53,359 nt of DNA, taken from the NCBI GenBank assembly GCA_007693765.1, contig RECZ01000122.1:1-53359 (forward strand), written 5' to 3'. Source of the stretch: Phycisphaerales bacterium. GTDB taxonomy: Bacteria > Planctomycetota > Phycisphaerae > Phycisphaerales > UBA1924. The translations under genes were made by a program, and so were the position numbers. The notes under the pieces were generated by a model. The model was not told where the DNA came from and did no database searches. It was given only the letters and a program-made list of their open reading frames with translations. Of the stretch, positions 1-53,359 are shown in pieces. Position 1 is the stretch's first letter, and each line of letters starts with the position of its first letter.

Positions 1-48
1 ACCATCCTCCGAGCCCTCCGAGAGGTTGAGCCGGTGGTGGTCCGATAG
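1..48 (+). CDS. Possible 3' end of an upstream gene (partial)
   Basis: Frame 1 is open from the window edge and ends at a TAG at 46-48. It encodes 15 residues ending EPVVVR. The composition is compatible with the C-terminus of a real protein, but 15 codons cannot establish this. The family cannot be recognised. If real, the gene lies upstream of proS on the same strand with about 150 bases between them. Confidence 0.25.
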   Translation, partial: TILRALREVEPVVVR

Positions 49-196
49 TCCAAGCCAGCAAGACCTCCATCACGTGTTCGGACTTTGCTCTGTCAGGACG
101 CCGGCCGCGAAGCTCAGACCGACACCGGAGGCGCCGCGCCGTCAGCGGCACTGGCGCAGATCGCTTCAGGCGGGCACGTGTACACTCTCGCTCCCT

Positions 197-2044
197 ATGA
201 GCAGCCCCATCGCCGAAACGCCGTCCCGCCTCCCCCGATCCGCACCCAGCGGCGCCCTCCACCGCTGGAGCCGCACCCTCATCCCGACCTCCAAGGACGC
301 CCCCGCAGAGGCGCAGGCCGTCTCCCACCGCCTGCTGGTGCGAGCGGGATACATCCGGCAGGTGGGGGCGGGGATCTACGACTACCTGCCCCTGGCGTGG
401 CGGGTGCTGCAGAAGGTCTCGCAGATCGTCCGCGAGGAGATGGACGCGGCCGGGGCCAGCGAGATGCTCATGCCGGCCCTCGAGCCCATCGAGCTCTTCG
501 CCGGCACCAAGCGCGACGTCGACTACGGCGACAACCTCTTCAGGCTCGAGGACCGGCACGGGCGCACCGTCGCCCTCGCGCCCACCCACGAGGAGATCAT
601 CACCGAGATGATGAAGGGGAGTGTGTCGTCGTACAAGCAGCTCCCGCTGAACCTCTACCAGATCCAGACGAAGTTCCGCGACGAGTTCCGCCCGCGCTCG
701 GGCCTGCTGCGCTGCCGCGAGTTCATCATGAAGGACGCCTACTCCTTCCACCTCGACGTGGAAGGGGAGGGGGGGCTGAACGAGGCGTACGACGCGATGC
801 ACCGCGCGTACGTCAACGTCTTCACCCGCTGCGGCCTCGACTTCACGGTGGTCGAGGCGGAGTCCGGCCCCATCGGCGGCTCGGCGTCGCACGAGTTCAT
901 GGTCAACTGCGAGAGCGGCGAGGACACGATCCTCGTCTGCCCCGTGAGCGGGTACGCCGCCAACGTCGAGAAGTGCGAAACGGGCGACCGCCCGCACGAC
1001 TTCGGCGGCGAGCCAACGGGCGCACTGGAGAAGGTGCACACGCCGAACATGCCCGGCATCGACGAGGTCGGGAAGTTCATGAAGGTGAAGCCGGATCGGA
1101 TGCTCAAGACGCTCGTCTTTCAGCGCACGGACGTCGCGGAGGGCGCGCCGGCGCGTTGGGTGCTCGCGGTGGTGCGCGCCGATCACGACGTCAACGAGGG
1201 CAAGGTGCGCGACGCGGCGGGGGGGCACTGCGTCATGGCGGACGACAAGGCCGCGAAGGCTTCGGGCTTCGCGATCGGCTACGTCAGCCCTCGTGCGCTT
1301 CTGGGCAAGGACGGCGCGCCCCGCGCCGACACGCTGTTGATCGTCGATCCGGACGCCGCGCAGGTCGGCTTCTGGGCCACGGGCGCCGACGAGGCGGATC
1401 ACCACGTCAAGCACTTCAACTGGCGTCGCGAGATGGGCGCCGCTCTGGACGATTCGCGTTATGTAAAGGTGGCGGACGCCCGCAACGCCGTGGCGGGGGA
1501 CCCCTCGCCGCGGGCCGCGGGCGCGACGCTCGAAGCCAAACGCGGCATCGAGGTCGGGCACATCTTCAAGCTCGGCGCGAAGTACTCCGACGCGATGGGC
1601 TTCCAGATCCTCGACGCGAGCCAGCAGCGCCGCAGCGTGATCATGGGCTGCTACGGCATCGGCGTGAGCCGAACGATGGCCGCGTGCGTGGAGATGAGCA
1701 GCGACGAGAACGGCATCGTGTGGCCGGCGTCGATCGCGCCGTACCACGTGCACATCGTGCCCATGAAGGTCGAGACCGAGAGCGACGCGATGCGGCACGC
1801 GATGGAGATCGGCGAGAAACTCCGCGCCGCGGGCTTCGACGTGCTGGTGGACGACCGCGACGAGCGCCCCGGCGTGAAGTTCAAAGACGCGGACCTCATC
1901 GGCTGCCCCGTGCGACTCACGCTGGGCGACAAGGCGATTGAGCAGGGATGCGTGGAGTTCAAGGCGCGCACGGACACGGGTAAGGGCGAACTCGTGAAGT
2001 TCGAGGACGCGGTCGCGAAGTGCCTGGAGGCGGTCGGGGGCTGA
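197..2044 (+). CDS. proS: Prolyl-tRNA synthetase
   Basis: Class II aminoacyl-tRNA synthetase that charges tRNA-Pro with proline in the cytoplasm. The 615-residue product opens with the bacterial ProRS N-terminus (RTLIPTSKDAP, then LVRAGYIRQVGAGIYDYLPL). Class II motif 2 lies in the stretch TKFRDEFRPRSGLLRCREF. An inserted editing domain occupies roughly residues 230-420. Motif 3 (MGCYGIGVSRTMAA) and an anticodon-binding domain (VDDRDERPGVKFKDADL) follow. The length fits bacterial-type ProRS. The reading frame is open back to base 26, but the first 57 codons are unlike the family, so the ATG at 197 is preferred. A TACACT hexamer lies about 10 bases before that ATG. Confidence 0.95.
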   Translation: MSSPIAETPSRLPRSAPSGALHRWSRTLIPTSKDAPAEAQAVSHRLLVRAGYIRQVGAGIYDYLPLAWRVLQKVSQIVREEMDAAGASEMLMPALEPIELFAGTKRDVDYGDNLFRLEDRHGRTVALAPTHEEIITEMMKGSVSSYKQLPLNLYQIQTKFRDEFRPRSGLLRCREFIMKDAYSFHLDVEGEGGLNEAYDAMHRAYVNVFTRCGLDFTVVEAESGPIGGSASHEFMVNCESGEDTILVCPVSGYAANVEKCETGDRPHDFGGEPTGALEKVHTPNMPGIDEVGKFMKVKPDRMLKTLVFQRTDVAEGAPARWVLAVVRADHDVNEGKVRDAAGGHCVMADDKAAKASGFAIGYVSPRALLGKDGAPRADTLLIVDPDAAQVGFWATGADEADHHVKHFNWRREMGAALDDSRYVKVADARNAVAGDPSPRAAGATLEAKRGIEVGHIFKLGAKYSDAMGFQILDASQQRRSVIMGCYGIGVSRTMAACVEMSSDENGIVWPASIAPYHVHIVPMKVETESDAMRHAMEIGEKLRAAGFDVLVDDRDERPGVKFKDADLIGCPVRLTLGDKAIEQGCVEFKARTDTGKGELVKFEDAVAKCLEAVGG

Positions 2045-2060
2045 ACACCGACGGCCCGAC

Positions 2061-2618
2061 TCAGCGTGAGACGGGCAATTCCGCCGTGACGATCGAGATC
2101 AGGCCCGACTCAACCTCGTAAAACATGGGCACGATCCGCACCGCGGGGTAGAGCCCCGCGAGGCGGATCGCCTCTTCGAGCACGAAATCGGCGGCGTCGG
2201 CGATCTCGAACTCGGGGGCGAAGCGATCGAAGTGGGCGGCCGCGGCGTCGGCGTCCCAGCCCGCGTTGGCGACAAGGCCCTTGATGAACTGCTCCCGACG
2301 GGATTCGAGATCGACCATGCCGCATTGGCTATGGCCGATCAGGGCGAAGTGTCGGACGCCGCCCACGGCGATGGCGAAGGAGACCTTGAACTCGTGGCGC
2401 CGGAAGTTGGCCCCGCCGGATCGCAGGATGTACGCGAAGTTGGGCGGTATGCGGAGGCTCTTGCGGTGGTCCATGCACATGCCCACGAGCACCTCGGGGC
2501 GTTCGTGGACGCGATGCTCCTCGCCGAGATCGTGGTAGCGGAGGAGCCAGCCGATGGGGGTGTCCCGGATGTTCTCGGGTATGTCGTCGACCGTCCTGAT
2601 GGGTACGAACTGAGCCAT
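2061..2618 (-). CDS. Beta-class carbonic anhydrase
   Basis: Zinc enzyme interconverting carbon dioxide and bicarbonate. The 185-residue product shows the beta-class signature CxDxR (CMDHR) and, about 45 residues later, HxxC (GHSQCGM). These supply the Cys/His/Cys zinc ligands and the Asp-Arg dyad. RSGGAN between them also fits the family. It is short, as in minimal single-domain members, and has no signal peptide, so it is probably cytoplasmic. The frame allows a start 8 codons upstream, but MAQFVPIR fits better. It is convergent with proS and divergent from the next hydrolase. The physiological role, such as CO2 supply for carboxylases or pH control, is not shown by its neighbours. Confidence 0.85.
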   Translation of the reverse strand: MAQFVPIRTVDDIPENIRDTPIGWLLRYHDLGEEHRVHERPEVLVGMCMDHRKSLRIPPNFAYILRSGGANFRRHEFKVSFAIAVGGVRHFALIGHSQCGMVDLESRREQFIKGLVANAGWDADAAAAHFDRFAPEFEIADAADFVLEEAIRLAGLYPAVRIVPMFYEVESGLISIVTAELPVSR

Positions 2619-2727
2619 GGTGTACAGGATACCCTGTGGCACGATCGGGATGGGCAGGCGCGGGCGGCCAGCGGGCGTGCAAAGGCCCCCGAACCGCCCC
2701 CACCAGTCGCCCCAATCCGAGTTTTAC

Positions 2728-2751
2728 GTAACATGCATTATAGGACGTTAC
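2728..2751 (-). promoter_or_regulatory. AT-rich divergent promoter patch with inverted repeat
   Basis: A locally AT-rich stretch lies between the divergent carbonic anhydrase and hydrolase genes. Read on the minus strand it contains a perfect TATAAT (2742 to 2737) suited to carbonic anhydrase. It is flanked by arms GTAAC (2728-2732) and GTTAC (2747-2751), which could be an operator. No good -35 was found. Confidence 0.35.
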
Positions 2752-2779
2752 ATCTTAGCGGCGGGGGGGCTCGCCGCTG

Positions 2780-3661
2780 ATGGTGAGCGAGAGCCGCAGC
2801 CCGCTCGACCGGTTCGTCACGCTCCCGGACGGGCGATCGCTCGCCTATCGCGAGCACGGCGACCCCCACGGCGTGCCCGTGTTCGTTTTCCACGGCATCC
2901 CAGGCTCCCGCATCCAGCGGCACCCGGACGACGAGATCGCCCGCTCCCTCGGAGCCCGGGTGATCACCGTCGATCGGCCCGGGTGCGGGCTCTCCGATCC
3001 CATGCCCGGGCGACGCATCGCGGATTGGCCCGCGGATGTTGCGTTCCTGGCCGATGCGATCGGGGCCGCACGGTTCCGCGTGATCGGGTGGTCCGGGGGC
3101 GGGCCGTACGTCGCCGCGGTTGCGCACGCTTTGCCAGAACGTGTGGAGCGCGCGATGCTCGTCTCCAGCCTTGCGCCGATCGATGCGCCGGGCGCGACCG
3201 AGGGCATGATCCGGCTGTTTCGTCTGGGGTTTGCGCTGGCTTACGCTGCGCCGTGGGTGCTGGACGCCAGCTTGCCGTTGTGGATGCGCCGGCTGGAGCG
3301 CGACCCGGAACGGATCGTGCGGCACATCGTCGCGCGAGCGACGCCGGAAGATCGCGCCTTGCTCGCCGATCCGGCGCTGCGCACGCTCTTCGGGCAGACG
3401 CTGCTCGACGGCGGCCGCCAGGGACGACGCGGGCCCTCGTACGAGCTGCGGCTCGTCGCCCGCCCGTGGGGTGTGCCGCTTGAGGAGATCCGCGTGCCGA
3501 CGATCGTGTGGCACGGCGCCCTCGATCGCACAGCGCCGATCGGCATGGGCCGCTGGCTGGCGGGAACGATCCCCGGGGCGACCGGGCGATGGTTCCCGCG
3601 CGATTCGCATTTCCTGGCGTTTACACGGTGGCGCGAGGTGTTGGGGGCGGTGTTGGAGTGA
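2780..3661 (+). CDS. Alpha/beta-fold hydrolase
   Basis: A 293-residue alpha/beta hydrolase of unknown substrate. The oxyanion-hole motif HGIPGSR is near residue 39. The nucleophile elbow GWSGGG places Ser near residue 109. The acid is in HGALDRTAP near residue 249, and the catalytic His is in RDSHFL near residue 274, so the full Ser-Asp-His triad is present. The sequence RPGCGLSD after the third strand is typical of the family. There is no signal peptide or membrane segment, so a cytoplasmic esterase, lipase or epoxide-hydrolase-like enzyme is likely. The gene appears monocistronic: a strong hairpin follows at 3697-3724, ahead of ffh. Confidence 0.85.
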   Translation: MVSESRSPLDRFVTLPDGRSLAYREHGDPHGVPVFVFHGIPGSRIQRHPDDEIARSLGARVITVDRPGCGLSDPMPGRRIADWPADVAFLADAIGAARFRVIGWSGGGPYVAAVAHALPERVERAMLVSSLAPIDAPGATEGMIRLFRLGFALAYAAPWVLDASLPLWMRRLERDPERIVRHIVARATPEDRALLADPALRTLFGQTLLDGGRQGRRGPSYELRLVARPWGVPLEEIRVPTIVWHGALDRTAPIGMGRWLAGTIPGATGRWFPRDSHFLAFTRWREVLGAVLE

Positions 3662-3696
3662 CGTGTCCTGCGATGTGGTGCAGGGGTGATGAGCGG

Positions 3697-3724
3697 CACG
3701 CCTGCCGCTGCGCGGTCAGGCGTG
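3697..3724 (+). terminator. Hairpin terminator candidate after the hydrolase gene
   Basis: Stem CACGCCTG (3697-3704) pairs with CAGGCGTG (3717-3724). The loop itself pairs as CCGC with GCGG around TGC, giving about 12 base pairs with one bulged T. No T-tract follows, so it could also be a REP-like palindrome. Confidence 0.45.
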
Positions 3725-3849
3725 GCATCCTAGAATCGTGACCCCTCTCGGGAATCCGTGACGATCACTCCGGGGGCGAGTTTCACATAACGCTGGACGC
3801 TTCCGGCCGGGGCCGACTCCGGCGCGAACCTCAAACCTTACGAGCACGC

Positions 3850-5352
3850 ATGTTCGAACGACTCTCAGAAGGCTTCTCCACCGCGCTCCGCCGCCTCTCC
3901 GGCAAGGGCGCGATCACCGAGGACAACGTCCGCGAGGCGATGGGCGACATCCGCGACGCCCTGCTCGAAGCGGACGTCCACTACGACGTGGTGAAACAGT
4001 TCACCGATGAGGCCATGCGCGACGCCGTCGGGCGTGAGGTGACCAAGAGCCTCGAACCGGGGCAGGAGATGATCGGCGTCGTGCACGACCGGCTGGTGGC
4101 GATGATGTCGCCGGCGGACGGCTCGGAGCCAGGTGTGCCGCGGGCGAGCCCCTCCCCCACCGTGGTGATGATGTGCGGGCTGCAGGGCTCGGGGAAGACG
4201 ACGACGTGCGGCAAGTTGGCGGCGTACCTGAAGAAGCGTGGGCGGTCGGTGATGCTGGCCGCGGCGGACCTGCAGCGCCCCGCGGCGGTTGATCAGTTGC
4301 GGATCGTGGCGGAGCAGGTGCGAGACGAGATGCCCGGCGGCGCGACGGTGCGGTTCTACGCGGAGCCGGACAAGGTCGCGGCGTACGGCAAGGCGGTGGG
4401 CGTCGCGGTGGACGTGTGCAAGCGCGCGTACGCCGAGGCGCAGAAGCAGGGCGTGGACGTGCTGATCCTCGACACCGCGGGGCGTCTGCACGTCAACGAC
4501 GAGCTGATGCAGGAACTGGAGCGCGTGAACACGGCGCTCAAGCCCCACCAGGTGCTGCTGGTCGTGGACGCGATGACGGGGCAGGACGCGATCAACTCCG
4601 CCAAGGCGTTCCACGAGCGGCTGGCGATCGACGGCGTGATCCTGACCAAGTTCGACAGCGACACGCGCGGCGGCGCCGCGATTTCCGTGAAGCACGTGAC
4701 GGGCGCCCCCATCCGATTCATCGGCGTGGGCGAGAAGCTCGATGCGCTCGAGGAGTTCCACGCGCCGCGCATCGCGGGGCGCATCCTCGGGATGGGCGAC
4801 GTGGTGTCGCTGGTGGAGAAGGCGCGCGATCAGGTTTCGGACGAGGACGCCGAACGCATGGCCGAGAAGATGGCCAAGGGCCAGCTCACCATGGACGACT
4901 TCCTCGGGCAGCTGCGCTCGCTGCGCAAGATGGGGCCGATGAAGCAGCTGCTCGGCATGCTGCCGGGCGTCGGCTCGGCGATCAAGGACGTGAACATCGA
5001 CGACAAGCAGCTCGACCGCGTCGAGGGCATCGTCAACTCGATGACGGCGCAGGAGCGCAAGCACGCGAACCTCGTGAACAACTCGCGCCGCCGGCGCATC
5101 GCGCACGGCTCGGGCGTGGGCACGACGGAGGTCAGCCAGCTCCTCAAGCAGTTCGACGCGGTGTCGAAGCTCTCCAAGCAGATGTCGGGCATGGGCATGA
5201 TGGGCCAGATGAAGGCCATGCGCAATCTTGAGCAGGCGGGCGCCGGGGCGATGAACAACACGCAACTCCCCGACATGTCCGGGCTGCGCACGCGCGGCAG
5301 CACGCACACCGTCAGCCCAAAGAAACGGTTCAAGCAGCGGAAGAAGCGGTGA
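3850..5352 (+). CDS. ffh: Signal recognition particle GTPase Ffh
   Basis: SRP54-family GTPase that binds the SRP RNA and hydrophobic signal sequences and delivers ribosomes to the receptor FtsY at the membrane. The 500-residue product has the N domain (about 1-95), then the G domain with P-loop GLQGSGKTTTCGKLA, DLQRPAAVDQL, DTAGRLH and TKFDSDTRGGAA. From about residue 330 follows a methionine-rich M domain (KMGPMKQLLGMLPG, RRRRIAHGSG, QMSGMGMMGQMKAM). The lysine- and arginine-rich tail is usual. All GTPase motifs are intact. The gene is convergent with the AI-2E-type gene, and a shared hairpin covers both ends. No SRP RNA gene was found in the window. Confidence 0.96.
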   Translation: MFERLSEGFSTALRRLSGKGAITEDNVREAMGDIRDALLEADVHYDVVKQFTDEAMRDAVGREVTKSLEPGQEMIGVVHDRLVAMMSPADGSEPGVPRASPSPTVVMMCGLQGSGKTTTCGKLAAYLKKRGRSVMLAAADLQRPAAVDQLRIVAEQVRDEMPGGATVRFYAEPDKVAAYGKAVGVAVDVCKRAYAEAQKQGVDVLILDTAGRLHVNDELMQELERVNTALKPHQVLLVVDAMTGQDAINSAKAFHERLAIDGVILTKFDSDTRGGAAISVKHVTGAPIRFIGVGEKLDALEEFHAPRIAGRILGMGDVVSLVEKARDQVSDEDAERMAEKMAKGQLTMDDFLGQLRSLRKMGPMKQLLGMLPGVGSAIKDVNIDDKQLDRVEGIVNSMTAQERKHANLVNNSRRRRIAHGSGVGTTEVSQLLKQFDAVSKLSKQMSGMGMMGQMKAMRNLEQAGAGAMNNTQLPDMSGLRTRGSTHTVSPKKRFKQRKKR

Positions 5353-5353
5353 G

Positions 5354-5379
5354 CCTAGCCCCGTCGCGGCGCGGCTAGG
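5354..5379. terminator. Bidirectional terminator hairpin between ffh and the AI-2E-type gene
   Basis: Arms CCTAGCC (5354-5360) and GGCTAGG (5373-5379) form a 7-bp stem. It starts just after the ffh stop codon and overlaps the stop codon of the opposing gene. Its symmetry suits convergent transcription. There is no clear T-run on either side. Confidence 0.45.
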
Positions 5380-6640
5380 AGAGCGGCAGCGGGTCGCGCT
5401 CGCGCCCTTCCGTCCACGCCAGGTAGCGGGGCCAGAAGACGTCCGTGATGAGGATCTTCACGCACGCGGCGACGGGGATCGCGACGAGCACGCCGTACAG
5501 ACCGGCCACCGCGCCCGCGCCGAGCACCGCGACAATGATCGTGGGCGTGTCGAGGCCCGTGGCCTTGCCCTGGATGAGCGGGTTGAGGACGTAGTCCTCG
5601 GTGAGCTGGATGGCCCAGTAGACCACGGTGGGCAGCAGCACGATCACCCACCACGACACGGGCTCAGGCTCACCGGCCTGACCAAGCCACATCGCGATGA
5701 TGGCGACGGGCCAGCCGATCACACCGAGGTACGGGATCGCCGCGAGCAGGCCCGTGAGGGGACCGAGGACCAACGGCGCCGGCACGCCGATCGCCCACCA
5801 GCCGATCGTGAAGAGCACAGCGAGGATGAGCGCGATCACGATGCGTCCGCGTATGAACGCGGAGATCACGCGATCCATTTTGCCCAAGAGCGCCAGGGTC
5901 TCCTTCCGCTTGCCCTCCGGGATGACGCGCTCGCCGAGGTCGAGCAGGCGCCCCAGCCCGACGGACATGAAGAAGAAGAACATAGGCACAAGGAAAAAGA
6001 GCGTGAACGCGATGTAGCCGATCGTCCCGATGATCGTCCACCCCAGCGAGAGCGCCGACACGCCCCCGCCCATGATGGTGTTGGCGATGGCCTGCTGGTT
6101 CTGGTCGAGCCACTGTTCGAGAACGGTGAACCAGTCGATCGTGGGCTCGCGGGCCGGGGCCTCGCCGTTCTCGACGGCCTGCTCGATGAGTGCGGCGGTC
6201 TCCTCGTCGACCTCCCCGCCGAACGTGAGATCGACGCCGGTCCGCTCTCGGAGGTTGTGTCGCCACTCATCGATCTGATCACGGATGCTGGGGAGGCCGT
6301 CGCGAAGGGTGCGTAGGAACGCCACGCCCTGCACCACGGCGAGGCCCGTGAGCGCGATGAACGGCAACCCAACGGCCAGCAACGCGGTGATGATGACTGT
6401 GATCGCGGCGGCGGTGCGCCCGATGGTGCGCGCGATACGCGAAACGATGGGCTCCAGCAGGTACGCCAGCATCAACGCCAAGAGCAGGGGCACGGTGACG
6501 ATCCGCATCAGGTAACCGATGTAGATCACAAGCCCGACGAGCGCGATGAGCAGCACGTCCCGCACGGGCTGAATCTGCCACAGGTGGCGGTCGGCCAGCG
6601 GGGAGAACCCGTCCTTGTGTGTGTTCTGATCGTTGCTCAT
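5375..6640 (-). CDS. AI-2E family transporter (PerM/TqsA-like membrane protein)
   Basis: Polytopic inner-membrane protein of 421 residues in the AI-2 exporter/PerM family. It has two or three N-terminal membrane segments (VLLIALVGLVIYIGYLM, VPLLLALMLAYLLEPIV), a soluble stretch of about 80 residues near 120-205, and five or so further segments. PLVLGPLTGLLAAIPYLGV and the later IQLTEDYVLNPLIQGK match family signatures. Members move small molecules such as autoinducer-2 or act in Na+/H+ exchange, and the substrate cannot be predicted here. It is followed downstream by the convergent ffh and is 21 bases from the Minf_1886 gene, with which it may be cotranscribed. Confidence 0.85.
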   Translation of the reverse strand: MSNDQNTHKDGFSPLADRHLWQIQPVRDVLLIALVGLVIYIGYLMRIVTVPLLLALMLAYLLEPIVSRIARTIGRTAAAITVIITALLAVGLPFIALTGLAVVQGVAFLRTLRDGLPSIRDQIDEWRHNLRERTGVDLTFGGEVDEETAALIEQAVENGEAPAREPTIDWFTVLEQWLDQNQQAIANTIMGGGVSALSLGWTIIGTIGYIAFTLFFLVPMFFFFMSVGLGRLLDLGERVIPEGKRKETLALLGKMDRVISAFIRGRIVIALILAVLFTIGWWAIGVPAPLVLGPLTGLLAAIPYLGVIGWPVAIIAMWLGQAGEPEPVSWWVIVLLPTVVYWAIQLTEDYVLNPLIQGKATGLDTPTIIVAVLGAGAVAGLYGVLVAIPVAACVKILITDVFWPRYLAWTEGRERDPLPLS

Positions 6641-6661
6641 GCCCGCCGCACGCCCCCGCGC

Positions 6662-7069
6662 TCAGCGCGAGCGGCGCGTCGCCCCCCCGGCGAGCGGCGA
6701 GGCGAACGCCTCGTCGAAACTGAAGACGTCGGCGAAGTCTTCGATGGCGTCGTCTTCGGTCTTGTGGAGCACGCCGGACTCGACCATGTCGTAGACGATG
6801 CGGCCGAAATCTTCCGTGCGGCGGACGTTCCAAGTCCGCAGCACCAGACCGGCCATTAAGCCGTACTGACGGATGGCGAAATCACGCAACCCCAGGCAGA
6901 GTTGCTGCCCGGAGACGTTGCGCGAATCCACGTCGCTGACGGAGTCGCGCTCACCCTGCAACGCGTTGGCGGTGTGGTCGAGCCCCTCGCGGACGAAGCG
7001 GTACGCCTCGGGCGGGTAGCCGGTCGTCCCGGCGCATGCGCCGTCGATGGTTGGGTTCTGCTCACTCAC
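6662..7069 (-). CDS. Minf_1886 family protein (conserved, function unknown)
   Basis: A 135-residue protein of the Minf_1886 family, conserved in Planctomycetota and Verrucomicrobiota and without known function. Family features visible here are FVREGLDHT, VSGQQLCLGLRDFAIRQYG, a VLRTWNV segment, DFGRIVYDMVESG, and an acidic end containing TEDDAIEDFADVFSFDEAF. The GTG at 7069 is chosen because AGGAG lies about 8 bases upstream and the family-like sequence starts soon after. The open frame continues further upstream only through sequence that belongs to the glycosylase gene. It lies between the glycosylase and AI-2E-type genes on the same strand. Confidence 0.75.
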   Translation of the reverse strand: MSEQNPTIDGACAGTTGYPPEAYRFVREGLDHTANALQGERDSVSDVDSRNVSGQQLCLGLRDFAIRQYGLMAGLVLRTWNVRRTEDFGRIVYDMVESGVLHKTEDDAIEDFADVFSFDEAFASPLAGGATRRSR

Positions 7070-7109
7070 ACGCTGCACTCCTGCCTGTTTGCGTCGTTGG
7101 CACGGGGCC

Positions 7110-7859
7110 TCACTCGTGAGACATGCTATCGGCAATCCGGTCCAGAGTCGGCAAATTCCCCCCTCGACCGCCAGCGGTGAGCGCCGACACCGGGGGCGTT
7201 TCCGGGGACATTTCCGGGGGCTGGTCCGGGGGCGGGTCCGGGGGCGGGGGCTCGTGGAGCAACCAGCGAAGCCGCGCATCCGCCCACGTCCCGGCGGATT
7301 CGACGCCGACTCTGGGGGTGTTGTCGACATATCCGCCGGGCAATGGACCGCGACGGGCCGTCTGGATCCAGACACGCTCGCTCGTCACGAGATCGTCGCC
7401 GTCGAGCGTGCGGTCGATGGCCATCGCGGCGCAGAGGCGCCCCGGGCCGGAGGCGATTTCATGGTCGCGGATCGTTCGTCCCGCGTCGCGGCCCGACGAT
7501 CGCAGCCGACGCATACGCTCGACGCCCTCGACCGGGCGTGCAGCGCGGATCAGCACGGCGCCGGGGTGCCCCTCGCGCACGCAGGCGATGTTGAAGCAGT
7601 GATGGACGCCATAGATCAAATAAACGTAGGCCGTGCCGGGTCGGGCATATATGCTCTCGTTGCGCGGGCTGCGGTGGCCGTTACGGGCGTGCGATGCGAG
7701 GTCCTCGGGGCCGGTGTAGGCCTCCGTCTCGACGATGATCGCGCTGAGGCGCTCGCCGCCGGGGAGCGTGCGCACCAGCCGCTGCCCGAGGAGGCGCTGC
7801 GCGAGAGTCGCCGCGTCCGTCGAGAATCGTGCGCGGCCCCAGCGGTCGTCCACGCTCAC
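7110..7859 (-). CDS. mpg: Alkyladenine/3-methyladenine DNA glycosylase (AAG/MPG family)
   Basis: Base-excision-repair glycosylase that removes alkylated purines. The 249-residue product has LAQRLLGQRLVR, the catalytic VETEAYTGPEDLASHA, NESIYARPGTAYVYLIYGVHHCFNI, GAVLIRAARPVEG and SGPGRLCAAMAI, all classic for the family. The core ends near residue 200 (NTPRVGVESAG). Beyond it is an unusual tail of about 45 residues, with Pro, Glu and Asp in PPPPDPPPDQPPE, encoded by a short G-rich tandem repeat. The gene starts with GTG at 7859, and its GTGA overlaps the amidohydrolase stop, implying translational coupling. Confidence 0.9.
   Translation of the reverse strand: MSVDDRWGRARFSTDAATLAQRLLGQRLVRTLPGGERLSAIIVETEAYTGPEDLASHARNGHRSPRNESIYARPGTAYVYLIYGVHHCFNIACVREGHPGAVLIRAARPVEGVERMRRLRSSGRDAGRTIRDHEIASGPGRLCAAMAIDRTLDGDDLVTSERVWIQTARRGPLPGGYVDNTPRVGVESAGTWADARLRWLLHEPPPPDPPPDQPPEMSPETPPVSALTAGGRGGNLPTLDRIADSMSHE
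7190..7252. repeat. Short G-rich tandem repeat inside the glycosylase gene
   Basis: Imperfect copies of a unit close to TCCGGGGGC recur four to five times. On the coding (minus) strand they encode the proline-rich tail of the glycosylase. Slippage at this run would change tail length without breaking the catalytic core when it occurs in multiples of three. Confidence 0.6.
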
Positions 7860-9211
7860 CCCTCGAGCGCCCCGCGGAGCCGCTCGCCGACGAGCGAGCC
7901 CAACGCCAGCGTCTCGATCTCCGTGCCCGTGTCCATGAGCATCGCAAGGGGATCGGAATCGCTCGAATCGCCCACGGCCACGCGCACGACGCCCGCGATG
8001 GGGCCTGGATCGAACATAAAGAGCGAGGGCTGCAGGCCCAGCGCACGGGCGCCGTTAGTGGTGATCATGCGCAGCAGCGTGCGGGCGTCGGCGCCGTCGC
8101 GCTCACGGAGGCAGCGCGCCTCATCGAGCGTGGCGATGCGCGCCGGGCCCTCGCGCGGCAGGTTCACCACGGAATCCGTGCCCAGCGCGACGTTCACGCC
8201 GGCGTCGAGCATGTCGCGCCAACGGTGCCGCCCGACGGTTTCGCCCCGTCCGAAGTACGCCCAGCCGCGGGGGCACACGACGACGTCGGCGGCGGTCGAG
8301 GCGAGCATCGGCAGCGCCCCGTCGGGGCAGTCGTTGACGTGGGCCAGCAGCCAGTGCGCAGCGCGCAGGGAGGGTTCGAGGTGCGCGACGGGGTGTGCGC
8401 CCGCGCCGACATCGTCGAGGATCGCATCCGACCAGACGTCGAAGCGTTCGAGCAGGGCGCGGATTGGGCCGTCGCCCTGTTCAATGAACCGGCGTTCCTC
8501 GACGCTCTCGGCGAGGTGCGTGCAGAGCGGGGCCCCGGTGCGGGCGGAGAGCTCGCAGACGCCCGCGTAGAGGCGTGAGCCCGCCGTGAACGGCGCGTGC
8601 GGCGAGAGGCCGATGCGCACCCGGTTGGCGTCGCCCACGCCGACACGATCCAGCATGGCCGCGGCGTCGCGCAGGACCGTGGCCTGGCGATCGCCGACGC
8701 CGAAGAGCTCAACGTACGAGACGCCGAGCAACGGGGATGCACGCAACTCCAACGCGGCCTCGACGCGCCCGACGCCCGCGATGTCCCCCACCGCGACGAC
8801 GCCGCCGGCGATCGATAGCGCCACGCCGAGGCGAACCGATTCGCGGATCGCACCCTCTTCGTGGAGGCGCTCGCGGAGGATCATCGCCAGCCACGAGTCG
8901 AAGCCGTCGGCGGGGTCGTACCCACGGGGGCCGATGTGGGTGAGGTCGAGGTGGGTGTGGGCGTTGACGTGGCCGGGCGTCAAAACGCTGTCGGGCAGGT
9001 CGATCTGGGGGGCGCCCACCGATCCCGGGTGCTGATCGACGAGCCCCGGGGCGCCCGCGGCCAGGACCTCGCACCCCGCGGCGCCGACCCGGAGCAGCAG
9101 CGAGCCGGGAGCCGCCTGCACGCCGTGGGCGTCGACGACGGCGCGGGCGTCCAGGCGGATCGTGTGTGGAGCGCGGGCTCCGGGGGTGGTGAAGACGGGG
9201 ATCGGATTCAT
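7856..9211 (-). CDS. Amidohydrolase family protein (chlorohydrolase/deaminase-like)
   Basis: A 451-residue metal-dependent hydrolase of the amidohydrolase superfamily, subgroup with cytosine, adenosine and guanine deaminases. The metal-binding HxH is in VNAHTHLDLTH. Further ligands are in CTHLAES and LLAHVND, and the metal-binding Asp in ALGTDSVVNLP. The C-terminal beta segment is typical of the family. The substrate is not determinable; S-adenosylhomocysteine, 5-methylthioadenosine, aminofutalosine or guanine derivatives are all possible. The ATG at 9211 (MNPIPVF) is preferred over an earlier in-frame start at 9286. Its stop overlaps the glycosylase GTG by 4 bases. Confidence 0.82.
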   Translation of the reverse strand: MNPIPVFTTPGARAPHTIRLDARAVVDAHGVQAAPGSLLLRVGAAGCEVLAAGAPGLVDQHPGSVGAPQIDLPDSVLTPGHVNAHTHLDLTHIGPRGYDPADGFDSWLAMILRERLHEEGAIRESVRLGVALSIAGGVVAVGDIAGVGRVEAALELRASPLLGVSYVELFGVGDRQATVLRDAAAMLDRVGVGDANRVRIGLSPHAPFTAGSRLYAGVCELSARTGAPLCTHLAESVEERRFIEQGDGPIRALLERFDVWSDAILDDVGAGAHPVAHLEPSLRAAHWLLAHVNDCPDGALPMLASTAADVVVCPRGWAYFGRGETVGRHRWRDMLDAGVNVALGTDSVVNLPREGPARIATLDEARCLRERDGADARTLLRMITTNGARALGLQPSLFMFDPGPIAGVVRVAVGDSSDSDPLAMLMDTGTEIETLALGSLVGERLRGALEG

Positions 9212-9359
9212 GGGGGGTAGGGGTTCAGGCCGATGGATTCTCGGAACGTGCGTGGCGTGGCGCGGATGATGCGCCCCCGCCGACACGGTATGCTGTGATC
9301 AACGCTGGCGCGCTGTCCGAGCCCCGGCGCAACCTATCCCGCCCAGAGGAGTTGGCCCC

Positions 9360-10205
9360 ATGTTGAAGGTGATCCCCGCCCTACTTACCGCCGCCCTGAT
9401 CATCGGGTCGATGAGCGGCTGCGCGAACCAGCGCTACGAGCAGCTCGACGCCGCCTACAGGGCCACCCTGTCTCGCAACCAGGAACTCCAGCAGGAACTG
9501 GACGCCCTGCAGCGCGAGATCGACATGCTTCAGGCCCGCATCGGCGATAGCGACTCCGCCTTCGGCAGCGCCGCGGAGACCAATGCCCAGTTGCGCGCTG
9601 ACCTCCTCCGTCTGCAGGAGCGGTACCGGCAGCTCGAGTCGCGTCTCGCCAACCTCGACTTCACGGCGCTCAACCCGGAGACAGACGCGGCCCTCCGCGA
9701 ACTCGCCCGGCAGCACCCGGACCTGATCACGTACGACTCGCGTCGCGGCATGCTCCGCTTCGCCAGCGACCTCACGTTCGCGCTCGGCTCTGTCGAGGTG
9801 CAGCCTCAGGCGACGCAGAGCCTGCAGGCGCTCGCTCGCGTCCTGCAGGGCGCGGCCGCGACAGGTTACGACCTGCGCATCGTCGGCCACACGGACAACG
9901 TGCCCATCGGCAGCGCCACGGCGCAGCGACACCCGACCAACACGCACCTCTCGGCGCACCGCGCCATCGCCGTGCGTGATGTGCTGGGCAGCGCGGGCAT
10001 CTCGCGCAACCGCATGGAAGTCGCCGGATGGGGCGAGCATCGTCCGGCGGTCGCCAACCGCCCGGGCCGCGGCGGCACCGAAGAGAACCGGCGCGTCGAG
10101 ATCTTCCTCGTTCCTTCCACGGGCAGCGCGGAGTTGGAGTCGAGCAGCGGAGCCGCGTCGCCCGCACCCTCCAGCACCCGCAGAGAGCCCGAGCCGATGA
10201 AATGA
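9360..10205 (+). CDS. OmpA-family peptidoglycan-binding lipoprotein
   Basis: A 281-residue probable outer-membrane lipoprotein. A hydrophobic signal ends in the lipobox MSGC, with Cys near residue 21. Residues about 25-95 form a heptad-rich coiled coil (QELQQELDALQREIDML). A short linker leads to an OmpA/MotB C-terminal domain with VGHTDNVPI, LSAHRAIAVRDVL and GWGEHRPAV, then ENRRVEIFL. The domain binds diaminopimelate in peptidoglycan and would tether the envelope. AGGAG lies about 10 bases before the ATG. The last codon overlaps the tsaB start as ATGA. Confidence 0.88.
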   Translation: MLKVIPALLTAALIIGSMSGCANQRYEQLDAAYRATLSRNQELQQELDALQREIDMLQARIGDSDSAFGSAAETNAQLRADLLRLQERYRQLESRLANLDFTALNPETDAALRELARQHPDLITYDSRRGMLRFASDLTFALGSVEVQPQATQSLQALARVLQGAAATGYDLRIVGHTDNVPIGSATAQRHPTNTHLSAHRAIAVRDVLGSAGISRNRMEVAGWGEHRPAVANRPGRGGTEENRRVEIFLVPSTGSAELESSSGAASPAPSSTRREPEPMK

Positions 10206-10933
10206 ACGCCACGGCGCACCGGCGTCTGACGCTCGCCATCGAAATCAGCAACCCCTCCACCGACCCGGCCTCGCCCGGGTCGGTGTGCATCGGGGAGACG
10301 CCCTCGGGCGCCCCCCCCACCGTTCTCGCCACACAACACCTCGCCCCAAGAGCTCGCCACGACGATGCGCTGGCGCCGGCCATCGCCGGCGTCCTCGAGA
10401 ACGCCGGCGCCGCTCCGGCGGATGTGGCCCGGCTCGCGGTCTCGATCGGGCCCGGCGGGTTCACCGCCCTGCGGATCGCCGCGGTGACCGCCAAGCTGTT
10501 CTCCGAGGCGACAGGCGCGGCGTGTGTGGCTGTGCCCACGGCTGCGGTTGCGGCTTGGGGCCCGGGTCTTTCCGGTGTGTTCGCGGTGGCGCTGGCCAGC
10601 AAGGGTGAATCGGCGTGGGTGGCCGTCTATCGCCGCGACGGCGTGAATGCACCCCCGACGCCGCTGCACGAGGGTTCGCTGTGCGACGCCGCCGCGATGT
10701 GCCGTCTACACGCGGCGACGCCGCTGGCGTCGATCATCGCCGACCGCTTCCTGCCGGCGTCGTTCGCGGCATGGGCGGCTGAGAACCGCGTGGAGATCCG
10801 CCCGCTCGTGCTGCGTGCGGAAGACTGCCTGCGCGCCGCCGCTGGCCTCCCTGACGTCGATCCGATCGTGATGGCTCCGTTGTACCCCCGCGAGCCCGAA
10901 GCGGTGAGCAAATGGCGGGAACTACACGGTTGA
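10202..10933 (+). CDS. tsaB: tRNA threonylcarbamoyladenosine biosynthesis protein TsaB
   Basis: Accessory subunit of the t6A37 tRNA-modifying complex, acting with TsaD and TsaE. The 243-residue product begins LTLAIEISNPS, equivalent to the usual LAIDTS. It has the core signature VSIGPGGFTALRIAAVTAK, close to the canonical GPGSFTGLR, and a typical C-terminal LYPREPEAV. It lacks a complete ATPase site, as expected for TsaB. The ATG at 10202 overlaps the preceding stop by 4 bases, so translation is probably coupled to the lipoprotein. No tsaD or tsaE is present in the window. Confidence 0.82.
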   Translation: MNATAHRRLTLAIEISNPSTDPASPGSVCIGETPSGAPPTVLATQHLAPRARHDDALAPAIAGVLENAGAAPADVARLAVSIGPGGFTALRIAAVTAKLFSEATGAACVAVPTAAVAAWGPGLSGVFAVALASKGESAWVAVYRRDGVNAPPTPLHEGSLCDAAAMCRLHAATPLASIIADRFLPASFAAWAAENRVEIRPLVLRAEDCLRAAAGLPDVDPIVMAPLYPREPEAVSKWRELHG

Positions 10934-10983
10934 GGCCCGCGCACGCCCTTCGTCCTTCGTCCTTCGGGGGCTATGCTCTGCCC

Positions 10984-11805
10984 GTGCCACTCGCCCTTGC
11001 ACCTCAGATCGTCGTTCGGTCGCTGGTCCGCTGGGGACGCTTCACGCGCTTCACCGCCGCGACGGTCGACGGGTTCTTCCGCGGCGTCGGCACGTGGTCG
11101 AAGTGGTCGAGGCTGCGCCCGCAACTCTACTTCGTAGGGACGACGTCGATCCCCGTGCTGGCGCTCACCGGCGCGTTCATCGGCGCCATCCTCGCCATCG
11201 AGGGCTACCTGCAGTTCGCGTCGATCGGGCAGGAGAACAGGCTCGGCGGCGTCATCAACCTCTCGGTGATCAAGCAGATCGGGCCCGTCCTCGCGGCGAT
11301 CATGCTCGCGGGTCGCGTCGGGTGCTCGCTCGCGGCGGAGCTGGGCTCGATGCGCGTCACCGAGCAGCTCGACGCCATGCGGGCGATGGCGGCGGACCCG
11401 ATCCGCGTACTCGTCGTGCCGCGCGTCGTGGCGTGCATCGTGATGATCCCGCCGTTGACGGTCGTCTCGAACCTGTGCGGCGTGTTCGGAGGCTGGGTGA
11501 TCACGACGCAGTTCTACGACGCCAGCCCGGACCAGTACTGGCGCTACACGGAAGCCTTCATCACCTGGTTCGATGTGGCGAACGGGCTGATCAAGTCCGT
11601 CTTCTTCGGGGCGGCCATCGGGCTGATCGCCTGCTACAAGGGCTTCACGTGCAAGCCGGGCGCCGAGGGCGTCGGGCGCGCGACGACGGACGCGTTCGTT
11701 ATCAGCTTTCTGGCGATCATCATCATGAACCTGCTGCTCGCCAAGCTGCTCAACGACATCGACCTCATCCGCACTGGCGGCGCGCTGCGCAACCTCATGG
11801 GCTGA
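10984..11805 (+). CDS. mlaE: MlaE-family ABC transporter permease
   Basis: Inner-membrane permease of an MCE/Mla-type phospholipid transporter. From the GTG at 10984 it is 273 residues. Family motifs are IPVLALTGAFIGAILAIEGY, a central RVGCSLAAELGSMRVTEQLDAM with the conserved E-L-G-x-M-x-V-x-E-Q region, and a C-terminal CYKGFTCKPGAEGVGRATT. Five or so membrane segments are visible. An in-frame ATG at 10912 would add 24 Ala/Pro/Arg-rich residues and overlap tsaB by 22 bases. The GTG is preferred because a TATGCT hexamer lies 6 bases before it and the conserved part starts soon after. The usual MlaF ATPase and MlaD partner genes are not adjacent. Confidence 0.88.
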   Translation: MPLALAPQIVVRSLVRWGRFTRFTAATVDGFFRGVGTWSKWSRLRPQLYFVGTTSIPVLALTGAFIGAILAIEGYLQFASIGQENRLGGVINLSVIKQIGPVLAAIMLAGRVGCSLAAELGSMRVTEQLDAMRAMAADPIRVLVVPRVVACIVMIPPLTVVSNLCGVFGGWVITTQFYDASPDQYWRYTEAFITWFDVANGLIKSVFFGAAIGLIACYKGFTCKPGAEGVGRATTDAFVISFLAIIIMNLLLAKLLNDIDLIRTGGALRNLMG

Positions 11806-11970
11806 TCGAGGCGGTCGCTCCCCGTCGCGGCGCCCCCACAATGGGCGGCCGGTGCAATGGGTTTTTGCTGTGCGCGGGGCGGGTGACCCGGGTGCCGCGG
11901 GCGAAGTGCCGTGGCGATTCGGACGATGATTTATCCGTCCCGCCCGCGATCCCCCACCGAGGAGACTTGG

Positions 11971-14900
11971 ATGCCCGCAGCGTTTGAGACGGCAGCGATG
12001 GTCACGTCGACATACGGTGCGACGGCGACCGGTGTCTTCGTGCCGGTGACGGGCGGCGCGGGGCTTGTGTTCACGACGCTGGTGGTCGTCTTCGCGTGCG
12101 CCGTGTTGCTGCTTGTGATGCTGCAGATCCGTCGGTCATTGCTGCGCATCAAGTCGGAGCTCCGGCGTGTTGAGGACGAGTCATCGGTCCTGGCGCTGGT
12201 CGCGAGCCGAACGCATAACGCGGTGATCATCGCAGATGCGCAGGGCCGCATGGAATGGGTGAATGAAGGGTTCGTCCGGATGACCGGGTACACGCTCGAA
12301 GAAGTGCGCGGGCGCACGCCGGGTTCGGTGCTGCAGGGCCCAGACACCGACCCGGAGACCGTCGCGCACATCCGCGACTGCCTGCGAGCGAAGCGCGGGT
12401 TCAACGTGGAGATCCTGAACTACTCGAAGAGCGGGCGGCGCTACTGGCTTGATGTCGAGGTGCGCCCCGTGTTCGGGCCCGACGGCGAGGTGCACCGGTT
12501 CGTCGCCATCGAGATGGACGTCACCGAGCGGAAGAACGCGGAGGCCGAGCGTGAGCGCCTGCTGCACGATCTGAACGTGCGCATCGCCGCGCTGCGGACG
12601 ATCAACCTCGTCGCGTCGTTGTTGCAGAGCGAGACGCTCTCGGAGGAAGAGGTCTGCGGCCGGGTGCGCAGCGTCCTCGAGCGTGGCGTGTTCACCGATG
12701 AGCGGGTGGCCGCCCGGCTCACGCTCGACGGGGTCGTCATCGGCGCGGATGCGTCGATGGAGGGGATGACGCTGTGCGCCTCGGAGTGGACGCTGCGGGG
12801 GAATCGGAGCCTGCGGCTCGAGGCGATCGCCTCGTCGCAGCCCGAAGGAGAACAGCGCCCGGAGCCCGTGCCGATCCACTCCCGGGAGACGCTCGAGATG
12901 GTGGGCGAGATGCTCGCCTCGCACCTGAACCGGCGCTGGCTGGAGTCGCATATCCGGCACAACGCCGAGCAGAACACGCGGACGCTCGACCTGCAGCAGG
13001 GCATGACGTTCACATTTCAGAAGATCGACGGCCGGTTCATCCACACGCTCTGCCGCGGCAAACTCCTCCGCAGGCTCGGCTTCGAACCGGCCGACATCGA
13101 GGGCAAATCGCTCGCCGAGTTCCTGCCGGAGAAGCTCGCGCGAGAGAAGGAAAAGTCGTACGCGCGGGCGTGGGAGGGTGAACGCTGCTCCTACGAGGGA
13201 CATTCGGCCGACGGGACAATCGTGTATATCGCGCAGCTCGAGCCGGTGATCGTAGGTGGGCGCGTGCTCGAGGTGATCGCCACGTGCGTGGACATCACCG
13301 AGCGGCGGACGGCGGAGGAGCAGCAAGCCCAGGCGACGCGTTTCCTGCAATCCACGCTCGACTCGCTCAGCGCCCACATCGCGTTGCTCGACGATGAGGG
13401 GACGATCGTCGCCGTCAACAGGGCGTGGCGCGACTTCGCCGCGAAGAACGGGCTCATGCTCGACGGCTTCGGGCTGGGCCTCAACTACATCCAGACGTGC
13501 CGCGACGCCACCGGAGAATGCGCTGAGGAGGCGGAGGCTGTCGCGACAGGCGTGCTCTCGGTGCTGCACCACGAGCGCGACGAGTTCTCGATCGTGTACC
13601 CCTGCCACTCTCCCGACAAGAACCGATGGTTCGTGGCCCGTGCCACCCGATTCCATGACGAGGGCCGAACCTGGATCGCCGTCTCGCACGAGAACGTGAC
13701 CGAGCAGGTCGAGGCCGAGACGGCGTTGAACGCCCACGCGAAGCAGCAGGCGGCGATCGCACACCTCGGACAGCACGCGCTGCACGACAGCGACATCGAC
13801 ACGCTGATCGAGCGCGCCACGGGCATCGTCGCCGAGACGCTCAATGTCACGATGTGCGCCGTCTTCGTGCACGACGCCACCAAGCAGGCGATGCTCGTGC
13901 GTGGAGGCGCGGGCGGCCTCGGGCACGGTTGCGGCGAGGTGTCGGACTCTCAGCCCCTGCTTCGGGCCGCGATGGACGCCCATGAGCCGATCGTCGTCAC
14001 GGACGCCGTGGATGAGCGGGTGCGTCGAGTCCCCAAGTGCTTCCTCGAACGCGGGGCGCGCAGCGGTCTGGGCATCGGCGTGCATACCCACACCGGGCCG
14101 TACGGCGTGCTGGCGGTGTTCTCTGAGCACGCCCGCTCGTTCGACGGGAACGATCTGAACTTCGTCCGCGCGGTGGCGAACGTGCTGGCGTCGGTCATCG
14201 AGCGGCAACGCGCTGTGGAGCAGATGCAGGAGCACGCGAGCGACCTGCTCATCGCCAAGGAGACGCTCGAGCGGCAGGCGGGAGAACTCACGCGCCGCAA
14301 TCACGAGTTGCAGGCCGCACAACTGGCCGCGGAGAGCGCCAGCCGCGCCAAGAGCGAGTTCCTCGCCAATATGAGCCACGAGATCCGCACGCCGATGACG
14401 GCGATCCTCGGCTACGCGGATCTGCTGCAGGAGACCGGCCAGTCCGACCTGGAGCGGGCCGAGCACGTCCGCACGATCCGTCGCAACGGTGAACATCTGA
14501 TCGCCGTCATCAACGACATCCTCGACCTCTCCAAAATCGAGGCCGAGCGGATGGAGGTCGAGCGGATCGAGTGCTCGCCGCTGCGCATCGCCGCGGACGT
14601 CGTCTCGCTGCTGCGCCTCCGCGCCGGCGCCAAGGATCTCGACCTCACGCTGGACTGCCACGTGCCCGTGCCGGAGGTCATCGAGTCGGACCCGACCCGT
14701 CTCCGGCAGATCCTCATGAACCTGGTGGGCAACGCCATCAAGTTCACCGACTCCGGCAGCGTGCGTGTCGTGCTGGCGCTCGATGACACCGCGCCGGGCG
14801 CACGTCCGAAGCTGCGGATCGACGTGGTGGACACCGGCGTCGGGATCTCTCCCGAGCAGCGGACGGTGCTGTTCCGCCCCTTTGCGCAGGGCGACACCTC

Positions 14901-15537
14901 GACGTCGCGCAGGTTCGGCGGCACGGGGCTGGGGCTGGCGATCTCACGCCGCCTGGCGCAACTCCTCGGTGGTGACATCACGCTCGAGAGCGAGGCGGGC
15001 CGCGGCAGCACGTTCTCGCTCACGATCGATCCCGGCGCGTTCGACCCCGAGAAGCTCATCGCCACCCCAGACCGCGTCGACGCGATCCTCAATCACGCAA
15101 GCCACGCCCCGCTGGAGGGCGACGGAACGTCGGCGGTGACGCTGCGCGGCCGCGTGCTGCTCGCCGAAGACGGCCCCGACAATCAGCGCCTCCTCTCGCA
15201 CCACCTCCGCAAGGCGGGCGCCCAGGTCGAAATCGCCGCCAACGGGTTGCAGGCCGTCGAACTCGTCGAGGATGCGCAAAGACGAGGCGACCCCTTCGCG
15301 CTGATCCTCATGGACATGCAGATGCCCGAGATGGACGGGTACACCGCGGCCAGGGCGATCCGCGATTCGGGCGTCGCGACGCCGATCGTCGCGCTGACCG
15401 CCCATGCGATGCGCGGCGACCGCGAGAAATGCATCAACGCCGGTTGCGACGACTACCTGAGCAAGCCCGTCCTCCGCGACGACCTGCTGCGGGTGTGCCG
15501 CGAATGGCTGTGCCGGGCATCCAACGCCGCGGCGTGA
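11971..15537 (+). CDS. Hybrid sensor histidine kinase (TM-PAS-PAS-PAS-GAF-HisKA-HATPase-receiver)
   Basis: A 1188-residue signalling kinase. A single membrane segment lies near residues 31-54. A PAS/PAC unit spans about 75-195 (VNEGFVRMTGYTLEEV, then MDVTERKNAE). A second is at about 338-445 (CVDITERRTAEE) and a third at about 455-585 (ENVTEQVEAE). A GAF domain covers about 606-745. HisKA has the phospho-acceptor in MSHEIRTPM, His803. The ATPase shows N (MNLVGNAIKF), G1 (VDTGVGIS), F (LFRPFAQGD) and G2 (GGTGLGLAIS) boxes. A receiver follows with phospho-acceptor Asp1115 in LILMDMQMPEMDG. The start has GAGGAG 7 bases upstream. No partner regulator is adjacent, and the signal is unknown. Confidence 0.93.
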   Translation: MPAAFETAAMVTSTYGATATGVFVPVTGGAGLVFTTLVVVFACAVLLLVMLQIRRSLLRIKSELRRVEDESSVLALVASRTHNAVIIADAQGRMEWVNEGFVRMTGYTLEEVRGRTPGSVLQGPDTDPETVAHIRDCLRAKRGFNVEILNYSKSGRRYWLDVEVRPVFGPDGEVHRFVAIEMDVTERKNAEAERERLLHDLNVRIAALRTINLVASLLQSETLSEEEVCGRVRSVLERGVFTDERVAARLTLDGVVIGADASMEGMTLCASEWTLRGNRSLRLEAIASSQPEGEQRPEPVPIHSRETLEMVGEMLASHLNRRWLESHIRHNAEQNTRTLDLQQGMTFTFQKIDGRFIHTLCRGKLLRRLGFEPADIEGKSLAEFLPEKLAREKEKSYARAWEGERCSYEGHSADGTIVYIAQLEPVIVGGRVLEVIATCVDITERRTAEEQQAQATRFLQSTLDSLSAHIALLDDEGTIVAVNRAWRDFAAKNGLMLDGFGLGLNYIQTCRDATGECAEEAEAVATGVLSVLHHERDEFSIVYPCHSPDKNRWFVARATRFHDEGRTWIAVSHENVTEQVEAETALNAHAKQQAAIAHLGQHALHDSDIDTLIERATGIVAETLNVTMCAVFVHDATKQAMLVRGGAGGLGHGCGEVSDSQPLLRAAMDAHEPIVVTDAVDERVRRVPKCFLERGARSGLGIGVHTHTGPYGVLAVFSEHARSFDGNDLNFVRAVANVLASVIERQRAVEQMQEHASDLLIAKETLERQAGELTRRNHELQAAQLAAESASRAKSEFLANMSHEIRTPMTAILGYADLLQETGQSDLERAEHVRTIRRNGEHLIAVINDILDLSKIEAERMEVERIECSPLRIAADVVSLLRLRAGAKDLDLTLDCHVPVPEVIESDPTRLRQILMNLVGNAIKFTDSGSVRVVLALDDTAPGARPKLRIDVVDTGVGISPEQRTVLFRPFAQGDTSTSRRFGGTGLGLAISRRLAQLLGGDITLESEAGRGSTFSLTIDPGAFDPEKLIATPDRVDAILNHASHAPLEGDGTSAVTLRGRVLLAEDGPDNQRLLSHHLRKAGAQVEIAANGLQAVELVEDAQRRGDPFALILMDMQMPEMDGYTAARAIRDSGVATPIVALTAHAMRGDREKCINAGCDDYLSKPVLRDDLLRVCREWLCRASNAAA

Positions 15538-15550
15538 GGCGTGCTCCGCG

Positions 15551-16174
15551 TCAATCGAGGGCGTTGCCGAACCTGTCGCGCTGGAGCGGGGCGAGCACGT
15601 CGAGGATGCGGCGTTGCACCTCCGCGGGGGTGCCGAGGGCGTCGATCGCGCTCCGCTTGTCGGCGGCATAGTGCGCGAGGACTGGCTGCGTCTCGGCGCG
15701 GTAGATCGAGAGCCGACGGCGGATAACGTCTTCCTTGGTGTCGTCGGCCCGCTTCTCACGCTCAGCGCGGAGCCGGAGGCGGGCGACCATCTCGTCCATA
15801 TCGTCGCAGTCGAGATGGATGATGCGCAAGACGTCGATGTGCTCGTCCATCAACTCGGCCTGCGTCTCGCTGCGGGGGATGCCGTCGAGGAGCAGCAGGT
15901 CGGCCTCTGGGCTGTAGGCGCCCTTCTCGACCAACTCGGCGGTGTAGCGGCGCCAGAGTTCGACGGTGACGTCGTCGGGAACCAGTTCGCCCTTTGTGGA
16001 AAAGCTCAGAAAGAGGCGCCCCATCTCGGAGTCTTTGTCGAGCGCACGGAACATGTCGCCCGTCGAGAGGTGAAAGAAGCCCGGGATGCACCCGAGGATC
16101 TTCCCCTGCGTGCCTTTGCCCACGCCCGGCGCACCGAACAAAAGGACCGTCTTGTAGCGTTGTGTCGTGCTCAT
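15551..16174 (-). CDS. adk: Adenylate-kinase-like nucleoside monophosphate kinase
   Basis: Transfers phosphate between adenine nucleotides. The 207-residue product has the P-loop FGAPGVGKGTQGK and the AMP-binding STGDMFRAL. LLLDGIPRSETQAE is close to the usual DGFPRT. A short LID near residues 130-145 (AEREKRADDTKEDVIRRRL) lacks zinc-binding cysteines. The substitution of Ile for Phe in DGFPR and the slightly unusual N-terminus place it at the edge of the family, so a different nucleoside monophosphate substrate is possible. It is convergent with the hybrid kinase, 13 bases away, and divergent from recJ. Confidence 0.82.
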   Translation of the reverse strand: MSTTQRYKTVLLFGAPGVGKGTQGKILGCIPGFFHLSTGDMFRALDKDSEMGRLFLSFSTKGELVPDDVTVELWRRYTAELVEKGAYSPEADLLLLDGIPRSETQAELMDEHIDVLRIIHLDCDDMDEMVARLRLRAEREKRADDTKEDVIRRRLSIYRAETQPVLAHYAADKRSAIDALGTPAEVQRRILDVLAPLQRDRFGNALD

Positions 16175-16329
16175 CCGGTGGTTTCTGCGTGCGGCACGCG
16201 CCTCTGGCGTCGGGCGGGCTGGTCGGGGGTGTGCGTGGGCCGACTGGGGAGGGAAAGAGTACCGCCCCCCGCGCCGGGGGCAAGCGCCGGCGGCATGTTC
16301 CGTCGTGGGCGTCGAGGCCGATAAGCGGG

Positions 16330-16335
16330 TATCTT
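16330..16335 (+). promoter_or_regulatory. Candidate -10 for a leaderless recJ transcript
   Basis: TATCTT lies 6 bases before the recJ ATG, the spacing expected if transcription starts at the A of the start codon. The recJ start lacks a Shine-Dalgarno-like sequence. No convincing -35 was seen. Confidence 0.3.
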
Positions 16336-16341
16336 GAGCGT

Positions 16342-18105
16342 ATGCGAGGATTGACGCACCGGTGGGTCGTCGCGCAGCAGCGCCCGCACACCCACCCGCC
16401 CGGCACGGATGCCCTCCCCACGCGCGTGCTCTGCGCCCGCGGCATCGTCGCGCCGGACGCCGCGACCGCGTTCTGCGAGCCGCGCCTCACCGATCTGCAC
16501 GACCCGTCGCTCCTGCCCGGCGTCGACCGGGCCGCGCAACGCCTCCTCGATGCGCTCAAGGCGGGCGAGCCCACGGTCCTCTACGGCGATTACGACGTCG
16601 ACGGCGTCGCGGCGTGCGCCATCCTCTTCCATGTGTGTCGCGCCCTTTCGCCCGAAGCGCCGGTCACAACCTACGTCCCCCACCGCCTTGATGAGGGATA
16701 CGGCGTCAACGGCGAGGCGCTGGAGCGCTTCGCCGCCGACGGGGTCCGACTCGTCGTCACGGTGGACTGCGGCGTGACGGCCGTGGCCCAGGCCGCGCTC
16801 GCCCGTCGGCTCGGCCTCGACCTCGTCATCAGCGACCACCACAACTTCGCCGGCGACCCCCCCGATCTGCCCGACGCCCACACGCTCGTCCACCCCCGCC
16901 TGCCGGGCGGCTCGTACCCGTTCGGCGAGTTGTGCGGCGCCGCGGTGGCGTTCAAGATCGCGTGGCGGCTGGCGACGCTGGCCAACGGCTCCGATCGCGT
17001 GCCCGACGCGATGCGCACCCTGCTGCTCGACATGCTCGCCCTGGCGGCGCTGGGCACGGTCGCGGACGTCGTGCCGCTTGTGGGCGAGAACCGGGTGATC
17101 GCTCGTTTCGGTCTGGCGCGGCTGCGATCCATCGAGAATGAGGGCATGCGGGCGCTGATCGAGGCCTCCGGACTGGCGAGCAACAATGTGAACGCGGAGG
17201 ACGTGGGCTTCAAGCTCGGGCCGCGCCTCAACGCCTGCGGCCGGATGGGCCACGCGCGCGAGGCGATCGAACTGCTGACGGTGGCGCGCGGCGCCCGCGC
17301 CCACGAGATCGCCGGCATGCTCACGCAGCAAAACGACAAACGACGCGCCGTGGAGCGCGCCATCGCCCTGCAGGCCGACGCGATGGCCGTCGAGGCGGGC
17401 ATGACCACCGACGAGCGCCGCGCCATCGTGCTCGCCCACGAGGACTGGCACCCCGGCGTGCTGGGCATCGTGTGCTCGCGCCTCGTCGAAAAGCGGCGCC
17501 GCCCAACCATCCTGCTGCAACGCACCGGGGGCCCGGGCGGCCGCTGCGTGGGCTCGGGGCGCAGCATCGACGGCGTGAGCCTGCACGCGGCGATCGCAGA
17601 GTGCGAGGACCTGCTGGAGAAGTACGGCGGGCACGATATGGCCGCGGGACTGGCGCTCCCCGAGTCGAACCTCGCCGAGTTCGTGGAGCGGGTGACGGAG
17701 GCGATCAATCGGCGCACGAGCGTGGAGGACCTCACCCCCCTGCTCCGCATCGACTGCGACGCGACGATGGACGAGCTCACGCCCGACGCCGTGCATTCAC
17801 TCGGACGCCTCGGGCCCTTCGGACGCGAGAACCCCACGCCGGTGATCCGGGTGCCCGGCGTGCGTCTCGAGGGATCGCCGCAGCCGCTGGGGCAGCAGGC
17901 GCGGCATCTCGCGCTCAAGGGTCGCTGCAACGGGCGCGTGATGCGGTTCGTGGCGTGGAACTGGGGTGATCGGCGCGAGGCGCTGCCCGCGGGATCGGTC
18001 GTCGACCTGGTGGTGGAGCCGAAGGTATCGGCGTGGTCGACGATGCGCACCGGGCAGCCCACCGTGGAGCCCGTGATCCGCGACGTGCGCGTGCTCGAAG
18101 GCTGA
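16342..18105 (+). CDS. recJ: Single-stranded-DNA-specific exonuclease RecJ
   Basis: 5'-3' exonuclease of the DHH superfamily acting in recombination and mismatch repair. The 587-residue product has motif I LYGDYDVDG, motif II TVDCGVTA, motif III ISDHHN, then GAAVAFKIAW and LGTVADVVPL. RLNACGRMGHA precedes the DHHA1 region with GSGRSIDGVSLHAAI and YGGHDMAAGLAL. A C-terminal OB-fold lies around residues 490-585. All metal-binding Asp and His motifs are intact. The frame extends to 15994, but the family sequence starts after the ATG at 16342. It is convergent with the pilus operon. Confidence 0.95.
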   Translation: MRGLTHRWVVAQQRPHTHPPGTDALPTRVLCARGIVAPDAATAFCEPRLTDLHDPSLLPGVDRAAQRLLDALKAGEPTVLYGDYDVDGVAACAILFHVCRALSPEAPVTTYVPHRLDEGYGVNGEALERFAADGVRLVVTVDCGVTAVAQAALARRLGLDLVISDHHNFAGDPPDLPDAHTLVHPRLPGGSYPFGELCGAAVAFKIAWRLATLANGSDRVPDAMRTLLLDMLALAALGTVADVVPLVGENRVIARFGLARLRSIENEGMRALIEASGLASNNVNAEDVGFKLGPRLNACGRMGHAREAIELLTVARGARAHEIAGMLTQQNDKRRAVERAIALQADAMAVEAGMTTDERRAIVLAHEDWHPGVLGIVCSRLVEKRRRPTILLQRTGGPGGRCVGSGRSIDGVSLHAAIAECEDLLEKYGGHDMAAGLALPESNLAEFVERVTEAINRRTSVEDLTPLLRIDCDATMDELTPDAVHSLGRLGPFGRENPTPVIRVPGVRLEGSPQPLGQQARHLALKGRCNGRVMRFVAWNWGDRREALPAGSVVDLVVEPKVSAWSTMRTGQPTVEPVIRDVRVLEG

Positions 18106-18107
18106 GG

Positions 18108-18130
18108 GACGGGCCGCCGCCGCCCGCGTC
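18108..18130. terminator. Weak hairpin between recJ and the GspF-like gene
   Basis: GGGC (18111-18114) can pair with GCCC (18122-18125), extended by GAC/GTC with a small bulge. It lies between the convergent ends of recJ and the pilus operon. There is no T-tract, and it may not act alone. Confidence 0.25.
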
Positions 18131-19346
18131 ACTGCATCGTGCTGCCGATGGAGAAGATGGGCAGCAGCAGCGCGATGGCCAGGCCGCCGATGAGGGCGCC
18201 CATCACGCTGACCATGATCGGCTCGATCAACTGCGTGCCGTGCTTGATAGCCTCGTCGAGGTCTTCCTCGGTCACCGCGGCGATGCGGTCGAGCGTCTCG
18301 GGGAGCTTGCCCGTGCGTTCGCCGGCCGCGATCATCTGGGCCACGGGGGGCGGGATGATGCTCGATTTGGTCACGACCTCGCCGATGGTGAGGCCGCCGG
18401 TCATGGAGTCGAGCATCTTGTCCCACAGCCGCGACCAGAGCACGTTCTCGGTGACGTTGCGCACGATGCGCACGGCCTCGATGAGCGGCACGCCCGCCGC
18501 GAGCAGCGTGGCGAGGGTGCGTGTGGCGCGGGTGAGGTAGTACTGCGTGAACATCGGTCCGATGATGGGGGCGTGCAGCTTGCACCAGTCGATGGTCCAA
18601 CGGCCGCGTTTCGTGGCCCGGAAGGCGAGGAAGCCGGCGACGGTGGCGGCGATCGCGGCGAGGATGATGGGCCAGTGGTTGATGAGCACGTTGCTGATCG
18701 CCATGACGATCTGCGTGGGCTTTGGGAGCGCAGCGCTGCGCGAGGAGTAGATGCGCGCAAACCTCGGCAGCACCCAGATCACGAGGAACACGGTCACCGC
18801 GAGGGCCATGGTGATCATCGCCAGCGGGTAGGTGAGGGCTCCCTTGATCTGCTTGGTGGTGCGCCGTTCCTTGCCGAGGTAGTCCGCCACGCGCTTGAGC
18901 ATCATGCCCATCGAGCCGGAGGCCTCCGAGGCGCGCATCAGGTTCACCATGATGCCGGGGAAGACCTTGGGGAAGGCCCCCAGCGCCGACGAGAAACTGG
19001 CGCCGGACTGCACGCTCTCCTGCACGGCCTCCATCACGCGGCGCAGGCTCCCCTTGCCGGCGTGCGCGGTGTACGCGTTGAGCGCCTCGATGAGGGGAAC
19101 GCCGGTCTCGAGCATCACCGAGACCTGTGAGCTGAACGCGATGACCTCCTCACGCTTGACGGTGCGCGCCGCCTGACGGATGCGCATGCTCTCGACATCC
19201 ACGGGCATGCCGCCCTCGTGGATCTCGATCACGGTGCACCGCTCCTGGCGGAGCTTGTGCAGCGCCTCGTCGCGGGTCATGGCTTCGAGCGAGCCCGAGC
19301 GTTGCGCCCCGTTGTCGTCCAGCACGCGGTAGGAGAAGGTGGGCAT
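18129..19346 (-). CDS. pilC: Type II secretion/type IV pilus platform protein GspF/PilC
   Basis: Inner-membrane platform protein that couples the cytoplasmic ATPase to pilin assembly. The 405-residue product has an N-terminal cytoplasmic part (MPTFSYRVLDDNGAQRSG) and two tandem GspF domains, about 80-200 and 280-400. Each ends in membrane segments (YPLAMITMALAVTVFLVIWVL; MVSVMGALIGGLAIALLLPI). Motifs FSSQVSVMLETGVPLIEAL and TLATLLAAGVPLIEAV are the paired signatures of the two repeats. It is the last gene of the 15-gene minus-strand block, three bases after gspE, and faces recJ. Confidence 0.93.
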   Translation of the reverse strand: MPTFSYRVLDDNGAQRSGSLEAMTRDEALHKLRQERCTVIEIHEGGMPVDVESMRIRQAARTVKREEVIAFSSQVSVMLETGVPLIEALNAYTAHAGKGSLRRVMEAVQESVQSGASFSSALGAFPKVFPGIMVNLMRASEASGSMGMMLKRVADYLGKERRTTKQIKGALTYPLAMITMALAVTVFLVIWVLPRFARIYSSRSAALPKPTQIVMAISNVLINHWPIILAAIAATVAGFLAFRATKRGRWTIDWCKLHAPIIGPMFTQYYLTRATRTLATLLAAGVPLIEAVRIVRNVTENVLWSRLWDKMLDSMTGGLTIGEVVTKSSIIPPPVAQMIAAGERTGKLPETLDRIAAVTEEDLDEAIKHGTQLIEPIMVSVMGALIGGLAIALLLPIFSIGSTMQ

Positions 19347-19349
19347 CGG

Positions 19350-21128
19350 TCACTCCTTGGGCGACGGCGCGGGGGCGTCGGTCGAGAGGGAGATGCTCGC
19401 GAGGGCGTCCACCGAGAGCACCCGGATCACCTCCTCGACGGTCGTCTGCCCCGAGACGACCTTGGCCATGCCGTCGTCGCGCAGGGTGTGGTAGCCCTTG
19501 CTGATCGCCACGGCCCGGAGCCGCTGCAGGCTGGCGTCGGTGGCGATGACCTCCAGCACTTCCTCATCGGGAATGAACAGCTCGAACACGCCCACGCGGC
19601 CGCTGTACCCGCGGCCGCGGCAGCGTGAGCAGCCGACGCCGCGGTGCAGCTCCGTGCAGTTGCTCGCCATTGCCTTCATCGAGGCGCGTTCGGCGGCGTC
19701 GGGCGTGTAGGACTCCCTGCAGTGCGGGCATATCTTGCGGGCCAGCCGCTGAGCGAGCGCCGCGCGGAGGATGGCCGCGACGAGGTAGGGCTCGATGCCC
19801 ATGTTGACGAGACGGGTGGCGGCGCTGAGCGAGTCGTTGGTGTGCAGCGTGCTGAAGACGAGGTGGCCGGTGAGCGCGGCTTGCGTGGCGATCAGCGCGG
19901 TCTCGGCGTCGCGGATCTCGCCGACCATCAGGATGTCCGGGTCCTGACGCAGCAGGGCGCGGAGGGCGCCGGCGAAGGTGAACCCGGCCTTCTCGTTGAC
20001 CTGGAACTGGTTCACGCCGGGGATGTTCGCCTCGACGGGGTTTTCGACGGTGGAGATGTTCAGCTCGTCGCTGGAAAGCTCGCACAGCACGCTGTACAGC
20101 GTGGTCGACTTGCCCGAGCCCGTCGGCCCGGTGACGAGCACCACCCCGTTGGCGCTGGCGCACGCCCGCCGCCAGTCCGTGAGCATGTCCTGCCCCATAC
20201 CGAGCTTCTCGAGCGCCACGATGGCGTTTCGGTTGTCGATGATGCGGATGACGACCTTCTCGCCGAACTTGCCGGGCATCGTCGCGATGCGCATGTCGAT
20301 CGGCCGGCCGTCGATCATGATGTGGATGTCGCCGTCCTGCGGCAGGCGCCGCTCGGAGATGTCCATCCCCGACATGATCTTGATGCGCGAGATCACCGCC
20401 GGGTGCATCTGGTGCGGCGGGGTGAGCTTCGTGACGAGGCGCCCGTCGACGCGGTACCGCACGCGGCAGGCGTGGTCGTCACGCTCGATATGGATGTCCG
20501 ACGCCTTTTCCTGCACCGCGTGGTACAGGATGTAGTTCACCAGCTTGATGACCGGCGACTGCCCGGCGACCTCCTCGAGGTTCTTGATGTCCGTCGCCTG
20601 ACGCTCGACGACGGAGAACGCGCTGGAGTCCACGTCGTCGTAGATCTCGTCGATCACGAAGACGTTGGCGCTGGGCAGGTGGGCCTGCAGCGTCGTGAGA
20701 ATGTCGCGCTGCGTCGCGGCGACGATCTGGGCACGGTAGCCGCACACCCGCTCGATCTCGTCGACGAGGAAGAGGTTCGCCGGCTCGCTCACCGCGACGG
20801 TCATCACCTCGTCGACGAGGAAGAGCGGCAACACGTGGTGTGCTTCGATGAAGTCGCGCGGCAGCTTGTCGGTGACGCGCGGGTCGGCGATGCGCGGGTT
20901 GAGCTTGGCGTACGGCACGCCGTACGCGTGGGCCAGCGCCTCCACGACCTGTTCCTCGGTGACGAAGTGCAGATCGACGAGGATTTCACCCAGGAGCTTC
21001 TTGCGACCGGTGCGGCGTTGCTCGTCGAGGGCGTCGTCGAGCTGCGTCCGCGTGATGAGGCCGCGCTCGATGAGCAGCTCGCCGAGTTGGATCTTGGCGC
21101 CCACGTTGGCGAGCGTCGGATCGCTCAT
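19350..21128 (-). CDS. pilB: GspE/PilB-type assembly ATPase
   Basis: Hexameric ATPase powering pilus or pseudopilus assembly. The 592-residue product has an N-terminal MshEN-like region (LGELLIERGLITRTQLDDAL) and an N2 region near 150-260. The ATPase has Walker A GPTGSGKSTT at about 334-343, Asp box, Walker B (ILMVGEIRDAETA) and the His box (STLHTNDS). A tetracysteine zinc site is formed by CPHC and CSRC around residues 465-505, as in assembly rather than retraction ATPases. Its ATG overlaps the STAS gene stop, so its translation is linked to the signalling cassette before it. Confidence 0.95.
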   Translation of the reverse strand: MSDPTLANVGAKIQLGELLIERGLITRTQLDDALDEQRRTGRKKLLGEILVDLHFVTEEQVVEALAHAYGVPYAKLNPRIADPRVTDKLPRDFIEAHHVLPLFLVDEVMTVAVSEPANLFLVDEIERVCGYRAQIVAATQRDILTTLQAHLPSANVFVIDEIYDDVDSSAFSVVERQATDIKNLEEVAGQSPVIKLVNYILYHAVQEKASDIHIERDDHACRVRYRVDGRLVTKLTPPHQMHPAVISRIKIMSGMDISERRLPQDGDIHIMIDGRPIDMRIATMPGKFGEKVVIRIIDNRNAIVALEKLGMGQDMLTDWRRACASANGVVLVTGPTGSGKSTTLYSVLCELSSDELNISTVENPVEANIPGVNQFQVNEKAGFTFAGALRALLRQDPDILMVGEIRDAETALIATQAALTGHLVFSTLHTNDSLSAATRLVNMGIEPYLVAAILRAALAQRLARKICPHCRESYTPDAAERASMKAMASNCTELHRGVGCSRCRGRGYSGRVGVFELFIPDEEVLEVIATDASLQRLRAVAISKGYHTLRDDGMAKVVSGQTTVEEVIRVLSVDALASISLSTDAPAPSPKE

Positions 21129-21460
21129 CGCAGGCTCCTCACCGCGTTTTCGAGCGTGTCGTGCGACTGGAACGAGCGGTCGAGGCGGGTGATCTCGAGG
21201 ATCTTGGCGACGTTGTCATCGAGGCGCACGAGCCGGAGCTGACCGTGCCGCTCCGCCACACGGTCGCGGGCGCGCAGCCAGCACTCCAGGCCCTCGGAGT
21301 CGATGAACTCCAGGTGCTCGCAGTCGAGGACGATGTCCTTGGCGCCGGCCGCCATGCGCTCGCTCACGAGACGCGTGAACCGCTCCGTGTCCTCGTGCGT
21401 GAACTCCGCCGAGAGCGTGAGCACGCTGACGTGCCCGTGATCCTGAAAGGAGATCTTCAC
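21125..21460 (-). CDS. STAS-domain protein (anti-sigma-factor antagonist type)
   Basis: A 111-residue single STAS domain (VLTLSAEFTHEDTERFTRL, KDIVLDCEHLEFIDSEGLECW). Proteins of this type bind anti-sigma or partner-switch kinases and are switched by phosphorylation of a Ser after the conserved Asp. Here the segment reads Asp54-Ser55-Glu56-Gly57. The second Ser of the canonical D-S-S-G is replaced by Glu. The start is GTG at 21460, overlapping the HD-GYP stop as GTGA. No kinase or phosphatase of the RsbW/RsbU type is adjacent. Its position just before the assembly ATPase suggests a role in the pilus operon's control, which is inference. Confidence 0.85.
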   Translation of the reverse strand: MKISFQDHGHVSVLTLSAEFTHEDTERFTRLVSERMAAGAKDIVLDCEHLEFIDSEGLECWLRARDRVAERHGQLRLVRLDDNVAKILEITRLDRSFQSHDTLENAVRSLR

Positions 21461-23115
21461 GCCGCGGCCCCCTCGCCGGGCTCTCGCGTGGTGTAGTCGC
21501 GGGTCTCCAGCGTCATGTGCTTGCGGACCATTCGGTCGTAGGCGGAGAAGTCCAGCTCGACGAACAGCGACGCCAGCGCGGGATCGAACTGCGAGCCGGC
21601 GCAGTTGCGGATCTCGGCGAGCACGCGGTCGCGCGGCATCGCCGGCCGATAGGTTCGTGTGGAGCTCATGGCGTCGAACGAATCGGCGATCGCCATGACC
21701 CGGGCGACCATGGGGATGTCCTCCCCGCGCAGGCCGTGCGGGTAGCCGCCGCCGTCCCACCGCTCGTGGTGATAGAGCACGCCGGGCAGCACGTCGCTGA
21801 GCTGGGGGATGTCGCGGAGGATGCGGTGCCCGATCTCGGGGTGGCGCTTGATCCACTCGAACTCGTCGTCTGTGAGCCGGCCGGGCTTCCGCAGCACGCT
21901 CTCGGGCACGCCGATTTTGCCGACATCGTGCACCAGCCCGGCGATGTGGTAGCGCTCGAGCGTCTCGTCGGACATCCCGGCCCGCCGCGCGAGCTGCTTC
22001 GTGAGGTGCGCGACGCGCTCGGAGTGACCGCGGGTGTACCGGTCCTTGGCGTCGATGGAGGCCGTCAGCGCCTTGAGCGTGCCGAGGAACATCGACTGCT
22101 GGTCTTCATACAGCGTTGAGTTATCGAGCAGGATGCTCATGTACCCCGCCGCGGCCGCGACCAGCTTGATGTCCACGCTCGAGACGTCCGGGTCGTCGCC
22201 CTGCTTGTCCGCGACGAGGATCACGCCCAGCAGGCGGGCGTCGCGCGAGACGGGCAGCGCCAGGGCGTTGGCCACCACGCTGCGCCGGACAGGGTCGCCG
22301 TTGCGGGGCAACTCAAGCACGGCGGTGTTCTCTGTGTCGATCGTGCCGAGCACGTTCCTGGCGCTGCGCTGCAGCCATGCCGACTCGGAGTCCTCCGCCC
22401 CGACCTGCAGGAATCGCCCCGCGATCGAGCCCGCGGCGGCTCGGTCGTCGACGAACGCGGCCGCGATGATCCGGAACGACAGCGTGGCGTGCAGCTCCTC
22501 GAGCACCAGGCGGACGTAGTTCTCCGGCTGCACAAGCTCGTTCATGGACCGCCCGAGCTTGTAGAGGAGGTTGATCTCCTCGTACGACTCGGTGAGCTGC
22601 TTGCTGAAGCCCTCGACGGCGAGGTTCTGGCTGCTGATCTTCTCCTGATCCTCGTAGAGCCAGCGCAGCAGCGCGGGCATCGCGTCGACGCACTCGCGCG
22701 TGTGGCGGGCGATCGGGGTCAGCGCGGCCAGCGCTTCATCGACCTCGACGGACGCGTCGCGGCACAGGGCGGCGAACGAGTCTCCTCGGAGCGCATCGGC
22801 CATGATCTGGAAGGCCAGGAGGTAGCCGGAGCGCCGCCGGCGGTGCGAGATGGGGTGCGCGGACACCCAGACGCCGGGCACAACCTCCGCGGGCGCGGGC
22901 TCGGTCTGCGTCGCCCACCGCGCGGCGATGTCGGCGAGAGCGCCGCTGATGGCGGGGGCCGTGATCCAGCGCACGCGGGTATCGTCATCGAGCGGCGGGT
23001 CGATCACCATGCCGCAGCCGTCGACGACCGCGGTCATCGCTCCCAGCGCTGCGCACCGCTCGCGCACGACGTGGAGCGCGCCGGTGTCGAACAGGTTCTC
23101 GGCGGCGCCACTCAT
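21457..23115 (-). CDS. GAF-HD-GYP cyclic-di-GMP phosphodiesterase
   Basis: A 552-residue cytoplasmic protein. Residues 1-190 are not assigned and include a helical linker near 140-190. A GAF-like domain spans about 195-335, followed by an HD-GYP domain at about 345-520. Key residues are present: GHSERVAHL, the HD pair in GLVHDVGKIG, RHPEIGHRIL, YHHERWDGGGYP with the GYP triplet, and IADSFDAMSS. Such proteins hydrolyse cyclic-di-GMP, which often controls pilus or biofilm functions. It overlaps both neighbours by 4 bases, namely the response regulator upstream and the STAS gene downstream. Confidence 0.92.
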   Translation of the reverse strand: MSGAAENLFDTGALHVVRERCAALGAMTAVVDGCGMVIDPPLDDDTRVRWITAPAISGALADIAARWATQTEPAPAEVVPGVWVSAHPISHRRRRSGYLLAFQIMADALRGDSFAALCRDASVEVDEALAALTPIARHTRECVDAMPALLRWLYEDQEKISSQNLAVEGFSKQLTESYEEINLLYKLGRSMNELVQPENYVRLVLEELHATLSFRIIAAAFVDDRAAAGSIAGRFLQVGAEDSESAWLQRSARNVLGTIDTENTAVLELPRNGDPVRRSVVANALALPVSRDARLLGVILVADKQGDDPDVSSVDIKLVAAAAGYMSILLDNSTLYEDQQSMFLGTLKALTASIDAKDRYTRGHSERVAHLTKQLARRAGMSDETLERYHIAGLVHDVGKIGVPESVLRKPGRLTDDEFEWIKRHPEIGHRILRDIPQLSDVLPGVLYHHERWDGGGYPHGLRGEDIPMVARVMAIADSFDAMSSTRTYRPAMPRDRVLAEIRNCAGSQFDPALASLFVELDFSAYDRMVRKHMTLETRDYTTREPGEGAAA

Positions 23116-23516
23116 GCGGCGATGCCCCCTGTGCTTTCATCGAGATTGACGCCAAGCATCGCCGCGGCCTTGCTGAGCACTTCACGGGGACTGAACGGCT
23201 TGCCAAGCACCTCGCGGATATTGGTCTTGGAAAGGTCGTCGGAGGAGAGCGCGTGACCGCGGGCTGTGAGCAGGATCGCGGGGATCTTCTCCGTCGCGGT
23301 GTTGCGCTTGAGCTGCTCGCAGAGCTCCAGGCCGGTCATGTAGGGCATCTGGAGATCCGTGATCACGATGTCGGGCAGTTCGGCGCAGGCGATCTCGTAC
23401 GCCTCCTCGCCATCGGAGGCGGTGAACACCTCGAACCCGGCGTTGCGCAGCTTGAGCGCCACCACATGCGTGATGTGGGCCTCGTCATCGACTACCAACG
23501 CTTTGCTGACGTGCAT
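23112..23516 (-). CDS. Single-domain response regulator (receiver only)
   Basis: A 134-residue CheY-like receiver without output domain. The acidic pair is in LVVDDEAH, the phospho-acceptor Asp in DIVITDLQMPYMTG, the conserved Thr in ILLTARG, and Lys in VLGKPFSP. AGGAG lies about 9 bases upstream of the ATG at 23516, which decides this start over one 8 codons earlier. It lies 20 bases after the sensor kinase gene and overlaps the HD-GYP gene by 4 bases. It is therefore the likely relay between the two. Confidence 0.92.
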   Translation of the reverse strand: MHVSKALVVDDEAHITHVVALKLRNAGFEVFTASDGEEAYEIACAELPDIVITDLQMPYMTGLELCEQLKRNTATEKIPAILLTARGHALSSDDLSKTNIREVLGKPFSPREVLSKAAAMLGVNLDESTGGIAA

Positions 23517-23536
23517 CTCTCGATCTCCTGGGGCGG

Positions 23537-25048
23537 TCACGCCGCGGCCCGGCCTTCGTGCACGAACGGGATCGTGAACCAGAAACGGCTGCCCATGCCC
23601 ACCTTGCTGGACACGCCGACCTGGCCCATATGAACAGTTTCGACGATGTGCTTGACGAGGTTGAGCCCGAGACCTGTGCCCTTTGCCACCCGCTTGTAGT
23701 TATCGATCCTGTAGAACTTGTCGAAGATGCGTCCGAGATCGTCGGGCGGGATGCCGAGCCCGGTGTCGGATACGGCGATCATGACCGAGCGCGTGGCGTC
23801 GTCGTTCTCGATGCTCACCGTCACCCTGCCGTTCTCGGGCGTGTACTTCACCGCGTTGCTCACGAGGTTCAGCACCACCTGATGGATCATGTCCCGGTCC
23901 GCCTGGGCCGTGTAGACCAGCGGGCCGGCCTTGGTGATGAGCGAGATGTTCTTCAGCTTCGCCTGCGGCTGCATCACCTCGATGGCCTCGCGGGCAACCT
24001 GCACGAAATCCACTTCTGAACGCTCGACCTGGACGATGCCGGCCTCGATGCGGCTGATGTTGAGCATGTTGTCGATGAGCCGACCGAGACGGTCGGCCTC
24101 GTTCTTGATGATCTGATAGAACTCGCTGCGGCTCGCCTCGTCCTTGGCCTCGCCGTCGACGAGCATCTCGACATAAGCGTTGATCGAGCTCAGGGGCGTG
24201 CGCAGTTCGTGCGAGACCTGCGAGACGAAGTCCGACTTCATCTGGCTGATCTCCTTCTCGCGGGTCACGTCGCGCAGGATCGTCACCAGCCCGCCCGACG
24301 ATTCGCCCGACGCGGCGCCTCCGGAAGAGCCGGGCGCGCCCACCGCACCACAGGCGAGTGAGGCGATGGTCACGTCGTAGTGCGCCGGGCGTCGGATGAC
24401 GCCGCCTTCGCCGGACTGCGCGGACATCACGTACTCGACGTGCCGCCGGTCCGAGGGCGTGGCGGACTCCCGCGCCTGGCGGATGAGATTCGAGAGTGCT
24501 TCGTCGTGCAGAATCTCGTCGATTGGTGTGTGGACGCAGCGGTCGAGGTCGAACCCGAAGAGCCGGGCCGCGGGCTCGTTGGCCATGATGAGCTCATCGA
24601 ACGGGTCCGTCACCAGCACCGCGTCACGGAGGCCGTTGAGGATCGTCGCGATCTGCTCGCGCTCCGTCTCGCTGATGCGGTGGCGGATCTCCATCTCACG
24701 GAGGCGCGACACCGCGCGGTCGGTCTCCTGCGCCATGCTCTGCCGCGACTCGACCACGGCGCCCACGAGCGGGCGCAGCCAGTGCGGCGTCCCGCCCACG
24801 CTCAGCGCATCGGCCAACTCCTTGTCCAGAAGCGACCGGCGCAGGGCGCCCAACCGCCGATCCACGGCGTAGCCCAGCAGCAGCGTCGCGGCCGCGACGA
24901 GCGCCGCGCTTACCACCGAACCGAGCGCGACGCTCATCGCCGAAGTGCCCTCGACGCCGGTCACCCGCAGCGCCAGGTAGGCGGCGGCCCCGCCCCCGAC
25001 AAGCCCGGCGGCGGTGGCGATGCACGCTAGTGTCCGTCCGATTTTCAC
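23537..25048 (-). CDS. Membrane-bound sensor histidine kinase with PAS domain
   Basis: A 503-residue kinase. Two N-terminal membrane segments (about 8-28 and 38-62) enclose a very short periplasmic loop, so periplasmic ligand sensing is unlikely. A PAS domain lies at about 130-270 (DAVLVTDPFDELIMANEPAARLFGF, ending ILRDVTREKEIS). HisKA follows with VSQVSHELRTPLSSI. The HATPase shows VLNLVSNAVKYT, VSDTGLGIPP, IFDKFYRID and GTGLGLNLV. The arrangement resembles PhoR/ResE-type kinases. It precedes the receiver gene in the same operon and is the probable phosphodonor. Confidence 0.93.
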   Translation of the reverse strand: MKIGRTLACIATAAGLVGGGAAAYLALRVTGVEGTSAMSVALGSVVSAALVAAATLLLGYAVDRRLGALRRSLLDKELADALSVGGTPHWLRPLVGAVVESRQSMAQETDRAVSRLREMEIRHRISETEREQIATILNGLRDAVLVTDPFDELIMANEPAARLFGFDLDRCVHTPIDEILHDEALSNLIRQARESATPSDRRHVEYVMSAQSGEGGVIRRPAHYDVTIASLACGAVGAPGSSGGAASGESSGGLVTILRDVTREKEISQMKSDFVSQVSHELRTPLSSINAYVEMLVDGEAKDEASRSEFYQIIKNEADRLGRLIDNMLNISRIEAGIVQVERSEVDFVQVAREAIEVMQPQAKLKNISLITKAGPLVYTAQADRDMIHQVVLNLVSNAVKYTPENGRVTVSIENDDATRSVMIAVSDTGLGIPPDDLGRIFDKFYRIDNYKRVAKGTGLGLNLVKHIVETVHMGQVGVSSKVGMGSRFWFTIPFVHEGRAAA

Positions 25049-25088
25049 TCGTGGGGCTCCAGCATGTGTTCGTTCAGAGGACGGATGT

Positions 25089-26315
25089 TCACGGCTCCAC
25101 CAGCGTCAGCACGGGTCGCGACTCGGCGTCAACGCGGAGGGCTTGGGCGCGGGCGAGCGATCGGGCGGCGTCCTCGTGACGCCCGAGGGCGCGGAGCAGC
25201 GAGGCGTGCAGCGCCCACGCGGCCGGCTCGTCCGGGGCCGTCCTGACCGCGGAGTCCGCGTGTCGCAAGGCCGCGCCGTGATCCCCCCGCGCTCGCAGGT
25301 ACGCGGCCTGCAGCATGTGGCCCTCGACACGCGCCGGCGCGATCGCCACCACGCGGCTTGAGGCTGTTCTCGCTCGGGCCAGGTCGCCCAGCAGCATCGA
25401 CGCGTAGCCGAGTTCGATCCACGATTCGACGTCGGCCGCGCCCTCCGGCCCCGTCGTAAGCTCGATGAGGATCGACCGGGCCTCGACCAGTCGGTCGATC
25501 TCGATCAGGCACCTGGCGCGCATCCGCCGCAGATCGCGTCGAGACGAGGCTTGTTCGGTCTCGAGCAGGCGCGAGAGGCTGTACTCCGCCTCGGCGAAGC
25601 GGCGGTCCGCCACCTGCGCCCGGGTGAGGTCCTCCAGCACGCCCGCGTCGTCCGGGGCGAGCAGCCGGGCCTCGTTGTAGTGCGACAACGCCAGGGCGGG
25701 ATCGTTGCGCATCAGGGCGAGGTGGCCGAGCGTCTGGCGCAAACCGGCGTGGTGTTCGAAGCGTGTGCGCAAGGCGCGGAGCGATCGTTCAGCGTCGTCC
25801 AGGCGGCCCTGCTCGATGAGCATCTCCGCCGCGGCGAGCGCGTACTGCGCGTTCGAGGGCTCGATCTCCCACGCGGTGGTGTAGCTGGCGTGCGCGGATT
25901 CATGGTCGTTCACGCGCTCGAACAGGATGCCGCGGAAGTAGTGCGCCTCGTGGAACTCCGGGTTGATCTCGAGCGCCCGCAGCAGCGATTCGTTCGCGCG
26001 TTCGTGCTGGGCGAGTTCAAGCAGGATGCGCCCGCGCAGCGTGTGGCTGCGGGCGACGTTGGGGTTCAACGCGACGGAGCGATCGATGGTCCGGATCGCC
26101 TTCTCGAGATCGCCGGCCTGATACTGCTGCTCCGCCATCTGGAACTCGGCGCCGGCCTTGATGCCGTCGAGACGCTCCCGCGCGTTGACCATGTGCTCGG
26201 TCGTGTACTTGCCGTGCCCGGACGAGCAGCCGACCAGTGTGGCCGCTACGGCGAGCGTTCCTGTGATGCAGAGAATGCGCACTCGGCGCGGCGTTTTCGT
26301 GATGACGTAGGTCAT
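25089..26315 (-). CDS. TPR-repeat lipoprotein (PilF/Tgl-like candidate)
   Basis: A 408-residue exported lipoprotein. The signal segment ends in lipobox LVGC, with Cys at about residue 30. The rest is built from about ten tetratricopeptide repeats, for example AEQQYQAGDLEKAIRTIDRS and RGRILLELAQHERANESLLR. In type IV pilus systems an outer-membrane TPR lipoprotein (PilF, PilW or Tgl) pilots secretin assembly. The position directly after the secretin gene, with ATGA overlap, supports that role. PilF is usually about 250 residues, so this one is longer and the assignment is inferred. Confidence 0.8.
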   Translation of the reverse strand: MTYVITKTPRRVRILCITGTLAVAATLVGCSSGHGKYTTEHMVNARERLDGIKAGAEFQMAEQQYQAGDLEKAIRTIDRSVALNPNVARSHTLRGRILLELAQHERANESLLRALEINPEFHEAHYFRGILFERVNDHESAHASYTTAWEIEPSNAQYALAAAEMLIEQGRLDDAERSLRALRTRFEHHAGLRQTLGHLALMRNDPALALSHYNEARLLAPDDAGVLEDLTRAQVADRRFAEAEYSLSRLLETEQASSRRDLRRMRARCLIEIDRLVEARSILIELTTGPEGAADVESWIELGYASMLLGDLARARTASSRVVAIAPARVEGHMLQAAYLRARGDHGAALRHADSAVRTAPDEPAAWALHASLLRALGRHEDAARSLARAQALRVDAESRPVLTLVEP

Positions 26316-28372
26316 TGCCCATCCTCATTGGCGTCGGCGGTGACGACGGCGCCCGTGGCCCGAAGCGGCGCCCAGAGCCGGTGCAGCACGCCCTCGCTGA
26401 GCTCGACGGGCTCGTGAAGTTCGGCCACAGCGGGTTCCAGGTCATCGAGCCCGACGCGTGGCGAACCGGCGTGGAGTTCATCGAAGCGGAACGCGGTCTC
26501 TTGTGAAGCAAGCGCGCCGACGCCCCCCACGGCGGCGTCACCCGCGGCGCCCGGCGACTCCGACGCACGCCGCACCGCGGCGGCAGGCGTGCCGGGCGCT
26601 TCCTCGTCGCGAGAGGCATCGGGGCCGGTATCGGGCTCCGTTGCAGGGTCCGAGGCGCGGTAAATGTCCTCGAGCACGCTCCGCACCGGCCAGCGCTCAA
26701 ACTCCTGCGTGAGCTTCTCGCGCAGGCGGATCGCGTCGGGCTGTGTCGGGTTGAGCTCGAGCGAGCGACGCACCTTCCACAGCGCTTGCTCGCGGTCGCC
26801 CTTGCGCATCAGCTCGTCGGCCTCGACGTTGAGCTTGGCCGTCATGCGCTCGCGACTCCACGGCAGCAGGCCTTGGCGTGCGCCGGCGCGGACGAGCTCC
26901 GTGTACTCCATCGCCTTCTCGCCCTGGGCGAGCAGCGAGTTGTCGTGCACGATCGTGGGCGTGATGAGGAAGATGATCTCGACGCGGTCGATCTCGTCGT
27001 CGTGGCCGCGGAAAGGCGCCCCGATGATGGGGATGTCGCCGAGGATGGGCACCTGACGGCGAGTGAGAGACGTGCTCTCCTTGAAGAGCCCGCCGAGCAC
27101 GATCGTCGAACCGTCACGGACGATGACGTTGGTCGTGAGCTCCTGCGTCTCCTCGTCGGGGATGGAGATGGGCACCCCACCGGAGTCCACCGATTGGCGG
27201 ATGAAGCCCTGCGAGACGGAGGGACGCAGCTCCATGCGGATCATCCCATCATTGGAGATGAAGGGCCGGAACGAGAGCTGCGTGCCGGTGTCCAGGAACT
27301 GGACGGACTGCGTGGTCGAGGTCTCGGTCGCGGTGGTGCTGAGGTAGCCGAGGCGACGCCCGACGAGCACGCGGGCTGGCTGGCGGTTGAGCGCGAGGAT
27401 CTTGGGGTTCGACAGCACGGTCGTGTCCGCGACCTCGTCGAGCATGCGGATGAAGAGGCTGAAGTCGCCCTCGACGACGCCGATGCGGAGCGTGCCGCCG
27501 GGCGCGCCGGTGTTGCCGGGCGTGGACACCACCCCCGTGCCCTCCTGCGCCCCGACCCCCCCCTGCCCGTCGCCGCCGCCGGGCGATCGCAGAGCGTTGA
27601 ACACCGAGAGCGGGCCGCCCGAGGCGACGAAATCGGAGAAGTTCAGGTTGCCGATCACGGAGAAATCCACGCCGAAGGCGTTGGCCTCCGTGAGCTTGGT
27701 CTGCAGGATCGTTGCCTCCACGAGCACCTGCGCCGGGCGCGTGTCGAGCTGGCGCACGAGGCGCTCGATCTCCTCCACGTGCTCAGGGTAGTCGTAGACG
27801 ACCAGCGTCGAGGCGAGGGCGTAGCTGTCGGCGCCCACCGGACCATCAGGGATCGAGAACGTGCCCACGTCGCCGTTGGTGCGGATCTGCCCGGACTCAG
27901 AGAGCAGCGGCGTCACGAACGCCGCGGCGTCGTTGCCGTTGAGGTAGTTGAGCGTGATGACCTTGGCGACCGGGCGACGCTCGGCGCGCCGGATCTGCCG
28001 CAGCTCGTCGAGGGTGTAGACGTAGATGAAGTGGCCGCGCTCGACGTAGCCGTACCCGTTGACGTGCAGGATCGCGTCCAACGCCTCGTAGAAGGTGGCG
28101 CCGTAGAGATTGGCCGTCACCCGGGCCGAGACGGCCCGGCTGGCGACGATATTGCGGTTGCTCTGCAGGGAGAGCAGTTGAAGCACGTTCGCCAATTCCT
28201 CGTCCTGCAGGCGCATGTCGACGGTCATGTGCTCGCTGACGTGCACAGCCGGCGTGCGCGCGGATTCCGCGGCTCCCGCACCAGCCCACGCGTGCGGGGT
28301 GAGTGCGACGATCGCGCAGATCGTTGCGACGAGTGCGAGCGGGGCGGTATGTCGTGCGCGGCGTGTGTACAT
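26312..28372 (-). CDS. pilQ: Secretin (PilQ/GspD family) with C-terminal extension
   Basis: Outer-membrane pore of the pilus or secretion machine, 686 residues with an N-terminal signal segment. An STN-like domain (about 50-120) is followed by a secretin N1 domain (about 135-225). A glycine-rich insertion sits near 255-295. The secretin core spans about 225-480 with NPKILALNRQPARVLVG and VPILGDIPIIGAPFRG. After the core come one or two TPR-like helices (RKGDREQALWKVRRSLELNP) and about 110 residues of low-complexity, Ala- and acid-rich sequence. That extension is not part of normal secretins. ATGA overlap links it to the TPR lipoprotein. Confidence 0.93.
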   Translation of the reverse strand: MYTRRARHTAPLALVATICAIVALTPHAWAGAGAAESARTPAVHVSEHMTVDMRLQDEELANVLQLLSLQSNRNIVASRAVSARVTANLYGATFYEALDAILHVNGYGYVERGHFIYVYTLDELRQIRRAERRPVAKVITLNYLNGNDAAAFVTPLLSESGQIRTNGDVGTFSIPDGPVGADSYALASTLVVYDYPEHVEEIERLVRQLDTRPAQVLVEATILQTKLTEANAFGVDFSVIGNLNFSDFVASGGPLSVFNALRSPGGGDGQGGVGAQEGTGVVSTPGNTGAPGGTLRIGVVEGDFSLFIRMLDEVADTTVLSNPKILALNRQPARVLVGRRLGYLSTTATETSTTQSVQFLDTGTQLSFRPFISNDGMIRMELRPSVSQGFIRQSVDSGGVPISIPDEETQELTTNVIVRDGSTIVLGGLFKESTSLTRRQVPILGDIPIIGAPFRGHDDEIDRVEIIFLITPTIVHDNSLLAQGEKAMEYTELVRAGARQGLLPWSRERMTAKLNVEADELMRKGDREQALWKVRRSLELNPTQPDAIRLREKLTQEFERWPVRSVLEDIYRASDPATEPDTGPDASRDEEAPGTPAAAVRRASESPGAAGDAAVGGVGALASQETAFRFDELHAGSPRVGLDDLEPAVAELHEPVELSEGVLHRLWAPLRATGAVVTADANEDGQ

Positions 28373-28402
28373 CTCTGTGTTTCTGTCGGCGACGGTCGCC
28401 GG

Positions 28403-29029
28403 TTATCGGATCGGCTCTGCGTGCTCCAGTCGCACGCGCGTGCCCCCCTCGTGCTCCAACTCAACCCAGTGATGGGTGATCTCGACAAGCCGGAACGTGC
28501 CGATACGACCGCCCAGAGCGATAACGTCGCGCCGACGGGCGTCGCTCTCGCCGTGCTCGATGATCGCCATGGGCTTGACACCCAAAATGGTGCTCCTGAG
28601 TGACATGCGCCCCGCGAGGGAGCGTGCCTGCTCCTCGGGGCTCTGGATCGGTGCGGCCCGATTGGATTCGTCGGCGTTTCCTCTCCCCGACTTGCCCCCC
28701 GGCGGCGCGTCGACCTTCGCAGGCGGGTAGCGGCCCTCGTCCAGGGCGAACAGATCGCGGGAGATCGGCGGAGCTTCGATCAGGCGGTTGGCGCCCTGAG
28801 GGCGAAAGGTCATCACCGGCGACGCATCGGTGGCCGACTTGGCGTTGAGGGGCGCCGGGGCACGTGTGCTCGACGCGGCCGCACGCGGCGGGCCCCCGCT
28901 CGACATCACCACCGCCCGGATCACCATCACGAAGGCGACAACCATGAGCGTGCCCAGCACCGCGGCCTTTTTCGGCTCCGCGGTGAGCTGCACCCAGACG
29001 TCGACGGCTCGTTCCCGCAGCGCGTTCAT
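28403..29029 (-). CDS. PilP/GspC-like inner-membrane protein
   Basis: A 208-residue bitopic protein. One membrane segment lies at about 22-42 (VLGTLMVVAFVMVIRAVVM), then a disordered Ala/Pro-rich linker. The compact C-terminal domain, about 140-205, has LRSTILGVKPMAIIEHG and HHWVELEHEGGTRVRLEH. This matches the small beta domain of PilP or the HR domain of GspC, which contact the secretin periplasmic domains. Sequence similarity is faint, and the assignment rests on order: pilM, pilN, pilO, this gene, secretin. ATGA overlap with pilO upstream. Confidence 0.65.
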   Translation of the reverse strand: MNALRERAVDVWVQLTAEPKKAAVLGTLMVVAFVMVIRAVVMSSGGPPRAAASSTRAPAPLNAKSATDASPVMTFRPQGANRLIEAPPISRDLFALDEGRYPPAKVDAPPGGKSGRGNADESNRAAPIQSPEEQARSLAGRMSLRSTILGVKPMAIIEHGESDARRRDVIALGGRIGTFRLVEITHHWVELEHEGGTRVRLEHAEPIR

Positions 29030-29664
29030 TCGTCCGCCCCCCCGTCGGCGCCGACCGACGCGACGCCCTGCCCCGCAACGATTCCGGGTTCCTCGGCGAG
29101 CAACGCCAACGCCTCCGCCTCTTCCTGCGGGTCGTCCGTGTAGAGCACCTCGAGCATCAGTTCCGCCTTGATGATGGGCGAGCCGATGTCGGCGCCGCGA
29201 TCGCGAGCGATGCGGACCCTGCGCACCCGCACCAGCCGCGGCAACGATTCGACGTGCTCGATCACGGCGTACACGCTCATGAAATCCGCCGTCATGGTGA
29301 GCGACATGGGCATGGCGACCACATCACCCAACTTCGCGGGCGTCCCCGTAGCGACCTCGCGGCTCTGCACGCCGAGTTCGTCGAGAAACACGCTGAGGCC
29401 GCGGATCAGGCCCGCGACGTCGCCCTGCGCGGGGATCGGTTTGGTGTGCTTGCGGGTGAGCCGCCGCGCCTCCTCCAGGCTCGCGGCCCGAAGCGCCAAC
29501 TCCGCGGGGCGGTCTTCCTCCAGCGTGAAGAGCGAGCGGATGTGCGCGATGTCGCTGTTGAGCGACCGCAGCGTGCGGACCGAGGGCAGCACGCCGAGCA
29601 TGACGCCCGCCAACGCCAGCACCGCGAGACCCGCGCCCAGTCTGAGCGTGACTTTGTCGATCAT
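29026..29664 (-). CDS. pilO: PilO-like pilus assembly protein
   Basis: A 212-residue bitopic inner-membrane protein. A membrane segment at about 10-30 (LGAGLAVLALAGVMLGVLP) is followed by a helical coiled coil to about 75. A ferredoxin-like domain follows (GLIRGLSVFLDELGV, PMSLTMTADFMSVYAVIEHVESLPRLV), which is the PilO/GspM signature. It partners PilN in the periplasmic alignment complex. The ATG at 29664 (MIDKVTLR) is preferred over a start 22 codons earlier. It overlaps both neighbours by 4 bases. Confidence 0.83.
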   Translation of the reverse strand: MIDKVTLRLGAGLAVLALAGVMLGVLPSVRTLRSLNSDIAHIRSLFTLEEDRPAELALRAASLEEARRLTRKHTKPIPAQGDVAGLIRGLSVFLDELGVQSREVATGTPAKLGDVVAMPMSLTMTADFMSVYAVIEHVESLPRLVRVRRVRIARDRGADIGSPIIKAELMLEVLYTDDPQEEAEALALLAEEPGIVAGQGVASVGADGGADE

Positions 29665-30296
29665 CGGCGCTTCCCGCCTTCCGCGCCGGCGACCGTGGTG
29701 ACGCGTCGGGACGCCAGTTCGATCTCGCACGTCGCGCCGAACTCACGCGACTCCACGCCGCGGATGGTCGTCGGGCGGCTGTGATCAATGCTGACGCGGT
29801 CGAAGAGGTGGTGCGACTCGAACCCCGCCAACAGCGTGGCAACGTCGAGGTCGGTCGGGGCGATCCCGGCGAGTTCGAGCACAACCGACGAGGGAGAGCG
29901 GGCCGCGTCGGCGCCTCGTTCGCGCTGCATGCGCGGGGTGATCGTCAGCGATGTCAGCGTGACGGAGCGCGGCATGACGTCGGCGATGACCGCGATCACG
30001 TCAGAAAGGTCGATCGGCCACGCGACGGATTCGTAGCGGGCGGCGATGGCGACCAGGCGGTCCATTTTGTCCTGCATCTCGTTGAGCTGACGCTCGAAGT
30101 CGGCGTCGAGCGCCGCCTCCCGCTGCAGCCACGAGAGGTGCGAGCGCTTGGCGACCACGCCGATGCGGAGCGGCAGCAGGATCACAACGATCGCCACCGC
30201 CACGCACGCGTACGACAGCACCCACCGGCGCGTAACGCTCTTCCGCACGATGCGCTGCCTGCAGGCCGGGGGCGTGAGGTCGATGCGGGAGTTCAC
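29661..30296 (-). CDS. pilN: PilN-like pilus assembly protein
   Basis: A 211-residue bitopic protein. A short cytoplasmic N-terminus (RIDLTPP, matching the PilN motif that docks into PilM) leads to a membrane segment near 28-48. A coiled coil is followed by a periplasmic domain (VLELAGIAPTDLDVATLLAGFE). The GTG at 30296 is chosen because the conserved N-terminal motif follows at once and because GTGA overlaps the pilM stop. The longer frame to 30821 is antisense to nothing but lies wholly within pilM. Confidence 0.82.
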   Translation of the reverse strand: MNSRIDLTPPACRQRIVRKSVTRRWVLSYACVAVAIVVILLPLRIGVVAKRSHLSWLQREAALDADFERQLNEMQDKMDRLVAIAARYESVAWPIDLSDVIAVIADVMPRSVTLTSLTITPRMQRERGADAARSPSSVVLELAGIAPTDLDVATLLAGFESHHLFDRVSIDHSRPTTIRGVESREFGATCEIELASRRVTTVAGAEGGKRR

Positions 30297-31516
30297 GCGG
30301 CGCCCCTTGTGTGTTGCGTCGGCGCTTCCGCGGCGGGCGCAGCGCTCTCCGCTCGCAGGGCGCGAGCCCGCGTGTTGTCCTCCAGACGAAGGCAGAGCCC
30401 CGCGGCCCCGGCCCATTGGGTCAAGTAGCCGCGGCGGTCGCCGCCGATGAATGTCGCATCGGTGGTGTTGAACCCGTCGAACGGATTTCCCACGAACGTG
30501 TCGATGCCGGTGACATCCTTGACAGCGTCGCAGAGGCGGGGTTCGCCGGCGTTGCCGCCCACGAGTTGGATCGACTCCGGGCGTTCGCCCCGGAAGGTGA
30601 CCATGTAGTAGCGCACACACAGCGTCGCTTCCTGCGCAAGCTCTGTGAGCAGCGGCCGCACCGCGTCGAAGATCGCGCGGTCCACGAGCGGATCGACGCC
30701 GTCCGCGGGCGCGCCGGCGTCGCTCTCCGGACGCATCCGCTGGCGCCGGATCTCTTCGGCCGTGCCGACATCGAGAGAGAGTCGCTTGGCCGCGGCCTCG
30801 TCCAGCCGCGCGCCGCCCCATTCGAGCTGCTTGTAGAAGGCGAGCGAGTCGCCGCGCAGCACCATCACCCCGGAGGATTTGGCCCCGATGTCGATGACGA
30901 TGCGAACGTGGCGCTGGTCGCTCTGTCGCCGGTGTCGCCAGCCCATCGCGCGGGCGCAGGCGACGAACGAGGGCTCGCAGGCCATCGGCTGGAGGCCCGC
31001 GCCGGAGACGGCCTCGATCGCGTGCTCAGCGTGTTCGTGTGTGGCCCCGACAAGGATGATCTCGTCGCGCACCTCGTCGCCCTGACGCACCTCGCCCGCC
31101 CGCATCCAGCCGATCTCGCAGCGGACCTCCTTGAGCCCGAGCCGCGCGGCGCCGTCCACCCGGAGCGCGTTGTCGGCGTCGTTGTCCGCCATGTGAGGCA
31201 GACGCACGGAGCGAACTTTGACGCTCTGGTTGTCCAGCCCGATGACGCAGCGCCGCCCGATGAAGCCCGCGGCCTCGACCCGCGCTGCGATGGCCTCCGA
31301 GTACATGCGCGCACACCGCGCGGGGTCTTCCTCGCCTTGGGGCGCCTCCACGCGGGCAGCGCCGACAACGCTCCACACGCCACGCGACTTGCGGAGCTGC
31401 ATCAGCTTCGCGCCGCTGGCGCCGAAATCGACGCCGATGGGCGTCAGGCCGCGTTGGATGAGCCTCTCGAGCACGAGACTTATTCTCTTTCGACGGCGCT
31501 CAGCGCCGGGGTGCAT
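30293..31516 (-). CDS. pilM: PilM-like actin-fold pilus assembly ATPase
   Basis: Cytoplasmic actin-like protein that recruits PilN and links the alignment complex to the motor. The 407-residue product has the phosphate-1 motif IGVDFGASGAKLMQL, phosphate-2 IVIDIGAKSSGVMVL and the adenosine motif IQLVGGNAGEP. The C-terminal 30 residues are Ala-rich. The start at 31516 overlaps the preceding gene by 17 bases. A GTG at 31474 would remove the overlap and start 11 residues before the first motif, so either is possible. Confidence 0.85.
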   Translation of the reverse strand: MHPGAERRRKRISLVLERLIQRGLTPIGVDFGASGAKLMQLRKSRGVWSVVGAARVEAPQGEEDPARCARMYSEAIAARVEAAGFIGRRCVIGLDNQSVKVRSVRLPHMADNDADNALRVDGAARLGLKEVRCEIGWMRAGEVRQGDEVRDEIILVGATHEHAEHAIEAVSGAGLQPMACEPSFVACARAMGWRHRRQSDQRHVRIVIDIGAKSSGVMVLRGDSLAFYKQLEWGGARLDEAAAKRLSLDVGTAEEIRRQRMRPESDAGAPADGVDPLVDRAIFDAVRPLLTELAQEATLCVRYYMVTFRGERPESIQLVGGNAGEPRLCDAVKDVTGIDTFVGNPFDGFNTTDATFIGGDRRGYLTQWAGAAGLCLRLEDNTRARALRAESAAPAAEAPTQHTRGAA

Positions 31517-31823
31517 CGTCCTTGGTCACAACTTCCACCTTCACGCCGCGCCCCGTTTCGAGTTGGCGGCGCAGGGCCTCGATCTGGTCGTTGAGGCGCT
31601 GGAGTTCGTGCACGATGGAGTTGCGTTGATCCGCGGGGTTCACCATCGCGGGCGCGCCCTGGCCGCTGCGGCTCTGGGCGATCGCCTGCGATTCAACCCC
31701 CGTGCCCGAACCGCGCACAAGCACACACACCAGCAGAACGCACGCCAGGACCAGCAGCGCCCGCTGCGCACCCGGGCGGGCGTCGGGCGTCGCGTGGTCG
31801 ATCGATGGCGTCGTCGTGCGCAT
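31500..31823 (-). CDS. Small membrane protein with C-terminal coiled coil
   Basis: A 107-residue protein not matched to a known family. One membrane segment (ALLVLACVLLVCVLV) lies near residues 22-36. It is followed by a loop and a heptad helix (IVHELQRLNDQIEALRRQLE), ending with a basic/acidic tail. The ATG at 31823 has GGAG about 8 bases upstream. A start 20 codons earlier has none. It lies between the prepilin and PilM genes, so it could be an accessory assembly or anchoring factor. This is inferred from position only. Confidence 0.6.
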   Translation of the reverse strand: MRTTTPSIDHATPDARPGAQRALLVLACVLLVCVLVRGSGTGVESQAIAQSRSGQGAPAMVNPADQRNSIVHELQRLNDQIEALRRQLETGRGVKVEVVTKDDAPRR

Positions 31824-32062
31824 GGCTGCTCTCCGATTGTGCAGGAGTGGGGCGAGCATCGCCCGTTTCTCCGTTTCGGACATCGGCGGACGCCGGGCCT
31901 GAAATCAGTCAAACATTCGTTGCGCCGCCCGCGCGCGCGAAGACGGCGCGTCTCTCCGTGGCGTACGAGGCGGAGCTTCCGTGCTCCCGCCCATACGCCC
32001 GGAGACGACGCGCCGTCCGGGCGGTGTTCGCCCGTTATGCGTGTCGCTCGTGGGCCGCCGGA

Positions 32063-32521
32063 TCAGTCGGCGGATTCGTGCGAGAACTTGCCGTCGGGGA
32101 AGTCGGCGCTGGGGACCGGGTCGAAGCCGGTGGCCCAGATGCCGCCGTCGTTGTCGGTCGCCCAGCCGGAGGTCGCGGCGGCCTTGGTGACGGCCATCGC
32201 GGTGCTCTCGCCGACGACGATGTTGAACAGCCCGACGTAGCCGTTGTAGGGCTTGTCCTTGAGGTAGTTCTTGCTGATCATCTCGCCCCAGCCGTCGTGC
32301 TCGGAGCCGCCCAGTGTGGGGTACTGGCCGGCGTGCTGCACGCGGTAGAGCTCGAGCTGGCTGCTGATGGTCTGCAGCTGGCTCCGCAGCGAGCTCTTGA
32401 TCGCCGACTCGCTGGCGTTCGTGAACTGGGGGATGACGATCGCCGCGAGGATCCCGAGGATCACCACAACGATCAGCAACTCAACCAACGTAAACCCGGG
32501 GGCGCGAACTCGGCGCATCAT
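32063..32521 (-). CDS. Prepilin / major pseudopilin (GspG or PilA type)
   Basis: A 152-residue prepilin. The class III signal is very short (MMRRVRAPG) followed by FTLVELLIVVVILGILAAIVIP, with Glu at mature position 5. This is the classical substrate of a prepilin peptidase and the helical spine of the pilus. The globular part contains LRSQLQTISSQLELYRVQHAGQYPTL, as in GspG-like pilins. AGGAG lies 6-7 bases before the ATG pair at 32516-32521, which rejects the 39-codon longer frame. No peptidase gene is in the window. A 228-base gap before it may carry its own promoter. Confidence 0.95.
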   Translation of the reverse strand: MMRRVRAPGFTLVELLIVVVILGILAAIVIPQFTNASESAIKSSLRSQLQTISSQLELYRVQHAGQYPTLGGSEHDGWGEMISKNYLKDKPYNGYVGLFNIVVGESTAMAVTKAAATSGWATDNDGGIWATGFDPVPSADFPDGKFSHESAD

Positions 32522-32749
32522 GGCTTGCTCCTGACAAAGCGCGGGCGTCGCGCACCCGCCTGACTCGTGATTCTCCTCCCCGGACGGATCGCCGACCGGG
32601 CTGACAGGAGCATCGTCAGCGGGCGCGTCAAACTTCACACGGCCGGAGATTTCGATCGTTCAATCACCGCGATTGTGCGGGCGCGCTTGACAGCCGGCCG
32701 TTTGTATACGGGGCGGTGTCCGAGAAAAACGGGGACCGGCCTCTCTCGA

Positions 32750-34930
32750 TCAGCGAACGCCCAGAATGAGGGGCGCGAGCCGGTCGTCGGGGAGATTCAG
32801 CGAGCCCATCACCGCGGCGGCAGCGGTGGCGATCTCGATGTCCGCATCGTGGGTCAGCTGCTCGACGCGACGCACCAGGCGGTCGTCGAGCATCGTGCCG
32901 TGGCGCCGGGCGGATTCGCTCGCCGTCCGCAGCAAGGCGATGCGGTCGGAGCCGCTGGCGTTGAGCGCGGTCTCCATCAGACGGTTCTGGGCCTCGCGGT
33001 CGCCGATGTGCGCCAGCACCTCGGCGAGGTCCAACCGGACGCGGCCCTCGGTGCGCTCGAGCGCCAGCAGCAGCGGGCGCAGGGCGTCGGAGACCATGTA
33101 CACGCGGCTGCCGCTGATCGCCAGATCGCGGAGCGACCGCAACGCATCGAGCGAGTACGCCCGGACCTGATCCTGCGTCAGCGCGGGCCCGGAGGCACGC
33201 TCGACGAGCGAAGAGATCGAGGCGCCGAGCTGCTCTTCGGTCACGCCGGCGCGCACTGCGCGGGTGAGGGGTTCGGTCTCGAAGCCGACGGCGAGTTGGT
33301 TGTACGCGGCGCTGGGCAGGAGCGCCAGCACCGGCGTGGCGCCCAGCCGGGCCGAGGTCCGGACCTGCTCAACGAGCGCCGTGGTTCGCGCTCCGGTGAG
33401 ATCGCTCACGATGACGTCGACGCCGGGGGCGTCGGCGATGGCGTTCATTGCCTCGGAGAGCGACGCGGCCGGCGGCAGCACCGTGTAGCCCATCGACTGG
33501 AGCGTGCGCATCAGCGACTGCTGCCGCTCCATCTCCGAGGCGATCACGACCGCGAAGCGGTCGGCCCCGTCACGGATGGCGCTGGCGAGGATCGGCACCA
33601 CGCGCTCCGAACCCGGGAAGGGCTCTTGGGCGTGGGCACGGGCGAGGACCAGGGCTGCTTCGAACTGCACCCGCCGGTCGGGGTAGAGCAGCGCGGCGAT
33701 CAGGGCGTGGTCCTCGGAGGCGCCACTCCACATCGCGGCGCCGCCGGCGACGCGCGAGAGCGCCGCGATGGCGAGACGGGCGAGCGCCGTGTCGCGGTCG
33801 CGCAGCGCCCGGGCCAGCACGGCCTCCAGCGGCCGCTCGCCTGCGGCGACGGCGTAGTACATCGCGCTGCGTCGCTCGGGGCCGTAGAAGGGGTTGTCGT
33901 AGTCCAACGGCTGGAGCGTCTCGCGGTTGAAGTTGGCGGCGATCCAGAGCGTCACGGCGCCGTGTGTCGTCGGGTCGAGCCGCAGGGCCCGCTCGGCGAG
34001 GCGCATGGCCATCGATTCGTGGAAGACGTCCGTCAGCACCGGGATCGCGAACAAGCCCACGCCGGGCTCGAACGACCAAGCCAACTGGAATTCCTCATCG
34101 GGGAACCGCGTGAGGCTGAGCGGCCTGCCGAAGTGCCGCTCGCCGAGGCCGACATACAGGGCGCCGAGGCTGGCGCTGGGGTCGGCCTGCGGGTCGATCT
34201 CACCGATCGCGCGGAGGGCTGCGCGGCGGACATCGGCGCTGGCGGTGGTGCGGGCCGTCTCGGTCAGGAAGGGAATGGCCTCGGTGTACCCGATGCGACC
34301 CAGGATGCGGGCCAGCCGCTCCTGCAGCGCGGGCTCGGCGCCGAGCAGAGCCACGCTCAGCGGGGCGACGACGCTGCCGCCCATCCGTACGAGCAACTCC
34401 TGCGTCTCCGCCTGCACCATCGGCTGGCTGCCGCGGGACAGGGCCTCAAGCAACTGCGGGGCGGCGTACTCGCTGGCGAACAGGAGGCGCTCGCGGGCCA
34501 GCATCCGGGCCCGCTGCGTCTCGCCGAGCAACTCGATATTCCGCGTGACCTCGGCCGGGTCGCGGGCGCGGTCGAGCCGGCCCTGCTGGTAGAGGCGGAA
34601 GAGCGAGGACGCGACGCCCTCGAGCGACTCGTCCCGCATGGCCCGGCGGACGGCCTCGTCGAAGCGCTGCGCCGTCTGGGGGGAATCCTCGATGAGCCCG
34701 GCGAACTCCACCGCGGAGAGCCCGCGTTCGAGCAGGGCGTTGCCGAAGGACTCGGCCAGCGTCTTCTGATCGATCTTCACGTAATGGATGAAGTCGGTCA
34801 GGAGCTGCTCGGTCGTCAGCTGCGATTCGCCCTGCGCGTTCGCCGTCGGCGTCGAGCCCGAAGGGGCCCCGACAATAAGGCTGCACGAGGCGAGAAGGGC
34901 GATAAGCGTCGATGAGGCACGGTGCGGCAC
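32750..34930 (-). CDS. Exported HEAT-repeat protein with embedded receiver-like domain
   Basis: A 726-residue protein with a signal-like N-terminus (STLIALLASCSLIVG). Residues about 120-260 and 330-450 contain HEAT-like helical pairs, for example RLARILGRIGYTEAIPFLTETAR. A domain of about 458-580 looks like a CheY-type receiver: FAVVIASEMERQQSLMRTL, YTVLPPAASLSEAMNAI, then DVIVSDLTG with Asp510 where the phospho-acceptor would be. HEAT repeats resume to the end. The GTG at 34930 has AGGAG at good spacing. A receiver-like domain in an apparently exported protein is unusual, and the domain may be a degenerate fold. It heads the pilus block. Confidence 0.8.
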   Translation of the reverse strand: MPHRASSTLIALLASCSLIVGAPSGSTPTANAQGESQLTTEQLLTDFIHYVKIDQKTLAESFGNALLERGLSAVEFAGLIEDSPQTAQRFDEAVRRAMRDESLEGVASSLFRLYQQGRLDRARDPAEVTRNIELLGETQRARMLARERLLFASEYAAPQLLEALSRGSQPMVQAETQELLVRMGGSVVAPLSVALLGAEPALQERLARILGRIGYTEAIPFLTETARTTASADVRRAALRAIGEIDPQADPSASLGALYVGLGERHFGRPLSLTRFPDEEFQLAWSFEPGVGLFAIPVLTDVFHESMAMRLAERALRLDPTTHGAVTLWIAANFNRETLQPLDYDNPFYGPERRSAMYYAVAAGERPLEAVLARALRDRDTALARLAIAALSRVAGGAAMWSGASEDHALIAALLYPDRRVQFEAALVLARAHAQEPFPGSERVVPILASAIRDGADRFAVVIASEMERQQSLMRTLQSMGYTVLPPAASLSEAMNAIADAPGVDVIVSDLTGARTTALVEQVRTSARLGATPVLALLPSAAYNQLAVGFETEPLTRAVRAGVTEEQLGASISSLVERASGPALTQDQVRAYSLDALRSLRDLAISGSRVYMVSDALRPLLLALERTEGRVRLDLAEVLAHIGDREAQNRLMETALNASGSDRIALLRTASESARRHGTMLDDRLVRRVEQLTHDADIEIATAAAAVMGSLNLPDDRLAPLILGVR

Positions 34931-35077
34931 GTGGGGCTCCTGTTGCGTGTCACCGGGAACGGAGAGGAGGCCGCCGCGCGCTCCCCGAGCGACGCCGCGG
35001 GACCAAGAGGTACGCACGCTACGCGCAAGGTGTTGACCGCAATCCGACGAGCCGCCCGTCAGGGTGACGTGGGGGTC

Positions 35078-35105
35078 AAGATACGCTCCGTCACCGACCC
35101 GTCAA
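35078..35105 (-). promoter_or_regulatory. Candidate sigma-70-type promoter for the pilus operon
   Basis: On the minus strand TTGACG (35105 to 35100) is followed after 16 bases by TATCTT (35083 to 35078). Transcription would begin near 35071 and leave a leader of about 140 bases before the HEAT-repeat gene. Confidence 0.4.
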
Positions 35106-35148
35106 CCCGAGCGGTCCCGCCACCCCGGATTCGCCGGATCGGTCTCGG

Positions 35149-37116
35149 TCAGCCGCCGGCCGCGAAGCCGAGGTGGTCATCCAGCCAGTCGTCGGCGCGA
35201 AGCACCCCCGCACGCCGGCGGCGCCCCTCCGCCTCCGCCCGCGACTGCGCTGACCGCACCGTGGCCCGGCTCGCCCAGCGTACCCCCCCGATGCAGGCCA
35301 ATCGCAGAGCCCGGGGAGCGTGGCGGAGCACGACCTCGTCGTCCAGCGAGACCACGCGTCGATACGAGCCCGGGTCGCCCTGCCGTGCGCACCGCCCGGC
35401 CAACTGGCGGTCCAGCCGTCGTGCCGGGTTGGCCTCGGCGCAGATGACGTGCAGCCCCCCCGCCGCCGCGACGCCCTCGCCGAGCGCGATGTCCGTCCCC
35501 CGCCCGGCCATGTTGGTGGCCACGGTGATGCGTCCCGCCTCGCCGGCGCGAGCGACGACCGCCGCCTCTTCCTCGTGGCGCTCTGCGTTGAGGACATCGC
35601 GCGCAGCGCCCGCGTCGCGGAGCATCGACGCGATCGCCTCGCTCTCGCGCACCGTGCGCACGCCGATAAGCACCGGTCGGCCCTTGTCGCGCACGCGCAT
35701 CGCCTCCGCGACGACCGCGCGGCGTCTCCCTTCCGCCCCCGCGTAGACACGCTGCGGCAGCACATCGCGGGCGCTGGGACGGTGCGTCGGCACGCGCTCG
35801 AACGCCAGCCGATAGAGGCGCCAGCATTCGCGCCGGACTTCGTGCGCCGTGCCGGTCATGCCGCACAGGCGGGGGTAGAGCCGGAAGAACCGTTGAAAAC
35901 TGATGCGCGCCAGCGTGCCGGGCGGGGCGTTGGGGGCGAGACCCTCTTTCGCCTCGATCGCCTGGTGGACGCCCTCACGCCACGAGCGGTCGGGCGTGGC
36001 CCGCCCGGTGGACTCGTCGATGATCACGATGCGCCCGTCGCGCACGCTGTACTGCGCCCCGCGCTTATAGAACAAGCGGGCGCTCAGGGCGTGCGTCACC
36101 ACCTCCTCCCGCCGTCGCGCCGTGGACCATGCCGACGACGCCAGAGCGCCGTCCGCCTGCACCTTGGCGAGCCCGGACCGTGTGAGCCGGACGTCGCGCG
36201 CGGCTCGGTCGGCCTTGTAGTGCTCGCCTTCGCGCAGTTCGCCGACGATCACGGAGGCGAGCCGGTGGGCGTGGGCGAGCCCCGGGTCGGCGGCGCCGCC
36301 GGCGATGATGAGCGGCGTCGCGGCCTCGTCGATCAGCACGGCGTCGGCCTCGTCCACCACCGCGCACGCCAACCCACGCTGCACAACGCCCGACCACCGC
36401 GCCGGCGCGGCGTCGTAGCACGCCTCGATCGCCGCCCACGAGGCGCGGGCCCCGCGCCCGAGCACGAGACGATCGCGCAGGTAGTCCGCCGCGGCCTCCT
36501 TGCCGGTGCAATACGTGAGGTCTGCGCTGTACGCCTCTCGCCGTTCTTCGTGGCCCGTCTCCTGCGCGATGGAAGCCACGCGAAGGCCCGCGCGACGGTA
36601 GACGGGCGCCATCCACGCCGCGTCGCGCTGCGCGAGGTAATCGTTGGCGGTCACGACGTGGCAGCCGCGTCCCCGCCACGCCCACAGCGTCGCGGGGATG
36701 GTCGCGCAGAGTGTCTTGCCCTCGCCGGTGGCGATCTCGGCGATCCGCCCGCGTGCAAGGGCCAGGGCGCCGTGAACCTGCCCCGCGTGCGGACGCTGGC
36801 CGAGTTCACGCCACGCCACCTCGCCCATCGCGGCGACGGCACGCACGATCTCATCATCTGTTTCGCGACCACGACGGAAGGCCGCACGCAGCGCCGAGAG
36901 GGCTTCGTCGAGGCACGCATCCGCCATCCGCGCGAACTCCTCCTCGAGCCCGCGCACACGGGCCGCCTCGACGCGGCAGTCGGTGCGACGCAGGCGCATC
37001 ACCAGCGCATCGCGGGCGTCCGTCCAGAGGGCGTCGAGGCCGCGCAGCGGGCGCCTGTCGCGCAGGGCATCGCCGAGCGCACGCCGCACGTCCGTCGCCG
37101 ACGGCGCAGCGCTCAC
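35149..37116 (-). CDS. SecA-like ATPase, C-terminally truncated paralogue
   Basis: A 655-residue relative of the preprotein translocase motor SecA. NBD1 carries the Walker A EIATGEGKTLCA (GEGKT 131-135) and Walker B VVDEADAVLIDEA. A preprotein-binding region follows (about 240-380), with YSVRDGRIVIIDESTGRATPDR. NBD2 has FRLYPRLCGMTGTA, TNMAGRGTDIAL and GRCARQGDPG. The protein stops shortly after NBD2. It has only the beginning of the helical scaffold and lacks the wing domain and the zinc-binding C-terminus of normal SecA (about 830-900 residues). The GTG at 37116 overlaps the upstream stop as GTGA, so it is translationally coupled to the M50-HlyD gene. Confidence 0.88.
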   Translation of the reverse strand: MSAAPSATDVRRALGDALRDRRPLRGLDALWTDARDALVMRLRRTDCRVEAARVRGLEEEFARMADACLDEALSALRAAFRRGRETDDEIVRAVAAMGEVAWRELGQRPHAGQVHGALALARGRIAEIATGEGKTLCATIPATLWAWRGRGCHVVTANDYLAQRDAAWMAPVYRRAGLRVASIAQETGHEERREAYSADLTYCTGKEAAADYLRDRLVLGRGARASWAAIEACYDAAPARWSGVVQRGLACAVVDEADAVLIDEAATPLIIAGGAADPGLAHAHRLASVIVGELREGEHYKADRAARDVRLTRSGLAKVQADGALASSAWSTARRREEVVTHALSARLFYKRGAQYSVRDGRIVIIDESTGRATPDRSWREGVHQAIEAKEGLAPNAPPGTLARISFQRFFRLYPRLCGMTGTAHEVRRECWRLYRLAFERVPTHRPSARDVLPQRVYAGAEGRRRAVVAEAMRVRDKGRPVLIGVRTVRESEAIASMLRDAGAARDVLNAERHEEEAAVVARAGEAGRITVATNMAGRGTDIALGEGVAAAGGLHVICAEANPARRLDRQLAGRCARQGDPGSYRRVVSLDDEVVLRHAPRALRLACIGGVRWASRATVRSAQSRAEAEGRRRRAGVLRADDWLDDHLGFAAGG

Positions 37117-39341
37117 CCTGCGCCCCCCACCGAACGTGCGCCAGCCGACGCGGCCGCACCGGCCCGATCGCGTTGCAGTGTTTGCCGCAGCAACCGCAAC
37201 CACTGCGCCCCGAGCGGCCGGGCGGGCGCCTCGAACCGCACGACGACGCGCTCGCCCAGACGAAGGGCGGCGTCGTCGTCGGGCTCGATCCGTGCCTCGA
37301 AGAACCGTTGACGGGCGCGCAGGCCCGTCTGGTCCGCGGGGTCGAGCAGCGTGTCGCCGCCGCCGGCGATGCCCAGCGCGGCGGCGGGGAGCGTGTCGCG
37401 CCCACCGGGGGCGATGTCGATCACCGTCCCGTGCAGAAGTTGTTCGGCCCTGCCGGGGACGCGCATCTGGACGCGCTCCCCGCCCCGCCCCAGCGCCGCC
37501 GTGGCCTGCTGCCGGATCACCACCCGCACGATGCGCCCCGTATCGCCGGCCACCGCGCCGAGAGAATCGCCGGCGCGCACGAAGGCGGGGGCGCCCGCGT
37601 CGAGATCGGGCGCGATCCAGACGCCGTCGAAGGGCGCGACGATGCGCCGGGCGCCGATGCGCTCGCGGACGAGGGTGATGCGGTCGTCCAGGGCGGCCAG
37701 CCGGTCCGCCGCGGCCTGCGCCTCGCTCGCGTCTCGCCCCAGCGCGATGCGGCGGCGCGCCTCGTGCTCGCGTCGCTGGGCGAGCAGCATGGCGAGTTCG
37801 GCGTCGTGCTCGGCGTTGACGAGTTCGACGAGTGGGTCGCCGGCGGGTGAGACACGGTCGCCGGTCACGAGCCGCGAAAGCACGAACCCCTCAACGGGGG
37901 CGTGGACCTCGGCGTACCGCGCCGGCTCGACCACGCCGTGCGCGCGGGGGCGGTCGGGCGCGGGCACGAGGCCGATCAAGATGACCAGCGCACACGCCGC
38001 GCCCAGCGTGGTGGCGAGGGCGCGGGGACGTGTGCGCTCCAACTCGGGGCTCGTCAGCAGATAATTAATGAACTTGGCGCCCGGCAGCACCAGCCATCCA
38101 TACAAGGCCAACGCGGCCAGCGCCACGCCGAGCACGAAGAATCGCCCGCTGACGAACAAGATGATCGCGCCGAACACGAACACCTTGTAGACGCCGGATG
38201 TGATCGCGTACGCGATGAGCCACCGGGCCTCGCGTGCCCCGGCCGCGGGCCCTTGTGCCCGGCGCACACCCCAGACCCGACGCTTCACCAGCGCATAGAG
38301 CTGCTCCTGCGAGCGTTTGGCGAGGTTGGGCGTCTCGAGTAGGTCGGAGAGGATGTAGTACCCGTCGAAGCGCAGCAGCGGGTTGGCGTTGAACACGATC
38401 GTCGAGACACCGGCGATGACGATGGCGTTGTACGCCAGCGCGTTCGCCGCGCTGTGGTCACCCGTGCGGGCCCAGACGATCATCGCGAAGAAGGCGATCA
38501 GCAGTTCCACGTACATGCCCGCTGCGCCCACCACCGCGCGCCGCCACTTGCCGCGCAGCGACCACGCGCTGGTCGCATCCACGTAGGGGACGGGCGTGAG
38601 CACCAACAGCATCAGCCCCGCCTCGTGCACGGCGCCGGCGTCGGGGGGCGGGTCGCCGGCGTGCTCGGCGCGGGCCATCGCCTTGCACGCGACGCCGTGC
38701 CCGATCTCGTGCATCGCCTTGATCACCACGAAGGCCAGCAGCAGCAGCGGCAGGTTCGATGGCGCCAGCACCCCGGCCGCGCCTTCGAAGAACTCCCGCT
38801 CACGCCCCGGCACGTGTAACGCGGCGATGACGCCCACGAGCAGCCACGCGCACACGCCCCACGGGCGAAAGAGCCAGCCGAGGACCGGCGCGAGGCGGTC
38901 GAGGAGGCGGTCGGGGTCCAGCAATGGGATGCGGAGGAAGAGCAGGCTCAGGGCTCTACCCTTGGTCTCACGCTCCACGCGCTTGCGCCGGCGGCGCAGC
39001 AACGCCTCGGCGTCGTCGGGCAGATCGGGGCGCAGCAGATTGGCGGTGTAAAGCGCGCTGAGGATGGCGATGGCCTCGCCCTGCGTCGGCGCATCGTCGC
39101 CCGCGCGCTCCTGCGCGATCCGCCACGCCTCCCCCACCGTCCTCCCGCCGTCGAGCAGACCGACGAAGGCGTACGCGCCGGGGCTGCAACGGGCGTGCTG
39201 GGCGCTGCCGGGCTCGCTGAAGACGCGCCACGTCTCGCCGCGACAACGGACCCGCGTCGACTGCACGTGCGGCCGCAGGCTCGGGCGGAGCGCCTCAACG
39301 AGGCTCCACGACTCGCTGAACGTGGGGCGTTGCACGCTCAT
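37113..39341 (-). CDS. PqqD-like/M50 site-2 protease/HlyD fusion protein
   Basis: A 742-residue membrane protein. Residues about 25-115 resemble a PqqD-type winged helix (YAFVGLLDGGRTVGEAW, AILSALYTANLLRPD). About 135-400 form a polytopic M50-like core with the zinc motif HEIGH at 211-215 and NPLLRFDGYY near 319-328. From about 455, after a membrane segment, is an HlyD-type biotinyl-lipoyl barrel (EVHAPVEGFVLSRLVTGDRV, then IVAPFDGVWIA) with a coiled-coil hairpin between. The zinc site appears intact. The ATG at 39341 is preferred to a GTG three codons earlier. Similar fusions are known in Planctomycetota, but their substrate is not established. Confidence 0.85.
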   Translation of the reverse strand: MSVQRPTFSESWSLVEALRPSLRPHVQSTRVRCRGETWRVFSEPGSAQHARCSPGAYAFVGLLDGGRTVGEAWRIAQERAGDDAPTQGEAIAILSALYTANLLRPDLPDDAEALLRRRRKRVERETKGRALSLLFLRIPLLDPDRLLDRLAPVLGWLFRPWGVCAWLLVGVIAALHVPGREREFFEGAAGVLAPSNLPLLLLAFVVIKAMHEIGHGVACKAMARAEHAGDPPPDAGAVHEAGLMLLVLTPVPYVDATSAWSLRGKWRRAVVGAAGMYVELLIAFFAMIVWARTGDHSAANALAYNAIVIAGVSTIVFNANPLLRFDGYYILSDLLETPNLAKRSQEQLYALVKRRVWGVRRAQGPAAGAREARWLIAYAITSGVYKVFVFGAIILFVSGRFFVLGVALAALALYGWLVLPGAKFINYLLTSPELERTRPRALATTLGAACALVILIGLVPAPDRPRAHGVVEPARYAEVHAPVEGFVLSRLVTGDRVSPAGDPLVELVNAEHDAELAMLLAQRREHEARRRIALGRDASEAQAAADRLAALDDRITLVRERIGARRIVAPFDGVWIAPDLDAGAPAFVRAGDSLGAVAGDTGRIVRVVIRQQATAALGRGGERVQMRVPGRAEQLLHGTVIDIAPGGRDTLPAAALGIAGGGDTLLDPADQTGLRARQRFFEARIEPDDDAALRLGERVVVRFEAPARPLGAQWLRLLRQTLQRDRAGAAASAGARSVGGAG

Positions 39342-39354
39342 CCCGCGCACCGCC

Positions 39355-41196
39355 TCACAGCCACAGCCTCAGCCGCACCCAATCCACGAGCGCACGCGTC
39401 CACACCGCCGCGCGGCGCCCTTGCCCCGCGTCGATCTTCGCGACGCCCTCCGCCCCGGGACGCATCCACGCCTCGGGGCCGTCGAGTGTGGCGATGACGC
39501 GACGAACGCTCCGGCCCCCGACGATGCGCGGCGCCGGGTCGACGCGCTCCACCGTGAAGCCGATGCGTGATTCGGGACGCGACGCCGGCGCCAACTCGCC
39601 GCGGGCGCCGACGTGAACCCTCGCGCCCTCGGCGTCTGGCACGTCGATCTCCGCTCGCAGTCCGTCGAGGCGGACGATCTCGAAGAGCGCCTCCCCGCGG
39701 GTCACGGGCGCGTGGAGTCGCCTGTCGAGATCGCCATCAACGATCACGCCGTCGATGGGCGAGACCACCGCGGCCGTGGCGAGCCGGTGCTCGAGCAGGT
39801 CGATGCGGGCGCCGACGCGGGCCGCGTGCGCCTGCGCGATCTGCGCTTCGGCGGTGCGCCCGTCGCGCATGGCGCCGGTGGCCTCGCGGTCGTGGGCTGT
39901 GCGCTCTGCGCGCAGGCCAGCGAGTTCGAGGCGGAGTTCGGAGGCGTCGAGCGAGAACAGGACCGTCTCGCCCGCGGCCACGGCGTCGCCGATGCGCACG
40001 TGCACCCGCTCGATGCGGCCGTCGAAGGGCGCCGCGGCGATGTGGCGGGCGACGGGCTCCAGCGTGAACGCGCCGGACACGCGGGCCGTGGTCGAGGTCA
40101 GCAGCGCGAAGGCGAGGAACGCGAGGGCACAGATCGCGCCGAGCTTGATCCACGTCTGCGTCGGGCCCAGCACCCACGCGAGCGCAGCGCGAACATCGTG
40201 CACGAAGCGTGTCCCGAACCAGCGGTCGCGCTCGCGCAGATCGAAGACCCGCGGCCCGGCGAGCTCCATCGCCAGGGCCACGCCCGCGGCGGCATCGGCG
40301 GACCACGGCGCCTCGCGCTCCAGCGTCGCCACCCCCACCGTCTCGCCCGAGCGCCGCAGGGGCACGCTCAGAACGCACGCCGAGCCGTGCGCCTTGGCCA
40401 GCCGTGCGTGGTCCCGTGCAATGCACACCGCGTCGGGCGGCTGCGGGTGGGCGATGGGCTCGTCCTGATCGGCGCACTCCTCCATCGCGCGCTGTGTGTC
40501 GTGCGCGACCCGCGATGTGCGGGCGATCTTCTCCGTGTGGCTGACTGCCAGCAGGCGCGCACGCCCGTGCCGGAACGACCCGAGGCTCACCCGGTCGCAC
40601 CCCCACCGCGACGCCGCCTCATTGCAGAGCCGCGCAGCGCAGGCGAACCAGCGCGCATGCTCGTTGCACGCGGCCACGATCTCCAGCGCAGCGCGCGCCG
40701 CGATCGGCGGCGCTTCACCCTGTCGCGACGCTCGTTCGTGCGCCGCCTCGGCGAGCGCGACGAGTTCATCCAGGAACGCCGCGCGGACCAGACAGCCCCG
40801 CAATTCGTCGCCGTCATCCGATGGAGATTCGATGAGCAACACCCCCACCGCCCGCACCCCGGCGCCGCGCTCGGTGATCGGCGCTGCGCACACGGTGCGC
40901 TGATCGTCCGCAGGGTCGACCATCGCGACGACGCGGCCCTCCGCCTCGCACTCCCGCGCCATGGCCCGCACCTGCGCGGCGTGGTGAGGCTGCGCGAGCG
41001 CTTCGAGCGACCCGCTCGGATCGTGCTGGGCGATGACCTCGAAGGGCGCATCCGCGCGTTCGCGGCGCAGCACGATCGCCGCGACCGCGGGCGTGAGGTC
41101 GCACGCCCGCCCCAGCACCCACCCGAGCGTGCCGGGGGCGTCCCCGCGAGTCCTTGCAGGATCGGCCGCGGCGGGGATGGACGGCGTCGTCGTCAT
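39355..41196 (-). CDS. GAF-domain protein fused to an HlyD-type adaptor
   Basis: A 613-residue bitopic protein. The first 345 residues are soluble with one weak GAF-like region (about 20-150) and a clearer one (about 175-320, CNEAASRWGCDRVSLGSF to SVPLRRSGETVGVATLE). One membrane segment lies at about 348-367 (AICALAFLAFALL). After it is an HlyD-type adaptor: RHIAAAPFDGRIERVHVRIGD, a coiled-coil hairpin, and TAAVVSPIDGVIVDGDLD. The topology would put the sensor in the cytoplasm and the adaptor in the periplasm. It lies 13 bases before the M50-HlyD gene. The ligand of the GAF part is unknown. Confidence 0.83.
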   Translation of the reverse strand: MTTTPSIPAAADPARTRGDAPGTLGWVLGRACDLTPAVAAIVLRRERADAPFEVIAQHDPSGSLEALAQPHHAAQVRAMARECEAEGRVVAMVDPADDQRTVCAAPITERGAGVRAVGVLLIESPSDDGDELRGCLVRAAFLDELVALAEAAHERASRQGEAPPIAARAALEIVAACNEHARWFACAARLCNEAASRWGCDRVSLGSFRHGRARLLAVSHTEKIARTSRVAHDTQRAMEECADQDEPIAHPQPPDAVCIARDHARLAKAHGSACVLSVPLRRSGETVGVATLEREAPWSADAAAGVALAMELAGPRVFDLRERDRWFGTRFVHDVRAALAWVLGPTQTWIKLGAICALAFLAFALLTSTTARVSGAFTLEPVARHIAAAPFDGRIERVHVRIGDAVAAGETVLFSLDASELRLELAGLRAERTAHDREATGAMRDGRTAEAQIAQAHAARVGARIDLLEHRLATAAVVSPIDGVIVDGDLDRRLHAPVTRGEALFEIVRLDGLRAEIDVPDAEGARVHVGARGELAPASRPESRIGFTVERVDPAPRIVGGRSVRRVIATLDGPEAWMRPGAEGVAKIDAGQGRRAAVWTRALVDWVRLRLWL

Positions 41197-41245
41197 ATCT
41201 TTTCTCGCGCGCGTCACGCGGGAGATCCGGGGGCGCGGTCGGCGC

Positions 41246-41255
41246 ATGATACGAT
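41246..41255. promoter_or_regulatory. Overlapping divergent -10 elements between the HlyD-type genes
   Basis: The sequence ATGATACGAT reads as TATCAT on the minus strand (toward the GAF-HlyD gene) and as TACGAT on the plus strand (toward the HlyD adaptor gene). It lies inside the 157-base divergent spacer. No good -35 was found for either direction. Confidence 0.3.
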
Positions 41256-41353
41256 CACCCCCGTTGGCGCCCAAAGCCCGGCGTCAGACGCCGACGCACG
41301 CTCGCTTCCCGGACCGGCGACGCCAGCCACCAACGCCGAAGGAGCCACTCCCC

Positions 41354-42283
41354 ATGCGGCACGTATTCGCGATCTGCGTCCTCACAGCGACGATCTTCGC
41401 CCCCGTGGTCGTCGCACAGGCGCCCGGCGACCGCATCGAGGCCATCGCCACGGCGCGCCACGACCGGCTCCTCGCCTTCACCGTCGGCGGGCGCGTCGCC
41501 ACGCTGCTCGTGGCGCCGGGGGACTCCGTCGAGGCCGGGCAACTGCTCGTCGAACTCGACGACCGCGAGGAGGCCGCCCGCGTGGCCCACCTTGAGGAGC
41601 GCGTCGCCAGCGACGCCGAGGCCCGCGCCGCCGAGGCCCGCCTGCGCCTCGCCGAGATCGAAGAGGCCCGCGCCCGCGACGCGCTGGCCCGAGACGCCGC
41701 GGCGCGGTTCGAGGTCGAGCGGTACGCCCTCGAAACGACGCTGGCCCGAATCGCGCTGGAACTGGCCCGCGCCCGCCACGCGGAGACCCGACACGACCTC
41801 GATATCGCACGGCTGCGCTTCGATCAGCGTCGGCTGCTCGCTCCCGTGTCGGGCGTTGTGGAGGAAATCCGGGCCGAGGAGGGCGAGACCGTGCAGCCGT
41901 TGGCCCCCGTGCTGCGGCTGGTGAGCGTCAATGAACTGCGGGTGGACGTGCGGGTGGACGCCGCACGCACCCTGGACATGTTCGTAGGCGACGAGGCGTG
42001 GGTATGGTCGTCTTTGGAGCCGGACTCGCCGCCCGTGGTCGGGAAGATCGCCCACATCGGAGGCGTGGCCGACCCGGCCAGCGACACGCGGCTGGTGCGT
42101 GTCGACGCCCCAAACTGGCCCAACGCCCCGGCCGGCGTGCGCGTGTTCGTCTCCTTCGAGCGCCCGGAGGGGCCCGACGACCCGCGGTCCCCCTCGCCCT
42201 TCGACCACCTGCTCCGCTCGGCGCGGCCGGGCAACGGCGTGTGCCACCAAGGGTTCGCGCTCAAGAGTGGTTCTCGGCCCTGA
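41354..42283 (+). CDS. HlyD/RND-type periplasmic adaptor protein
   Basis: A 309-residue exported membrane-fusion protein. The signal peptide (IFAICVLT-like start, ending VVVAQA near residue 22) is followed by the barrel-sandwich half FTVGGRVATLLVAPGDSVEAGQ. A long coiled-coil hairpin (about 75-150, rich in Glu, Ala and Arg) leads to the second half LLAPVSGVVEEIRAEEGETV and a beta-barrel. AAGGAG lies about 10 bases before the ATG. It has no transporter partner next to it and is divergent from the GAF-HlyD gene, so it probably belongs to the same envelope system. Confidence 0.88.
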   Translation: MRHVFAICVLTATIFAPVVVAQAPGDRIEAIATARHDRLLAFTVGGRVATLLVAPGDSVEAGQLLVELDDREEAARVAHLEERVASDAEARAAEARLRLAEIEEARARDALARDAAARFEVERYALETTLARIALELARARHAETRHDLDIARLRFDQRRLLAPVSGVVEEIRAEEGETVQPLAPVLRLVSVNELRVDVRVDAARTLDMFVGDEAWVWSSLEPDSPPVVGKIAHIGGVADPASDTRLVRVDAPNWPNAPAGVRVFVSFERPEGPDDPRSPSPFDHLLRSARPGNGVCHQGFALKSGSRP

Positions 42284-42411
42284 GTCGCGCGACGGGGCGG
42301 GCAGGTCCGCGAACGCACGCCCGGTGCGGCGACGCCGATGTCGGGAGCGTCCGGATATGGGGGATTTCACCGCCCAAGCCTGCGCATCATCAAGCGTGGG
42401 CCGTGTCGCGT

Positions 42412-42425
42412 CGATGCAAGCATCG
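42412..42425. promoter_or_regulatory. 14-bp palindrome upstream of the HTH-receiver gene
   Basis: CGATGC and GCATCG arms are separated by AA, giving a near-perfect dyad about 57 bases before the start codon. It is a candidate operator, possibly for the regulator itself. Chance occurrence in GC-rich DNA cannot be excluded. Confidence 0.3.
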
Positions 42426-42481
42426 CACTTGTCGACGCCTGGAGGAGGGCGCCGCCGAGCCGCATTACAGGGGCGACGCTC

Positions 42482-43060
42482 ATGCCAGTGGCCAAGGATG
42501 TCCTGACAACCGGGGAAGTCGCGAAGATCTGCAACGTGGCCCCACGCACGGTGAGCAAGTGGTTCGATTCCGGGCAGCTCAAGGGGTACCGCATCCCCGG
42601 CTCGAAGGACCGCCGCATCCCGCTCAACCAGCTCGTCCGTTTCATGAAGGAGCACGGCATCCCGCTCGACGGCCTCAACACCGGCCAGACGCGGGTGCTG
42701 ATCGTCGACGATGAGCCCGAGGTGCTCGACTCGCTCAAGAAGGTGCTCACCGAGCAGGCCAACTACGAGGTCCGCACCGCCACGAACGGCTTCCAGGCCG
42801 GTCTCGAGTGCGAGCGGTTCAAGCCGCACGTCATGCTGCTCGACCTGCACATCGACAACGGCGACGCCCGACGCGTGAGCGACCTCGTCCGCAGCAGCGA
42901 CGACCTGCAGATGACCCGGATCATCGCCATGAGCGGCAAGCTCACCGACGGTCAGGCCGCGCAGCTCAAGGGGCAGGGCTTCGACTCGTTCCTGAAGAAG
43001 CCCTTCGCGGTGCGGCAGGTCGTGCAGGCGATCGAGCAGGCCACGAACGTCGCGGCCTGA
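42482..43060 (+). CDS. HTH-receiver regulator (N-terminal excisionase-type HTH, C-terminal REC)
   Basis: A 192-residue regulator. Residues 5-55 are an excisionase/MerR-type DNA-binding helix-turn-helix (LTTGEVAKICNVAPRTVSKW, then GYRIPGSKDRRI). After a linker, residues about 70-190 form a receiver: LIVDDEPEV, phospho-acceptor Asp in VMLLDLHIDNGD, Ser in IIAMSGK, and Lys in FLKKPFA. The order is the reverse of most response regulators, where the receiver comes first. GGGG lies about 9 bases upstream of the ATG. No kinase is adjacent. It is convergent with ygfZ across a small hairpin. Confidence 0.9.
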   Translation: MPVAKDVLTTGEVAKICNVAPRTVSKWFDSGQLKGYRIPGSKDRRIPLNQLVRFMKEHGIPLDGLNTGQTRVLIVDDEPEVLDSLKKVLTEQANYEVRTATNGFQAGLECERFKPHVMLLDLHIDNGDARRVSDLVRSSDDLQMTRIIAMSGKLTDGQAAQLKGQGFDSFLKKPFAVRQVVQAIEQATNVAA

Positions 43061-43074
43061 TCACGCCCCCATCG

Positions 43075-43087
43075 CGGCGCTGCGCCG
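43075..43087. terminator. Small hairpin between the HTH-receiver gene and ygfZ
   Basis: CGGC and GCCG arms around GCTGC (43075-43087), between convergent genes. The stem is short and has no T-run, so it is a weak candidate. Confidence 0.3.
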
Positions 43088-43093
43088 AACCCG

Positions 43094-44296
43094 CTACGCC
43101 CTATTCCAGAACGCCAGTTGCGGCTGCACGCGCATCTCGATGCGCGTGTCTTCCGCGTTCACGAGCAGCGTCGCGCCGGTCTCTGACCACTTGTGCTTCA
43201 CCTGCGCGAAGCACACCGGCTCGCCCTCGAGCATCGGGCTGAGGGTGCTGCTGGTGACGGCGCCGACGATCTCCGCCGCGTCGCCCTCGTCGGTCGATTG
43301 CATCACGAACACCTGCGCACCCGACACGGGCAGGCGGGCGTCGCCGTCGAACGGGGCCGCCCGGCGGAGCCCGACGAGTTGCTGCTTGGAATGGCCGCGG
43401 GAGTGCATCCGCGCCACCACCTCCTGCCCGAGGTAGCAGCCCTTGCTGAACGACACGCGGTCGTTGAGCACGCCCGTCTCGTGCGGCAGCGAGTTGGGCC
43501 CGAAATCAATGTTGTAGACGGGCCAGCCCGCCTCGATCCGCGCGATGTTGTACGCGTGCCACCCCGCCAGCCGCATGCGGTAGCGCCCGGGCGGCGCGCC
43601 CTGCTCGGGGCCGTTGCCGTTGACGCCGTCCACGCCGCGCTCGGCGAGAGCGTTGTAGATGCGCTCCACGTGCTCGGTCGGGACCAGCAGTTCCAGACCG
43701 ATCTCGCCGGTGGAGTCCTGCCGGTCCACGAGCACCACGGCCTCGCCGATGCGCACCGCGCTGACGGCGCCGGGCGCGAGGTCCGACAACGGCGCGCCCT
43801 CGGCGTGCGTGCAGACGCTCGCCAGCGTGTCCACCGCGGTGGGGCCGTGCAGCGCGAGGCGTCGGTGGGCCGCGCTCGCGTCGGCGATCTCCACGTCCTC
43901 CGCGAAGAGGAACGCCCCGAGGGTCTCCACCACGCGCGGCGCGGCCAGCACATCCACATCGAAGAGCGTGCGGTCTTCGAGCTCGAGCACCCGCAGGTCG
44001 GCGTCGATGCGCCCCTTGCGGTTGAGCCAGAACGAGCGGACGCAGCGCCACGGGCGCACCGTCTTGAGTTCCTGCGTGAGCATGCGGTTGAGGAACTCAC
44101 GCCGGTCGGCGCCGCGCACGACGACCGTCGCCCGCTGGGGCTGATCCAGCAGCACGCACCCGTTGCGCAGCGCGGCGTACTCGGCCTCGATGTCGCCGAA
44201 CGTCTCGACGATCTCGACGCCCGGCGCCCCGGCGTAGGGGAGGAGTGATGCTTCCGCCTGCTGGTGATGCTTGCGGAGCGGGTCGTGCTCGGCCAT
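43094..44296 (-). CDS. ygfZ: YgfZ/GcvT-like folate-binding protein
   Basis: Folate-dependent protein that helps repair or assemble certain iron-sulfur enzymes. The 400-residue product has the aminomethyltransferase-like fold and the diagnostic KGCYLGQEVV near residues 285-294, with the conserved Cys. EFLNRMLTQEL and TGEIGLELLVP also fit the GcvT/YgfZ group. It is longer than the E. coli protein (326 residues), mainly by N-terminal and internal loops. A true GcvT is less likely because the KGCYxGQE motif marks YgfZ. It is divergent from the M42 peptidase and convergent with the HTH-receiver gene. Confidence 0.85.
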   Translation of the reverse strand: MAEHDPLRKHHQQAEASLLPYAGAPGVEIVETFGDIEAEYAALRNGCVLLDQPQRATVVVRGADRREFLNRMLTQELKTVRPWRCVRSFWLNRKGRIDADLRVLELEDRTLFDVDVLAAPRVVETLGAFLFAEDVEIADASAAHRRLALHGPTAVDTLASVCTHAEGAPLSDLAPGAVSAVRIGEAVVLVDRQDSTGEIGLELLVPTEHVERIYNALAERGVDGVNGNGPEQGAPPGRYRMRLAGWHAYNIARIEAGWPVYNIDFGPNSLPHETGVLNDRVSFSKGCYLGQEVVARMHSRGHSKQQLVGLRRAAPFDGDARLPVSGAQVFVMQSTDEGDAAEIVGAVTSSTLSPMLEGEPVCFAQVKHKWSETGATLLVNAEDTRIEMRVQPQLAFWNRA

Positions 44297-44343
44297 GATC
44301 CTCTGGTCCTCGAACGGATCGGACGCGGTTTCGATTCGTCCAA

Positions 44344-44351
44344 ACTATACA
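44344..44351. promoter_or_regulatory. Divergent -10-like patch between ygfZ and the M42 peptidase gene
   Basis: The AT-rich ACTATACA reads as TATAGT on the minus strand (toward ygfZ) and TATACA on the plus strand (toward the peptidase). It is the only AT-rich stretch in the 113-base spacer. No good -35 was identified. Confidence 0.35.
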
Positions 44352-44409
44352 CCTCGCACCGCGCGTCATCGCCGCTTCGCGGGGCGCCGCACAAAGGAAC
44401 CGATCGCCC

Positions 44410-45504
44410 ATGCCCGCATCCTCGCTCAACGTCGATCTGCTCAAGCGTCTCTGCGAAACCGCCGGCGTGCCCGGGCGCGAAACCCGCGTGCGCGACCTCA
44501 TCCGCAAGGAGATCAAGGGCCTCTTCGACGACGTCCGCGAGGACGCCATGGGCAACCTGCTCTGCACCCGCAACCCGCGGCCCGCCAAGGGCGGCGACGG
44601 CGCGAAGAAGAAAGGCTCGAAGGAGCCCGTCCGCGTCATGCTCCCCTGCCACATGGACGAGATCGGCTTCCTCGTCCGCCACATCGACGACAAGGGCTTC
44701 GTCCGCGTCAACGCCGTCGGCGGCTTCGACACCCGCAACCTCTTCTCCCGCCGCGTGCTCGTCTGCGCCAGGTCCGGCGACCTGCACGGCGTCATGAACC
44801 CCGGCGGGCGCCCCATCCACATCGCCACCGAGGAGGACAAGAAGAAGATCCCCGAGGTCAAGGAGTTCATGATCGACCTCGGCCTCGATCCCGACGAGGT
44901 GAAGAAGAAAATCGCCATCGGCGACATGGTCGTCCTGCACGAGCCCTTCATGGAGATCGGCCACAAGGTGGTGAGCAAGGCGCTGGACAACCGCGTCGCC
45001 TGCTGGCTGGGCATCGAGAGCGTCCGCGCGCTGGACAAGTCCGGCAAGGGCCACGCGTGCGAGGTCCACGTCGCCTTCACGGTGCAGGAGGAAGTCGGCC
45101 TGCGCGGCGCCAAGACCGCCGCCGCCGCGATCAAGCCCCACTTCGCCATCGGCCTCGACGTCACCCTCTCGTGCGACACCCCCGGCGTGCCCGAGGACGA
45201 GGCCGTGACGATCCAGGGCAAGGGCGCCGGCCTGCACGTGATGGACTCGTCCTTCATCTCCGACGCCGAACTCATCGACGACCTCGAAGCGCTGGCCAAA
45301 AAGCACAAGATCCCCGTGCAGCGCACCATTCTTGCGCGCGGAGGGCAGGACGGCGCCGCCGCCCAGCAGATCGGCGAGGGCTGCCGCGCCGCGGGCGTGG
45401 TCGTCGGCACGCGCTACATCCACACCGTCACGGAGATGGTCGACAAACGCGACCTCGAAGCGGCCCGCGACCTGCTCGCGGCGTGGATGGAGACGGTGGG
45501 GTGA
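44410..45504 (+). CDS. M42-family aminopeptidase (FrvX/glutamyl aminopeptidase type)
   Basis: Dinuclear-metal cytoplasmic aminopeptidase of 364 residues. The metal and catalytic motifs are LPCHMDEIGFLV (HxD), KALDNRVACW (DN), FTVQEEVGLRGA (catalytic EE) and IGLDVTLSCDTP. ILARGGQDGAAAQQ fits the position usually occupied by GTDA, and HTVTEMVDKRDLEAA near the end carries the final His ligand. The length suits the family. Members form tetrahedral dodecamers that trim peptides. There is an unusual Lys-rich loop near residues 55-70. The gene appears monocistronic, with a strong hairpin after it. Confidence 0.92.
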   Translation: MPASSLNVDLLKRLCETAGVPGRETRVRDLIRKEIKGLFDDVREDAMGNLLCTRNPRPAKGGDGAKKKGSKEPVRVMLPCHMDEIGFLVRHIDDKGFVRVNAVGGFDTRNLFSRRVLVCARSGDLHGVMNPGGRPIHIATEEDKKKIPEVKEFMIDLGLDPDEVKKKIAIGDMVVLHEPFMEIGHKVVSKALDNRVACWLGIESVRALDKSGKGHACEVHVAFTVQEEVGLRGAKTAAAAIKPHFAIGLDVTLSCDTPGVPEDEAVTIQGKGAGLHVMDSSFISDAELIDDLEALAKKHKIPVQRTILARGGQDGAAAQQIGEGCRAAGVVVGTRYIHTVTEMVDKRDLEAARDLLAAWMETVG

Positions 45505-45538
45505 GGCCCCGTTCCGCCGCCGTCACGCCGCCCCGCCC

Positions 45539-45567
45539 CCTCTCCCGCCGCCCCGCGATGGGAGAGG
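45539..45567 (+). terminator. Hairpin after the M42 peptidase gene
   Basis: CCTCTCCC (45539-45546) pairs perfectly with GGGAGAGG (45560-45567) around a 13-base loop, 35 bases after the stop codon. It is either a terminator or a member of a dispersed palindrome family. Confidence 0.45.
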
Positions 45568-45603
45568 CCGGAAGAGGGCGCGCAAACGAGTCGCGACCCC
45601 GAA

Positions 45604-45636
45604 CGAGCCGCGACCGTGAGGGAGCGCTGTTGAGCG
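45604..45636 (+). repeat. Dispersed repeat 'SRDREGALL', copy 1
   Basis: A 26-base core (45604-45629) is shared exactly with copies at 47041-47066 (inverted) and 47277-47302. Copies 1 and 3 also share the following TTGAGCG. In one frame it reads SRDREGALL. No gene spans it. Confidence 0.85.
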
Positions 45637-45680
45637 TACGATCCGGGTGTGGCACGCCCGCCGACGACGAATAGACACCG

Positions 45681-46223
45681 ATGCCATCATTCAACCCCAA
45701 ACTCGAAAGCCGGCGTCGCCCCGCGACCAAACAGCCCGCCGGCGCAGCGATGCGCAAACTGCCTATTGCCGCTCTCGCCTCTGCAGTGGGATTGCTGGCT
45801 GTTGCACTGCACCTAACGGCGATAAACGTCGGCGCTATTTCGTATGTCAAGCATACCAGAGGCGAATATATTACGGCTATTAGAAGCGACTTATCGCAGA
45901 TCGGCGATGCGATAAAAATGTACCAGGAAACCCATGGCCATTATCCAAAACAGGATTCAGACCTGATCGGTTTTGTTGGCGACGGCGCGTTGAGTTCGCG
46001 TCATCCGTCTGTGCCGTTGAAAACGAAGCGCTACACAGTTGACTACGCGAGTCTGAATAATCCTCCTTCTATATTATGCGAATCTTCAGGCATAGATGCG
46101 GATCGCATCAAATTTAGATGGCTCTTGACGCGACAGCAGCGAGACGAAATCGCAAACATACCCCCGTTTGTCCTCGTGCTGGAGGCGGACGGCAGCATTG
46201 CAGTGCGCCGACTCCGAGAATAA
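45681..46223 (+). CDS. Pilin-like membrane-anchored protein without prepilin motif
   Basis: A 180-residue protein, family not assigned. A hydrophobic stretch at about 28-53 (AALASAVGLLAVALHLTAI) is followed by YITAIRSDLSQIGDAIKMYQETHGHYP, close to the GspG-type pseudopilin helix and loop. It lacks the G/FTLxE processing site, so it should stay membrane-anchored or be a derived relative. Base composition is clearly lower in GC than its neighbours. The ATG at 45681 has no Shine-Dalgarno, and an internal ATG at 45750 is an alternative start. It is 44 bases before the next AT-rich gene. Confidence 0.6.
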   Translation: MPSFNPKLESRRRPATKQPAGAAMRKLPIAALASAVGLLAVALHLTAINVGAISYVKHTRGEYITAIRSDLSQIGDAIKMYQETHGHYPKQDSDLIGFVGDGALSSRHPSVPLKTKRYTVDYASLNNPPSILCESSGIDADRIKFRWLLTRQQRDEIANIPPFVLVLEADGSIAVRRLRE

Positions 46224-46267
46224 GAGGCGTGCCACCCGTTGCGACGGGTGTTGCTGTCGATAGACCT

Positions 46268-46885
46268 ATGAATACAATATCCCTGAACTACGACCGCGGA
46301 AAACCCATCGTCCAAGCCGACATGACGGCTGGAGCATTGACCGTACGTCGTCGCGCAGCCGGGCGGCTTGCGGGAATCTTCCACGCCCCAATCGTGTTGC
46401 TGCCTGTTTTTGCGGTATTGGTCGCTTTTGTATACGTCACCATTGTCGTAATCGTCGCCGCCGCTGCTTCGCGAGACGCCGCGGCGGCGGCGCTAGGCTT
46501 GTTCCTCGGATTTGGGTCGATCTTTGGAATGATAATGTTTCTTGGTCTTCAAGGGGTTTTTTTCCCCTTTCGATCGGTTCTTACAGGGAATAAATATCGG
46601 ATACGAAACGGCTTCTTTCGCTTTTCTGTGCGAGTGAACCTTTCTAAAACAAAGATCGTTGTGGGGCCATCTTCCAGCAGAGGCGACTACGGCTTCGGAG
46701 CTTCGATCAAAATCAACGGTCGTTGGCCATTGCCGTTCGTCCCGACAGCAATGGTCGGCTCTCGACGCAAAGCACGGACGGAGGCAACACGGTTGTACGA
46801 ATGGCTCGTCGCCAACTCGCCGGTGGAGGTGGTTATGCACCGCATGTGGGATTCACGACACTACTCCCCGTCGAACAAACGATGA
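46268..46885 (+). CDS. Hypothetical membrane protein
   Basis: A 205-residue protein not recognised. Two close membrane segments lie at about 36-62 (IVLLPVFAVLVAFVYVTIVVI) and 72-98 (LGLFLGFGSIFGMIMFLGL). They are followed by a soluble part with beta-rich sequence (KYRIRNGFFRFSV) and a C-terminal helix (RKARTEATRLYEWLV). This resembles small bacterial PH-like membrane proteins in outline only. It is AT-rich like the preceding gene and is probably in the same transcription unit. A putative start at 46118 is rejected because it lies inside the preceding gene. Confidence 0.6.
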   Translation: MNTISLNYDRGKPIVQADMTAGALTVRRRAAGRLAGIFHAPIVLLPVFAVLVAFVYVTIVVIVAAAASRDAAAAALGLFLGFGSIFGMIMFLGLQGVFFPFRSVLTGNKYRIRNGFFRFSVRVNLSKTKIVVGPSSSRGDYGFGASIKINGRWPLPFVPTAMVGSRRKARTEATRLYEWLVANSPVEVVMHRMWDSRHYSPSNKR

Positions 46886-46900
46886 TTGAACAAGCCGGTG

Positions 46901-46930
46901 GGTGGCATGCCCACATCCTCGTGGGCATGG
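46901..46930 (+). repeat. Palindromic repeat GGCATGCCCAC family, copy A
   Basis: GGTGGCATGCCCAC, a variable 6-base middle, then GTGGGCATGG. Each copy is itself a hairpin. Copy A is inverted relative to copy B (46956-46985), so the two also form a large hairpin. Confidence 0.8.
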
Positions 46931-46955
46931 CCCGCACAGCCCGACCACGCGAAAC

Positions 46956-46985
46956 CATGCCCACGCAGACGTGGGCATGCCACCC
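46956..46985 (-). repeat. Palindromic repeat GGCATGCCCAC family, copy B
   Basis: CATGCCCAC, 6 variable bases, GTGGGCATGCCACCC. It is the reverse complement of copy A apart from its middle bases. It matches copy C at 53109-53138 in the same orientation. Confidence 0.8.
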
Positions 46986-47040
46986 GTCGGATGTGAGGGG
47001 TCTTTGCGTACCGGACGCCACGCGTGGGATTGACGCAGAG

Positions 47041-47066
47041 CAGCGCTCCCTCACGGTCGCGGCTCG
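47041..47066 (-). repeat. Dispersed repeat 'SRDREGALL', copy 2 (inverted)
   Basis: Exact reverse complement of the 26-base core of copy 1. With copy 1 it brackets the AT-rich genes at 45681-46885. Confidence 0.85.
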
Positions 47067-47276
47067 TTCCTGAGAGACTGTGCGTGCTGTACGCCTTTCC
47101 CGGTCGGAGCATGCCTCCCCGTGTGCCGTGGCGTCGCGTAGCGTCGCCACGACCGTACGTCACCACGTTCATCACGCCCACCGCGCGCGGACGCCCTCTG
47201 ACCACCGCATGGCCAACCTTCGGTAGGCCATGGCACACGGGCCAGAACCACCCATCGCGCACCCTCGCGCACTCGA

Positions 47277-47309
47277 CGAGCCGCGACCGTGAGGGAGCGC
47301 TGTTGAGCG
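47277..47309 (+). repeat. Dispersed repeat 'SRDREGALL', copy 3
   Basis: The same core as copy 1 plus the following TTGAGCG. It lies 32 bases before the comM stop codon on the opposite strand. Confidence 0.85.
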
Positions 47310-47340
47310 CCCAATCCGCACCCTGACCCCCCGCTCCCGC

Positions 47341-48936
47341 TCAGACGTTCCGATCCAGCAAGCGGTACTGGATCGCCTCCGCCACGTGGTCGGCCGTCAC
47401 GTCGGGCGCTGAGGCGAGGTCGGCGATCGTGCGCGACACCCGTCGGATCTTGTCGTACGCCCTCGCCGAGAGGCCCAGTTCCCCCATCGCCGCGCCGAGC
47501 ATGGCGCGGGCGTCGTCGCTCAGCGGCGCGAGGCGGTCGAGGTCCTTGCCGCTGAGCAGCGCGTTGGGTGCATCGCCCTGACGCGCCCGCTGGCGCTCGC
47601 GGGCCGCGAGCACCTCGGCGCGGATGTCCGCCGAGGACCGCCCCTTCGCCCCCTCGTGGCGACCGGAGAGTTGCTTCCAGGGCACGGCGGGCGCCTCGAC
47701 GTGGATGTCGATGCGGTCGATGAGCGGGCCGGAGATGCGCGACAGGTATCGCTCCATCTCGCGCCGGGCGTAGGCGTCGTCCTTGCCGGGCATCGTGCCC
47801 TTGGGCGTGGGGTTCATCGCCGCGACGAGCATGAACGAGGCCGGGAAGCGCAGCTTGGCGCTGGCGCGGGAGATCGTCACGTGCCGGTCTTCGAGCGGTT
47901 GGCGCAGCGTCTCGAGCACCGGGCGGGGGAACTCGGGCAGTTCGTCGAGGAAGAGCACGCCCCGGTGCGCCAGGCTCACCTCGCCGGGACGGGGCATGGG
48001 GCCGCCGCCGATCATCGCCGGCATCGACGCCGTGTGGTGCGGCGAGCGCACCGGGCGCACCGTCACCAACCCGTGGCGTCCGCCCGCGACGTTCGCCCCG
48101 TTGCTCGACCCGCTCGTCGCGCCCGCGGCGGAGTAGATCCGCGTCACCTCCAGCGCCTCTTCGGTGGTGAGCGGCGGCATGACGCCCGGCAGCGCCTTGG
48201 CCATCATCGTTTTGCCGGTGCCCGGCGGGCCGAGCATGAGCAGGTTGTGGTGCCCCGCCGCGGCGATGGTGATGGCCCGCTTGACCGTCTCCTGCCCGCG
48301 CACATCGGCGAAGTCGACGGACGCCTGCGCGTGCTCGAGCAGCGAGGCAACATCCACCGGCGGGCAGGGGCGGGCCTCGATGGCGCCGTTGAGCAGGCCC
48401 ACGAGTTCGCTGAGCGTGCGCACGCCGATGGACTCCACGCCGTCCACGACGGCCGCCTCCTCCGCGTTCGCCGCGGGCAGCACGACGCCGGCGAGGCCGC
48501 GCTCGCGGGCCAGCGCCGCCATGGCGATGGCGCCGCGGATGGGACGCAGCCGCCCGTCGAGGGCGAGTTCGCCCGCGAAGAGATAGCGACGGTGGTCGAG
48601 GCCGGCGTCGTCGTCGCCCCCGTCGCGCATCGAGCCGGTGCGCGGGCGCACCGTGCCGTCGCAGATGAGCGCGCCCACCGCGATGGGCAGGTCGTACGTC
48701 GGGCCTTCCTTGCGCACGTCGGCGGGGGCGAGGTTGATGAGCAGTTTGCCGTAGGGGAACCGGTAGCCGCTGTTGGTCACCGCGGCGCGGACGCGCTCGA
48801 CGGATTCCTTCACGGCGGCGTCGGGCAGGCCGACGACCTGTTGCTTGTCGATCCCCCGGTCATCGAAATCAACCTCGATCTCGCAGACCGAGGCGTCGAT
48901 GCCCGTGAGGATGTAGCTTTGCACCCTCGAGAGCAT
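47341..48936 (-). CDS. comM: YifB/ComM family Mg-chelatase-like AAA+ ATPase
   Basis: Branch-migration helicase of the ComM/YifB group, 531 residues. An N-terminal domain (about 1-180) has FDDRGIDKQQVVGLPDAAVKESVERVRAA and PADVRKEGPTYDLPIA. The AAA+ core carries Walker A LGPPGTGKTMMAKALPG, GGGPMPRPGEVSLAHRGVLFLDELPEF with Walker B, and MAAMNPTPKG sensor 1-like sequence. A C-terminal domain has GLSARAYDKIRRVSRTIADL. It lacks the zinc-finger cysteines of some members. The ATG at 48936 starts at LSRVQSYILTG, as in the family. It is divergent from the methyltransferase with only 25 bases between. Confidence 0.93.
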   Translation of the reverse strand: MLSRVQSYILTGIDASVCEIEVDFDDRGIDKQQVVGLPDAAVKESVERVRAAVTNSGYRFPYGKLLINLAPADVRKEGPTYDLPIAVGALICDGTVRPRTGSMRDGGDDDAGLDHRRYLFAGELALDGRLRPIRGAIAMAALARERGLAGVVLPAANAEEAAVVDGVESIGVRTLSELVGLLNGAIEARPCPPVDVASLLEHAQASVDFADVRGQETVKRAITIAAAGHHNLLMLGPPGTGKTMMAKALPGVMPPLTTEEALEVTRIYSAAGATSGSSNGANVAGGRHGLVTVRPVRSPHHTASMPAMIGGGPMPRPGEVSLAHRGVLFLDELPEFPRPVLETLRQPLEDRHVTISRASAKLRFPASFMLVAAMNPTPKGTMPGKDDAYARREMERYLSRISGPLIDRIDIHVEAPAVPWKQLSGRHEGAKGRSSADIRAEVLAARERQRARQGDAPNALLSGKDLDRLAPLSDDARAMLGAAMGELGLSARAYDKIRRVSRTIADLASAPDVTADHVAEAIQYRLLDRNV

Positions 48937-48961
48937 CCGCACAAGATACAGACTCCCAGCG

Positions 48962-49768
48962 ATGACAGCCTCGAACCCCCACCGCCGCGACACCCCGCTG
49001 CACAAGACGAACCCCGTCGAGGCGCCCACCGTCCGCTTCGGCGCCCGGGCGGAGGCGTACGCGCGGGCGCGGCCCGATTACCCCCCCGCGGCCATCGGGG
49101 CCGTGCTCGAAGGGCTCGGCGAACCGGCCGCGCTCACCGTGGCCGACATCGGCGCCGGCACCGGCATCTCGTCGAACATGCTCGCCGACCGCGGCTGCCG
49201 CGTGCTCGCGGTGGAGCCCAACCCCCGCATGCAGGCCCACGCGACGCACCACGACAACGTCGAGTGGGTGACGGCCTCGGGCGAGAAGACCGGGCTCGAG
49301 GCCGCGAGCGTCGACGTGGTGACGTGCGCGCAGTCGTTCCACTGGCTGTACGCGCCGGGCGCCCTGCGCGAGTTCCGGCGCATCCTGCGCCCCGGCGGGC
49401 GGCTGGCGTTGATCTGGAACGTCCCCGACGAGCGCGACGGCTTCAGCGCGGGCTACATGCGCATCATGCGCGAGTTCGCCCGCGAGGCGCCCCGTTCCCT
49501 CTGGGCCATGCCCGAGACCGCGGCGTCCCTCAAGCGCAGCCGCACGTTCCGCGGCCTGCGCGTGCTGCGCTTCGACCACGCGCAGTCGCTGACGTGGGAT
49601 GCGCTCATCGAGCGCGCCCGCAGCGCCTCCTACACACCCCGCGAGGGCGTCCCCCTCGAACAGATGCACGCCGCCCTCCGCGTGCTCTTCGACACGCACG
49701 CGCAAGGCGGCGCGGCGTCGCTGCGCTACGTGACGGAAGCACACATCGCCGACCTCCGCACGGGGTAA
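48962..49768 (+). CDS. Class I SAM-dependent methyltransferase
   Basis: A 268-residue cytoplasmic methyltransferase. The SAM motif I VADIGAGTGISSNML is near residue 60, motif II (VLAVEPNPRMQAHA) follows, then VTASGEKTGLEAASVDVVTCAQSFHWL and FRRILRPGGRLALIWN. The arrangement matches methyltransferase domain 11. The substrate is unknown. Phe/Arg/Ala-rich segments precede the core. It starts 25 bases after the opposite comM start, so any promoter must overlap coding sequence. Confidence 0.85.
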   Translation: MTASNPHRRDTPLHKTNPVEAPTVRFGARAEAYARARPDYPPAAIGAVLEGLGEPAALTVADIGAGTGISSNMLADRGCRVLAVEPNPRMQAHATHHDNVEWVTASGEKTGLEAASVDVVTCAQSFHWLYAPGALREFRRILRPGGRLALIWNVPDERDGFSAGYMRIMREFAREAPRSLWAMPETAASLKRSRTFRGLRVLRFDHAQSLTWDALIERARSASYTPREGVPLEQMHAALRVLFDTHAQGGAASLRYVTEAHIADLRTG

Positions 49769-49851
49769 CCCCCCTCCCGCTACGCCGCCCTCCCCGCGCC
49801 GCGGCCTAGACTCTCCCGGCGGACGCGCCCCCACCCCCGCGGGAACACCCA

Positions 49852-51045
49852 ATGTCACCGAGCACGCGACACCCCGTCCTCCGTTCGCTCCTCCTCGGCG
49901 CCGTTTTCCTCGCTCTAGGGCTGCCCGCGCTCGCCGCCGACCCGCCCGTGCTCTCCTTCCGCGAGGAGCGCCGGTGGACGCTCAACTTCGAGGTGGACGT
50001 CCGCCACCCCAGCCAGAGGGTCTACGTCGACGCCGAGGGCTTCACGCGATACACCGGCGTCAACAACATCAGACTCAACAACGCCTTCGTGTTCGCCCCC
50101 GTGCTCGAATCCACCGGAGCCCACGAAACGCACCCCGACGCCATGGAGTCCGAACTCCGCAACGATCGCGGCGTCATCGATCGATCGCCCACGCTGCTCG
50201 ACGGCACGCCCTGGCTCGGACGCTACGCCCGCTGGCAACTGGGCGAGACCGAAACCAACTTCGTGCGGGTCACCCTCCGCCTCCCGATGACGTGCCGCGA
50301 GACGGTGCTGGACGAACGCCGCGCCGTCAACATCGCCTGGCCCGCGGGCGACTGGCCCGCCGAGCTCGCCGAGTGCCTACGCCCGCAACAGTTCATCGAC
50401 AGCGACAGCCCCGAGGTTCGCGCCCTCGTCGACAAGTGGCTCGACGGCAACAACCCGCGCAACGCCGCGCCGATGCTGGTCGCCAAGCTCATCACCGCCC
50501 GCACGCTCGAGCACTTCCAGCCCACCGGCAACGGCTACGAGACCAACAGCCGCGGCCGCATCGAGGGCTTCACCCTCAACGGCGCCTCGGCCGCCGCGAA
50601 GGACCAGCGCGGCTCCACGTTCGACATGGTGTGCCTGCTCGTCGCCGCGTGGCGGGCGGCGGGCATCCCCGCGCGCCCGGTGATCGGGTACGACAAGCGC
50701 GACAGCGACCGGGAAGGCTTCCCCGTCTACCGGGCATGGGCCGAGTTCGCCCTGCACGACGAGAGCGACGGTCGGACGGAGTGGATCCCCGTGGACATCG
50801 TGCGCCAGCGCGCGTTCAGCTCCCGCGCCCCGCGCCTCGACCGCGCGTGGGATTACTTCGGCAACCACGAGCACCTCGACTACATGCTGCCCATCGCCTT
50901 CCACTTCCACCCCCCGGTGGGCGTGGTCGCGCACGGCTCGCCCGGGCTCTGGGGATGGATGCCCTCGCCGCGCATCCCGCTGGTGGAGCAGGAACTCCGC
51001 GTCTTCGCCTTCGAGACACCGCAACGCGGCGGGCGGCGGCGCTGA
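49852..51045 (+). CDS. Exported transglutaminase-fold protein, catalytic Cys and His apparently missing
   Basis: A 397-residue exported protein with a signal peptide (LLLGAVFLALGLPALAA). The C-terminal half from about residue 195 is transglutaminase-like: GSTFDMVCLLVAAWRAAGIPARPV, VYRAWAEF and EWIPVDIV. Counting back from GIPAR, the catalytic Cys position is Thr256, and the catalytic His position (HAWxE) is Arg294. Only Asp315 of the triad remains. Cys261 is 5 residues out of place. The N-terminal half is a beta-rich domain. It could be a scaffold or binding protein rather than a protease or crosslinker. No partner is obvious. Confidence 0.78.
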   Translation: MSPSTRHPVLRSLLLGAVFLALGLPALAADPPVLSFREERRWTLNFEVDVRHPSQRVYVDAEGFTRYTGVNNIRLNNAFVFAPVLESTGAHETHPDAMESELRNDRGVIDRSPTLLDGTPWLGRYARWQLGETETNFVRVTLRLPMTCRETVLDERRAVNIAWPAGDWPAELAECLRPQQFIDSDSPEVRALVDKWLDGNNPRNAAPMLVAKLITARTLEHFQPTGNGYETNSRGRIEGFTLNGASAAAKDQRGSTFDMVCLLVAAWRAAGIPARPVIGYDKRDSDREGFPVYRAWAEFALHDESDGRTEWIPVDIVRQRAFSSRAPRLDRAWDYFGNHEHLDYMLPIAFHFHPPVGVVAHGSPGLWGWMPSPRIPLVEQELRVFAFETPQRGGRRR

Positions 51046-51216
51046 CGATCAGGCTCTGAAGAGACGGATTGCATCGTCATCATCCCGGCCGCGGATCGCC
51101 TCAGGCGCCCGCACCCACTACATATCGCCCATCTGTTGCCAGACAAGATTCAGTCGCCATGGCGCTCCGACGCGCAGGCGTCGTGCGACCGCGCGCTCGG
51201 GCACGGGTCGAGGTCA

Positions 51217-51582
51217 TCACGTGCTGTGGGGCACATGAACCTTGGCCGCGGTGCCGGAAATGTTCGCCAAACCCCAATCCCGCATAGCGACCAGCAACGG
51301 CAGGAGTGACCGTCCGCGATCCGTGAGGTGATACTCCGAACTCCCGGCTCGTGCGAGCGATGGTTTTGCCGTCACCAAACCCAACGCGGTCAGATGGCGG
51401 AGGCGTGTGGCGAGAATGTTGGTCGCGATCCGCTCGGGTGACGCCACGAGATCGCGGTATCGAGACTTCCCGGCGAACAAGTCTCTAATGATCAGCAGGG
51501 TCCACTTATCACCGATCAGATCGAGCGTCGCCGCGACGGGGCAGCAAGAACGCTTCGCGATGGGCTTGGACGAGCGCTTCAA
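51217..51582 (-). CDS. HxlR-family winged-helix regulator
   Basis: A 121-residue DNA-binding regulator of the HxlR/MarR-like group. It shows CPVAATLDLIGDKWTLLIIRDLFAG, RYRDLVASPERIATNILATRLRHL (recognition helix) and YHLTDRGRSLLPLLVAM, all family hallmarks. The start is a TTG at 51582 preceded by GGGAG at 6 bases. It overlaps the DinB gene stop as TTGA, so expression is coupled. Cysteines at the N-terminus (CC) could serve redox sensing as in HypR, but this is inference. It very likely binds the dyad at 52196-52212. Confidence 0.88.
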   Translation of the reverse strand: MKRSSKPIAKRSCCPVAATLDLIGDKWTLLIIRDLFAGKSRYRDLVASPERIATNILATRLRHLTALGLVTAKPSLARAGSSEYHLTDRGRSLLPLLVAMRDWGLANISGTAAKVHVPHST

Positions 51583-52175
51583 GCTTTGCTCCCGGTGGCA
51601 AGAATCCGTGCAATCTGGGCCCTGTGGATGCCCATGTGAGCAGAGGCCATCGAATGCCAGCCGAGCGCATCGAGCGGACCGAACCAAGGATGAGCGTAGC
51701 GAACTGGTGTGCGCAAGTCGCCGCTTGTGGCCGTCATTTCCAAGAGTCGATCGCACGCGACCTCGTATTCCGGCGCCACCGTCGGGCCGATGTCGGGCCT
51801 CGGTTTTACGTCCGCGATGCTGGCTTGCCCTTCGGGCACGAGGCCCCGCGCGAGCGATTCAATGACGATCGCGATCTGTTCATTGACGATGCGGAGGTGA
51901 TCGATGGTCATATACACCGACCAGTGTCGGCTGCTGTCCTCAAGGCCCCTGAGTCGCGGGACAAGCACTCGCGTCGAGAGCGTGCGCTCGCCGTGTCCGC
52001 GGCAGAGCTGCGCGATGCTCTCACGCTCGCGTTTGAACTCCTCGGAGAACGCTTCGCGGCTGCCGCGCCACCGACGCAGCGAGAAGATCGCGCCGCCGAT
52101 GATCCGCTCGATGGCCGGAATCCCCGCGCCCGGCGGAGCAAGGCGAGGGAGGCTGGCGGGAATCTCTGTTGTCAT
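51579..52175 (-). CDS. DinB/DUF1569-like protein
   Basis: A 198-residue probable four-helix-bundle protein of the DinB superfamily. MTIDHLRIVNEQIA carries one metal-ligand His, and WHSMASAHMGIHRAQIARIL near the end carries the paired HxxxH. Members are thiol- or metal-dependent transferases, and no substrate can be named. It starts 20 bases from the operator-like palindrome and is the first gene of a two-gene operon with hxlR. No Shine-Dalgarno is seen. Confidence 0.78.
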   Translation of the reverse strand: MTTEIPASLPRLAPPGAGIPAIERIIGGAIFSLRRWRGSREAFSEEFKRERESIAQLCRGHGERTLSTRVLVPRLRGLEDSSRHWSVYMTIDHLRIVNEQIAIVIESLARGLVPEGQASIADVKPRPDIGPTVAPEYEVACDRLLEMTATSGDLRTPVRYAHPWFGPLDALGWHSMASAHMGIHRAQIARILATGSKA

Positions 52176-52195
52176 GTCAAGAGCATAGGACGTTC

Positions 52196-52217
52196 ACTTG
52201 CACTTTGCAAGTATAAT
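52196..52217 (-). promoter_or_regulatory. Operator-like palindrome overlapping the DinB-HxlR promoter
   Basis: ACTTGCA (52196-52202), CTT, TGCAAGT (52206-52212) is a perfect 7-base dyad. The minus-strand -10 TATACT (52215 to 52210) overlaps its end, so a bound repressor would block transcription of the DinB-HxlR operon. A plus-strand TATAAT (52212-52217) also lies here. Confidence 0.6.
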
Positions 52218-52422
52218 GTCTCGGGTGTTTGACGCGGGCCATCGGAGAGCCGGGCGAGGGTGGTTTCCATCCCCCCTGCGCGGCTGGCCGCGGTGGAAAT
52301 ATCCATGATCGTGTCGGTGACGTCACCAGCGGCTGTGATTCGCCTCTGACTCCGCGAATACGCCGGCTGAAACTGGAGTCGGTAGACCGAATCAGCGTTG
52401 AGGACTCGGTCGGATCGTTCTG

Positions 52423-53085
52423 TCAAACCCTGATGACAGCCGGCTCGGACTCGACGATGATCTCCGCCTCGGTTTTGGCCTTCACCTCATCCACGCTCAC
52501 GCCGGGGGCGAGTTCGGTGAGGCGGAAGCGTTGGCGGTCGTCGTCCATCACCAGCACGCAGAGGTCGGTGATGATCATGTCCACGCAGCGCAGGCCGGTG
52601 AGGGGCAGCGTGCATTCGCGCAGGATCTTGGGCTTGTCGCCCTTGGCGACGTGCTCCATCGCGACGACGACCTTCTTGACGCCCGCGACGAGGTCCATGG
52701 CGCCGCCCATGCCCTTGACCATCTTGCCGGGGATCATCCAGTTGGCGAGGTCACCCTCTTGGGAGACCTGCATGGCGCCGAGGATGGCCATGTCGATGTG
52801 CCCGCCGCGGATCATCTCGAAGGAGTCGGCGCTGGAGAAGTAGGAAGCGCCCCTGACGGCGGTGATGGTCTGCTTGCCGGCGTTGATGAGGTCGGGGTCG
52901 ACCGCGTCCTCGGTGGGGAAGGGGCCGATGCCGAGCAGGCCGTTCTCGGATTGCAGCCAGACATCCATGCCGTCGGGGATGTGGTTGGCGACGAGCGTGG
53001 GCATGCCGATGCCGAGGTTGACGACGAACCCGTCGCGGAGTTCTTTGGCGGCGCGTTTGGTGATTTCGTCGCGGGTCAGGGCCAT
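52423..53085 (-). CDS. scoB: 3-oxoacid CoA-transferase subunit B
   Basis: Beta subunit of succinyl-CoA:3-ketoacid CoA-transferase, which activates acetoacetate using succinyl-CoA. The 220-residue product has [19 protein letters not shown] and [12 protein letters not shown] with the catalytic Glu. [39 protein letters not shown] and [18 protein letters not shown] follow. The start at 53085 is preferred to an earlier one at 53136 that reads repeat DNA. Subunit A is normally the gene just before it, but here a membrane-protein gene precedes, so scoA must lie elsewhere. Confidence 0.92.
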
Positions 53086-53108
53086 GTGCTTCGATTGCTC
53101 CGTTCGGA

Positions 53109-53138
53109 CATGCCCACGAGGACGTGGGCATGCCACCC
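53109..53138 (-). repeat. Palindromic repeat GGCATGCCCAC family, copy C
   Basis: CATGCCCAC, 6 bases, GTGGGCATGCCACCC, identical in orientation and arms to copy B about 6.1 kb away. It lies between scoB and the following membrane-protein gene. Confidence 0.8.
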
Positions 53139-53144
53139 ATCAGT

Positions 53145-53359
53145 TCATGTTCGTGCGCGGGCGTAGTCGATGCAGCCGACGATGATGAATCCCATGCCCA
53201 GCGCGACGAGCCCGTACCCGCCGGTCATCGGGAGCACACCGAAGAATCTGCCGATGGCGCCGCTGTCGACGGATTCGGTGACATTGAGAACGAACGTGGC
53301 GTACTGCAGCGTGAAGCCGGCGAAGACGATGCCGGCGCCCTGGTAGACACGCGCGGGAA
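53145..53359 (-). CDS. Membrane protein, C-terminal fragment (partial at window edge)
   Basis: An open minus-strand frame runs from the window edge to a TGA at 53145-53147 and gives 70 residues. Two hydrophobic stretches are visible, GIVFAGFTLQYATFVLNV and GYGLVALGMGFIIVGCIDY, separated by a short loop, and the end is YARART. This suggests a small polytopic membrane protein whose N-terminus lies beyond the window. The family cannot be recognised. Confidence 0.6.
   Translation of the reverse strand, partial: PARVYQGAGIVFAGFTLQYATFVLNVTESVDSGAIGRFFGVLPMTGGYGLVALGMGFIIVGCIDYARART

Follow-up and report, generated by a model that had tools for sequence, protein, structure and literature searches.

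A SecA paralogue, an M50-HlyD fusion and HlyD-type adaptors in a planctomycete locus: a candidate apparatus for exporting LEPR-XLL proteins and processing their leaders

We report that four genes at positions 35149-42283 of the window (the whole stretch of DNA analysed, 53,359 nucleotides of contig RECZ01000122.1 from a Phycisphaerales bacterium) probably encode an export and leader-processing apparatus driven by a SecA paralogue, with LEPR-XLL proteins, which are often very large, as its cargo class. We see an even chance that it constitutes a distinct secretion system, in which a SecA-paralogue motor, a leader-recognising PqqD-M50 intramembrane protease and HlyD adaptors export proteins with a non-hydrophobic N-terminal LEPR-XLL leader, some of them longer than 10,000 residues, in Planctomycetota, Verrucomicrobiota, Pseudomonadota and other phyla. 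The sequence-only reading of this DNA knew of no earlier description of the gene combination, but it was published in 2015 by Kamneva, Poudel and Ward as the secondary SecA_DEAD locus, with a role termed “completely unknown” (PMC4452313). The proposed link makes both the locus, without a cargo since 2015, and the LEPR-XLL tag testable, and it opens the questions of which genes bring very large proteins of bacteria to the outside and of whether a second SecA works with HlyD adaptors in Gram-negatives.

Structure of the locus and domain composition of its products

All four genes proposed from the sequence alone are present. The genes for the SecA paralogue, a secondary SecA_DEAD-type ATPase (35149..37116, minus strand, 655 aa), and for the PqqD-like, M50 site-2-protease-like and HlyD fusion (37113..39341, minus strand, 742 aa) overlap by GTGA, and the latter is separated by 13 bases (39342-39354) from the gene for the fusion of GAF, one TM-like stretch and HlyD (39355..41196, minus strand, 613 aa), exactly as had been read in both cases. 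The gene for the lone HlyD-type periplasmic adaptor (41354..42283, plus strand, 309 aa) is divergent from the other three, and the intergenic region between them (41197..41353) contains no sigma-70-like site detectable by a consensus scan. One promoter-like site and three terminator-like sites (versus 1.8 expected) were found in scans and were not used as evidence, and there was no Rfam match at gathering scores.

The SecA paralogue would start at the GTG inside the GTGA overlap, with its ORF open up to a GTG at 37203. It matches Pfam SecA_DEAD (E 1.9e-88), SecA_PP_bind (9.8e-23) and P-loop_SecA (8.3e-44), while the scaffold/wing domain SecA_SW is absent at E <= 0.01, and its GEGKT motif is invariant (21/21). 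In a SecA tree that takes in both the window's paralogue and the housekeeping SecA of the same genome, a single branch with 100/100 support parts 33 operon SecAs from 11 housekeeping ones. The tree contains a single long branch (L238), and the composition of 12 rows, counting that of the window, is odd; judging from this tree, the operon SecA does not derive from the genome's own canonical SecA. The idea that the paralogue is accompanied by its own SecY is unsupported: SecY is single in all 59 genomes with a SecY match (2/61 genomes had none).

Taken alone, the M50-HlyD protein from the window yields no PqqD match in Pfam and only a weak match to M50 (E 0.035). Across 20 homologues, however, PqqD is matched in 18 (best 1.3e-9) and M50 in all 20 (best 6e-8) at E <= 0.5, so that the family supports the M50 assignment and a PqqD-like domain with predicted leader binding. 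The zinc motif of the M50 domain, HEIGH (38697..38711, minus strand, residues 211-215), is intact, as the sequence-only reading had held, and residues H211, E212, H215, N318, N320 and D326 are invariant in the alignment of 20/20 homologues. Having both HExxH and a third zinc ligand within a membrane domain, the protein is a putative protease; its best NCBIfam match is NF041824 (2.2e-37, residues 46-422 of a 745-aa ORF). In the AlphaFold model (mean pLDDT 85), residues 462-707 resemble MacA (Z 15.8) and residues 136-416 resemble the M. jannaschii site-2 protease 3b4r at a middling level (Z 8.4, rmsd 4.6, 175 aligned).

For the GAF-HlyD fusion an ATG start, giving 613 aa, is preferred, its ORF being open up to a TTG at 41274; it matches GAF (3.1e-6) and HlyD_3 (5.7e-15) in Pfam, and hydropathy places the TM-like stretch at residues 350-368. 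The lone HlyD protein has a signal-peptide-like N-terminus, matches HlyD_D23 (2.1e-12 in Pfam, for the longer ORF 41033-42283), and exceeds the NCBIfam RND_mfp cut-off (109.4 versus 94.9 bits). M50 family members are known to cleave membrane regulators, and the presence of a GAF domain would suit a regulatory site-2-protease system in which GAF senses, M50 cleaves such a regulator and HlyD has a structural role; we consider this highly improbable, as it leaves unexplained the three HlyD modules, the SecA motor and the linkage to LEPR-XLL genes described below.

Conservation of the operon and its earlier description

The four genes had been taken to be functionally linked, and their order is indeed kept across relatives, where the homologues, far from being scattered or unlinked, share a conserved neighbourhood. 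Of the 29 fetched loci from the best-scoring relatives, 28 have M50-HlyD next to the SecA paralogue, and the 29th is interrupted by a contig end; conversely, M50-HlyD is adjoined by the SecA paralogue in 72 of 80 named loci, which were the best 80 chosen on M50-HlyD alone. The grouping of these two genes exceeds chance, with genes in the fetched regions having been called by a home-made, unbenchmarked script. There is also a second class of M50-HlyD operon, which lacks the SecA paralogue.

The locus corresponds to the secondary SecA_DEAD locus in combining, in one conserved locus, a SecA_DEAD protein without SecA_SW, M50+HlyD, GAF+HlyD and HlyD (PMC4452313). Its range was given as PVC, Proteobacteria and Nitrospirae, with Verrucomicrobia, Proteobacteria, Nitrospirae and Chlorobi as reported hosts (PMC4452313); titles and gene sets place the first three of these hosts among our best 80 operon loci, while a Chlorobi title is absent from those 80, and titles of metagenome bins may be wrong. 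Methylobacterium extorquens AM1 is reported to carry the operon and, during growth, to express three of its four genes barely or not at all (PMC4452313). No cargo was found named in that paper, and its main text gave no match to the terms LEPR, giant or cargo (PMC4452313); the LEPR-XLL link, the PqqD domain and a DUF3467 gene are additions of the present analysis. A SecB-like chaperone role for DUF3467 had been suggested by its sequence pattern; SecB is absent among the fold matches listed for its predicted bbba model (pLDDT 80), the best of which are weak and COMM/PUR/PC4-like (Z <= 6), and its two PDB sequence matches are at chance level.

Co-occurrence with LEPR-XLL proteins

The cargo had been left open between large exported proteins and short Cys/Gly-rich peptides; the evidence indicates large proteins, and specifically those with the N-terminal LEPR-XLL motif (model NF012209). 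A search of open-licence PMC papers found two that mention the name of this tag, once each, and none that gives it a machinery, and publication elsewhere is possible. The threshold for calling LEPR-XLL was the curated cut-off for 61 relatives, and the stricter E <= 0.02 for 294 genomes of the phylum and for 249 Pseudomonadota. Among the relatives, LEPR-XLL proteins are found in 40/48 genomes with the SecA paralogue and in 0/13 without it (Fisher 3e-8, a value that ignores the relatedness of genomes); the 13 include G026, which is 81% complete with no SecY found, and the 48 include G044, which has only a more distant copy and without which the counts become 40/47 and 0/14. Absence of the paralogue requires five changes when placed on a SecY tree with 58 entries, from which G060 (its fetched stretch was closed in the expected frame) and G020 and G026 (no SecY match) are omitted, and a phylogeny-corrected independent-pairs sign test, with only four pairs, is not significant. 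Genome G089 was withdrawn as an exception with LEPR-XLL but no SecA paralogue: its operon carries a divergent copy (158.8 bits).

Over the 294 phylum genomes, M50-HlyD at E <= 1e-30 is present in 30 of the 31 genomes with LEPR-XLL and in 37/263 others (Fisher 3e-21, again disregarding relatedness). Among operon genomes from the 80 named loci whose titles do not point to the phylum, 29/38 have LEPR-XLL; this subset excludes titles naming Planctomycetota, planctomycete or Phycisphaera group, retains two “PVC group” titles, and omits L155 (“bacterium”) and L162 (Tepidisphaera, which we take to belong to Phycisphaerae). In Pseudomonadota, LEPR-XLL is found in 32/33 genomes with operon-type M50-HlyD and in 22/216 others, that is, 18/45 with second-class M50-HlyD only and 4/171 with neither, the boundary of 1e-130 for the operon type having been chosen once a gap from 3e-131 to 7e-102 was apparent.

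The correspondence has exceptions in both directions. LEPR-XLL is not detected at threshold in 8/48 relatives with the SecA paralogue, 37/67 phylum genomes with M50-HlyD, 9/38 operon genomes with non-Planctomycetota titles, one operon-type pseudomonadote (G416) and 27/45 Pseudomonadota with the second class; in some cases the model misses a variant motif, such as LEDRTLL in L127 and L130, and LEAREVL is a further variant. Conversely, G222 has LEPR-XLL without M50-HlyD, and in G385, G458, G571 and G594 it is found with no or only a weak M50-HlyD match, the LEPR-XLL match itself being weak in all of these four except G594.

Linkage to LEPR-XLL genes and their N-termini

In Pseudomonadota, 20 of 45 operon-type M50-HlyD genes, from 15 genomes, have a LEPR-XLL ORF no more than 10 kb away, versus 0.86 expected, and all 16 that lie within 5 kb are on the same strand as that ORF. 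Strict-motif LEPR-XLL ORFs were found in 4/20 regions from relatives and 7/80 named loci, versus 0/20 control regions and none on reversed DNA; the 4/20 versus 0/20 comparison is not significant alone (p 0.11), with controls that come from Planctomycetota-phylum genomes only and so are not matched to the 80 loci. When the motif was relaxed, there was a single match in the control regions (L226) and a single one on reversed DNA. A count of 8/17 was not used because L119-L121, chosen for LEPR-XLL near the SecA paralogue, biased it; L127, L129 and L130 share one genus code. A motif search found no LEPR-XLL ORF in the whole window, and its genome encodes one LEPR-XLL protein over the cut-off (19.8 bits) outside it.

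The presence of HlyD modules might instead indicate a type I-like exporter, for LEPR-XLL or other cargo, with its ABC transporter and TolC encoded elsewhere and with the motif being no export signal or the co-occurrence reflecting lifestyle. For the locus, a function related to type I secretion was proposed, in which the M50 protein might be the pore (PMC4452313), and a Vibrio LEPR-XLL protein of ~8000 aa has C-terminal RTX and serralysin domains, the former suggesting type I export (PMC10868602). However, lifestyle would not predict such same-strand linkage within 5 kb or so tight a co-occurrence, and a Pfam scan of ten window ORFs (31805-45504) revealed no ABC transporter or TolC, in line with the original observation that neither is adjacent; we regard such an exporter as improbable.

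None of 55 LEPR-XLL N-termini has a Sec-like hydrophobic stretch, defined as 12 consecutive residues with a mean hydropathy >= 1.6; in this set, the search pattern itself fixed L, E, R and the next two residues, start codons were guessed, the hydropathy window differs slightly from that for HlyD N-termini, and the match in row L031 is probably due to chance. This bears on a reading in which the locus serves only maturation or anchoring: the cargo would take another inner-membrane route, M50-HlyD would act on the N-terminal motif by analogy with sortase-like systems and their C-terminal tags, and the SecA paralogue would be accessory. The intact zinc motif is compatible with it, as is the finding that second-class or SecA-less M50-HlyD operons adjoin LEPR-XLL ORFs (L240, L241, L368), because of which the SecA paralogue is not a universal partner. 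Nevertheless, the paralogue adjoins M50-HlyD in most of the best 80 loci (72/80), and another route is not evident because the N-termini lack a Sec-like stretch, making this reading unlikely, if less so than the type I-like one.

Proposed mode of action

The original reading of the locus in terms of envelope export or maturation is upheld, and we favor export with leader processing. What the analysis shows is the order of the genes and their domains, that the motor and zinc residues are intact, that LEPR-XLL genes co-occur with and are physically linked to the operon, and that their products lack a Sec-like hydrophobic stretch at the N-terminus; every step of export, leader recognition, cleavage and gating is inferred. 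In the M50 fusion, a cytosolic PqqD-like domain would bind the mostly basic, non-hydrophobic N-terminal leader, and the SecA paralogue would drive the chain across the inner membrane. As searches revealed no second SecY, the route is probably via the single SecYEG. The leader may then be trimmed or removed, at LLSA or close to it, by the M50 site-2-protease-like domain, while the three HlyD modules could form a periplasmic conduit to an outer-membrane channel encoded elsewhere, and the GAF domain may sense or gate.

Comparison with known systems

In accessory Sec systems, large repetitive adhesins carry an N-terminal signal of their own. The locus shares a dedicated second SecA with the accessory Sec (SecA2/SecY2) and SecA2-only systems, but differs from them in the lack of a second SecY in the 59 genomes with a match, in its other partners and leader, and in SecA2 scores, which fall below every cut-off for the SecA paralogue (TIGR04397, TIGR04221, TIGR03714 and NF012136). 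Type I systems are known for large cargo, and type I secretion (HlyB/HlyD/TolC) likewise uses HlyD-type periplasmic adaptors; in contrast, the ten window ORFs include no ABC transporter or TolC, and the conserved motif of the candidate cargo is N-terminal. The daptide intramembrane metalloprotease (NF041824), although the best NCBIfam match of the M50 fusion, is matched at 129 bits versus a cut-off of 300, and the fusion to HlyD and the gene context set the two apart. Finally, the LEPR-XLL proteins (NF012209) would represent the cargo, as opposed to the machine.

The locus in the window and its conservation

All four genes of the island that the sequence-only reading had placed at 35149-42283 were found: a SecA paralogue (35149-37116), a PqqD-M50-HlyD fusion (37113-39341) and a GAF-HlyD fusion (39355-41196) on the minus strand, and a lone, divergent HlyD gene (41354-42283) on the plus strand; the GTGA overlap and 13-base gap that it described are both real. 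The window is an entire contig (G000:C117) of a 2.9-Mb genome, 96% complete, and among named matches to its M50-HlyD family in the contig profile scan, Phycisphaerae bins score best. In the SecA paralogue, GEGKT and other alignment columns are conserved across 21/21 homologues, and Pfam finds no SecA_SW match. In the M50 domain H211, E212, H215, N318, N320 and D326 are invariant in 20/20 homologues, the first three bearing out the zinc motif that had been read as intact. At E ≤ 0.5, Pfam matched PqqD in 18 and M50 in all 20 M50-HlyD homologues, with no PqqD match in the window protein itself. The M50 fusion as modelled by AlphaFold (mean pLDDT 85) has three regions with structural matches: residues 462-707 resemble MacA (Z 15.8, rmsd 2.4, 215 aligned), residues 136-416 the Methanocaldococcus jannaschii site-2 protease at a middling Z of 8.4 (rmsd 4.6, 175 aligned), and residues 14-105 the C-terminal regions of unrelated enzymes, for example GdmN (Z 9.2). 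Hydropathy indicates seven TM-like stretches in this protein, two of them overlapping, one between GAF and HlyD in the GAF-HlyD fusion, a signal-peptide-like stretch in the lone HlyD, and no TM-like stretch in the SecA paralogue. Next but one to the island lies a set of genes (18129-32521, minus strand) that was assigned by eye as type IV pilus/type II secretion-like; its products are GspE/PilB-, GspF/PilC-, GspD- and PilM/N/O-like, and one resembles a prepilin, with FTLVELLIVVVILG.

The operon is real and deeply conserved. The SecA paralogue is present in 48 of 61 related genomes (best E 3e-90 or lower), the remaining 13 having only weaker, housekeeping-kind matches (1e-40 to 1e-52), or none at all in genome G026. 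The proposed check of gene order came out in its favour: M50-HlyD adjoins the SecA paralogue in 28 of the 29 best-scoring relatives' loci besides the window, the 29th ending at a contig edge, and in 72 of 80 named loci, which are the best 80 matches of an M50-HlyD alignment profile scan across genome contigs. GAF-HlyD occurs in 73 and HlyD in 60 of these 80, the titles of which include Verrucomicrobiota, Kiritimatiellae, Lentisphaerae, Nitrospira, Desulfuromonas, Accumulibacter, Sulfuritalea, Elusimicrobia, Spirochaetales and Gemmatimonadetes. Of 20 longer regions selected by their SecA paralogue, all 20 contain M50-HlyD, 18 contain GAF-HlyD, and 12 (by clustering) or 13 (by profile) contain the lone HlyD. 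In the SecA tree a single 100/100 branch parts 33 operon SecAs from 11 housekeeping ones, with 12 rows of odd composition, the window's included, and one very long branch. The latter belongs to the very divergent paralogue of locus L238 (11129-13105, plus strand; 158.8 bits), the operon of which is otherwise normal, with two DUF3467 genes. No second SecY was found in 61 genomes searched: it is single-copy in all 59 with a match, and two gave none.

An additional gene, for a small DUF3467-type protein (PF11950), recurs with the operon, being found beside it in 4/20 relatives' regions and 17/80 best named loci, including those with Accumulibacter, Sulfuritalea and Nitrospira titles, and not found in the window. 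Loci with such a gene are L040, L043, L045, L056, L121, L131 and L238, in addition to the 17 among L138-L217. Its predicted model has a bbba arrangement with weak COMM/PUR/PC4-like matches.

Co-occurrence with LEPR-XLL proteins

Some operon neighbours in the 20 longer regions are very large genes, and in four regions a large ORF with an N-terminal L-E-x-R-x-L-L motif lies beside the operon. Three of these four ORFs were searched against NCBIfam: the first passed its LEPR-XLL model NF012209 (21.9 bits against a cut-off of 17), the second missed that cut-off by 0.1 bit, and the third gave no match. Three predictions of the idea that such proteins are the cargo were then examined: co-occurrence, linkage, and a leader unlike a Sec signal.

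LEPR-XLL exceeds the cut-off in 40 of 61 relatives, that is, in 40/48 with the SecA paralogue versus 0/13 without it (Fisher 3e-8, relatedness ignored), in keeping with the co-occurrence with large-protein genes suggested earlier as a check. On a SecY tree of 58 relatives the SecA paralogue needs five changes, and at least four of these fall on branches that are well supported for the group with neither the paralogue nor LEPR-XLL; an independent-pairs test yielded four pairs, 3.2 on average pointing the same way and never the opposite, which is not significant. In a phylum sample of 294 genomes, M50-HlyD (E ≤ 1e-30) occurs in 30/31 genomes with LEPR-XLL (E ≤ 0.02) versus 37/263 others (Fisher 3e-21, relatedness ignored), and 29 of 38 operon genomes titled outside Planctomycetota have LEPR-XLL. 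Among 249 Pseudomonadota, the phylum of the Accumulibacter genome G381, 54 have LEPR-XLL and 33 have operon-type M50-HlyD (E under 1e-130), with LEPR-XLL in 32/33 of the latter versus 22/216 others (Fisher 1e-24, relatedness ignored). Of those 216, 45 have second-class M50-HlyD only (about 1e-72 to 1e-102) and the other 171 have neither class; LEPR-XLL is present in 18 of the 45 and in four of the 171. Fourteen named control genomes gave no LEPR-XLL match at E ≤ 0.02 and one at E ≤ 0.05; at E ≤ 10 there were seven, of which a single one was over the cut-off. The association of LEPR-XLL with the operon is strongly supported.

There are exceptions in both directions. Operon genomes without LEPR-XLL at threshold number 8/48 relatives, 37/67 in the phylum sample, 9/38 outside Planctomycetota and 1/33 Pseudomonadota, part of these absences arising because NF012209 misses variants: genomes G128 and G291, with LEDRTLL, gave no match at E ≤ 0.02. 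The one Pseudomonadota exception is G416, where the operon, with its SecA paralogue and DUF3467 (L364), adjoins an ORF of at least 1695 aa without a recognized LEPR-XLL motif. Conversely, LEPR-XLL occurs without M50-HlyD in G222, G594 and three weak cases; in G594, which has no M50-HlyD match at E ≤ 1e-10, the LEPR-XLL ORF (L377) is 2514 aa long. The window contains no LEPR-XLL gene; the only one over the cut-off in its genome lies on contig C61, and its predicted product is 1268 aa long.

Linkage and N-termini

In Pseudomonadota, 20 of 45 operon-type M50-HlyD genes (in 15 genomes) share their contig with a LEPR-XLL ORF no more than 10 kb away, where even placement would give 0.86; 24 of the 45 have none on their own contig. 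For 16 of the 45 the ORF lies within 5 kb; all 16 pairs share a strand and are separated by 1.1 to 2.8 kb, about one gene. Open frames in this set reach 15,434 residues. A strict-motif search of the N-terminal 160 residues of ORFs 200 aa or longer yielded hits in 4/20 relatives' regions versus 0/20 control regions (400 kb), which is not significant alone (p 0.11), and none on reversed DNA; it also gave hits in 7 of the best 80 named loci, the fetched flanks of the other 73 having no such ORF. LEPR-XLL lies near M50-HlyD in L240, L241 and L251. In each of loci L127, L129 and L130, of one genus code, two LEDRTLL-type giants (LEDRTLL/LEERTLL) lie beside the SecA paralogue, and L131 has a LEAREVL variant on a large ORF near it.

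The core of 55 pattern-found N-termini reads E-x-L-E-P-R-[VIL]-L-L-S-[AG], of which the pattern itself imposed L, E, R, then L/M/V and L/F; E at -2 is present in 87%, P in 55% and S in 73%. The core lies a median of 30 residues from the guessed start, with a median net charge of +3 ahead of it. A 12-residue window with mean hydropathy of 1.6 or more was found in 0/55 of these N-termini versus 11/13 lone HlyD adaptors, so the leader appears, from its composition, unlike a Sec signal.

Function of the operon

Second-class operons consist of HlyD, HlyD-type and M50-HlyD genes (the last at about 280-330 bits), with no SecA paralogue in the Pseudomonadota regions read (L365-L370 and L372-L376); some of the genomes that carry them have LEPR-XLL and others do not. 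In several cases such operons adjoin LEPR-XLL genes, in L368 and, by coordinates, also in genomes G484, G485, G464 and G604, which suggests that the SecA paralogue is a motor specific to one class and M50-HlyD the core. The same adjacency keeps alive the explanation that M50-HlyD acts on LEPR-XLL proteins in maturation only, the SecA paralogue being accessory. In the phylum of the window, L240 (ending at a contig edge) and L241 are SecA-less cases. A passage of PMC10868602 describes a LEPR-XLL protein from Vibrio, about 8000 aa long, with C-terminal RTX and serralysin domains, which would suit a type I exporter. Our confidence in export by the operon is slightly lowered, since 27/45 second-class genomes are without LEPR-XLL and the RTX passage favours type I.

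The lines of evidence fit a dedicated LEPR-XLL route, in which the PqqD-like domain would recognize the leader, the SecA paralogue would drive export, the M50 domain would trim the leader, the HlyD modules would form a periplasmic conduit, and GAF may act as gate or sensor. Direct observation extends only to the association in genomes, the domains, the intact motor and zinc residues and the character of the leader; we infer in which order the steps run, that SecYEG is used, that cleavage occurs and that an outer-membrane channel takes part. That LEPR-XLL proteins are exported cargo is moderately supported.

The combination, for which the sequence-only reading was aware of no described system, had already been published as a locus by Kamneva, Poudel and Ward in 2015 (PMC4452313), so the island is a further example of a known locus. 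That paper suggested a function related to type I secretion and described the broader role as “completely unknown”; the terms LEPR, giant and cargo are absent from its main text. It also reported three of the four genes as little or not expressed in growing M. extorquens AM1, a point against the export reading. As far as searches of open-licence papers show, what is added to this known locus is the assignment of LEPR-XLL proteins as its cargo.
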